Origin: Bacillota bacterium
GTDB lineage: Bacteria > Bacillota > Sulfobacillia > Fermentithermobacillales > Fermentithermobacillaceae
Assembly: GCA_012841065.1 (NCBI GenBank)
Contig: DUVI01000019.1
Coordinates: 1-40,565 of the forward strand
Length of the DNA: 40,565 nucleotides
Direction: 5' to 3'
Program-made: the position numbers and the translations under genes
Notes under the pieces: model-generated
Databases searched by the model: none
The model's input: the letters and a program-made list of their open reading frames with translations, nothing else
What the model was told of the DNA's origin: nothing
Part shown: in pieces, positions 1 to 40,565 of the stretch
How the letters are laid out: the number at the start of each line of letters is the position of its first letter
Position numbering within the stretch: the stretch's first letter is position 1

Positions 1-1879
1 TCCGGCAATCATTGGTAGTATGACCTTGCTTCGCCCGGTCCCTCTCCCTGAGCAAATATTGTTTGGATACCCCGGAATCCAGATGGTCCCAGGGTAAAAT
101 CTCTTCCGTACCCCGCTCCCTGTGTGCGTAAAAAGCAGGATCTAAACCTGTGTCATGAAATACCTGCTCCCAGATGTCTATATCGAGATGGCTGCTCCAC
201 GCGTCAAACCTGGCGCCACGTTCATACGCCAGTTTCAAGGCCCGGGAAAGCCTTCTGTCTCCCCTGGCGAGCACCGCTTCCAGCCATGTGTGTTCTGCAT
301 CATGATACTTGTACTTGAACCCAGGGCCTCGTAAACCGTCCCTGAGCAGTCTTTGGCGCCTCTGGAGTTCTTCAGGCTGTATACATGGTTCCCATTGAAA
401 AGGCGTATTAGGTTTGGGCACAAAACCTGAAACTGAAACTACTATCGTAGGCCTGACCCCCATGTCCCTGCCTGTTTGGCGGATTTTTCTTGCAAGTTGT
501 GCTATGGCTTCCACGTCTTCGTCGGTCTCGCCGGGAAGGCCTATCATGAAATACAACTTGATATGTGCAAAGCCGGAGCTGAAAGCATGGCTCACGGCAT
601 TCAATATGTCTTCCTCTGTGACTTTCTTGTTGATAATATCCCTCATCCTCTGGGAACCTGCTTCCGGAGCAAGGGTCAGGCCTGTTCTTGATGCTCCCAA
701 CATTTTAGCCAGCTCTACCGAAAACGAATCCACCCTCAAAGACGGAAGGGAAACCTTTGTCCCGGGGCAATCGGCCATAAGCCGCGACAAGAGCGCTTCA
801 ATGTGGCTGTAATCAGCAGACGACAGCGACACCAAGGAAACCTCATCGTACCCGGATGCTTCAAGCAGCTCCTTGGCATACCTGCTTATGGTCTCAGGGG
901 TCCTTTCCCTCACAGGACGGTAGATGGTTCCCGCCTGGCAGAACCTGCACCCCTGGGTGCAACCTCTGAATATCTCCACCATCACCCTGTCATGGATGGG
1001 TTCAATGAGAGGTATCAATGGTTTGTCGATAAACGCAGCATCCTCAAGAGACCTAATCACCCGCCGCCGCACTCTGGAGGGTGGGATAAAGTATCCGGGT
1101 ATATCTTCCGGAAAACACGAGCGCCTCAGGCCCACATCGCCAGCCTGGGCTTTAAGGCTCTGATAAGATTCGTCACTTAGCTTCACGGGCATGGGACACA
1201 CTTCGGCCACAGTGCCGTCGCTGTTGTACTTCACATCGTAAAGGGACGGGACATACACACCTTCAACAAGGGAGAGCATAGCGAGTAAATCCAGACGGGA
1301 TTTGCCTGTGCCCTTCCAAGCTTTGTAGGTATCCACAATATCCAAAGCCAGTTCTTCTCCGTCGCCCAAGGCGAAAGCATCGGTAAAATCTGCCATTGGC
1401 TCAGCAGCCATGGTACAAGGCCCGCCGGCTATAACCAAAGGATCCCCGTTGCCCCGGTCTCTTGATCTCAAGGGAATGCCACCCAGGGCAAGCATCATCA
1501 AGACATTGGTGTATGTAAGCTCATATTGGAGTGAAAACCCGACAATATCGAAAGATGACAGAGACAACCTGTTTTCAATGCTGAAAAGCGGCCAGCGTCT
1601 CTCTTTGAGCAAATCCTCCATATCATGCCAGGGCGCATACACCCGTTCACATGAAACATCCTTCCGGTTGTTCAACACAGAATAAAGGATCTGGGTACCC
1701 AGGTGGCTCATGCCAACCTCGTAAACATCAGGAAACGCCAAAGCAAACAGCACATCCACTGATTGAGGATCTTTCTTCACCGCGTTGATTTCACCGCCGG
1801 TGTACCTGGCCGGTTTTTCAACCTTTCCTAAATGTCGCCGCAACTCGTTCCATGTGATAGCAGCTTGTTGTCTTGCCAC
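1..1879 (-). CDS. B12-binding-type radical SAM protein, TIGR03960 family (3' end cut by window edge)
   Basis: Reading in from the left edge on the minus strand is one open frame of 626 codons with no stop. It holds the radical SAM cysteine motif CxxxCxxC (Cys307, Cys311, Cys314, in the context RGCTQGCRFCQAG). Ahead of it, residues 40-215 form a cobalamin-binding-like Rossmann region (DVYEVGMSHLG, then IAGGPC). The last residues read TTNDCR, the start of the DCR...CxxCGVC tail I recall for this family, so only a short C-terminus is missing. The start is GTG at 1877-1879 (VARQQ), about 11 bases after an AAAGG site; the ATG ten bases further upstream is out of frame. Family members are predicted to do radical SAM chemistry with 4Fe-4S and possibly B12; their substrate is not established to my knowledge. 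The gene lies after spoIVFB, its usual Firmicutes neighbour, and usually precedes a DUF2344 gene, which would be outside the window. Confidence 0.9.
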   Translation of the reverse strand, partial: MARQQAAITWNELRRHLGKVEKPARYTGGEINAVKKDPQSVDVLFALAFPDVYEVGMSHLGTQILYSVLNNRKDVSCERVYAPWHDMEDLLKERRWPLFSIENRLSLSSFDIVGFSLQYELTYTNVLMMLALGGIPLRSRDRGNGDPLVIAGGPCTMAAEPMADFTDAFALGDGEELALDIVDTYKAWKGTGKSRLDLLAMLSLVEGVYVPSLYDVKYNSDGTVAEVCPMPVKLSDESYQSLKAQAGDVGLRRSCFPEDIPGYFIPPSRVRRRVIRSLEDAAFIDKPLIPLIEPIHDRVMVEIFRGCTQGCRFCQAGTIYRPVRERTPETISRYAKELLEASGYDEVSLVSLSSADYSHIEALLSRLMADCPGTKVSLPSLRVDSFSVELAKMLGASRTGLTLAPEAGSQRMRDIINKKVTEEDILNAVSHAFSSGFAHIKLYFMIGLPGETDEDVEAIAQLARKIRQTGRDMGVRPTIVVSVSGFVPKPNTPFQWEPCIQPEELQRRQRLLRDGLRGPGFKYKYHDAEHTWLEAVLARGDRRLSRALKLAYERGARFDAWSSHLDIDIWEQVFHDTGLDPAFYAHRERGTEEILPWDHLDSGVSKQYLLRERDRAKQGHTTNDCR

Positions 1880-2013
1880 CTATAACCATACCTTTCAGTC
1901 CGCACATAACTACGCACACAAGTATGTGCCGCACCCTTAAGCTGCAAAGGCATTCCTGCTGCCCATTTATATACTCTCCTTGATTTACATTATAACCCTT
2001 ATAATATCAAGAG

Positions 2014-2039
2014 GTAAAAACAAACCGGTTGAACCGTTT
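2014..2039 (-). terminator. Possible weak terminator after spoIVFB
   Basis: On the minus strand an interrupted inverted repeat (AAACGGT and ACCGGTTT with a short TCA loop and one bulged G) is followed by GTTTTTA. It lies about 55 bases past the spoIVFB stop. The stem is short and bulged, so this is tentative. The remaining gap up to the radical SAM start also carries TATAAT-like sequence on the minus strand (GGTTATAATG near 1990), so the radical SAM gene may have its own promoter. Confidence 0.3.
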
Positions 2040-2092
2040 CACTTGTCAGTTGCCCGGGAAAACGGGCGGGTTGTGTGGCAAATAAAGGGGCA

Positions 2093-3007
2093 CTAGGGTG
2101 AGGAGCTAAGGAGTTCACTTACCTTAAGGTCCATTTGTCCTTTGTAGAATGCCTCAAGCACTACCGTCTCAGAAACCGAACCGAGCAGGTTCATTTGCCT
2201 GTCCACTACAAGCAGCACGTAATACCTGGAGGGACGCAGCTTGTGGACCAGTTCTTTGACCCTTGCACTTCCACAGACCATAAGTTCCTCTACGGGAAGC
2301 GCTCCCTTATGTGCAAGCCGTTGGCTCCTTGCCAAGAGTGCCAAAATATTGTTGTAAGCAGCCATGTTCCGTTCTTCCATGGCACCCCAGATCAGCAGCG
2401 GCCCCAGTATCACAAGGCTGTACCATCGCCCTCCGGTGATTATCCCCACGGTTCCTAGCACACACAAACATATTCCCACTAATACGCCCAATTTTGACAG
2501 TTTATGAGTTGCTTGCTTATAGCCAAGTCTCAAAGCTAGTTGGGCCCGGAAGAACCTGCCGCCGTCAAGGGGAAGACACGGGAGAAGATTCACAACCAGG
2601 AGTCCAAGATTCACTCGGACGAGAAATTCAAGCAAAGGAAAGCGGCCCGGAACGTATAGGCCGGGAGCCGTGGCTACATATCCCAGATAGCCCAAGACCC
2701 CCAAGCCTGCAAGCAGCGCGCTTTGAACAGGGCCTGACATGGCGATAACCGCCTCCGACCAAGGCTCGATCTGCCATGCACCTTCCAGCCTGCCTACGGC
2801 ACCGAAAGCCCAGATTTCGATCTCGCTGATTTCTGTTTCGAGAAAACCCGCAGCGATGAGATGGCCCATTTCATGGACCAGAAGACTCCCTGCAAAAACC
2901 ACAAAATACAGGGCATACCCCGCCCCTATCAGCACAACCGCCGCCAGCAAGAATGTGATGTGTACCGTAATCTTTGTATTTCCTATCTTAGCTACTGCGA
3001 AGCTCAT
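2093..3007 (-). CDS. spoIVFB: Site-2 protease family M50 metallopeptidase, SpoIVFB-like
   Basis: This is a 304-residue polytopic membrane protein with the intramembrane zinc protease motif HEMGH at residues 45-49 (His45, Glu46, His49) and the third ligand in NLLPCLPLDGG (Asp148). Six or so hydrophobic segments cover residues 15-215. The last 70 residues (225-300) look like a single, shortened CBS-type domain, as in Bacillus SpoIVFB. In sporulating Firmicutes SpoIVFB sits in the outer forespore membrane and cleaves the pro-sequence of sigma-K. The preceding gene encodes a SpoIVFA-like M23-domain protein, the usual partner, 83 bases upstream in the same direction. The start is ATG at 3005-3007 after AAGGGG at about 11 bases. 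The pair and the radical SAM gene downstream match the classical spoIVFAB neighbourhood. A housekeeping site-2 protease role is possible but less likely. Confidence 0.87.
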   Translation of the reverse strand: MSFAVAKIGNTKITVHITFLLAAVVLIGAGYALYFVVFAGSLLVHEMGHLIAAGFLETEISEIEIWAFGAVGRLEGAWQIEPWSEAVIAMSGPVQSALLAGLGVLGYLGYVATAPGLYVPGRFPLLEFLVRVNLGLLVVNLLPCLPLDGGRFFRAQLALRLGYKQATHKLSKLGVLVGICLCVLGTVGIITGGRWYSLVILGPLLIWGAMEERNMAAYNNILALLARSQRLAHKGALPVEELMVCGSARVKELVHKLRPSRYYVLLVVDRQMNLLGSVSETVVLEAFYKGQMDLKVSELLSSSP

Positions 3008-3090
3008 TATAGTTCCGTCCCCTTCTCTGAGGTTTCAGTAGAGGTTTGTGAAATACCGGAGTTAAGTGTGGCCGCTATACGGCTATGTGC

Positions 3091-3801
3091 CTACTGTATC
3101 TCGGGCCTGGGTGGAAGCAGCGTCAACGGATCGATTTCAAGCCCTTCCTTCCGTATTTCAAAGTGCAGGTGCGGACCTGTTGCATTGCCGGTCTTGCCTA
3201 CAGTGCCGATGACCTCACCCTGCTTTACTTTTTGGTCCTTCATCACCGATACTGTGCCAAGATGGGCGTAAACGCTGGAAAATCCCTGGCTGTGTTCGAT
3301 CTCCACCGTCAAGCCGTAAGAGTCTGATTGCCTCACACTTGTGACCATCCCTTCAGCAACCGCAACCACATCACTGCCTTCTTCAGCCGCAATGTCAATA
3401 CCTTGATGCAGGGACATACCCTGGGAATCCTCATTGGTTCTCCACCCGAAATATGAAACTACTTCCCCCTCGCACGGCCAGATTAATGAAGATTGCCTGC
3501 CGACTACCCCCCTCGCCCAGAACCTCTCAATATCAAAGGCGGCTACCCTAGACACAATCTCCGGAAGGTTGGCAATCCATGCTTTCACCTCGTCGTAAGT
3601 AATGTCTTCATCCACGGCCTCCTTGGCCATAGCTACCAGATCTTCAGCCGCCGTCAGATTCGATCGGGAGGCGCCTAGAATAAGGAAAAATATCATAAGG
3701 GCTACGAGAGTTTGCCATGCCCATCCAGGCAAGGGGGCTTTGGACAGGGGCTCTGGTTGCCACCGGGTCCGGTATTCCTGCCTGTCGTGTCTCCAAGCCA
3801 T
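3091..3801 (-). CDS. spoIVFA: Membrane-anchored M23 (LytM) domain protein, SpoIVFA-like
   Basis: The protein has 236 residues: a short positively charged N-terminus, one transmembrane segment (about 28-45), a linker (50-105) and a C-terminal LytM/M23 domain (107-225). The domain keeps the full set of zinc ligands: HxxxD (His132, Asp136) and HLHFE (His211, His213), plus the YAHLG strand at 178-182. SpoIVFA anchors and regulates the SpoIVFB protease in the mother-cell-derived membrane. Its position directly before spoIVFB supports that role here. Intact ligands mean that a true peptidoglycan endopeptidase cannot be excluded. The start is ATG at 3799-3801 after a GAGGTG site. The upstream gap to the divergent gene is about 140 bases and holds a weak SigA-like candidate (TTCATT, 17 bases, AATAAT) on the minus strand. 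Confidence 0.75.
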   Translation of the reverse strand: MAWRHDRQEYRTRWQPEPLSKAPLPGWAWQTLVALMIFFLILGASRSNLTAAEDLVAMAKEAVDEDITYDEVKAWIANLPEIVSRVAAFDIERFWARGVVGRQSSLIWPCEGEVVSYFGWRTNEDSQGMSLHQGIDIAAEEGSDVVAVAEGMVTSVRQSDSYGLTVEIEHSQGFSSVYAHLGTVSVMKDQKVKQGEVIGTVGKTGNATGPHLHFEIRKEGLEIDPLTLLPPRPEIQ

Positions 3802-3942
3802 TGCTCACACCTCACTTCAAAAAAGGTTATTATTGATAGGTAGAAGATATGAATGAAGGATAGGCGCAACCGGGGAACGAAGTGTATCCCATAGCATTAT
3901 TGTCCTGATAGTTTTGCGCTGACAGCAGGGAGGCTGGCCGAT

Positions 3943-4410
3943 GTGAGCATGCCCGGCAATGACAACCAAGACCTAATCGCTCCCCGTATAGTACTGGGTG
4001 GGCTACAGATGGGAGAAGATCCTAACACACCTGCATTGGTAGCTATCTCGTACCCTTCGTATGATATGGCTCAAGCGGTGGCTGAGTACCTCCTGTCCAT
4101 CCAAAACGGAACAATACCTTTTGAATCCAGTCCAAATGTATGTGCAGGAGACAATGTGATAAAAGTCAATATCTCACCTAACCCTGTCTCAGACAAAGGC
4201 CATCTGTGTGAGGTAATGGCCAAAGCTGACCCCAGGCATTTGACCTACTGTTTCTATGTAGCCTCTTATGTGACTGAAGAAGAGGTTTCCGTGTTCAACA
4301 GCTTCTTTGATATTGCCAATCACTACGTGCTTACTGTAGCTCACAGGGATGACCTCCTTCTGAACACTATCAACATAATAAAATACACCGTAAGCAGGAG
4401 AGGAGTTTGA
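3943..4410 (+). CDS. Protein of unknown function, coupled to a Nudix gene
   Basis: This encodes 155 residues with GTG at 3943 as start, nine bases after GGGAGG (3928-3933); ATG at 3949 is an in-frame alternative. I do not recognise the family. The protein has no signal peptide or membrane segment. It appears to be a soluble alpha/beta protein: a strand and helix around ALVAISYPSYDMAQAVAEYLL (residues 31-51), and a second half with alternating hydrophobic strands and a predicted helix near the C-terminus. The stop lies four bases before the GTG of the Nudix gene, and the AGGAG for the Nudix gene lies within the end of this one. The two are therefore almost certainly translated together, which hints at linked functions. 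The coding character (third-position bias, strong ribosome site) supports a real gene. Confidence 0.75.
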   Translation: MSMPGNDNQDLIAPRIVLGGLQMGEDPNTPALVAISYPSYDMAQAVAEYLLSIQNGTIPFESSPNVCAGDNVIKVNISPNPVSDKGHLCEVMAKADPRHLTYCFYVASYVTEEEVSVFNSFFDIANHYVLTVAHRDDLLLNTINIIKYTVSRRGV

Positions 4411-4414
4411 CTTA

Positions 4415-5041
4415 GTGTCTGCAGCCGATGCTTATTCAGATGAACAAGTGCTTTGCGTGCCGACCAAGGTGCTCTATTCGGGACTCGGACGGTGGCGGGG
4501 CCTTGTAGAACCCAGTTCCGAGTTGTGGAGGATAATCGCCAAGAATTCGCTGGTTAGGCCGAGATCTGAGCTTGAGCACGATCCCGCGTTTAAGCAGCTT
4601 ATTTCATACACCCTTTTCTTGTCGGGAAGGCGGATATTCGTAATGAAGCGCCTTAACACTCAGGGAGAGGAAAGGCTGCGAGGGCTTCTGTCAGTAGGAG
4701 TAGGAGGCCACATGAACCCTGTACAGGAGGTCGCATGGCCGGGCAGAAGACGGGTAGCTGACCTCAAGCATTTGGTTACTTTGAACACCATGAGGGAAAT
4801 CAAGGAAGAAGTGGTCATAGCCGGAACCCCTGGATTGCGAATCGTGGGCTTCCTGAACGATGACGAAAATGGAGTAGGCCAGGTTCATCTTGGGGTGGTG
4901 TCTGTAGTTCATCTGACCTCCCCTCTGCTTGCGGTAAGAGAAACCGACAAGATGATGGGTAAATGGGTTGAACTGCTGGAACTCGGCAACTTGGGGACTT
5001 TTGAAACCTGGTCATCACTGGTGCTTCAAGGCTTGGTATAG
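4415..5041 (+). CDS. Nudix-fold protein, COG4112-like predicted phosphoesterase
   Basis: The 208-residue soluble protein contains a Nudix-type signature in an unusual arrangement: VGVGGHMNP (residues 94-102), an insertion of about 25 residues, then NTMREIKEEV (124-133), giving the metal-binding REIKEE core (Arg127, Glu128, Glu131, Glu132). The strand after it (RIVGFLNDDENGVGQVHLGVV, residues 142-162, described here by position) fits the fold. This matches my memory of COG4112, a MutT-related family annotated as predicted phosphoesterase; the substrate is unknown. The start is GTG at 4415, with AGGAG in the end of the previous gene, so translation is coupled. The gene ends just before a strong hairpin at 5049-5077. 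Confidence 0.78.
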   Translation: MSAADAYSDEQVLCVPTKVLYSGLGRWRGLVEPSSELWRIIAKNSLVRPRSELEHDPAFKQLISYTLFLSGRRIFVMKRLNTQGEERLRGLLSVGVGGHMNPVQEVAWPGRRRVADLKHLVTLNTMREIKEEVVIAGTPGLRIVGFLNDDENGVGQVHLGVVSVVHLTSPLLAVRETDKMMGKWVELLELGNLGTFETWSSLVLQGLV

Positions 5042-5048
5042 CAGTAAA

Positions 5049-5077
5049 GGGAGGCACCTGGGGTTCAGGTGCCTCCC
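5049..5077. terminator. Bidirectional hairpin terminator between convergent operons
   Basis: A perfect 12-bp stem (GGGAGGCACCTG and CAGGTGCCTCCC) with a five-base loop fills the short space between the plus-strand Nudix gene and the minus-strand membrane operon. The following T-runs are poor on both sides (GTCATGTT on plus, TTTACTG on minus), but stem stability and position make it the likely shared terminator. Confidence 0.8.
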
Positions 5078-5098
5078 GTCATGTTCGAATACCTCAGA

Positions 5099-5704
5099 TC
5101 AGACACTCAGGCCAATCCAATCTGTCAGCAAGAAGGTAAGCCTGTTCAAGAACAGGGAGATACGCCCCTGCACGGTGTTTCCAAACGCCGTCCCGAAACC
5201 GATCATCATGATATACCGCCCAATACGGCCTGAACCTTGTATGAACTTGGACTCCTTGGCTACCGTAAAGAAGAAATACGACATCACGACAAGGAAGCAT
5301 ACAAAGAACACGACGTTATCGATTGAGTTGAGCGGCCTCATAACGTCAGCCACCTGGGTGAACACAGGCCTTGGGCTACGGGCAAGAGAACCGCCCAAAC
5401 CCCAACCTACCTGCAAGGCAATTGGATACCGCGCAAGCCACCTATATTGAGGCGGAGCATATCTGGCATATAGAAGCAACCCAAGCAGCCCCATTACGAT
5501 GAAGTAGTACTGCCTTTCTTCTAAGCAGTAGTTGATGAAATACGGCTTGATAAAACTATGGTACAACCGCGTTATGTTATACGACGTATACAGGGCGACC
5601 AGGGTGTATTCTGCAACCCTGTAAGCCGGGTTCTCTTTGATCAAGTAGCTGTAACAAGCTAATGTACAAATAGCTTGAACCCAGATTTGCGGATCAGTGG
5701 ACAA
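5099..5704 (-). CDS. Polytopic membrane protein of unknown function, fourth gene of DUF6754 operon
   Basis: A 201-residue very hydrophobic protein with about five membrane-spanning stretches (roughly 5-25, 30-50, 65-83, 128-148, 160-180). Between spans 3 and 4 is a loop with WGLGGSLARSPRPVF. I do not recognise the family. The start is TTG at 5702-5704, eight bases after GGGAGGTGA; this 18-base initiation region is almost identical to that of the second gene of the operon. It is the last gene of a four-gene set whose members are all membrane proteins, and it is followed by the hairpin at 5049-5077. The context suggests it is the membrane part of a complex with the other three. Confidence 0.8.
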   Translation of the reverse strand: MSTDPQIWVQAICTLACYSYLIKENPAYRVAEYTLVALYTSYNITRLYHSFIKPYFINYCLEERQYYFIVMGLLGLLLYARYAPPQYRWLARYPIALQVGWGLGGSLARSPRPVFTQVADVMRPLNSIDNVVFFVCFLVVMSYFFFTVAKESKFIQGSGRIGRYIMMIGFGTAFGNTVQGRISLFLNRLTFLLTDWIGLSV

Positions 5705-5756
5705 TTCGGTTCACCTCCCACCAAACATTTTCGCATAGCGTAAGCAACCAACCATC

Positions 5757-6602
5757 TTACTGGTCACGTGATTTCGCCTTCATGTAATACCCAATATTGC
5801 CAAGGATGACCAGGGCCATGATCCAAAGGTGCCCCATGGACTGGGCATCCATAAGTTTCACTGCCCTGCCAGGTGTGTCGAGGAGAATCTCGTATTGCGC
5901 ACCTCCAGGCAACCCGGCGAGCAATCCTTTGATTTGCCCGGCCCTAAGGGTGTTCATGGCGCCAGGTACCTGCACAGCCACGTTACCTACGTAAATCTCG
6001 TAGTCCGGGAAGTAAGTGGTGTAAGTGGGCAAGCCTGGTGAGCCGGCTACAAAAGCCATGATGCCCTTAGATGACTCCTTATCCCATTTCCTGAACCTGT
6101 GCATGAGCGGCAGATCCTGGAACGAGTTGCCGAGCATGTCAGTCTCGGCACAGGCCTCCCAGAAGTCGATCTGCATTTGACGCCACAAAGTGGTGCCGCC
6201 TGGCTTGTATCCTGCATAAACCCAATCAACACCGTACTCGGCAGAAATGCCTTCTCCTTCCAACTGCTTGGCTGTTTGTTCAAGCAACGTATACCCGAGT
6301 CTCTCACCTGTGTTCCACTGGGCAACCATGATTACTTTTACGCCTTTTGTCATGCAATGCCTGAACCAAGCTTGTAGCTGGGGCCCAAGTTCGCCTTCGG
6401 AACCACCGCTGAAAGCAATGTCGCCTACAACGATATCGCCCGGTTGCAGACTTTCTACCCAGTTGTAAACCGGAACGGTAGTGGTTTCATCAATGGTTAT
6501 CGCGAGGCCAAGAGGTTTGAGCACCGGGAATACCAATGAAACAGCCATTATAATATAGACCCATCGGGGATCTATGGTGTCCAGCTTCGATAACCAGTTC
6601 AC
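5757..6602 (-). CDS. Membrane protein with large central domain, third gene of DUF6754 operon
   Basis: The protein has 281 residues, with one hydrophobic segment near the N-terminus (about 13-33) and one near the C-terminus (about 255-275), leaving a central domain of about 210 residues on one side of the membrane. The central domain has Rossmann-like alternation, for example GDIVVGDIAFSGGSEGE (54-70) and GVKVIMVAQWNTG (87-99). No catalytic motif that I know is present. The two-anchor plan resembles the first gene (DUF6754), so the two may be distant relatives or form a heteromer. The start is GTG at 6600-6602 after GGAGGG. It is co-directional with the other three genes, with short gaps of 52 and 81 bases. 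Confidence 0.8.
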   Translation of the reverse strand: MNWLSKLDTIDPRWVYIIMAVSLVFPVLKPLGLAITIDETTTVPVYNWVESLQPGDIVVGDIAFSGGSEGELGPQLQAWFRHCMTKGVKVIMVAQWNTGERLGYTLLEQTAKQLEGEGISAEYGVDWVYAGYKPGGTTLWRQMQIDFWEACAETDMLGNSFQDLPLMHRFRKWDKESSKGIMAFVAGSPGLPTYTTYFPDYEIYVGNVAVQVPGAMNTLRAGQIKGLLAGLPGGAQYEILLDTPGRAVKLMDAQSMGHLWIMALVILGNIGYYMKAKSRDQ

Positions 6603-6683
6603 AGTATTTCCCTCCTTTCACAGTGTCCTGAAACTGTGTATACAAGGGCATAAGCACTTGACATGATCGAACTCATGGGTAAA

Positions 6684-7343
6684 TCAATCTATACCTCCCA
6701 GGTAACGTTTCTCCAGACCAAGGGCTACACGTAGAATCGCGGCATATGATCCAAGGAATACACCGATACCGATTGCACGCTGGCTGGCAGCATTAGGTGT
6801 TGCCAAGAACCAGTCTTTCAGGCCTTTGAAACCACCTAGAAAGGCTTCTGAACTCCAAAGTACCTCGCCCAATGACACGTTGCCCAACATCACGATGAAC
6901 GCTACGACCATCATGATGACGGATTCCACGTTCCGAATTCTAAATGCCCTGTAGGCGGCCGATGCAATGAAGAAGGCAAGCAGTGAAAACATCGTTGAGT
7001 CTAATGGAACGATAACTGCGTCATAAATCCAGGTGAAGGGCTTGCTTTCCATCCCGCCGAAGAACAAGCCGAGGATCGCGTACCCGTACATCACTATGAG
7101 TAGCCACACACTGTAAATCCAGTGCTCCCGGCGGCGTCTGATGGTGTTTCCGTGCACTCTGGTAAGGTTAATAAGTCCCATGAACAGGCCCATACAGTAC
7201 ATGAAAGTGACAGAAAACGAGATTCTGGAAAACAGCCTGACGCCTTCAGAAATCTCATATGTGAGCATGGGGTTTAGCATCTCAAAGCCAAATCGGAGCA
7301 ACGTCATCACGAAAGTGAGTACTAACGGCACTTCCCGTTTCAA
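6684..7343 (-). CDS. Six-span membrane protein of unknown function, second gene of DUF6754 operon
   Basis: A 219-residue hydrophobic protein with about six predicted spans (8-27, 40-60, 76-98, 110-130, 140-158, 195-212). Between spans 2 and 3 lies a very basic stretch, HGNTIRRRREHW, probably cytosolic. A second conserved-looking stretch is SAAYRAFRIRNVES (127-140), just ahead of a span. I do not recognise a named family. The start is TTG at 7341-7343, eight bases after GGGAGGTGA, nearly the same initiation region as the fourth gene. It lies 34 bases after the DUF6754 gene, so co-transcription is very likely. Confidence 0.8.
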   Translation of the reverse strand: MKREVPLVLTFVMTLLRFGFEMLNPMLTYEISEGVRLFSRISFSVTFMYCMGLFMGLINLTRVHGNTIRRRREHWIYSVWLLIVMYGYAILGLFFGGMESKPFTWIYDAVIVPLDSTMFSLLAFFIASAAYRAFRIRNVESVIMMVVAFIVMLGNVSLGEVLWSSEAFLGGFKGLKDWFLATPNAASQRAIGIGVFLGSYAAILRVALGLEKRYLGGID

Positions 7344-7377
7344 ATCGGTTCACCTCCCTCCGTCATGGTCGTAAGCA

Positions 7378-8205
7378 TCAGAACTTGATCAGGTCGATTA
7401 CAAATGAGCTTCCTGCAGTGTTGAGCAGGGTACCTATAATGATGAGGGCCACCAGCGCCACACGCGTGATGTCCTGGGCTACCACGGAACCGTAAATCAC
7501 CGGCTCTTTGGACAAAGCGGCTGCTCCTGCATAGAACTCCTCACCGATCATGGTGTAGTCGCAAGAAGCAACAAAGAAGGGGATCTGAGCTGTGCTTGAG
7601 GTGGCGGCCACCTGGATAGCTCCCACCAGCGCGCCGGCTTCAGCAAGAATCAGAGACTCAGCATAGAAGTAGCCCACCAGGAAGTTCGCCGCAGGCTTTT
7701 CACGGGCTATCATTCCGGCGACACCCATGGTGTAGCCGAACTGCCAGTCTGACATGAACCTGACATCGTCAGGGATGAATGCGTCGGGTCTTCCGGCCTC
7801 AAGATAAGCCTGCCTGATGATTTCCTCGTTTACCGTCATAGTGAGCCACTCTGAGTTGGTGTTGATGATTCTTGTGTCATAAGAGGCGCACAGCTTAGCT
7901 ACGTGAGCAAGGTACGCCCAGAAAGCCCAGGTGTCGTAGTCTCCTACGTCCTGATAGTAGGTTGTAATGTGAACCGGGCGGCCCATCTCAGTAGCTCTGC
8001 CCACCGCTTCTTCGAAAGCTTCCAGGCCCGCGATCCGGCGGATCTCAGGAATTGGAAGCCCTGCCCGTGCCCGCTGGATCATGACGTATACCAGGATACC
8101 CATGGTGAGTGCGAGGAACAGGCCTGCGATGGTGCTGTCGTCGGGTACAAAAATACCCCACTTCACTTCAGGAGCTTCTGCAGCAAGAACTAGCAAATTT
8201 AGCAA
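7378..8205 (-). CDS. DUF6754-type membrane protein, first gene of a four-gene membrane operon
   Basis: This 275-residue protein has an N-terminal hydrophobic stretch followed by a span at about 24-44, a central soluble domain beginning PEIRRIAGLEAFEEAVGRA (53-71), a more hydrophobic region (175-205) and a C-terminal span (about 247-270). The segment RIAGLEAFEEAVGRATEMGRP followed by a short strand is what I associate with DUF6754, a family with no assigned function. The start is TTG at 8203-8205, seven to eight bases after AAGGAGGTG. About 420 bases of non-coding DNA lie upstream with a pair of 9-bp repeats (8261-8283), so this gene probably heads the operon. The absence of enzyme motifs and the repeated two-anchor design suggest a structural or transport complex, but that is inference. 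Confidence 0.8.
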   Translation of the reverse strand: MLNLLVLAAEAPEVKWGIFVPDDSTIAGLFLALTMGILVYVMIQRARAGLPIPEIRRIAGLEAFEEAVGRATEMGRPVHITTYYQDVGDYDTWAFWAYLAHVAKLCASYDTRIINTNSEWLTMTVNEEIIRQAYLEAGRPDAFIPDDVRFMSDWQFGYTMGVAGMIAREKPAANFLVGYFYAESLILAEAGALVGAIQVAATSSTAQIPFFVASCDYTMIGEEFYAGAAALSKEPVIYGSVVAQDITRVALVALIIIGTLLNTAGSSFVIDLIKF

Positions 8206-8260
8206 CTATTTCACCTCCTTGTTAAATAAAGCCACTACAACAAATCAACAGGAACACGAA

Positions 8261-8283
8261 GTATACTGCACAACGTATACTGC
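8261..8283. repeat. Two direct repeats of GTATACTGC, possible operator
   Basis: GTATACTGC occurs at 8261-8269 and again at 8275-8283, separated by ACAAC. Each copy contains the palindrome GTATAC, and the 14-base period is a little over one helical turn. The pair lies 56 bases upstream of the DUF6754 start codon, where a regulator or the polymerase would bind. Confidence 0.5.
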
Positions 8284-8383
8284 GGCTGTAGATCAAGAAA
8301 AGTGATGTTTGAAACCTGGTGATTGCTACGTCGAGGAGTCTGTTGATTCATGAAATGGCTTCGTTGTCACTATATTCTACGTG

Positions 8384-8411
8384 TTGTTAGAAAATCCTTC
8401 TTTGTTATATA
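8384..8411 (+). promoter_or_regulatory. Candidate SigA promoter for the NusG_II gene
   Basis: TTGTTA (8384-8389), 16 bases, TATATA (8406-8411) on the plus strand. It would leave a leader of about 210 bases, so another promoter nearer the gene is possible. Confidence 0.35.
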
Positions 8412-8628
8412 AGGACAAGTTTAAGATTTAATTGTATGTCAGTACTGGGCTTTCTATCAATGCCAGTTTGAACCAAAGCCTGCAGGTCGGTATTTTTCAT
8501 CCTGCACCCGCTTTGAATCTGACTTCAGCGCCAGGACCGGTTTCAACCCCAGCCAATGGGTGTTATTATTTCCCCGGCGGGATAATAGTGAAGGCGCACA
8601 CCCGGGCCGCGTTTGGGGGAATAATGAT

Positions 8629-9012
8629 GTGACAAGAGGAGACAAGATACTCATCGTCTTGGGTTTGCTTGCTACGGTGCTGGTCTGGGCCGGGCTAAGG
8701 TACTTGCCGGACAGAAGCGGCGAATTGGTTGCCGTGGTCAGGGTAAACGGTAAAGAAGTTGCCCGGTTGCCCGTGAGTTCTGGATCAATGTCACGGGCGA
8801 CAATAGAGGTTCCCCGGGGAGAAGCAACCATAGAATACGGCCAGGGAAAAGTGAGGGTGTTGCCCTTGGATCACACTGTGTGCCCCAATGAAATATGTTG
8901 GAGGACCGGATGGATCTCCTATCCGGGACAATCTATAGTCTGTGCTCCCAACCGCGTGGTCATCGCCCTGGAAGGCACAGTGAAAGAGATTGATTCAGTT
9001 GCCGGCCGTTAG
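8629..9012 (+). CDS. NusG domain II-containing protein
   Basis: With GTG at 8629 as start the protein has 127 residues: a single N-terminal membrane span (about 8-25) and a beta-rich extracytoplasmic domain. The ending CPNEICWRTGWISYPGQSIV (residues 87-106) with CPNxxC and PGQS is the hallmark of the NusG_II family found in Firmicutes. The open frame continues upstream in poor coding sequence, but GGGGGA at 8615-8620 sits about nine bases before this GTG and the family normally starts close to the membrane span. The function is unknown; members often neighbour genes for membrane redox or polyprenyl/transport proteins. The gene converges on queT with only 12 bases between the stops, and no terminator is visible there. 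Confidence 0.85.
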   Translation: MTRGDKILIVLGLLATVLVWAGLRYLPDRSGELVAVVRVNGKEVARLPVSSGSMSRATIEVPRGEATIEYGQGKVRVLPLDHTVCPNEICWRTGWISYPGQSIVCAPNRVVIALEGTVKEIDSVAGR

Positions 9013-9024
9013 AGCATAGTGCCC

Positions 9025-9522
9025 CTATTGCAGCCGTTTGGTGATATGAGGGCTTCTTATCAGGAACATCAATAAAGGCAGTCCAAACACATAGCAGGAA
9101 ATTGCCTGGCCGAGAAAGATATGGGCAAACACCGGCCAGTAGCTAAGCCCGCTTAGGGGCGCGACATATGATGCCACGACAAACGCGTTAACCAGCACAG
9201 GAGGCAAAGGAGCCAGGTATACGTTGGGCATCCGCTCAGTGAGAATCCCGCTCATGAGGCTGGCTAAAGCACCCAGGGTAATATCCCACACAAGAAAAGG
9301 GCTTGCCAGGTTGGCCACGATACATCCGACATAAAGCCCCCACTTGGCCCAGGGGAACAAGAATGGAAGAACCGTGAGGGTTTCAGACACTCTCACTTGA
9401 ACCGGCCCGTACCCCAGGCCGGAAAACGGAGGAAGCATGGTCAGGGCGGCGTAAATCCCTGCCAGTAAAGCTACCCTCGTTAGGGCCGCTGGAAGAAATT
9501 TATCCTCACTCACGTTTCCCAC
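9025..9522 (-). CDS. queT: QueT-type queuosine precursor transporter (ECF substrate-binding subunit)
   Basis: A 165-residue membrane protein with about five spans. The segment GPVQVRVSETLTVLPF (residues 40-55) followed by GLYVGCIVANL and WDITLGALASL fits the QueT (DUF988) family, the S component of an energy-coupling factor transporter thought to bring in queuosine precursors. No ECF ATPase or T subunit is in the window; shared modules usually lie elsewhere. The start is GTG at 9520-9522 or GTG at 9511-9513: AGGTGAGG overlaps the first closely and is about 11 bases before the second. The gene is 41 bases after purD in the same direction, so it is probably read from the purine operon; no preQ1 riboswitch fits in that gap. 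Confidence 0.82.
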   Translation of the reverse strand: MGNVSEDKFLPAALTRVALLAGIYAALTMLPPFSGLGYGPVQVRVSETLTVLPFLFPWAKWGLYVGCIVANLASPFLVWDITLGALASLMSGILTERMPNVYLAPLPPVLVNAFVVASYVAPLSGLSYWPVFAHIFLGQAISCYVFGLPLLMFLIRSPHITKRLQ

Positions 9523-9563
9523 GTCCTCACCTCAGAGTCTCACCTCAGTTCAACATACCGGGC

Positions 9564-10850
9564 TTAAGTGTCAAGCCCACCTATGTCCTTCCTGTAGTGG
9601 GCCCCTGGGAAGGTTATTTGTGACAAAACGCCGTATGCTTTGGACCTGGCTTCTTCAAGAATGGGCATAAGCGCCGTTACCGCAAGCACCCTTCCGCCTG
9701 ATGTCACCAAACGGCCCCCTTCATCCAGTCCTGTCCCAGCGTGAAATACCATCGCATCCCCGGAATCCGTATCACCGGAATCTGTGATTCCTTCTATGGG
9801 CAACCCTTTGGGATATCCGCCGGGATATCCCCGGGAAGCGAGTACAATGGTAACCGCGGCCTCGTCCCTTATCTCAATGCCCTTACCTGAAACAAAACTC
9901 TCAAGGCACCCGAGTGCACATGCCAGAAGCAGCCCTGCAAAATCCCCGGCCAACCTAGGCAGCACACATTGGGCTTCAGGATCGCCGAACCTCACGTTAT
10001 ATTCAAGCACCTTGGGGCCGTCCTCTGTAAGCATGAGCCCTGCGTAAATCACACCCCGGTAATCGATCCCGTCAGCTTTGAGCCCCAGGAACGTCTTGTA
10101 CAAAATGTCCCGGTAAATGGTATTCTCCATTTCAGGAGTGACAAAGGGAAGCGGCGAGTATGCACCCATACCTCCTGTCATGGGCCCCTTGTCGCCTTCG
10201 TACACCCTCTTATGGTCTTTGACCATTGGGAGGCAAAAGATTGTATTGCCGTCACACAGGGCCATGGCAGTAGCTTCAATGCCTTCGAGATACTCTTCTA
10301 TGACAATCCGCCTGCCTGCCTCACCATGTAGTTTGCCTGAAAGCATTTCGCCGATTGCCTTTTCAGCCTCATTAACATCCGAAACTATGGTTACCCCTTT
10401 TCCGTAAGCCAATCCGTCTGCCTTAATCACCCACGGCCCGGGTACGCTTCTGACGTAGTCTACCGCATCTTCCACCTGCTCCAACACTTTATACCTGGCA
10501 TGGGGGATACCATGCCTTGCCATGAAATCCTTCGCCATGCTCTTGCTGGCTTCAAGCTGTGCTCCGGTGCCGGTAGGTCCAAACACCAAGATTCCCCTGT
10601 CAGTCACGAAATCAGCAATCCCGGCAGCAAGGGGGTTCTCAGGACCTACCACGACCAGGTCTATCGATTCTTCACGGCAAAGATCGTAAATGGCGTCAAA
10701 ATCCAGGGGATCAATGGGAACATTCACCCCATGAGTTTTCGTGCCCGGATTTCCAGGTGCAACCCACACCTTCTCAACACCTGGGCTTCTGTATATGGCC
10801 CACGCTAAGGCATGTTCTCTTCCGCCTGAACCCACAACCAATACCCTCAT
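9564..10850 (-). CDS. purD: Phosphoribosylamine-glycine ligase
   Basis: PurD joins glycine to phosphoribosylamine using ATP, step two of purine synthesis. The protein has 428 residues, the normal length. It begins MRVLVVGSGGREHALAW, the family's N-terminal signature, followed by the preATP-grasp domain, the ATP-grasp region (GVTIVSDVNEAEKA; IVIEEYLEGIEATAMALCDG) and the metal-binding RFGDPEAQCVLPRL near residues 285-298. The longest frame begins 18 bases earlier at a TTG, but the AAAGGAG inside that stretch is eight bases before the ATG at 10848-10850, which is the start. The gene follows purH directly. Confidence 0.96.
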   Translation of the reverse strand: MRVLVVGSGGREHALAWAIYRSPGVEKVWVAPGNPGTKTHGVNVPIDPLDFDAIYDLCREESIDLVVVGPENPLAAGIADFVTDRGILVFGPTGTGAQLEASKSMAKDFMARHGIPHARYKVLEQVEDAVDYVRSVPGPWVIKADGLAYGKGVTIVSDVNEAEKAIGEMLSGKLHGEAGRRIVIEEYLEGIEATAMALCDGNTIFCLPMVKDHKRVYEGDKGPMTGGMGAYSPLPFVTPEMENTIYRDILYKTFLGLKADGIDYRGVIYAGLMLTEDGPKVLEYNVRFGDPEAQCVLPRLAGDFAGLLLACALGCLESFVSGKGIEIRDEAAVTIVLASRGYPGGYPKGLPIEGITDSGDTDSGDAMVFHAGTGLDEGGRLVTSGGRVLAVTALMPILEEARSKAYGVLSQITFPGAHYRKDIGGLDT

Positions 10851-10868
10851 CAGAACGGCTCCTTTCAA

Positions 10869-12461
10869 TCAGTGCAGGAAATGGCGGTTGCCTGTAAGTA
10901 TCATTGCGATACCGTGCTCATCAGCTGCATCAATCGATTCCTGATCCCTTATTGATCCGCCAGGGTGAGCTATGGCAGTGATGCCGGCTTTGGCCGCCTC
11001 CAATACTGCATCCGGGAATGGGAAATATGCATCTGACGCAAGGCAGGCGCCTTTAGTTCTGTCACCTGCCCTTTTGATGGCTATTCGTACCGCGTCCACC
11101 CTGTTGGGCTGGCCTCCGCCTATACCCACAGTCTGAAACCCACGTGCAAGCACTATGGCGTTTGACTTGACGTGTTTGCATACTGTCATTGCAAACTTGA
11201 GCGTACTGAGTTCTTCCTCAGTCGGCTGTCGCTTGGACACTACTTCCCATTCTTCAGCATCAGGGAACAATAGGTCCCTCTCCTGCACCAATAGCCCGCC
11301 CATAGCTGTCTTCACCGTGTACCTGCCGCCCAACACCGGTTCACACGCCCCTGTATTCAATCTGCCCCATAACTTATCCCTATGGGCAAAGGCAGGTGGC
11401 AGCTTAAGCAGCCGCAAGTTTTTCTTGGCTTTTAGGACCTCAAGTGCATCCTGGGTGAAACACGGCGCAGCAACCACCTCAAGGAAAATCTGCTTCATGG
11501 CCTCTGCGCAATCCCTGTCCACCGGGCAGTTGAAAGCCACAATCCCTCCGAACGCCGAAACAGGATCGCCCTGGAACGCAGCTTCAAAAGCTTCCCGAGG
11601 GTTTGCGCCTAACGCGATGCCGCAAGGTGCAGCATGTTTGACTATGACACATCCTGTTGAATCGAGATCCCACACAGCATGAAACGCGCCGTCAAGGTCG
11701 TTGATGTTATTGTACGAGAGAGGTTTGCCCTGGATTTGCGATCCCCTCAAAGACGGGATATCTCCTTGAAACGCAGGCTCGTAGTACGCAGCCCGCTGGT
11801 GGGGATTCTCACCGTACCTCAGGGAAAACACTTTGTTGTAACCCAGCACCAGGTTGTCCATGAATTGATCTTGGGCCGGCTCCTGCCTGGAAGCAAAATA
11901 TGAAGCGATGGCCGCATCATACTGGGCAGTATGGGCAAAAGCTTCATGGGCCAGCTTGAGCCTCAGTTCCAAGCTGACTTCGCCCTGGGCCTTGATCTGT
12001 TCTATGATATCCGGATACCGCTTGGGATTGCACACTACCGTAACCCAGCGGTAGTTCTTAGCAGCCGCCCTTATCAAGGAAGGCCCACCGATATCTATTT
12101 GTTCGACTACTTCTTCTGGCGTAACCCCAGGTTGCTTGACCGTCTCAACAAAGGGATACAGATTGCATACTACGATATCAATTGGAACCACGTTAAGTTT
12201 TTCCAGCTGTTCCATGTGGTCTTGCTTGTCCCGCATGGCAAGTATGCCACCGTGGATTTTGGGATGAAGTGTTTTCACCCTCCCGCCCAGTATCTCAGGG
12301 AAGTCTGTTACCTGGCTCACTTCAGTAACTTGGATGCCTTTGTTCCGGAGATAGCCGGCCGTGCCTCCGGACGAAACGATTTCCCAGCCGGCGTCATACA
12401 ACGCCCGAGCCAAATCCTCGATCCCTGTTTTGTCAGCCACACTCAATACAGCGCGTCTCAA
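10869..12461 (-). CDS. purH: Bifunctional AICAR formyltransferase / IMP cyclohydrolase
   Basis: PurH performs the last two steps to IMP. The protein has 530 residues, normal for the family. The N-terminal cyclohydrolase domain shows RAVLSVADKTGIEDLA and the SSGGTAGYLR loop, and the C-terminal transformylase domain shows the catalytic Lys-His pair in VKHAAPCGIA (about residues 273-282) and SDAYFPFPD near the end. The start is TTG at 12459-12461 six bases after GAGGTG, which overlaps the end of purN; the genes are three bases apart, so translation is coupled. It lies between purN and purD. Confidence 0.96.
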   Translation of the reverse strand: MRRAVLSVADKTGIEDLARALYDAGWEIVSSGGTAGYLRNKGIQVTEVSQVTDFPEILGGRVKTLHPKIHGGILAMRDKQDHMEQLEKLNVVPIDIVVCNLYPFVETVKQPGVTPEEVVEQIDIGGPSLIRAAAKNYRWVTVVCNPKRYPDIIEQIKAQGEVSLELRLKLAHEAFAHTAQYDAAIASYFASRQEPAQDQFMDNLVLGYNKVFSLRYGENPHQRAAYYEPAFQGDIPSLRGSQIQGKPLSYNNINDLDGAFHAVWDLDSTGCVIVKHAAPCGIALGANPREAFEAAFQGDPVSAFGGIVAFNCPVDRDCAEAMKQIFLEVVAAPCFTQDALEVLKAKKNLRLLKLPPAFAHRDKLWGRLNTGACEPVLGGRYTVKTAMGGLLVQERDLLFPDAEEWEVVSKRQPTEEELSTLKFAMTVCKHVKSNAIVLARGFQTVGIGGGQPNRVDAVRIAIKRAGDRTKGACLASDAYFPFPDAVLEAAKAGITAIAHPGGSIRDQESIDAADEHGIAMILTGNRHFLH

Positions 12462-12464
12462 TGG

Positions 12465-13148
12465 TCACACCTCACTAACCCATGTATTGGCCGCCTGGCT
12501 CCCCGCCGGGGCCGGCAATATTTCCACCCGCCGTCCGTTTATCCTGACCCTGCCCTGGGCTATGAGGGTTATGGCCTCAGGCAGGATCTTGTGTTCTATC
12601 TCAAGTATCCGTTGGGCAAGGGACTCGGCTGTATCATCCCCATGTACAGGGCACGCACCCTGGGTGATTATCGGGCCGCCGTCAACTGTGAGATCCACAA
12701 AAAACACAGAAGCGCCCGCCACCTTGACCCCGTAATCCAAAGCCTGCTTCTGGGCGCCAAGCCCGGGGAACGCAGGCAACAGCGAAGGGTGTACGTTAAT
12801 CACTCTCATAGGGAAGGCATCGAGCAACGTCTCGCCTACTAAGCGATCGTAACCCGCAAGTACCACAAGCTCCACACCGTGAGACTTAAGCACTTCTACC
12901 AGTTCCTGCTCGTATTGCGGCTTGCAGTCAGGCCACTTTCCGAATTGCCGGGGTTCTACAACAAACACGGGCACACCTTTGGCGGCTGCTCTTGCCAAAG
13001 CGGGTGCCCCACACCGGTTGGATATCACTACCTTTACCCTGCCAGGTATACTGCCTTGTTCACACCCATCGAGGATGGCTTGAAGGTTAGTACCCCTTCC
13101 TGAAACTAGTACCCCCAGGGATATAACGTTATCGTGCCGGTTCTCCAA
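12465..13148 (-). CDS. purN: Phosphoribosylglycinamide formyltransferase
   Basis: PurN transfers a formyl group from 10-formyltetrahydrofolate to GAR. The 227-residue protein carries LVSGRGTNLQAI (phosphate-binding loop, 14-25), the catalytic INVHPSLLPAFPG (Asn and His, about 115-127) and the Asp of VDLTVDGGPIITQG. A C-terminal extension (about 190-227) with GRVRINGRRVEI is normal for the family. The frame opens with TTG at 13146-13148, inside the last 20 bases of purM, with AGGTGAGG just upstream, so expression is coupled to purM. The start codon is inferred. Confidence 0.95.
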   Translation of the reverse strand: MENRHDNVISLGVLVSGRGTNLQAILDGCEQGSIPGRVKVVISNRCGAPALARAAAKGVPVFVVEPRQFGKWPDCKPQYEQELVEVLKSHGVELVVLAGYDRLVGETLLDAFPMRVINVHPSLLPAFPGLGAQKQALDYGVKVAGASVFFVDLTVDGGPIITQGACPVHGDDTAESLAQRILEIEHKILPEAITLIAQGRVRINGRRVEILPAPAGSQAANTWVSEV

Positions 13149-14151
13149 CTACCTCACCTACCACAAATGAAGGGATGCCGGTTTCGCCACACAATGCTAT
13201 CACCTTGTCGGCATCATCTTGTGCAACTACAACAGCCATTCCTACGCCCATGTTGAAAACCCTGTACATCTCGGTGTCAGAAATCTTGCCAAGTTCCTGT
13301 ATAACCTGGAACACAGGTGGAACTTCCCACACAAAATCAAACTCCACCCTGAGTCCCGGAGGCAGTATCCTGGGAAGGTTTTCTACCATACCCCCGCCGG
13401 TAATATGAGCGGCACCCTTGAGGCAAACGCTGTCCCTGATCTTGAGCAAGAGGGGCGCATATATCCTGGTGGGTTCCAACAATTCCTCTCCCAGGGTCCT
13501 TCCGAATTGGTCCACATGACGGTTGAGGCCCCAACCGGCTTCTCGAAATACCTTTCTCGCCAGGGTATACCCGTTTGAATGCAAACCTGAAGAAGCAAGC
13601 CCTATTACTACATCTCCTTGTTTGATCGCTTTTCCGTCAATAAGTTGAGACTTGTCAGCGATGCCCACGCAAAAACCTGCAAGATCGTACTCACCCGGGG
13701 CATAAAGATCCGGCATCTGGGCGGTTTCACCGCCGAGCAAAACGCATCCTGCAGCCCGGCATCCCGCCGCGACACCCTTCACAATCTGCTCAACCAAGTG
13801 AGGCGTGAGCCCGCCCCCGGCTATGTAGTCCAAGAAAAACAGGGGAGTTGCACCCGAGGTCACTACATCATCGACGTTCATGGCAACCAGGTCTATACCC
13901 ACAGTATCATGCTTGTCCATAATCTGGGCGATTATCACCTTGGTGCCTACACCGTCGGCTCCGGAAGCAAGCACCAGATTCTCAAATCCAAGGTGTTCCA
14001 GGCTGTAAAGCCCGGAAAAGCCGCCTACACCCGAAAGCACACCGGCGTCCCTGGTTTGTTCCGCCAGCTGCTTTATTTTCGAAACCCATGAGGCTGCCGC
14101 ATCAATGTTAACCCCGGATTTTGTGTATTCCATGGACTTATCTGAAGTCAT
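13129..14151 (-). CDS. purM: Phosphoribosylformylglycinamidine cyclo-ligase (AIR synthetase)
   Basis: PurM closes the imidazole ring of AIR using ATP. At 340 residues it has the normal length. Landmarks: SGVGGFSGLY (40-49), ASGADGVGTKVIIA, GIDLVAMNVDDVVTSGATPLFFLDYIA (described here only by its position, about 82-108), LLGGETAQMPDLY and the HITGGGMVENLPR motif (about 247-259). ATG at 14149-14151 is taken as the start; the ribosome site is weak (GGAG about 12 bases before), and ATG at 14131-14133 (MEYTKSG) is a plausible alternative because the usual protein begins near YKxAGVDI. It overlaps purN by 20 bases and follows purF by one base. Confidence 0.95.
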   Translation of the reverse strand: MTSDKSMEYTKSGVNIDAAASWVSKIKQLAEQTRDAGVLSGVGGFSGLYSLEHLGFENLVLASGADGVGTKVIIAQIMDKHDTVGIDLVAMNVDDVVTSGATPLFFLDYIAGGGLTPHLVEQIVKGVAAGCRAAGCVLLGGETAQMPDLYAPGEYDLAGFCVGIADKSQLIDGKAIKQGDVVIGLASSGLHSNGYTLARKVFREAGWGLNRHVDQFGRTLGEELLEPTRIYAPLLLKIRDSVCLKGAAHITGGGMVENLPRILPPGLRVEFDFVWEVPPVFQVIQELGKISDTEMYRVFNMGVGMAVVVAQDDADKVIALCGETGIPSFVVGEVVGEPAR

Positions 14152-14152
14152 C

Positions 14153-15592
14153 TCAGCAGTTTTCTCCTTCCAATCCTTCCAATGCCACAGGATACTCGCC
14201 TGTAAAGCAGGCAGTACACAAGTTCCCTACCTGCGGACCTAAGATTTCCTCCAAATCCTGTACGTCCAGGAAGGCAATGCTGTCAGCCCCTATGGCCTGC
14301 CGGATCTGTTCTTCGGTTTTTCCGACGGCTATCAACTCTCCACTGGAAGAGGTGTCAATGCCGTAATAGCATGGGAACCTGTAAGGCGGGGAGCTGATTC
14401 TCACATGCACTTCCTTAGCGCCGGCAGCCCTTAGGAGGCCCACCAAATACTTTGAAGTAGTGCCGCGCACCATAGAATCATCAACCATTACAACCCGCTT
14501 GCCCGACACAACCCTCTGCAGCGGGTTAATCTTTATTTTCACGCCAAGCTCCCTGAGGGATTGCCTGGGGGCGATAAATGTCCTGCCAATATACCTGTTC
14601 TTCACAATCCCCATTTCATACGGGATGCCCGCTTCTTCTGCGTAACCTGTGGCGGCAGACAAGGATGAATCGGGAATCCCTGTTACCAAATCTGCAGATA
14701 ATGATTCTTTTTGAGCAAGCCTCCGTCCCAGAGCTTTTCTGGCTGCGTGTACATTGATGCCGTATAGGTCCGAATCGGGCCTGGCGAAGTATATGAATTC
14801 AAAAACGCAAAAGCTCATGTTGCGTTTGCCCTGGGCGTTGTCGATACGATACGACACAGGTTGCTTAGCACACTGCACGCCCGAACACGGATTTTCCACG
14901 GCTTCGATGAGTATTACTTCACCTGGGTCAAGTTCGCGTATGAACTTCGCACCCACTGCATCCAAGGCACAGGTCTCAGAACACACAATATACGCACCGC
15001 CCAGTTTTCCCAGACAAAGCGGTCTGAAACCGTTGGGATCCTTGGCAGCGATTACTCCGTTTGGGGTGAGAATGCATAAGGAATAGGCTCCTCTCAAAGT
15101 CGGCAATGATTGGATGAGGGCTTTGACAGGATCCTTTAAGCCCGACTTGGCCATGAGATGGGGTATTACCTCACAATCAGATGTAGTCTGAAAAATCGAA
15201 CCGTCTTCCTCAAGGCGGGTCCGGAGCCGCAGAGCATTCACGAGATTGCCGTTATGGGCAAAAGACATCTGCCCCAGCCACATCTTGACCGTGATTGGCT
15301 GCGCGTCTTCAATGCCGCCTTCGTCTCCCGCGTTTGAATACCTCACATGAGCAAGAGCCGAAGCGCCTGTAAGCCGCGTTATGTCTTCCTTGGAGAAAAC
15401 ATCAGATACCAGGCCCATGCCTTTTTTGGTCTGAATGCGCGCTCCGCTTAGCACAGCTATTCCTGCAGATTCCTGCCCCCTGTGTTGCAGCGCATAAAGG
15501 CCGTAGTAACAGAGTTCTGACGCTTTCGGGTGGCCGACTACTGCAAACACCCCGCACTGCTCCCTGATCTCTTGAGTTGCTAGAAGTCCCAT
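14153..15592 (-). CDS. purF: Amidophosphoribosyltransferase, Fe-S type
   Basis: PurF makes phosphoribosylamine from PRPP and glutamine, the committed step. The protein has 479 residues. It starts with a short propeptide (MGLLATQEIREQ) before the catalytic CGVFAV (Cys13), as in Bacillus PurF, where cleavage exposes the cysteine. The glutaminase domain has YALQHRGQESAGI and the synthase domain has the PRPP motif VVMVDDSMVRGTTSKYL (about 367-383). Cysteines in positions expected for the 4Fe-4S cluster, including NLCTACFTGEYP near the C-terminus, point to the oxygen-sensitive type. The start ATG overlaps the end of purE by 13 bases. In bacteria of this type PurF is feedback-inhibited by nucleotides. 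Confidence 0.96.
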   Translation of the reverse strand: MGLLATQEIREQCGVFAVVGHPKASELCYYGLYALQHRGQESAGIAVLSGARIQTKKGMGLVSDVFSKEDITRLTGASALAHVRYSNAGDEGGIEDAQPITVKMWLGQMSFAHNGNLVNALRLRTRLEEDGSIFQTTSDCEVIPHLMAKSGLKDPVKALIQSLPTLRGAYSLCILTPNGVIAAKDPNGFRPLCLGKLGGAYIVCSETCALDAVGAKFIRELDPGEVILIEAVENPCSGVQCAKQPVSYRIDNAQGKRNMSFCVFEFIYFARPDSDLYGINVHAARKALGRRLAQKESLSADLVTGIPDSSLSAATGYAEEAGIPYEMGIVKNRYIGRTFIAPRQSLRELGVKIKINPLQRVVSGKRVVMVDDSMVRGTTSKYLVGLLRAAGAKEVHVRISSPPYRFPCYYGIDTSSSGELIAVGKTEEQIRQAIGADSIAFLDVQDLEEILGPQVGNLCTACFTGEYPVALEGLEGENC

Positions 15593-16095
15593 ATGGGGTA
15601 TCCCTCTTCCTTAAGGTTGCGCATTGCCTCGGCGACCTTGCCGGCCATGGCCTGCTTGTAGCCGGCCAATTTCTCGGCCAGGGAACGGTCTGTGAGGGAC
15701 AATATCCTCACCGCAAGTAATCCGGCGTTCTTGGCAGAATCGATTCCAACGCAAGCTACGGGCACTCCCGGGGGCATCTGGGATATGGAAAGCAACGCAT
15801 CGATTCCGTCAAGGGTGCCTGCGCTGATAGGAATACCTATCACAGGGATGTCGGCCAAAGATGCAAGCACGCCCGGCAGCGCCGCCGACAGCCCCGCCGC
15901 AGCGATTATAATCTTGACCCCTCGTGAAGATACGGAACGGGCGTATTCGTCCAGCAGTTCGGGAGTCCTGTGGGCTGAAATCACCGCAAGCTCGTAACCA
16001 ACCTCAAACTCATCCAGCACTCCAAAAAGAGGTTTGACCTTGTCCAAATCGCTGGCCGAGCCTAACACTACTCCCACCTGTACGTGTTTATCCAT
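15580..16095 (-). CDS. purE: N5-carboxyaminoimidazole ribonucleotide mutase, PurE
   Basis: A 171-residue protein with the family signatures VVLGSASDLDKVKPL (9-23) and AVISAHRTPELLDEYA, carrying the conserved Ser and His. PurE converts N5-CAIR (class I) or AIR plus CO2 (class II) into CAIR. The start is ATG at 16093-16095 about nine bases after GGGAGG. No purK is next to it, although class I PurE needs PurK; either purK is elsewhere or the enzyme works as a class II carboxylase. It lies between the purine permease and purF, in the same direction. Confidence 0.95.
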   Translation of the reverse strand: MDKHVQVGVVLGSASDLDKVKPLFGVLDEFEVGYELAVISAHRTPELLDEYARSVSSRGVKIIIAAAGLSAALPGVLASLADIPVIGIPISAGTLDGIDALLSISQMPPGVPVACVGIDSAKNAGLLAVRILSLTDRSLAEKLAGYKQAMAGKVAEAMRNLKEEGYPIWDF

Positions 16096-16162
16096 CGAAT
16101 ACGCCCTCCCGTTCAGTCGTTATCAAGAACCAACCGTTTGACCGGCTTACTATGCATACCTT

Positions 16163-17452
16163 CTAGAAAAGCCCCGGCGCAAGGTGGATTACCGATATGG
16201 CCGCAAGTATGTAAACCAGCCAATGAATCTCTTTGGCTTTCCCTGTAAGTACTTTGACAACTACATAGCTGATAAAGCCTGCGGAAATGCCGTCAGAGAT
16301 CGAATAGGCAAATGGCATCATCACTATGGTTATGAAAGCAGGGAAAGCTTCTGAAAAATCGAACCAATCGATATCCTGCACAGAGCCCATCATAAGTACA
16401 CCTACAATGATCAGTGCAGGAGCTGTAGCCTGGCTGGGAATCATCCCGGCGAGAGGGGCAAAAATCAATGACACCAGGAACAGCACACCTACCACCACGG
16501 CAGTCAGCCCTGTACGCCCACCCTCAGCGATGCCTGCGCTGGATTCAACATAGGTGGTAACGGTGCTTGTGCCCAGGACGGCGCCAAGACAGGTGCCTAT
16601 GGCGTCGACGGTCATCATCTCTTTGATCTTTGGGAGCTGCCCGTTTTCGTCGAGCATGCCTGCCCTTGAAGCAGTACCCATAAGAGTTCCCACTGTGTCA
16701 AAAACGTCTACAAACCAGAAACTGAAAATCGTCATAAAACCTAGGCTAATTGCGCCCTTAATGTCCATCTTTAGAGCAATGGGAGCCAAAGATGCAGGTC
16801 TTCCGATAATGCTGCCTGAGATTTGAGTGACCCCCATGGGAATTCCGATGACCGTGGTGATCAGAATACCCAGGAGGATAGACCCACGCACGCCCCTGGC
16901 AATGAGCACAGCGGTTACAAGCAGGCCTATCAGGGACAGAGCAGTGCCCTTGTCAGCAAAGTTGCCCCTTGTAATGAGGGTAGCGGGATCAGCCTGGATG
17001 ATACCGGCGTTAATTACACCGATAAGCGCGATGAAAAGCCCGATGCCTACGCCTACTGCACGCTTGAGGGTTTGGGGCATGGCAGCATCAAGCACGTTGA
17101 TCGCCCCGGTAACTGACAGGATAAAGAACGCTACCCCTGACAGGAAAACAACACCCAGGGCTGCCTCCCACCCTGCCTGGGCAGCTACTACGAAAGCGAA
17201 GAACGCGTTAAGCCCCATCCCGCTGGCAAGGGCGTAGGGGTAGTTAGCCATAAACCCTGCAAGAATCGTGGTAATTCCTGCGGAAAGGGCAGTTGCAGTC
17301 ATCACGGCGCCGAAAGGCATTCCCGTTGCACTCAGAATATCGGGGTTTACAAAGAGAATGTAAGCCATGGTCATGAAGGTGGTGACACCTGCAATCACTT
17401 CAGTACGTACATCGGTACCATGTTCTTTGAGTTTGAACAAACGTTCCAGCAA
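16163..17452 (-). CDS. NCS2 family purine permease (AzgA/PbuG type)
   Basis: A membrane protein of about 429 residues with 12 or more spans. It opens LLERLFKLKEHGTDVRTEV and GVTTFMTMAYILFVNP, characteristic of the AzgA/PbuG/PbuO branch, which imports hypoxanthine, guanine or adenine with protons. The next motif is ASGMGLNAFFAF. The longest frame starts at 17518, but GGGAGG at 17461-17467 is positioned for TTG at 17450-17452, and homologues begin at that residue (usually MLEKLFKLKEHG). Position between hpt and purE suggests that uptake and salvage are made with de novo synthesis. Which base is carried cannot be told from the sequence. Confidence 0.92.
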   Translation of the reverse strand: MLERLFKLKEHGTDVRTEVIAGVTTFMTMAYILFVNPDILSATGMPFGAVMTATALSAGITTILAGFMANYPYALASGMGLNAFFAFVVAAQAGWEAALGVVFLSGVAFFILSVTGAINVLDAAMPQTLKRAVGVGIGLFIALIGVINAGIIQADPATLITRGNFADKGTALSLIGLLVTAVLIARGVRGSILLGILITTVIGIPMGVTQISGSIIGRPASLAPIALKMDIKGAISLGFMTIFSFWFVDVFDTVGTLMGTASRAGMLDENGQLPKIKEMMTVDAIGTCLGAVLGTSTVTTYVESSAGIAEGGRTGLTAVVVGVLFLVSLIFAPLAGMIPSQATAPALIIVGVLMMGSVQDIDWFDFSEAFPAFITIVMMPFAYSISDGISAGFISYVVVKVLTGKAKEIHWLVYILAAISVIHLAPGLF

Positions 17453-17498
17453 GGATTTTTCCTCCCTCATTAGGCAAATTGCTATGCACGCTAACCGG

Positions 17499-18032
17499 TC
17501 AGGAACCGGGATTTTCAAGCACGCCTACATAGTTCAAGCCCCTGTACTTCTCTGCGTAATCCAGTCCGTACCCTACCACAAACGCATTGGGGATTATGAA
17601 ACCGTAGTAGTCCAGGTTAGCCCTTACCCTCCTTCTTGCGGGCTTGTCGAGAAGTGCACACACTTTGAGGCTTGCGGGCTGCCTGTTTCTTAGCGTATCC
17701 AGGAGATACCTGAGAGTGAGCCCTGTGTCGACGATGTCTTCAACCAAGAGAACGTGACGTCCGGCCACACTACGCTCGAGGTCCTTGGTAATCCGCACTT
17801 CTCCCGATGACTCAGTTGATGCTCCGTAACTGACGGTTCCCATGAAGTCAACTTCCACGTCACACTCTAAGTGCCTTATAAGGTCAGCCATGAACATGAA
17901 ACTTCCCTTAAGTACGCCTACCATAAGCAGCTCCCTGTTGGCGTAATCTCTGGAGATCTCCTGAGCCAGTTCCTTGACTCGTTTTTGCAGTTCCTCGGTG
18001 CTTATGAGTACGTTTATCCTATGTTCTTGCAG
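17499..18032 (-). CDS. hpt: Hypoxanthine phosphoribosyltransferase
   Basis: Hpt converts hypoxanthine and guanine into IMP and GMP with PRPP. The PRPP-binding signature VLLVEDIVDTGLTLRYLL lies near residue 105-122, LVGVLKGSF (phosphate loop) near 40, and DFMGTVSYG near 63-71. The longest ATG frame starts at 17924 and gives only 141 residues, missing the conserved ISTEEL helix. In the sequence upstream the frame stays open through NVLISTEELQKRVKELAQE until a stop, with no ATG, GTG or TTG. CTG at 18030-18032 lies nine bases after GGAGG and gives 177 residues, the family length, so CTG is taken as the start. It is the first gene of the purine operon. Confidence 0.93.
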   Translation of the reverse strand: MQEHRINVLISTEELQKRVKELAQEISRDYANRELLMVGVLKGSFMFMADLIRHLECDVEVDFMGTVSYGASTESSGEVRITKDLERSVAGRHVLLVEDIVDTGLTLRYLLDTLRNRQPASLKVCALLDKPARRRVRANLDYYGFIIPNAFVVGYGLDYAEKYRGLNYVGVLENPGS

Positions 18033-18093
18033 AAATCTTCACCTCCTTGGGCTTCTCGTTCTAAATTTATCACCCCGGTTCAAATTATGCAAT

Positions 18094-18122
18094 AATAAAT
18101 TTGACAACAGTAGAATTGTCAA
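18094..18122 (-). promoter_or_regulatory. Candidate SigA promoter of the hpt-purine operon
   Basis: On the minus strand TTGACA (18117-18122), 17 bases, TTTATT (18094-18099). It points at hpt with a leader of about 50 bases. It overlaps the inverted repeat at 18100-18123. Confidence 0.5.
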
Positions 18123-18129
18123 ACAATTC
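18100..18129. promoter_or_regulatory. Overlapping inverted repeats, possible operator of the purine operon
   Basis: TTTGACAA (18100-18107) and TTGTCAAA (18116-18123) form a perfect 8-bp inverted repeat with an 8-base spacer. A second perfect repeat, GAATTG and CAATTC with a 5-base spacer, spans 18113-18129. Both cover the -35 and spacer of the hpt promoter. They do not match the Bacillus PurR box. Confidence 0.5.
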
Positions 18130-18203
18130 ATTGATGGTACAATTCTGTCTGTATTGCGTATTAGATATAGTACAGTTACAGTTACATGTGAGGGGTGAAC
18201 AGC

Positions 18204-18398
18204 GTGTCCAAGAAACTGTACCGTTCAAAAACCAAGAGGATGGTTCTGGGCGTTTGCGGAGGGCTGGCAGAATACTTCAATCTGGATGAGACCCTGATCC
18301 GCCTTGGCGTGGCATTTGTAGCTTGCATAACCTCGATTTTCCCGTGGCTATTGTTCTATCTGGCTGCCGGTATCATAATACCTGAAAATCCTGAATGA
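18204..18398 (+). CDS. Small PspC-domain membrane protein
   Basis: With GTG at 18204 as start the protein has 64 residues. KKLYRSKTKRMVLGVCGGLAEYF is the classical PspC start, followed by DETLIRLGVAFV and a hydrophobic stretch ending in the IIPE motif. Stand-alone small PspC proteins are common in Firmicutes and are thought to act in envelope stress, but the role is not established. An upstream in-frame GTG at 18195 lies too close to the GAGGGG site, which is eight bases before 18204. The gene is divergent from hpt and convergent with the 92-residue membrane protein. Confidence 0.88.
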   Translation: MSKKLYRSKTKRMVLGVCGGLAEYFNLDETLIRLGVAFVACITSIFPWLLFYLAAGIIIPENPE

Positions 18399-18465
18399 AA
18401 ACGATATCGGGTAGGGATAAAGCCTTGCCGGCAGAAGAATAGGGCGTATGTCCGGCGCACCCGGC

Positions 18466-18744
18466 TCAATCCATGAGGAACATCGCTGCAGCTATACAGG
18501 CAAGCATTATGATGTTTAAGACAATCAGGATTTTGGCGTCGCGCCCGGTCTTAAGAACCCATAGGAAGCTCCCGATAAAGCAAGCTACGTATATGCAGCT
18601 CAGGATAATATTGACCCTCCTGTGCCTCTGCCAGAGCTCCATTTTTTCATCCCATGACATGAGATCCCATTCAGGAGTCTCCCACACAGGAGGCTTAAGA
18701 CGAAGCCATTTCCTCAAGGCTCCTGTCCATCTCCTAAACTTCAC
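18466..18744 (-). CDS. Small two-span membrane protein of unknown function, third gene of glmL operon
   Basis: A 92-residue protein. A basic, tryptophan-rich N-terminal half (WTGALRKWLRLKPP, WETPEWDLMSWDEK) precedes two membrane segments (about 46-65 and 71-90). I do not recognise the family. The start is GTG at 18742-18744, overlapping the end of the previous gene by 11 bases, with GGAGG nine bases before it inside that gene, so it is translationally coupled. It belongs with glmL and the 466-residue protein. Confidence 0.72.
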   Translation of the reverse strand: MKFRRWTGALRKWLRLKPPVWETPEWDLMSWDEKMELWQRHRRVNIILSCIYVACFIGSFLWVLKTGRDAKILIVLNIIMLACIAAAMFLMD

Positions 18745-20134
18745 TACGGAATACCTCCAAGTTGGCTTGGGGTACTGTTACCAGGGTTCCGTCATCCAGC
18801 CTCACCTTTGCCACTTCCAGCACGGCTCCGCATTCAACTTCACCGGGCCCGTCAGGCAAGGTCTCCACAGTGCCCCACAAACCGAAATACGGAGGCCTGG
18901 TGCACCTGACCCTGTCCCCGACAGACAAGGTGGCATAAGTTACAGAAGGAGCTAAGTTGGTTTCGTCTGATATCAGGGGTATATCACCACCGTTCCCCGG
19001 GAAGGCATCATCAGCGTCATAGCAAGCGCCTATTATGACCTCGGGCCTTACCACGCCTGCCCTGATTTGGGTAGTCCCATCAATCGACACTACGTCCCCG
19101 TTGTTTTTCTCAAGTATGTCCCAAGTCTGCCGGTTCATAGGCAGCTGCCCGAACCCTTCGAGAATCACGATGGTGAAGTCTGTATCTTCCTGGCCTGTGA
19201 GCCCGGTATTGAGTTCCCTGCCAGCAACCTGCACCAGATCAAGTTGATTCATGCCGCCCGTAATCAGTCCTAATGCTCCCTGCGCCCTGGCTTCCTGTAT
19301 AGATTCAAAGGATGCAAAACTACCGCAAACGACGATTTTACCCTTGACGTCCGCATTTATCTTGTGCTCCTCAAGAGGCCGGTCAGGGGCGTCACTCAAC
19401 AGCATCAGCTCACCTGAGCACTCGCGGCCGATTCCGAAGACCCCCTGTATATATGCACCCGTTGTCTCGATTACCGCACCATAATGGGGGATCACTTCAG
19501 TCACCGTGCCGCCGATATGGGCAAGCACCTTGGTATGTTTGATGGGCTTCACTATGGTGATAGTGCCTGTAAGAGTGCAGATCTTTTCCACAAACCCGTT
19601 GATGGGAGCATACACAAAGTCTTGTCCGTCAAGTTCAGCGATGATTTTACCTTCATATACATAATCGCCTTCCTTAACCGTGGTAAACAACCTCAGGAGC
19701 CTGGGTCGGACGTTCAACCGGGAAGCAGCTGCTACTACGCTCATGGGTTTGGCAGACCGCGGGTCCTCCCTGATGACTATCCGGCCTTGGGTTCTTGAAA
19801 TGTGTTCTATCACTCCGTCGCACGGACACGTGACCTCGATGACTTCAGACCAGAATCCCTTTTGATACCTGGCAATCACTTCCTTGGCCTTAACAACATC
19901 TCCCGGTTTCTTAAGCACAACGCGTTCAACAAGTTCAGGGTCGGTTTTCTGCTTCAGCTCTGCCCTAAGGTCTATGATATAGGGGTTACCCTTGACGTAC
20001 TCAGCCTTAGCTACCACAGTGTCAGGCTTGACTTGATCGCCTTGTGACACCAGCACATCGCCTGGAGCAGGCAGTTTCCTTTGTTTACGTATTACGGCCT
20101 TCTCCAGCACCTTGAGGGTCGAAAGCACTGCCAC
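18734..20134 (-). CDS. Multi-hairpin (lipoyl-like) protein of unknown function, coupled to glmL
   Basis: A 466-residue soluble protein that I do not recognise as a named family. The N-terminal 215 residues carry three stretches like barrel-sandwich (biotinyl/lipoyl or RnfC-like) hairpins: GDVLVSQGDQVKPDTVVAKA (25-44), KPGDVVKAKEVIARY (76-90) and VKEGDYVYEGKIIAELDG (near 154-171). None shows the MKM or DKA modification motif. A middle segment (about 270-385) has Rossmann-like alternation: KGKIVVCGSF, QGALGLITGG and TIVILEGFG. The last 60 residues (GDRVRCTRPPYFGLWGTV, with VPQANLEVF at the end) look like a KOW or SH3-type barrel. The start is GTG at 20132-20134 after GGAGGTG, which lies in the glmL end three bases away. 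The pairing with glmL is the only clue to its role. Confidence 0.8.
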   Translation of the reverse strand: MAVLSTLKVLEKAVIRKQRKLPAPGDVLVSQGDQVKPDTVVAKAEYVKGNPYIIDLRAELKQKTDPELVERVVLKKPGDVVKAKEVIARYQKGFWSEVIEVTCPCDGVIEHISRTQGRIVIREDPRSAKPMSVVAAASRLNVRPRLLRLFTTVKEGDYVYEGKIIAELDGQDFVYAPINGFVEKICTLTGTITIVKPIKHTKVLAHIGGTVTEVIPHYGAVIETTGAYIQGVFGIGRECSGELMLLSDAPDRPLEEHKINADVKGKIVVCGSFASFESIQEARAQGALGLITGGMNQLDLVQVAGRELNTGLTGQEDTDFTIVILEGFGQLPMNRQTWDILEKNNGDVVSIDGTTQIRAGVVRPEVIIGACYDADDAFPGNGGDIPLISDETNLAPSVTYATLSVGDRVRCTRPPYFGLWGTVETLPDGPGEVECGAVLEVAKVRLDDGTLVTVPQANLEVFRSEV

Positions 20135-20137
20135 AAT

Positions 20138-21934
20138 TTACACCTCCAATCCCTGTAAGGCATGGCGGGGATACGCGTGGAGCGCATCATACCACCGGGC
20201 CACCGTTTGCCTTATGCTGCCCACATCCCGGGGAAACTCAAGCGGCCTGCCCCGTCCGTCCAATATAAGGCGGGCAATCCCATCCGGAACCTTGCAGGCA
20301 ACAGGCCTTCCTGCACCTGAACCTACGTCAAATTGCCTTTCGGGCACAACTTCGAACACTGCCTCTTCGTCGTCCTCCAACTCTACTACCTGCAATAACC
20401 CTGCCACAAGATCGTGGGTACCGCCTCCCACGCTAATCCGGGCAACGGTCCTTCCCGGTGTGACTTGGGGGCCTACCGGTGCAATGCATGTTGCCAGGGG
20501 TATCAAAGTCTCCCTGTCTATGAGTTCTCCTGTGATATCCCTGTCTATATCCATTAACACGCCCATATGGGGCAGCAAGAACCGGCTGTCCACATATAAG
20601 TGAGTGATGCCTTCGGGCTGAAGTCCATCCAAGAGAATCATTGCTGCCTGAGACCGTCTTGGTGCGTAAGACAGCGCCCCGCCTGTACCGACCAATACCT
20701 TGATCTTCATCATGTCCACAAGGGTTTCTCCTGAAGCCGTCTGGCGGAATACATCGCCCGCACCCCGTCGCTGCTGCACTCCTTTGAGGCCACGTATCAA
20801 GCGTTTGTGGTGTTCCAGTGATAGCCTCAACGCCTCCTTGCAGACGGCCTGCTCCAACATAAGCTCGTGAAATGTGTGGGGCAACCCTGTGGGCCTGATC
20901 ATTTTGTTGAAGTTCCAGTTCCTCACGGTGTTCTCATCGGTTTCAAAAGGCAGCCAGCGCAACACCATTTCAGGCGTGGCCTCGGCCAGCACATTGCCCA
21001 TGCTGTATGACATCCCGAGATTGGCCGACACGGTCCTGTAGAACCGGGAGTCTATTACTGAAAACACATCCGTAGTGGCCCCGCCTACATCGACGGTTAA
21101 GAGATCGCCACCGGCCTTGTCAGCCAAAAAGCGTAAGGCATCGCCCACTGCAACGGGGGTAGGTTTGACATGGCCTTCTGCCCACGAAATAAGGGTGTTG
21201 TAACCAGGTGCATGCATCATCACGTGTTCCAGGAAGACATCGTGAATCCTATGCCTTGCAGGTTCAAACACTTCTTTTTCAAGTACGGGTCTAATATTGT
21301 CGGCAAACGAAAGTTCCATTTCGTCCCTGAAGAGCTGCTCCACAAAACTTCTGGCCTCAACATTGCCTGCAAAGATCACCGGCGTCTTGAAATCCTGCCC
21401 AAAGCGGGGTTGCGGGTTTGCCATAGCTACCATTTCAGCTATGGCAGCGACTTCAGAGATATTGCCACCGTCGGTCCCTCCGGTAACCAGCACAATATCG
21501 GGCCTGAGGCGTTTGATTGCATCGATCTTTTCGATTGCGCTCCGGGGATCGTCCAGGGCAATCACATCCGATACTATAGCGCCGGCCCCGAGAGCTGCCC
21601 TGTGGGCCGATTCAGCGGTAATCTCTTTCATGAGTCCGGTAACAACCATCTGCAGGCCACCACCTGCACTTGATGTGGCCACAAATATGTCAACACCGGA
21701 ACCGTCCTGGGCGGGTGTAATCAACCTGGGTCCATCCATCAGCCGTATTCCCGTTTGTGCTTCCAACTTGGACAACGCCTGCCTGAGCCCTATCATTACA
21801 TCCAAATGAGGCGATTCCACGGTCGTGGGCGATACTGTCTTCCCGCTCATTGACCAAGTTCCGCTGTGCCTGTCAAACATGACCGCCTTGGTGGTCGTGC
21901 TACCGATGTCTGCGCAAAGGAGTCTCTGATACAC
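20138..21934 (-). CDS. glmL: GlmL/MutL family ATPase (methylaspartate mutase accessory-type protein)
   Basis: The protein has 598 residues from GTG at 21932-21934; the GTG six bases earlier is too close to GGGAGGGG. It opens LLCADIGSTTTKAVMFD, the ASKHA-fold phosphate loop typical of GlmL, and has DLLTVDVGGATTDVFSV (about 285-301) and VLVTGGTDGGN near residue 150. GlmL is encoded with the B12-dependent glutamate mutase (glmE, glmS) or ornithine aminomutase and is thought to be a reactivating chaperone. Here no mutase gene is in the neighbourhood; instead two coupled genes of unknown function follow. So the substrate enzyme of this copy is unknown, and a role outside B12 mutases is possible. 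It is divergent from guaB. Confidence 0.85.
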   Translation of the reverse strand: MYQRLLCADIGSTTTKAVMFDRHSGTWSMSGKTVSPTTVESPHLDVMIGLRQALSKLEAQTGIRLMDGPRLITPAQDGSGVDIFVATSSAGGGLQMVVTGLMKEITAESAHRAALGAGAIVSDVIALDDPRSAIEKIDAIKRLRPDIVLVTGGTDGGNISEVAAIAEMVAMANPQPRFGQDFKTPVIFAGNVEARSFVEQLFRDEMELSFADNIRPVLEKEVFEPARHRIHDVFLEHVMMHAPGYNTLISWAEGHVKPTPVAVGDALRFLADKAGGDLLTVDVGGATTDVFSVIDSRFYRTVSANLGMSYSMGNVLAEATPEMVLRWLPFETDENTVRNWNFNKMIRPTGLPHTFHELMLEQAVCKEALRLSLEHHKRLIRGLKGVQQRRGAGDVFRQTASGETLVDMMKIKVLVGTGGALSYAPRRSQAAMILLDGLQPEGITHLYVDSRFLLPHMGVLMDIDRDITGELIDRETLIPLATCIAPVGPQVTPGRTVARISVGGGTHDLVAGLLQVVELEDDEEAVFEVVPERQFDVGSGAGRPVACKVPDGIARLILDGRGRPLEFPRDVGSIRQTVARWYDALHAYPRHALQGLEV

Positions 21935-22050
21935 GTGCACCCCTCCCTGTGAGCCTTAGAAACATCACTGTGGCAGTATGAAACGACGAACGGCCAACAC
22001 TTGTGGGCAATGTCCGGTTCATTTTTCTACACTATTCATAAAATTCCTTC

Positions 22051-22079
22051 TTGGCCAAAAACGGCGCTATCCATATATA
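22051..22079 (+). promoter_or_regulatory. Candidate SigA promoter for guaB
   Basis: TTGGCC (22051-22056), 17 bases, TATATA (22074-22079) on the plus strand, leaving a leader of about 120 bases. The leader contains a TCACT/AGTGA inverted repeat near 22144-22164. I see no known riboswitch. Confidence 0.35.
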
Positions 22080-22176
22080 TGAGTCAACCAGGGAATAATT
22101 GAGACTTATGGTTTTCCGGGACTTATCCCAATTGGATCAGTTGTCACTCAATTGTCGTCAGTGATAAACTCTATAA

Positions 22177-23673
<1,497 letters not shown>

Positions 23674-23690
23674 GAAGCGATGTAAGGGGT

Positions 23691-24932
23691 TTATATGTCC
23701 GGCACGTAGTCCACGTTCTTGGTGTATACGTTGGCCGGGTTCCAAAGCATATACGTGTAGATGCCGTGTTCAAATACAGCGTTGATTTGGCCCTGCACCT
23801 CTTCGGGACCGTACTTGTATCTCATTGAGAAATCCTGGAGCCAGGGTCTGACCTTGCCCCTAAGCCCTTGAGTGCGGGTCAGGGCCTCCTCCATTGCGTT
23901 ATACACAACCTCATACGGGTGCTTCTCAGGCACCTCAAATCCGTAGATTCCCGGATTGTAGTAGTGGGACGGATACACCATGGGACAGATGAAGTCCACC
24001 AAACCGGTCAGTTGCTCCAGGCGCTGACCTATGCCCATATCGTCCTGGGCGATGGTCACAAATCCAAATACATCGGCACTCAGGTACGCTTTGTCCTTCA
24101 ATGCTTCACCCATGTACTCAAGGAAGGCAGCTATGGCATCACCCCGGGATTCGTACTCTTCATGGCCGGGCATAAGCACACCCTTCTTTTCAAGCCCTTG
24201 AGCACTGTCAGGAAATCTCACGTAATCCAGCTGTATCTCATGGAATCCCATTTCCACCGCCCACAGCGAAACATCCTTGACGAACTCCCAGTTCCGCTTG
24301 TCATAGGGGTTGAGCCAGAGCCTGCCGTCCCTATCCCGCCATAAGGTACCGTCGGCATTCCTGATAGCTTGCTCTGGTGCTGCCATTGCCAAATAGGGAT
24401 CTTGGAATGCGACGATCCTTGCAATTAAGTAATAGCCTTCTTGGTTCAACACATTCACCAGGGCGGAAAAATGGTCGTAGGAAGCTGCCTTAGAACCAAT
24501 CCCCTCTGCTTCACACGGAACTCTGCCATTGTTGTCTTTGACGTCGACCACAAGGCAATTGAGCCCGGGATTGCTGCGGATAAACGTGATTACGTCAGTA
24601 AACCGCGATGGGGTACCGAACACATCCATGGTCACATACAGCCCCCTGGCAGAGAGCGCCTGTTCAATACACGCAAGCCCGGTTTGTTCCACCGGGTCTG
24701 CGGTACCCTGGCCTTCATCACCGTGACCTTCTTCAACCTGGCCTGTCCCGACCCCATTTCCAGGTATGTCTGTCCCGGGCTGTTCCCGGGCAAAAGGTAA
24801 CACCTCAAAATGATACGCGGCAAGCAGAGCTGCCGCAATAAACATCAGGATTACGATTGCCCAAATATGCACATGACTTGCTTTCTTGTGGCGCTTCCGA
24901 GAGCGTCTAGGCTCTAAGCCAATTTCCCCCAT
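23691..24932 (-). CDS. Membrane-anchored putative glycoside hydrolase, DUF4015 (PF13200)-type
   Basis: From ATG at 24930-24932, eight bases after GGGAG, the protein has 413 residues; the longest frame begins 12 codons earlier without a ribosome site. It has a basic N-terminus (RRSRKRHKK), one membrane anchor (about 23-45), a Gly/Glu-rich linker (50-80), and a TIM-barrel-like domain. Typical of the family are VTMDVFGTPSRF (near 91), VVDVKDNNGRV, HEIQLDYVRFPD (about 235) and DFICPMVYPSHY. This family is annotated as putative glycoside hydrolase; activity is unproven, and the acidic residues in DYVRFPD and DVKD are candidate active-site positions. It follows cheX with a 113-base gap in the same direction. 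Confidence 0.85.
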   Translation of the reverse strand: MGEIGLEPRRSRKRHKKASHVHIWAIVILMFIAAALLAAYHFEVLPFAREQPGTDIPGNGVGTGQVEEGHGDEGQGTADPVEQTGLACIEQALSARGLYVTMDVFGTPSRFTDVITFIRSNPGLNCLVVDVKDNNGRVPCEAEGIGSKAASYDHFSALVNVLNQEGYYLIARIVAFQDPYLAMAAPEQAIRNADGTLWRDRDGRLWLNPYDKRNWEFVKDVSLWAVEMGFHEIQLDYVRFPDSAQGLEKKGVLMPGHEEYESRGDAIAAFLEYMGEALKDKAYLSADVFGFVTIAQDDMGIGQRLEQLTGLVDFICPMVYPSHYYNPGIYGFEVPEKHPYEVVYNAMEEALTRTQGLRGKVRPWLQDFSMRYKYGPEEVQGQINAVFEHGIYTYMLWNPANVYTKNVDYVPDI

Positions 24933-25045
24933 GCAAATTCTCCCATCTATCTGCCTGCTAGACCGCAAAAATCACTTCCTTTTCATTTATTGTTAGACGC
25001 CGGGAACCCTCTTTGGGTTTCTGATTCCTTAACCAAAATCCGACA

Positions 25046-25519
25046 TCACTTGCGCTTCACTTGCCTTAGGGCGACACTCATTTCAAGATGTCCCTGGGGC
25101 ATTTCCAGAGGAATTATGAGCCTTTGAATATCTAGTGTAGAGATTACAACGCCTACCCCCGAAACCAACGTGGGCGGCGATAGTTTGCATGCGTAGCCGC
25201 ACTCTTCCAATCCGATGGTAGCTTGTCCCGTTATTATGTTCCCCATTTCAGCAATCGCCGATTCAGCCAACTGATCAAACACCGGCACCGGCTCACCTAT
25301 CATCGCTGAGGCAACGGCCTTGGCTGTACGTTCAAACATCGAGTAAATCACGATTCCTTCTGCGTCCCCCGTCACGCCGATAGCTACGTTGATCTCTCCC
25401 GAAGTGGCGCGGGATGATTCCAGACGCAACTGGCCACGTGTAGCCTCGGCGCTAATCTCTTGCTTCAGGAAACACAATGCAGACTCCAAGAATGGGTTGA
25501 TCAATACTGCCTTAAACAT
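25046..25519 (-). CDS. cheX: Chemotaxis phosphatase CheX
   Basis: CheX dephosphorylates CheY-P. Starting at ATG 25517-25519, about nine bases after AAAGGAG, it has 157 residues; the longest frame begins 24 codons earlier with no family similarity. The signature ESAIAEMGNIITGQA contains the ExxN phosphatase motif (Glu91, Asn94). One such motif, rather than the two of CheC, fits CheX, which acts as a dimer. It is the last che gene, 68 bases after cheR. It takes the place of CheC, normally CheD's partner, in this operon. Confidence 0.87.
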   Translation of the reverse strand: MFKAVLINPFLESALCFLKQEISAEATRGQLRLESSRATSGEINVAIGVTGDAEGIVIYSMFERTAKAVASAMIGEPVPVFDQLAESAIAEMGNIITGQATIGLEECGYACKLSPPTLVSGVGVVISTLDIQRLIIPLEMPQGHLEMSVALRQVKRK

Positions 25520-25587
25520 ATGATCGCTCCTTTCTCCACTATTACGCCGGCCAAACAGGCACGGTCTATGGCAATGTTTTATCCAGG

Positions 25588-26400
25588 TCAAAGCGTGCGG
25601 CGGTAGAAAAACGGGAAGATTTGCGTAAGGTCATAATCCTTCGCGTTGAATATAGCTTCCGTTGCTCCCATAAACAACACGCCGCCCGACCTTAGGGAAG
25701 CTGACAATCTTGTGATTACGTCCCGTTTGCTCTGTTCCGAAAAATAGATGAGCACGTTCCTGCATATGATAAGATCCATATTGCCGGGATACTCTGAGCT
25801 CAGCAGGTCATGCCTACGGAAACTCACTATCTGTCTTATAGAATCTTTGACCACGTACAAGTCGTCTTCTTTTCGGAAATACTTGTCCAGAAGGTGTTGG
25901 GGAACGTTCTTGGCTTCAGAGGCAGTATATTTTCCGGCCCGGGCTTTGCTCAGGCTCATTTCATCGATATCAGTCCCAAGCACAAAAACATCATTGAGCG
26001 AGCGTTCAGCAAAGGTGATCGCAGCCGAATAAGTTTCTTGGCCGGCAGCTGAACCTGCACTCCACACTCTTATGCGCCACTTGGCCTGGTCTACCAGCAA
26101 TGGCACAACCTTCTCAGCCAGCACCTCCCAGTGTTCCCTGTTCCTAAAAAACTCAGAGACATTGATGGTCAGATAGTCAACGAACCGTGAAAGCTCATCA
26201 GGATCCCGCTGCAAACGCAGGGCAAAGGTTGCAAAATCGGGAATGTTGCGCCGGTTCATGTAATTCACCAGCCGGCGGTACATTTGCTTGCCTTTGTAGT
26301 TGTGAAGATTGATGCCTGTCAGTTCAGCCGCCTTTGTGCAAAAATACAAGTAGTCTGCGCCAAAAGGATACAATTCTGTGCTGTTCACCGGATCTGACAT
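25588..26400 (-). CDS. cheR: Chemoreceptor methyltransferase CheR
   Basis: CheR methylates receptor glutamates using S-adenosylmethionine. The 270-residue protein starts at ATG 26398-26400, nine bases after GGGAG; the ATG 18 bases upstream has no good ribosome site. An N-terminal helical domain (1-80) with YLTINVSEFFRNREHW (about 85-100) leads into the methyltransferase domain with WSAGSAAGQETYSAAI (SAM-binding loop), LGTDIDEMSLSKAR and DLIICRNVLIYFS. The SAM loop carries GSAAGQE in place of the commoner CSTGEE, a variation within the family. It follows cheB by 22 bases. Confidence 0.93.
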   Translation of the reverse strand: MSDPVNSTELYPFGADYLYFCTKAAELTGINLHNYKGKQMYRRLVNYMNRRNIPDFATFALRLQRDPDELSRFVDYLTINVSEFFRNREHWEVLAEKVVPLLVDQAKWRIRVWSAGSAAGQETYSAAITFAERSLNDVFVLGTDIDEMSLSKARAGKYTASEAKNVPQHLLDKYFRKEDDLYVVKDSIRQIVSFRRHDLLSSEYPGNMDLIICRNVLIYFSEQSKRDVITRLSASLRSGGVLFMGATEAIFNAKDYDLTQIFPFFYRRTL

Positions 26401-26422
26401 ATCTGTTCGCTCCCTCATTGTC

Positions 26423-27511
26423 CTACCTATTTCTGCAGAAATCTTCTATGACATCTGCTATGTCGTCCAAAGGCACTAATTTCTCACAACCGCCTGCTTC
26501 GTAACAAGCCTTAGGCATCCCCCAGATAACTGAGGTCTCACGGTCTTGGCAGATCACCTTGGCTCCTGCATTTTTGGCCGCCCACGCACCTTTGGCGCCG
26601 TCGAATCCCATACCCGTGAGTATCACAACCATCAGATTCTGTTTGAACAGAGGCCCCGCATCAAAGAGGGTTACATCGATAGAAGGCTTTACACCGTGCA
26701 CGGCATTGCCTTCGTCAAGATATACGTGGTAAACTGCATGTCTATCGCCTGGTGACTTGTCAAGCCGCAGGTGATATCCCCCAGGGGCAACCAGTGCCAA
26801 GCCCGGCTCGAGGATGTCCTCATCGACAGCCTCCCTCACTTTGATCGAGGAAAGCATGTTCAGGCGCTGGGCCAAGGAAGCGGTGAATCCTCTTGGCATG
26901 TGCTGGCAAATGATGATGGCAGCGGGCAGGTCCGGCGGCAGGTTAGGTATTATTTCTTCAAGAGCTTGGGGGCCGCCGGTGGAAGAACCTACCACCACCA
27001 AAGTATCCACAGGGGCCTTGCCGTCTAATGTCTTCCGTTTCCTGGCCCTCTCGGTTTCATGACGACGCCGGATCTTCTGCACCCTGAGTTTCGCACCGGA
27101 AGCTTGAATCACCTTTTCGCATAGCTCTTTGGCCGCCCGGGGAACCAAACCTCTGGATACGGGTTTGGGCACAAAATCAACTGCACCCATTGAAAGAGCT
27201 TCCATGGTGATCTTGGAGCCCCGCTGCGTCAACGACGAAAACATCACCACGGGCAACGGCCGCTTTGTCATGATTTCCCTCAACACGGACAGCCCGTCCA
27301 TCTTGGGCATTTCAATATCAAGAACCATCACGTCCGGATTGAGGGAAATACACTTGGCCACAGCCTCTACGCCGTCTCTGGCCTCATCTATTACAGTTAT
27401 CCCCGGGTGACTCTCAAGCATCTTCCTGAGAGTCCTCCTCATGTAAAGCGAGTCGTCGACTATCAGCACCCTGGTTTCGTCAGACGGGTCCCTGGTTCTC
27501 ATTGCTGGCAT
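26423..27511 (-). CDS. cheB: Chemoreceptor glutamate methylesterase/deamidase CheB
   Basis: CheB removes receptor methyl groups when its receiver domain is phosphorylated. In its 362 residues the receiver domain (about 12-135) has the acidic pair Asp19-Asp20 and acceptor Asp65 (VLDIEMPKMDG). A basic linker (148-162) leads to the esterase domain (168-362) with GSSTGG (Ser178), ICQHMPRGFT (His204) and MGFDGAKG (Asp304), the catalytic triad. The ATG at 27509-27511 overlaps the end of cheY by 13 bases with GAGGAA just upstream. Confidence 0.95.
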   Translation of the reverse strand: MPAMRTRDPSDETRVLIVDDSLYMRRTLRKMLESHPGITVIDEARDGVEAVAKCISLNPDVMVLDIEMPKMDGLSVLREIMTKRPLPVVMFSSLTQRGSKITMEALSMGAVDFVPKPVSRGLVPRAAKELCEKVIQASGAKLRVQKIRRRHETERARKRKTLDGKAPVDTLVVVGSSTGGPQALEEIIPNLPPDLPAAIIICQHMPRGFTASLAQRLNMLSSIKVREAVDEDILEPGLALVAPGGYHLRLDKSPGDRHAVYHVYLDEGNAVHGVKPSIDVTLFDAGPLFKQNLMVVILTGMGFDGAKGAWAAKNAGAKVICQDRETSVIWGMPKACYEAGGCEKLVPLDDIADVIEDFCRNR

Positions 27512-27858
27512 TGCTTCCTCACTGCTTCCAGAAGCTGGTCAGGGTCAAAAGGTTTGACTACGAAATCTCTGGCACCTGCTTTGATCGCTTCCAAAACCAT
27601 GCTCTGTTGCCCCATAGCCGTGACCATTATCACCTTTACATCAGGATCTTCGGCCTTGAGCTGCTTCAAAGCTTCGATGCCATCCATCTCAGGCATAGTA
27701 ATGTCCATGAGCACAACGTCAGGCTTTTCCTCGAAGTACCGCTTGACCGCCTCTTCTCCGTTGGATGCTTCAACAACCTCGTAACCGTTGGCGGTCAGCA
27801 ACTTGGAGGTCCTGTTTCGCATAAACATGGCGTCATCTGCAACTAGAATCTTTGCCAT
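27499..27858 (-). CDS. cheY: Chemotaxis response regulator CheY
   Basis: A 119-residue single receiver domain. Asp8-Asp9 and acceptor Asp52 (VVLMDITMPEMDG), Thr80 and Lys102 (VVKPFD) complete the phosphorylation site. Phospho-CheY binds the flagellar motor switch. The ATG at 27856-27858 (MAKILVADDA) lies nine bases after AAGGAG; the longer frame adds seven residues without support. It lies between cheD and cheB. Confidence 0.95.
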   Translation of the reverse strand: MAKILVADDAMFMRNRTSKLLTANGYEVVEASNGEEAVKRYFEEKPDVVLMDITMPEMDGIEALKQLKAEDPDVKVIMVTAMGQQSMVLEAIKAGARDFVVKPFDPDQLLEAVRKQCQQ

Positions 27859-27875
27859 CAATCCCCACTCCTTAG

Positions 27876-28355
27876 TCAAATCTCCGTAGGAACTTCGTCT
27901 GGTGAACAGACGATTACTTTTCCTGAACCTATGTAAAGCCGCATTGTACGGCTCTGGTTTCCGCCCAAACGCTCTCCGGCAACACGGATACCCTCTTTAC
28001 TCAATGCCTCCCGGACTGCACGCGCATTCATGGCCCCTATGTCACCCCAAGGAGTAGCCAGCTCCGGGATTACGTTTGCCCCTCCCGCAAGCCACGCCTG
28101 GAGATTCTCCTTTTTGCACCCCAGGTCAAGCAGGCCGGATACCAGATACGGAACGGCTGTGTCTCCATACTTGCCAAAGGGTTCATCATCGTTCCGTGAC
28201 TTGTGAGGCAGAAATACGTGGGCCATCCCTCCCGCCTTGCATTGAGGATCCCACAGAGCCACACCTACACATGAACCCAGTGAATAAGTTACGAGTACTT
28301 CTGCTTCATCTTTCGAAAACTTGACTTCAGACAATTTTACGGGAACCAGGTTCAT
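27876..28355 (-). CDS. cheD: Receptor deamidase CheD
   Basis: CheD deamidates receptor glutamines and, in Firmicutes, partners with CheC. The 159-residue protein has the catalytic Cys29 in YSLGSCVGVALWD, His46 in GGMAHVFLPHK and the GGxN loop (GGANVIPEL). The start is ATG at 28353-28355, six bases after AAAGGGG; the ATG six bases upstream abuts that site. No cheC is present in the operon, although CheX is. Confidence 0.94.
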   Translation of the reverse strand: MNLVPVKLSEVKFSKDEAEVLVTYSLGSCVGVALWDPQCKAGGMAHVFLPHKSRNDDEPFGKYGDTAVPYLVSGLLDLGCKKENLQAWLAGGANVIPELATPWGDIGAMNARAVREALSKEGIRVAGERLGGNQSRTMRLYIGSGKVIVCSPDEVPTEI

Positions 28356-28405
28356 GCTCATCCCCTTTCTTCTGGTTACTTAGAACCCATAGCCGGTTCC
28401 ATAGA

Positions 28406-30463
28406 TTAGATCAGGCTGGTGGTGTCAAGAATCACAGCCGGATCGCCTTGGGGCAGGATTGTAGCGCCTCCAATCCCTTTCAGCCGGGAAAGGATTTTGC
28501 CTAGTTCTTTTACGACTATTTCCTCTTCACCGATCAGTCCGTCTACCCCGAGGGCTAAGGGTTCATCGTGGGTGCGGGTTAGCACTGCATACTTGAAGTT
28601 GCCGTTTCTCATCCAAGGATCGTCTTTCAGGCAACCTTCAAGGGAAACTAGAGGAAATACGCTACCCCTCACAGTGAGAGCCGCTTTTCCTTTAACCGTC
28701 TTGATCTCATCGGGATGTACAGCTAGTACTTCGTCAACTGATGACGTCGGTATCGCATATGTAATCCCTGAGCACTCCACCAGCAACGCACGCACAATAG
28801 CAAGAGTGAGGGGAAGACGTAGAACAACCGCAGTGCCGGTGCCAACCTGGCTCCTGACTTCTATGTGGCCATTTACCCGCTCAAGATTTGACCTGACAAC
28901 ATCCATACCTACGCCTCTGCCGGATACCTCTGTTGCCTGTTTGGCTGTGGAGAAACCAGGGGTGAAAATCAACTCAAGTGCTTCCCTGTCAGACAGTTTG
29001 GCAGCAGCTTCCGTGGTGATGAGTCCCTTGCGCACTGCTGACTCTTTTATCCGTTCAGGGTCCATGCCTCTGCCGTCATCCCGAACCTGAATCACCACCT
29101 GGTTCTCCTGGTGCCACGCTGACAGGGTTATTTTGCCTCTTTCCGGCTTACCCAGGGCTTTCCTTTCATCGGGTGATTCGATTCCATGATCTATCGCGTT
29201 CCGTAGGATGTGTATAAGAGGATCGTCTATGGCTTCAAGCACGGTCCTGTCAAGCTCAAGCCGTTCACCTTGGAGTTCAAAGTCGATTTTCTTGCCGCAA
29301 CGGCTTGAAAGGTCCCTGACCATCCTGGGGAACTTGGCAAGGATGCTCATGAGCGGCAACAACCGCGCTTTCATGATACCCTCTTGCAGCTCCTGGGATG
29401 TCCTCTGAAGCCGTGCTGAAAGCGCCGCCAGCTCGTTACCGGTTACTGCTGTGGGCTCACTGGCTTGAAGCCTGGAGGCTATTTGCGAGATCCTCGTCCT
29501 ATCGATCACCAATTCGCCCACCAAGTTGAGCAACAAGTCAAGAAGGTCGACGTTTACGCGCACAGTACGCCCCAGATTGGTTTTCCTTATGACTAAGTCA
29601 GCACCTGCGTCCTTGTCCGGGCCAGAATCCCCGCCTTTGTCACCGGCCTTGACTTCGCCAGGCTGCTCATCCCACTGCCTGCTTGAAAGAGATTCACGGA
29701 GTCCGCTCCCGTCATACGGAACCAGGGAGACTTGAACCACATCCTGCACCGACTCAGCCACCTGTTTGGCGGATATGCCCTGGTCGTCGCTTCTCAAGTA
29801 AATCTCCAGCTCATCTGGGGTCTCACCGGCCTCCACATCTTCCTTGGAAGGAACTGATCCAATCACGTCGGCAATTTCATCCACCAACACAAGTATCTGA
29901 AAGCATCTTACTGAAAGCAGTTCAGCCTCTGGGTTGAGCTTTACGACCAATTTATACACAGGCATGGCTTGGTCTAATGCCTCTAGGAGGCGGTGGGCTA
30001 AGTCAGGGTCCAGGGCAGATGGCTTTTTGAAGGGAGCTCCCCCAGAAGGGTGGCTTACGCCTGCCGATTCAACAGGTGCATCTGCCTCGGCAGCTTGCAC
30101 TGCTTGAATCCGGATCATCAGGTCTCCGGTAGGAGGCCTTTCGCCTCCTGTTTCCAATGCAGTTTTCCAATCAGAAAGCCAGTCGAGAACCAAGAACAAC
30201 AAATCTGTTATGTCCGGCGTAAGTTTACGTTCGCCGGATCTGATTGTATCCAGGATATTTTCCATGGCGTGAGTGACTTCCACGCCGTCCTCCAAACCCA
30301 GGGTAGCAGCTCCGCCTTTTATTGTGTGCATTGCCCTGAAGATTTCCTGGATAATGGCTTCACCTGATGATGATTTCTCGAGTTCAACCAGGTTCTGTTC
30401 TGTATTGGTAAGAAGTTCGTCAACTTCTTCAAGAAAAATACTCAGGTCTTCAGTATATTCCAT
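28406..30463 (-). CDS. cheA: Chemotaxis histidine kinase CheA
   Basis: A 685-residue protein with domains in the usual order: P1 phosphotransfer (1-105, phospho-acceptor His46 in AMHTIKGGAATLG), a P2-like region (about 168-255), linker rich in Asp/Gly, P3 dimerisation (about 295-375), the HATPase domain (about 400-555, with HILRNAIDHGIE, VRDDGRGMD and TPGFSTAK), and a CheW-like domain (558-685). It autophosphorylates in response to receptors and phosphorylates CheY and CheB. The start is ATG at 30461-30463 about ten bases after AAGGAG. It follows cheW by 29 bases. Confidence 0.96.
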   Translation of the reverse strand: MEYTEDLSIFLEEVDELLTNTEQNLVELEKSSSGEAIIQEIFRAMHTIKGGAATLGLEDGVEVTHAMENILDTIRSGERKLTPDITDLLFLVLDWLSDWKTALETGGERPPTGDLMIRIQAVQAAEADAPVESAGVSHPSGGAPFKKPSALDPDLAHRLLEALDQAMPVYKLVVKLNPEAELLSVRCFQILVLVDEIADVIGSVPSKEDVEAGETPDELEIYLRSDDQGISAKQVAESVQDVVQVSLVPYDGSGLRESLSSRQWDEQPGEVKAGDKGGDSGPDKDAGADLVIRKTNLGRTVRVNVDLLDLLLNLVGELVIDRTRISQIASRLQASEPTAVTGNELAALSARLQRTSQELQEGIMKARLLPLMSILAKFPRMVRDLSSRCGKKIDFELQGERLELDRTVLEAIDDPLIHILRNAIDHGIESPDERKALGKPERGKITLSAWHQENQVVIQVRDDGRGMDPERIKESAVRKGLITTEAAAKLSDREALELIFTPGFSTAKQATEVSGRGVGMDVVRSNLERVNGHIEVRSQVGTGTAVVLRLPLTLAIVRALLVECSGITYAIPTSSVDEVLAVHPDEIKTVKGKAALTVRGSVFPLVSLEGCLKDDPWMRNGNFKYAVLTRTHDEPLALGVDGLIGEEEIVVKELGKILSRLKGIGGATILPQGDPAVILDTTSLI

Positions 30464-30492
30464 TGGGGCTTGGCTCCTTCATTCTTCAGGCT

Positions 30493-31014
30493 TCACTTGA
30501 CCAATGCAGATGCCAAATCGACTTGCTTGAGGGTCCGCCTTTCGGCATCTGAGATTATCCGGGTAAGGTCCAGAAGAACGATAAGGGAATCATTCACCTT
30601 TGCAATACCCTGGATGTAATCAACCTCGTCACCTGCGATTACCGATGCAGGGGGCTCAATCGAATTCTCACTGATACGCAGTACTGACGACACAGAATCT
30701 ACGATTATGCCGATCCTCTCGCCGTCAGATTCAGTGAGCACGATCCTTTGTTCCGGAGTAGGCTCCTTTTTTTCGAAGCCAAAGTGCTTTCTAAGATCAA
30801 GCACTGCAATGACTTTGCCTCTCAGGTTGATGATTCCTTCAACAAAGTCAGGAGCCCTGGGGACAGGCACGATTTTCTGAATAGGTATAATCTCCCTGAC
30901 TTTCTGGATATCTACGCCGTAAGTCTCTGATCCTAAACAAAAGGCCACGATTTGCCGCTCATGGCCGGTTTCACGCTTGGTGGTATCTTCATGCGTATTC
31001 TGGTTGCTAGACAC
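30493..31014 (-). CDS. cheW: Chemotaxis coupling protein CheW
   Basis: CheW connects receptors to CheA. The longest frame starts at 31152, but the first 46 residues look non-coding; GTG at 31012-31014 lies six bases after GGGGGG and gives 173 residues, a normal CheW length with a short polar leader (SSNQNTHEDTTKRE). The coupling domain shows QIVAFCLGSETYGVDIQKVREI (residues 21-42), INLRGKVIAVLDLR and IGIIVDSVSSVLRI. It is the first gene of the chemotaxis operon, with a candidate sigma-D promoter just before it. Confidence 0.94.
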   Translation of the reverse strand: MSSNQNTHEDTTKRETGHERQIVAFCLGSETYGVDIQKVREIIPIQKIVPVPRAPDFVEGIINLRGKVIAVLDLRKHFGFEKKEPTPEQRIVLTESDGERIGIIVDSVSSVLRISENSIEPPASVIAGDEVDYIQGIAKVNDSLIVLLDLTRIISDAERRTLKQVDLASALVK

Positions 31015-31034
31015 TGTAATCCCCCCGTGACCTA

Positions 31035-31061
31035 ATATCGAAATTGAGTCACAGGGAGTTA
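31035..31061 (-). promoter_or_regulatory. Candidate sigma-D (motility) promoter of the che operon
   Basis: On the minus strand TAAC (31058-31061), exactly 15 bases, TTCGATAT (31035-31042), compared with the sigma-D/FliA pattern TAAA-N15-GCCGATAT. Transcription would begin about 14 bases before the cheW start, just in time to include its ribosome site. Confidence 0.55.
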
Positions 31062-31192
31062 AGGAGTTATGCACCAAGTTCAGGGGTTTTGCCGGGACGG
31101 CACAGAAACACTGAAGGCGGGGCTCAGGCCGGGAAGCCGGCCCTATGCCCATTTCCCATATGCCTTAAGGGCTAGCCCGCATAGACAGCACA

Positions 31193-32914
31193 TTATGAAC
31201 CAAGGTTCTCGCAGATTACTTCCCATATGTCGGGGGTTTCGAATCCCCGGCGCCAGGCGGCCACTCCGGCAAGATCATACTTGTTGACCAGGTCAATTCG
31301 CTTTTTCATTGATTGGACGTCTTCAAGCCACACCTTATATGTCACATTGCCTGCCTTCTTTTCTGCATATAGCAGCCCTGTGTCAGCCTGGTACTCCGGA
31401 GTAACGTTCTCATCTTTCAGCCACAGGGCGATACCTTCCATGCCCAAAGCTCTCGGAGTCACCGTAGTTTGGCCGTTTTCACGGGTCTCTTTCCACAGCC
31501 TGGTATAGAAAGGCACACCCAGCACAAGTTTGTCCTTTGGAACTTCTTCAAGGGTTGTTGTGATAGTCCATTCAGTCCACGGAATGGTTGATACAGGGCC
31601 TGACACCTTAGAACCGTGAGGATACTGATCATACGCCATGAGCATCACGTAATCCACCACTTGCGCCAGTTTGTCACGCTCGAGGAACAGTGACCAGTTG
31701 GGACTGGTAGATCTGACAGTTATGTCAATTGACACTGTGAGGCCCTGGCTGTGAAGCAGCGGGGTAAGTTCCCGCATGAACTGGGTAAGATATGGCCCGT
31801 CAGCTAAGTACACGTTTTCGAAATCTACGTTGATTCCATCCAGTTTGTAAACATCAGCGTAGATCAGAAGTTGAGATATGACTTTGTCTCTTAGGGCTGA
31901 ATCCCTGAGCACCACTGAAGTTCTTTCAGGATCAAACGAGTTGGAAAACAATGCCCACACCTGGTATCCTCTTGAATGTGCCCAGTTGACGTACCGCATA
32001 TCGGCGCGGTTTTCGACTTCACCCGGAATATCGGCAAGGTGAAACCAAGTGGGCGAGACTACGTTCAGACCGGGCATTTCTCCCAGGCTTGACGGGTCGG
32101 GCGTAATCCTATCGACCTGTTCCCATACCAAGACCACCTTGTCGCCTTTGAGCGGGCTGGGCACATAGTCTGAAGGCTGTTGCGCAGCCGGGGGTTCTTG
32201 CCTAAGCTCTGACACATGTCTCTTGAGAACAAAACCGCACAATCCGGAACTTGTTTCCACTTTAAGCCACCTCGTTCCATCGCCGTAAACCACCACCTGC
32301 TCCCCTGCAGGCAGCATGCGCACCCTCCGGGCCAAGGGCGACGCCTTTGTTCTCAATATGGTACCGGTGCGTATTTCACCTACGGTTCTGGGAATATCAA
32401 GGGATCTTACCAAGAATATACCATACTCTTGGCTATAGCGTGTGGAAACCGGATACAGTGTCTCGAGAGTGCTCGCAGGAACGTAAGGCTCTTTGCCGTC
32501 AAGGATCACAGGGAACTGCAAACTCACAGGGTGTTGGTTTACGTATGCAGTAAGCGACTGGGTCCTGAGTTTCACCACTTTGTCTCTTGTGGTGACAACC
32601 ATTACACCGCTTTCATCCCAATGCACATGAGGATCAAGTTTGTCCTGGATGAACCTCAAGGGAACGTAAGCCTCCCCCTTCTCCACCACCACCGGGAACT
32701 TCTGAATCTCACCTTGATGTACCAAGTAAGGACGGCTGTCCATTGGGAGCTCAACGTACTGGAACGACGGGTAAATCACGGTTCCAACGATCAAAAGGAT
32801 TAACGCTGCCAATATAAGTACCGGCCAGGGAACGCGCTTTGGTCCCTTTGGCATGACACTCTTGGTTCTCTCTGGCGTAGGTGTGTTTGGGACAAGTTCC
32901 GGCAATATCCTCAT
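31193..32914 (-). CDS. Membrane-anchored GH18-like protein with SH3-type domain
   Basis: A 573-residue protein with one membrane anchor (about 30-50), a copper-amine-oxidase-N-type stalk (60-170: EAYVPLRFIQDKLD, EPYVPASTLETL), an SH3-like cell-wall domain (about 178-240: GTILRTKASPLARRV) and a C-terminal GH18 TIM barrel (about 258-573). The catalytic DxxDxDxE-type motif reads LDGINVDFENV (Asp359, Asp364, Glu366). Homologues in sporulating Firmicutes bind peptidoglycan and act on N-acetylglucosamine bonds, some in spore cortex lysis; the substrate here is not known. The ATG at 32912-32914 has only a distant GGGGAG; TTG at 32903-32905 is an alternative. It lies just upstream of the che operon in the same direction, about 180 bases away. 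Confidence 0.85.
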   Translation of the reverse strand: MRILPELVPNTPTPERTKSVMPKGPKRVPWPVLILAALILLIVGTVIYPSFQYVELPMDSRPYLVHQGEIQKFPVVVEKGEAYVPLRFIQDKLDPHVHWDESGVMVVTTRDKVVKLRTQSLTAYVNQHPVSLQFPVILDGKEPYVPASTLETLYPVSTRYSQEYGIFLVRSLDIPRTVGEIRTGTILRTKASPLARRVRMLPAGEQVVVYGDGTRWLKVETSSGLCGFVLKRHVSELRQEPPAAQQPSDYVPSPLKGDKVVLVWEQVDRITPDPSSLGEMPGLNVVSPTWFHLADIPGEVENRADMRYVNWAHSRGYQVWALFSNSFDPERTSVVLRDSALRDKVISQLLIYADVYKLDGINVDFENVYLADGPYLTQFMRELTPLLHSQGLTVSIDITVRSTSPNWSLFLERDKLAQVVDYVMLMAYDQYPHGSKVSGPVSTIPWTEWTITTTLEEVPKDKLVLGVPFYTRLWKETRENGQTTVTPRALGMEGIALWLKDENVTPEYQADTGLLYAEKKAGNVTYKVWLEDVQSMKKRIDLVNKYDLAGVAAWRRGFETPDIWEVICENLGS

Positions 32915-33212
32915 CCTTCAGCGTTTTCTCCCCAAGGGATATCACTGCTGCCTCTCAGTCTAAATACCTATCTAGGCATCCCTTGGAACATGACACTTTT
33001 CCAGTGATCAACCTGCATATATACACTGTCAGACTCTATCTGGTTCGACATGAATCAGGTTTGAATCCTGCCTAGCGGGGTAGATGTTTATGGGAGCTGA
33101 GGCAACTTCTGCGCCGGAAGGTTCTTCTTTGGGAGAGTGTCAAAGCCAAGCCATCACCGGGAGGGTGCATGCACCCGTGCGCTCCTGACCAGAAAGAGGT
33201 TTCAAACCAGCA
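32915..33212. other. Non-coding region upstream of the GH18-like gene
   Basis: About 300 bases without a gene. It contains a 14-base perfect palindrome, GGGTGCATGCACCC, near 33163-33176, and a tRNA T-arm-like stretch near 33056-33072 that has no matching acceptor or anticodon arm. No convincing promoter was found. Confidence 0.6.
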
Positions 33213-33240
33213 AAAAGACGTTCATTGCTGAACGTCTTTT
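33213..33240 (-). terminator. Rho-independent terminator of the dipeptidase gene
   Basis: A perfect 12-bp stem (AAAAGACGTTCA and TGAACGTCTTTT) with a four-base loop, ending on the minus strand in CTTTTTGC. It is about 30 bases past the dipeptidase stop. Confidence 0.88.
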
Positions 33241-33269
33241 GTGCCCACATGGATGCAGAACCAGGGAAC

Positions 33270-34274
33270 CTAACCCAAGACTTCCCTGTATACCCTGAGC
33301 CAGTTGCCACCGAGAACCTTTTTGATTTCCTCTTCTGTATATCCGCGTCGGAACAGTTCTTCCGTCAGTTTGGGCATCTCAGACACGTCTTTCATAACCT
33401 GCGGGCTTCCGGGAGACACGCCGAACCCGTCGAAGTCAGACCCAAGGCCAACGTGGTCAATGCCGGCTACCTTCCTTATGTGGTCGATGTGGTCACATAT
33501 CCTTGACAGGGTTACATTTTGCCTGTCGTCATCAACAAACGGCGGGCAGAACACTACTCCAATCACGCCGCCTTTTGAAGCCAGAGCTTCTATTTGCTTA
33601 TCTGTAAGATTGCGGCGATGTGAAGCCAGTGCCCTTGCATTGGAGTGAGACGCAATATACGGCCTTTCTGCCACCTCGTTGACACCCCAGAAACTTGATT
33701 CGGACAGATGGGATACGTCAACGAGCATCCCCAGTTTTTCCATTTCCTTTACCACTGAAACGCCGAGGTCTGTAAGGCCTGACTTAGCTGATTTCTCTCC
33801 AACTCCATCGGCCAGGTCGTTCCTCTGGTTCCATGTGAGGCCCATGGCCCTGACGCCCAGCCTGTAGAAATTCCTCAACACAGATAAGCTGCCCTCGATA
33901 GCTTCGCCGCCCTCAATGCTGAGAAGCCCGGCTACTTTACCGTCCGCTTTTGCGTCAAGGATGTGCTGCGTCTTTGTAGCCATAACGAACTCTTCAGATT
34001 GGTCAAGCAAATTGTAAAACGCATCAAGCATTTCCAAACACCGCCGGGCAGAAGCTGCAGGCTTGTACTGGGGCTCGATGTACAACGCCATTACTTGGCA
34101 AGTGACCCCACCTTCTTTGAGTCTGGGAAGATCGATGTGGCCTTGTTCATTTCTTTGGAAGAAATCACGTGCCGACAACCCGAACCAGGAATCCCGGGTC
34201 ATAACCGACAGTATTGTATCGCAGTGCCCGTCAATCACAACCGCTCCTTGATGAAGTTCGCGAGCCTTTGACAA
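33270..34274 (-). CDS. M19 family membrane dipeptidase
   Basis: The protein has 334 residues from TTG at 34272-34274, eight bases after AAAGGAGG; the longest frame adds 26 poor residues across a hairpin. The binuclear zinc site is intact: DGHCDT (His17, Asp19), SIEGGEA (Glu), DVSHLSE, SHSNAR and GLGSDFDG. M19 enzymes cleave dipeptides, often with D-residues at the C-terminus. In Firmicutes they are often cytosolic and used in amino acid or peptidoglycan-peptide recycling. A 10-bp perfect inverted repeat lies directly before its ribosome site. Confidence 0.94.
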   Translation of the reverse strand: MSKARELHQGAVVIDGHCDTILSVMTRDSWFGLSARDFFQRNEQGHIDLPRLKEGGVTCQVMALYIEPQYKPAASARRCLEMLDAFYNLLDQSEEFVMATKTQHILDAKADGKVAGLLSIEGGEAIEGSLSVLRNFYRLGVRAMGLTWNQRNDLADGVGEKSAKSGLTDLGVSVVKEMEKLGMLVDVSHLSESSFWGVNEVAERPYIASHSNARALASHRRNLTDKQIEALASKGGVIGVVFCPPFVDDDRQNVTLSRICDHIDHIRKVAGIDHVGLGSDFDGFGVSPGSPQVMKDVSEMPKLTEELFRRGYTEEEIKKVLGGNWLRVYREVLG

Positions 34275-34297
34275 AGCAATGCCCTCCTTTACTAAAA

Positions 34298-34330
34298 TGC
34301 CAGGTTCGCTCGTGAAACCGGAACCTGGCA
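34298..34330 (-). terminator. Terminator-like hairpin just before the dipeptidase ribosome site
   Basis: TGCCAGGTTC (34298-34307) and GAACCTGGCA (34321-34330) form a perfect 10-bp inverted repeat with a 13-base loop. On the minus strand it is followed by TTTTAG and then the ribosome site. It may terminate the ferredoxin transcript or act as an attenuator of the dipeptidase. Confidence 0.65.
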
Positions 34331-34374
34331 CTGACAGTGGTTGTTGTCTCAACTCGTATATGTATACACTTGCC

Positions 34375-34410
34375 GTTTCTCAGTCGTGAAGACTACCCTC
34401 CCTGAGAAAC
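34375..34410. repeat. Inverted repeat between ferredoxin and dipeptidase genes
   Basis: GTTTCTCA (34375-34382) and TGAGAAAC (34403-34410) form a perfect 8-bp repeat around a 20-base centre that itself holds AGTC/GACT. There is no T-run on either side, so it is not a standard terminator. Confidence 0.5.
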
Positions 34411-34439
34411 TATGCTGCTTCGGGCTCTGGACTGTTACA

Positions 34440-34664
<225 letters not shown>

Positions 34665-34675
34665 CTACGATAGTG

Positions 34676-34698
34676 ATTATAACACAACCCTCAGGGTT
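34676..34698 (-). promoter_or_regulatory. Extended -10 promoter of the ferredoxin gene with overlapping inverted repeat
   Basis: The minus strand has TGTTATAAT, a perfect -10 (34676-34681) with the TGn extension, but no good -35. AACCC (34686-34690) and GGGTT (34694-34698) form a small inverted repeat in the spacer, a possible operator or the weak terminator of the gene before. Confidence 0.5.
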
Positions 34699-34717
34699 CA
34701 GTAGTAAGACAAATCAG

Positions 34718-35419
34718 CTATTTTAGCTTGGCCGCTTTGAGGGCATTGCTCACCGCTTGTATCCACTTTTGGGAACTGTTTGTAGCCCCGCTGTACGTAT
34801 CCACTTCAGGGCTGTTCTTCTCGACGATGGCCTTTTCCAGATGTTCCTTTGCCTGAAGTACGGTTGTGTATGGATAGGTAGCGTAATCCCTAAACTTGTC
34901 GTCGGCAGTTACCTCCATCAGCCGGACGCTCCTGATTTGGTCTTGTTCAATGGTAACCATGGCGATGCCATAACCGTTGTCATCACTCTCAGACCGGCCC
35001 ATGAAAGTGCCATCAAAATACTCTGTTGTAACTTGAGGGGTTTTCCTTGCCTTTTCCAATGCGAAAGACACTGCGGTCATATACTTATTCGACGACGCCG
35101 TAGCACCGCTGTAAGCTTCAATGTTGGCATCTTGCCTACCGGTAAAACGGCCTGGCAATTCCTTAAAGGCCTCTCTGGCCGGCTGATAACTATGCGACTC
35201 CATATCCTTTTCCTGTGCCAAAGAGTTGAACTCGGTAAGTTCGACTTCCACAATCGTGTCGTCTTTTACAGTAACTTCGGCGACGGCATAGCCGTTGTCA
35301 TCGGAAGTGGATACGCCGGTATACGTGCCATCATTAAACACCTTTGGCCCACAACCGGCCAGCAACATGATGAGCACCAAGCCTAGTGCCAATAGCCCGA
35401 TTGATTTTCGATTTGTCAT
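34718..35419 (-). CDS. Lipoprotein with two FMN-binding domains
   Basis: From ATG at 35417-35419, seven bases after AGGAGGGG, the protein has 233 residues. It starts with a lipoprotein signal peptide with LLAGC (Cys23), followed by two repeats of an FMN_bind domain: DGTYTGVSTSDDNGYAVAEV with EAYSGATASS, and DGTFMGRSESDDNGYGIAMV with DTYSGATNSS. The SGAT-type motifs are where the flavin transferase ApbE attaches FMN to threonine in related proteins, so this is likely an extracytoplasmic electron carrier. No apbE or Rnf gene is in the window. The two domains appear to be an internal duplication. Confidence 0.9.
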   Translation of the reverse strand: MTNRKSIGLLALGLVLIMLLAGCGPKVFNDGTYTGVSTSDDNGYAVAEVTVKDDTIVEVELTEFNSLAQEKDMESHSYQPAREAFKELPGRFTGRQDANIEAYSGATASSNKYMTAVSFALEKARKTPQVTTEYFDGTFMGRSESDDNGYGIAMVTIEQDQIRSVRLMEVTADDKFRDYATYPYTTVLQAKEHLEKAIVEKNSPEVDTYSGATNSSQKWIQAVSNALKAAKLK

Positions 35420-35786
35420 CGCTACCCCTCCTATGCATTGCTGAAACGGATATCTGATCAAATCATGCCCTCCGTACAGAATATAATAAGCATGCGAAAT
35501 TCATGTTCAAGCCTGAATGTTCAAGCCTGAATAGAAATCTTCACCATTAGCCATAACTCGATATTTTTCGAGAGAACAGGGTATCAGCCGGTTGGCGTGG
35601 ATGCCTGTTTATGCAGGGGGAATCTCTAAACCCTGTAACAGGTGTATCTGTTTTGGGAAACCAGTTTTTGTCACCGTGTGTCGAACGAATCCCAGTTGTC
35701 CACAAGGGTTTCCACAGCAAGCTCAGAGAATGAAGACCACTACATTTTTTAGTAATGGCCAATTGACATTGAACAGGAGGATCACA
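35420..35786. other. Non-coding divergent region between FMN-lipoprotein and small unknown gene
   Basis: About 365 bases. On the minus strand TTGAAC, 16 bases, TATTAT (near 35485-35512) is a promoter candidate for the lipoprotein. The -35 part lies in a tandem repeat (35505-35532). No promoter stands out for the plus-strand gene. Open frames in this stretch look non-coding. Confidence 0.55.
35505..35532. repeat. Tandem 14-bp repeat overlapping a promoter
   Basis: TGTTCAAGCCTGAA occurs twice head to tail without change (35505-35518 and 35519-35532). The nearer copy supplies the TTGAAC -35 element of the lipoprotein promoter candidate, so the repeats may be regulator sites. Confidence 0.55.
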
Positions 35787-36125
35787 ATGACAAGAACATC
35801 CGTGAAAAGAAGCACGCGAAGCTATTGCCAGGATGGGCGGGAATTCGTGATTCATTATGAACTTGAAACTCACACGGTGCAGAAAACCTGCCTGATCAGG
35901 GCCCACCTGGAAGAAATACCGGCAGACGGACAATGCGCGGAAACTTCTTCGACAAGTGTTGAAGTCTTGTGCCCATATCGTGAGCTCGGGGAAAGATTGT
36001 TTGACCTTATAAACAACGCCCCTGACCCAGTCTTCCCGGTACACCTGCCTGAAATTGTACGCGATCAGATTTCCTGCACCTTGCTTGACAACCTTCGCGT
36101 TACCTTGAAGACAAATCCCTTGTGA
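35787..36125 (+). CDS. Small cysteine-containing protein of unknown function
   Basis: A 112-residue soluble protein starting at ATG 35787, six bases after a perfect AGGAGG. I do not recognise it. It has no membrane segment; it includes five cysteines (CQDG, KTCLIR, GQCAE, VLCPYRELG, ISCTLLDN) and a C-terminal half that looks helical (ELGERLFDLINN). Extra sequence upstream in frame lacks coding character. Its 3' end overlaps the 3' end of the NYN gene on the other strand by 26 bases. Confidence 0.65.
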   Translation: MTRTSVKRSTRSYCQDGREFVIHYELETHTVQKTCLIRAHLEEIPADGQCAETSSTSVEVLCPYRELGERLFDLINNAPDPVFPVHLPEIVRDQISCTLLDNLRVTLKTNPL

Positions 36126-36720
36126 TCTTAGGCAAGATGTCATGAAGCTCTATGAACTCATCGGCGGCATCAACAAGCCCATCAGCTGCTTTAAAGTTAC
36201 AGTTGGCATAAGCATCCGGATGTTGTGTCGACAGCACCTGGACCCGGACGCCGTGCTTGGCCACGGCGCGAATTAGCGGGACAAAATCGCCGTCGCCTGA
36301 ACACAGGATGAACTTGTCGCAACGGTCAACCAGCGAAAACATATCGATGGCAAGTTCAAGGTCCAGATCGGCCTTTATGGTGCCGCCAGCAAACACCTTC
36401 AAAGGTTTGAGTACAACCATATAACCGTTCCGGTTTAGGAACCTGTAAAATGACTGAGAGCGGCGCCTTTGGTTTTCAAGATCTTCCCTCAGAGTCTCCG
36501 GATCGTCAGTAGATGCTAATTTGACATACTGGTCGATTGATTCAACAGTCCACTCACCTGTGTAGTAATAGGCCCTAATAAGGATGCTTCCTTGAGATAG
36601 GTAATTGAGCAGTTTGATGAAATCAACCTGGATTCCAAAGGCATCATAGGTGGCATACTTGAAGTTCCAACCATCCACAAATATCGCTATTCGTGGAGGG
36701 GACGAACCGTATGTAGACAT
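36100..36720 (-). CDS. NYN domain (LabA/PIN-like) protein, probable RNase
   Basis: A 206-residue protein with the NYN-fold acidic site: IFVDGWNF (Asp16), KADLDLELAIDM (Asp118, Asp126) and LCSGDGDFVPLI (Asp143, Asp145). NYN proteins of the LabA/DUF88 group are predicted metal-dependent ribonucleases, but substrates are mostly unknown. The start is ATG at 36718-36720 after AGGAGG at nine bases. It lies 78 bases downstream of tRNA-Arg without an obvious terminator between, so it may be on the tRNA transcript. Confidence 0.88.
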   Translation of the reverse strand: MSTYGSSPPRIAIFVDGWNFKYATYDAFGIQVDFIKLLNYLSQGSILIRAYYYTGEWTVESIDQYVKLASTDDPETLREDLENQRRRSQSFYRFLNRNGYMVVLKPLKVFAGGTIKADLDLELAIDMFSLVDRCDKFILCSGDGDFVPLIRAVAKHGVRVQVLSTQHPDAYANCNFKAADGLVDAADEFIELHDILPKITRDLSSR

Positions 36721-36798
36721 ATAATGTTTCCTCCTATTGCTTGCAGAATGATTTCAGCATCTTTTAAAGTCTGTCTGTATTTGACCGGCTTAATGGGG

Positions 36799-36875
36799 TG
36801 GTGCGCCCGGCGCGAATCGAACGCGCAGCCTTTGGCTCCGGAGGCCAACGCTCTGTCCGTTTGAGCTACGGGCGC
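36799..36875 (-). tRNA. tRNA-Arg (anticodon CCG)
   Basis: A full cloverleaf: acceptor GCGCCCG paired with CGGGCGC, D stem GCTC/GAGC, anticodon stem TTGGC/GCCAA with loop CTCCGGA, T stem GCGCG/CGCGC with loop TTCGATT. The anticodon CCG is at 36839-36841 and reads CGG codons. The 3' CCA is encoded (36799-36801). Confidence 0.97.
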
Positions 36876-36893
36876 ATGTACGTGGCTAAATGA

Positions 36894-36922
36894 ATTATAC
36901 ATCTAGCCTTGCAGAAACACAA
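36894..36922 (-). promoter_or_regulatory. SigA promoter of tRNA-Arg
   Basis: On the minus strand TTGTGT (36917-36922), 17 bases, TATAAT (36894-36899, perfect), placing the transcription start about a dozen bases before the tRNA. Confidence 0.72.
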
Positions 36923-36928
36923 CTTCTA

Positions 36929-37201
36929 CTACACCCGGCCCGTTAGCATTAACAAACCAATTATTACAAAAGCTCCGCCGGCACAGTACTTTATGATATG
37001 CCCTGGAACAACCCGGTAGAGGGCATCACCGACTAATACACCGATAAAGGAAGACAGAACCAATGCAATTGCCGAACCGAGAAACACACTCCACGGTGTC
37101 TTCTTGGAAGCTGCCAGCATCATGGTGGAAAGCTGCGTTTTATCTCCCAATTCGGCCAGAAACACTACGGTGAAGGTAGAAAGCATGGTTTGCCAGTCCA
37201 T
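36929..37201 (-). CDS. Half-size TMEM165/GDT1 (UPF0016) family protein
   Basis: A 90-residue membrane protein with about three spans and the family metal motif ELGDKTQ (residues 17-23). The family transports manganese or calcium; most bacterial members carry two copies of the motif in about 190 residues, but single-domain forms exist and probably pair up. The ATG at 37199-37201 has no good ribosome site; a GAGCC/GGCTC hairpin is just before it, with AAAGGGGG further up. A minus-strand promoter candidate (TGGACG, 16 bases, TATAGA) is near 37265-37290. I do not see a clear yybP-ykoY riboswitch. Confidence 0.85.
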   Translation of the reverse strand: MDWQTMLSTFTVVFLAELGDKTQLSTMMLAASKKTPWSVFLGSAIALVLSSFIGVLVGDALYRVVPGHIIKYCAGGAFVIIGLLMLTGRV

Positions 37202-37320
37202 GTTATGAGAGCCAAAGCCGGCTCCGATCCCCCTTTACTGCCAGTCAAATCATTACCCTATTCTATATCGATCTTATCCGGCACGTCCACACAACCATAG
37301 CCTTATTTGAAGAGATTCAT

Positions 37321-39306
37321 TCACACAGCCAGTCTGCGTTCACCCGTGCGCGGGGTTTTCGCCCACGCCTTGGGTTCTCTTCCAACAGCCTTAAGCACCA
37401 ATGCTGCGGTATAAGGCACAGGAAACATGAATGCCGCCAGAGGCAATAGCAGCAGCCCGAGATACACCACTAGCCAACTGCCAATGCCGTCGGGCTCATG
37501 GGAGGTATCCAAATAGCAGCTGTACCGTCTAAACGCATAAACCGTAAATCCAAGGTAAACCGCTGAAAACACACTAAGCATCCAGCGCCCGGCAGGCGGC
37601 ACTATGTGCGGGTCAAGCATGTTCTTGCAGTGCAAAAACATCGCGACGGGAGGTACAAAAGTTGCCAGTTGATATGCAACCCATTCCACCTGTCCCTTTA
37701 CGATAAGGCGTGTCTTGATCTTGTTTCTTTCATAAGGTTCGCCCATTTGCTCATCCTCCAATTTGTCTACTACTTGAAGGTGGCCTGTACCCCAACGTAA
37801 CCTCTGTTTGAAAAAAGCTTTGAAGTTGGGTGGTGTCTGCTCAGAAGAATGGTAGGGCAGGTACTCAGGCCAGGCAGAGTTCAGCAGGTAAGCTCTCACC
37901 CCAAGTTCCAAATCTTCGGTAAGTACTGTATAGTCCCAACCACCGATATCCAACAACAGCGTCTTTTCAACAAATACGTTTGTACCTCCTACAAAAGGCA
38001 ATCTGCGGAACAGCCAAGGCAGGTACCAATCGTGAGATATTGCCTGATATAACGCGGCAATCCTGCAAAAAGGGCTCATGCTGTAGAAGTTCCTGACCTG
38101 AAATACAGGCCCTTGAAGTACCCGGGAAGCTTTAGTGTCGAGCAAGCGCCGATATCCGACGTACAAGAGCACCTCACTGTGGGGCCTGCTTTCGGCATCG
38201 TAGAACCCGCAAATCTCTGAACGGGAATCCAGGAAACTTAACCCCCAGTTAAGTGCCCTGCCCTTTGTTGACGGTACGCTCCTGCCGGTTCTCACCCCGC
38301 CCAACCTGCCTTCAAAATCATAGGGCACAACGATGTGCTTCACTCTGGGATGGCTGACGTGTTGGTGCCTCAGGTCTGCTTGCACTGAGGCCACAACTTC
38401 TTGCGTGGTGGGATACATATCCTTTAGTGCCGCAGTCAATTTGTGCTGCAGGGCCTGGGTCTTAGCTGCACTCTTGAGTTCAGTAGCTACCCTGGCAGCT
38501 ATGAATTCTGTCATGCGCAGAATTATGTCCTGGGTGAGCTCGTGGTTTGCCCTGGCAGTATGATTGATAGCTTTCTTCAGAACAGGGTAGCTCCTGTCAT
38601 CGAAAAGCTGGGTATAGGCTGCCAGCACCGGCATGGATACAGCAAGGGAGGCAGGGTAAATCCTGTCTACATCCAACTCAGACAGCCACGGACATGTGGA
38701 CTTGACAATGCCCCGGAGGGTTTTCATTTTGGGGGTTCCCTTGCAGTTCATAATCTCGATTGAAATGTCTCTTACGATCACTTGACGTTCCCTGGCAGGA
38801 AGCAGGCACAGTTCAGGAATCCCCAGGGAATAGCCGTCTTCGAATTTCTTGGACAGGAACTCAGCAAGAGCGAGATCGCTGAGGACGGCAATTATAGCTT
38901 CCCTGGCTTTCTGCGAGATTTCAGACCCGTTCCGGTGTTTTTGTACAAGGTTGTGTACCTCTCTTATGATCTTCTGCCTTTCATCGCGGGTTCCCTGGGT
39001 TTCTTTTTCATCCGTGACGATGAGGATTTCAAACGAGTTCTTGGGATATCTGAGGGATACCAGGTGTCTTATGGTGTTTTCGATCACAGCAGCCTCATTC
39101 CTGGCAGGCACAAGCACGCTTATGAACGGGACTTGCTTGCCAACCTTGTGTGCAAGGTCCACAAGGTCTTCCTCAGTGATACTCGGCCTTCTGTTCCAAT
39201 ACTTCCTTTCGCTGTAATGCTTCCATACAAAGAACCGGGCAAAAAGCAAAAAAAACAACAGGTATACTGAAAACGCTATAACATACAGGGTCTCGGCTGT
39301 TGTCAT
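37321..39306 (-). CDS. Family 2 glycosyltransferase with a large internal insertion
   Basis: A 661-residue membrane protein: one N-terminal span (8-28), a GT-A catalytic domain, and three to four C-terminal spans (about 540-640). ISVLVPARNEAAVIENTI (62-79) and ILIVTDE (94-100) are the nucleotide-binding strands; GFYDAESRP (Asp370) is the DxD-like site, TEDLELG (463-469) the base region and QRLRW (501-505) the Q/RxxRW motif of processive enzymes. About 215 mainly helical residues (103-318) separate ILIVTDE from the strand VKHIVVPYD, where most relatives have about 25. The ATG at 39304-39306 has GGAGG 13 bases upstream. The product polymer is unknown. There is no neighbouring synthase partner. 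Confidence 0.87.
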   Translation of the reverse strand: MTTAETLYVIAFSVYLLFFLLFARFFVWKHYSERKYWNRRPSITEEDLVDLAHKVGKQVPFISVLVPARNEAAVIENTIRHLVSLRYPKNSFEILIVTDEKETQGTRDERQKIIREVHNLVQKHRNGSEISQKAREAIIAVLSDLALAEFLSKKFEDGYSLGIPELCLLPARERQVIVRDISIEIMNCKGTPKMKTLRGIVKSTCPWLSELDVDRIYPASLAVSMPVLAAYTQLFDDRSYPVLKKAINHTARANHELTQDIILRMTEFIAARVATELKSAAKTQALQHKLTAALKDMYPTTQEVVASVQADLRHQHVSHPRVKHIVVPYDFEGRLGGVRTGRSVPSTKGRALNWGLSFLDSRSEICGFYDAESRPHSEVLLYVGYRRLLDTKASRVLQGPVFQVRNFYSMSPFCRIAALYQAISHDWYLPWLFRRLPFVGGTNVFVEKTLLLDIGGWDYTVLTEDLELGVRAYLLNSAWPEYLPYHSSEQTPPNFKAFFKQRLRWGTGHLQVVDKLEDEQMGEPYERNKIKTRLIVKGQVEWVAYQLATFVPPVAMFLHCKNMLDPHIVPPAGRWMLSVFSAVYLGFTVYAFRRYSCYLDTSHEPDGIGSWLVVYLGLLLLPLAAFMFPVPYTAALVLKAVGREPKAWAKTPRTGERRLAV

Positions 39307-39402
39307 TCCCTACGCGGGCCTCCTCTTATGTTACTGGCGAGCGGTTTATCTTCGCCCAAATTAGTGTTGCGCTAGATCCCGCGGACTATTCGTCTGAAGA
39401 GG

Positions 39403-39432
39403 AAAGGAGCGGTCCAATCCGGCCGCTCCTTT
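39403..39432 (-). terminator. Terminator of the GTPase gene
   Basis: AAAGGAGCGG (39403-39412) and CCGCTCCTTT (39423-39432) form a perfect 10-bp stem with a ten-base loop, about 50 bases past the GTPase stop. On the minus strand CCTTTCCTCTT follows. Confidence 0.75.
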
Positions 39433-39483
39433 ACACGCTGAGCCTAACCCCGTTCAATTGGGTTCGGGTGGAATCGCCTCGTC

Positions 39484-40565
39484 TCAGAGGATACCGCCGA
39501 CCATCTTGATTGCATCCTCCAAGCCAGGTGTTCCAACCTCCTGAAGTTCATACCTTACCCGCAGTGACGGCTTTTCGATCTTCATTACCCTACGGAGGTC
39601 AATGGGCGTAGCGATTATCACCAGGTCGCAGTCAACGCTGTTGGCAGTCTCCTCAAGTTCTTTAACCTGCTTGGGTGAATACCCCATGGCAGGCAGCAAG
39701 GAACCGATGTGGGGGTAGGTTTCAAAGGTTTCTTTGATGCTTCCCACAGCCCAAGGCCTGGGATCAACAGTTTCAGCAGCTCCCCACTTCCTGGCGGCAA
39801 TCATCCCTGCCCCGTACGGCATTTCTCCGTGAGTAAGAGTCGGGCCGTCCTCGATGACCAGGACTTTCTTGCCTGTAATCTCCTGAGGATTGCCGACGAT
39901 GAGCGGAGAGGCGGCTTCGACAATTATCGCTTTGGGACATATCTCCCTTACTGTGTTGCGCAGCTCATCCACATGCCTGGGATCAGCTGTGTCAATCTTG
40001 TTGATAACTACGATATCTGCCATCCTGAGGTTGGCTTCTCCGGGATGATACAGCATCTCGTGGCCCGGCCTATGAGGATCCACAAGCACAATGTGGCAGT
40101 CGGTTTGATAGAAGGGTACATCGTTGTTTCCTCCGTCCCAGAGTATAACGTCAGCTTCTGCTTCGGCCCGTTTCAGTATCTCTGCGTAATCCACTCCTGC
40201 ATAAACTACAATTCCCTGGTCAATGTGAGGTTCGTACTCTTCTCTTTCCTCAATAGTGCACTTGTGAACGTCAAGATCCTCATAGGTGGCAAACCTCTGC
40301 CAGATCTGCTCCTCAAGGTTTCCGTAAGGCATGGGGTGGCGGATCACGGCAACCTTCTTGCCGGCAGCTTCAAGGATTCCTGCCACTCTCCTGGTGGTCT
40401 GGCTCTTTCCCACTCCGGTCCTTACCGCACAAACTGAAATAACGGGTTTGTTTGACTTAAGCGCGGTAGAATCGAACCCAAGCAGTTTGAAATCTGACCC
40501 TTTAGCCAAGACCATTGATGCCTTGTGCATAAGGTCAACATGGGAGATGTCGCTGTAAGAAAACA
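39484..40565 (-). CDS. GTPase of the cyclic 2,3-diphosphoglycerate synthase-like family (5' end cut by window edge)
   Basis: The frame stays open to the right edge, and FSYSDISHVDLMHKASMV upstream of the first ATG is what I recall of the family, so the start lies outside. The part visible has about 360 residues. The P-loop is RTGVGKSQTTRR, followed by VIRHPMPYGNL, ILWDGGNNDVPF (Walker B-like) and VVINKID. COG2403-type proteins resemble the archaeal cyclic 2,3-diphosphoglycerate synthetase, but in bacteria the function is not established. It ends before the hairpin at 39403-39432. Confidence 0.88.
   Translation of the reverse strand, partial: FSYSDISHVDLMHKASMVLAKGSDFKLLGFDSTALKSNKPVISVCAVRTGVGKSQTTRRVAGILEAAGKKVAVIRHPMPYGNLEEQIWQRFATYEDLDVHKCTIEEREEYEPHIDQGIVVYAGVDYAEILKRAEAEADVILWDGGNNDVPFYQTDCHIVLVDPHRPGHEMLYHPGEANLRMADIVVINKIDTADPRHVDELRNTVREICPKAIIVEAASPLIVGNPQEITGKKVLVIEDGPTLTHGEMPYGAGMIAARKWGAAETVDPRPWAVGSIKETFETYPHIGSLLPAMGYSPKQVKELEETANSVDCDLVIIATPIDLRRVMKIEKPSLRVRYELQEVGTPGLEDAIKMVGGIL

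Follow-up and report, generated by a model that had tools for sequence, protein, structure and literature searches.

MutL proteins are associated with B12 mutases. Group II ECF transporters combine a shared energising module with many dispersed S components. The closest described counterpart of the genes studied here, DUF6754 (PF20539), is catalogued as a single domain of unknown function, and its entry contains neither the three further genes that accompany it below nor the partner pair that we name MutL-c9. The locus comes from the family 'Candidatus Fermentithermobacillaceae', in which one member is predicted to ferment peptides and amino acids; in the extracts of the genome paper on a relative (G006, with 14 DUF6754 copies), ABC peptide transporters are listed and the DUF6754 system is not mentioned (PMC10215811). 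A literature search whose scope did not extend to subscription papers and preprints found no paper naming DUF6754 or PF20539, and none on a role of MutL outside mutases. On the basis of that search, the four-gene cassette A-B-C-D with MutL-c9 is described here as a new system, with a predicted function. Its features suggest a molecular machine not yet described, possibly a transporter.

The window, that is, the whole stretch of 40,565 nucleotides analysed here, belongs to the genome of an uncultured Bacillota bacterium assembled in 88 contigs. The cassette and the hairpin that follows it are located as follows:

7378..8205, minus strand: gene A, DUF6754 protein, 275 aa
6684..7343, minus strand: gene B, polytopic protein, 219 aa
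5757..6602, minus strand: gene C, two-anchor protein, 281 aa
5099..5704, minus strand: gene D, polytopic protein, 201 aa
5051..5079, no strand: GC-rich hairpin, possible bidirectional terminator (fold z -4.94), in the spacer where D and the gene at 4415-5041 converge

The gaps A-B, B-C and C-D measure 34, 81 and 52 bases, and a GGAGG-type ribosome site could be read within about 10 bases of each start (A, AAGGAGGTG; B, GGGAGGTG; C, AAAGGAGGG; D, GGGAGGTG). The initial annotation, which had described four co-directional genes with 34 to 81-base gaps and strong ribosome sites, is borne out by the open reading frames at these coordinates and by the sites found at all four starts. Its shared terminator hairpin fared less well. 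The hairpin 3' of D is strong (-31.3 kcal/mol, z -4.9, with none of the shuffled sequences equally stable), but it has no T run, it has no entry in the terminator scan, and the neighbouring gene at 4415-5041 is convergent, so that a terminator common to the operon is only plausible. The operon of the window cassette contains no enzyme gene and is surrounded by unrelated housekeeping genes.

Several neighbouring features were recorded. The two genes at 3943-5041 (155 and 208 aa), convergent to D, are kept beside the cassette in related genomes; they have no Pfam family, and the second appears NUDIX-like by eye. The region 8560-9522 holds a NusG domain II protein, upstream of the cassette and convergent to a QueT-type transporter gene, an adjacency conserved in the family. 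Farther along the window, a chemotaxis-type operon (25046-31152) contains open reading frames resembling, by eye, CheC/X, CheR, CheB, CheY, CheD, CheA and CheW, and a P-loop protein (39484-40530) with weak CobW-like and MeaB-like matches may be a relative of cyclic 2,3-diphosphoglycerate synthetase.

Protein A is a full member of DUF6754, scoring 296 bits against a Pfam cut-off of 27 over positions 12-254 of the 257-position profile, and the operon is thus headed by the family first proposed for it. For the window proteins B, C and D, neither Pfam nor NCBIfam gave an accepted family, and Pfam searches with 40 to 50 relatives of each returned scattered weak matches, none at a curated cut-off. 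Among these sub-threshold matches were TMD0_ABC, seen in 7 of the 40 scanned B proteins with a best E of 0.0008, and, for D, DUF2975 (2 of 46 members) and DUF5366. No Pfam transporter family exceeded its curated cut-off for B or D; likewise, Pfam detected no ABC_tran match in A-D or in the window MutL and c9 proteins, and no ECF T or S protein. The earlier statement was that no known enzyme, transporter or signalling motif could be recognised; in the profile searches, all scanned B, C and D proteins stayed below the curated family cut-offs. A carries the conserved motifs GRATEMG and CDYTLIGEE; it has no recognisable output domain, and none of the conserved motifs in A or C corresponds to an enzyme family. 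A PDB sequence search of A-D gave no relevant match, and Foldseek against the PDB reached E-values no better than 0.0054 for A and 0.0012 for C, with low TM-scores and nothing below 1e-3.

In both confident AlphaFold models (A, pLDDT 92; C, pLDDT 95), one helix close to either terminus encloses an alpha/beta domain, which is the common plan initially ascribed to the two proteins. In A the transmembrane helices span residues ~24-46 and ~234-262; in C they span ~12-28 and, at the C-terminus, ~246-280. B has about six hydrophobic, presumably transmembrane segments with both termini inside by charge, and D, too, is polytopic, as had been described, with an uncertain number of segments. An alignment of A and C, prompted by their common plan, was not significant (hhalign probability 20%, 87 columns, E 0.0012); the two could be related. 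Lys/Arg counts next to the membrane were 6.0 on the domain side of A versus 1.1 before its first helix; with the positive residues thus gathered beside the domain, the alpha/beta domain of A should be cytosolic. For C, the counts were 3.0 before the first helix and 3.0 after the last, versus 2.4 on the domain side, and this positive charge at the outer ends of both helices predicts that its alpha/beta domain should be extracytoplasmic. The charge pattern thus lends predictive support to a placement of the A and C domains on opposite sides of the membrane. The A proteins of WOR-3 and relatives have an additional N-terminal part of ~100 residues, predicted to be outside; an FN3 identity for this extension was considered from its appearance by eye and set aside, since Pfam names nothing there.

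Comparison across genomes revealed that the cassette is a conserved unit. Genomic context was examined for 117 DUF6754 genes; for 102 of them the next three genes are B, C and D, in this order, with median gaps of 29, 18 and 15 bases, and the exceptions are mostly contig ends or cases of a gene lost by the gene caller. Some cassettes appear twice among these loci, and 98 are distinct. DUF6754 neighbourhoods, whose survey had been recommended, therefore keep the four genes together rather than scattering them. Of 299 Bacillota genomes sampled from the whole phylum, 25 carry DUF6754, and the cassette occurs in at least four phyla (Bacillota, WOR-3, Eisenbacteria and Latescibacterota), at 1 to 27 copies per genome. 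The host genome has 5 DUF6754 copies, the family 5 to 15, and one more distant Bacillota genome 27. A role in sporulation was considered and is not favoured, because the cassette is also found in WOR-3 and other phyla. In two loci (L142 and L163), two complete cassettes stand convergent, end to end, an arrangement kept in two genomes.

Mirror trees among paralogs within single genomes correlated for all six pairings of A-D in G006, G007, G010 and G028 (permutation p no higher than 0.04), and were mixed in G043. This correlation of distances indicates that cassettes duplicate and diverge as units. The proposal of one complex with two two-anchor and two polytopic subunits gains from the kept gene order, from this co-divergence and from the lack of placement in a known transport family; the physical association of the subunits is a step that we still infer. 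Neither of the two findings that the initial annotation had named as refuting it, separated genes elsewhere or membership of known transport families, was made.

Two genes elsewhere in the window encode probable functional partners of the cassette:

20138..21940, minus strand: MutL-long, 600 aa ASKHA-type ATPase-like protein (PF13941, 388.9 bits, above its cut-off, whole model); probable functional partner
18734..20134, minus strand: c9, 466 aa, with RnfC/biotinyl-type barrel-sandwich domains, a PA-like stretch and a KOW-like C-terminus; probable functional partner

MutL-long lies ~12 kb from the window cassette. Its ASKHA motifs (phosphate-1, phosphate-2 and adenosine) were located at residues 11, 284 and 418, and the phosphate motifs are kept in 34/34 MutL-long proteins. 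The Pfam matches of c9 are RnfC_N (4e-7) and, more weakly, Biotin_lipoyl and PA, and a PDB sequence search found nothing beyond a weak Spt5 KOW match. The gene of a small, 92-residue protein (18466-18744) overlaps the c9 gene at its end; this protein has hydrophobic stretches, matches nothing in Pfam and may be part of the MutL-c9 operon.

The connection between this pair and the cassette is most apparent in low-copy genomes, where A-B-C-D-MutL-c9 are contiguous (L111, L112, L114, L115) and MutL has ~600-620 residues. The order is MutL-c9-A-B-C-D in L077, and L177 and L178 contain a larger cluster, c53-[A-B-C-D]-MutL-c9-c23-MutL-c9. In multi-copy genomes, including the host (G000:C75, L175), the same MutL-c9 cluster persists without an inserted cassette. 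In nine genomes of the family, a MutL-c9 pair lies about 10-12 kb from the counterpart of the window cassette. MutL-c9 clusters are often flanked, by eye, by aminopeptidase, D-aminopeptidase, M20 and D-cysteine desulfhydrase-like genes.

The pair also follows DUF6754 between genomes. Of the 299 Bacillota genomes, 25 have DUF6754, 24 have c9 and 23 have both (Fisher p 5e-31, ignoring phylogeny). Among relatives, c9 is present in 33 of 33 DUF6754 genomes and occurs alone in 3 genomes; in genomes reached through other loci, mostly from other phyla, DUF6754 and c9 occur together in 11 of 11. MutL defined broadly is more widespread, occurring in 116 of the 299 Bacillota genomes, which points to the long form with c9 as the part belonging to the DUF6754 system. 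Cassettes outnumber c9 genes (for example 14 versus 5, 15 versus 4 and 11 versus 3, with split matches merged by hand), so that several cassettes must share one pair, if the pair is used. The sole c9-only genome of the 299, G068, has c9 and MutL beside ABC transporter genes and lacks DUF6754 (L193, G068:C18). To the operon description of the initial annotation, the present analysis adds domains predicted on opposite membrane sides, a multi-copy cassette and the MutL-long and c9 pair.

Other genes, co-oriented and close by, share probable operons with individual cassettes. A creatininase gene is located downstream of one cassette (L085) and upstream of its sister cassette (L089). Further partners are amidohydrolases (L091, L157, L161) and peptidases of the M20 (L093), M24 (L101), M29 (L090) and M19 (L161) types, while L137 combines a cassette with DUF1028 and an IclR regulator. 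This operon-level list is suggestive of linked catabolic enzymes. The general enrichment of hydrolases around cassettes is only modest when all immediate neighbours are compared with genes at greater distance. Peptide-type ABC binding proteins (SBP_bac_5) number 3 to 21 per DUF6754 genome, about as many as in comparison genomes; as they are not depleted, cassettes do not simply replace peptide ABC importers. A radical SAM/SPASM gene near cassettes of several genomes (L118, L123-L125, L148, L169), in some loci with a small spore SASP-like protein and a holin-like gene, marks a possible peptide-modification locus.

We propose, with a probability of about 0.5, that A-D with MutL-c9 constitute a transporter whose numerous cassette copies differ in substrate and draw on a small number of MutL-c9 units in common. 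This reading best accounts for a cassette with two polytopic subunits and domains on both membrane faces, for its many diverged copies, for the ATPase-like partner and for the linked catabolic hydrolases. The conserved cassette, its copy number, its co-divergence, the co-occurrence and synteny with MutL-c9 and the ATPase motifs are observations, whereas topology and folds are supported by prediction; from these we infer the function, the substrate and its class, the direction of transport, the energy coupling, the physical complex of A-D and the sharing of MutL-c9. In the proposed model, A, B, C and D would be subunits of one cytoplasmic-membrane complex, with B and D as a membrane core forming the substrate path. 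The alpha/beta domain of C, outside the membrane, would select the substrate, and the cytosolic alpha/beta domain of A would couple to a cytosolic unit formed by MutL-long, with its ASKHA ATPase fold, and c9, which would supply or gate energy. Uptake of small amide- or peptide-like organic molecules would be the likeliest task. Cassettes would have multiplied and specialised, with few MutL-c9 pairs serving them. Against transport, A-D have no detectable homology to any transporter, and MutL is, to our knowledge, no known transport ATPase; moreover, the window cassette has no enzyme in its operon, and c9 with MutL occurs without DUF6754 in G068. The fold search of A and C, the undepleted peptide ABC systems and the modest hydrolase excess likewise count against it. 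More specifically, the system might represent a new class of energised transporter, in which a shared MutL-long, with c9, drives the two-anchor proteins C (extracytoplasmic) and A (cytosolic) and the polytopic pair B and D, with many paralogs in several phyla; this stronger version is offered tentatively.

One domain per membrane side and many paralogs would also suit a family of transmembrane sensors, in which C would sense an external ligand, B and D would transmit the signal, the cytosolic domain of A would control a MutL-c9 switch in signalling or regulation, and the copies would correspond to different ligands. The cassettes L116 and L119 lie beside response-regulator and kinase-like genes, and the extra N-terminal part of A in WOR-3, on the outer side, could be read in the same sense. 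We consider sensing unlikely, because two polytopic subunits per cassette exceed the needs of known receptors, A lacks a recognisable output domain, and regulators adjoin few cassettes, enzymes being the commoner partners. Those enzymes, with hydrolases common among them, bring into consideration a membrane-bound enzyme or envelope-assembly complex, with A and C in catalytic or scaffolding roles and MutL-c9 as reactivase or chaperone, a role that might also be supposed for MutL of glutamate mutase systems. The general association of MutL with B12 mutases and the alpha/beta folds of A and C are consistent with such a complex; however, no mutase gene was noticed by eye beside cassettes or c9 clusters, the conserved A and C motifs match no enzyme family, and up to 27 copies would be unusual for an assembly machine. 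This explanation, too, appears improbable.

Alternatively, the four genes could be an inherited neighbourhood in which each protein acts alone; the window cassette, for its part, sits among unrelated housekeeping genes. Such independence is very hard to reconcile with an order that persists between phyla and among paralogs scattered through a single genome, with near-zero gaps and with correlated divergence within genomes, and we regard it as highly improbable.

The maintenance of gene order across phyla and the presence of up to 27 copies indicate that the module is probably important to its hosts, although three of its four proteins lie outside curated families and the fourth is a DUF. Should the cassette prove to be a transporter, it would define a class powered by an ATPase fold that is not known from transport systems, and uptake predictions would change for many uncultured anaerobes. 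In that case c9 and the long branch of MutL would gain a role as well. The idea is directly testable, since low-copy genomes carry the six genes in one probable operon.

Of the described systems, MutL/GlmL of glutamate mutase operons is the nearest to the partner protein, which likewise matches the whole of PF13941 and has the ASKHA motifs. MutL-long differs in size, with 600-690 aa and a C-terminal extension of ~120 residues, whereas most matches in the 299-genome sample are in frames of ~440-500 aa; it is also found with c9 and DUF6754 cassettes rather than with mutase genes, as read by eye from the clusters. Peptide/opine/nickel ABC importers possibly handle similar substrates and are likewise multi-copy in these probable peptide fermenters, but A-D include no ABC permease, ATPase or binding protein, and ABC importers coexist with the cassettes in the same genomes (PMC10215811). 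The resemblance to group II ECF transporters is one of logic only, with many dispersed membrane modules and few copies of a nucleotide-binding partner; the cassette has no ABC ATPase and no ECF T or S protein, its putative ATPase has an ASKHA fold and, to judge by gene counts, would be shared.
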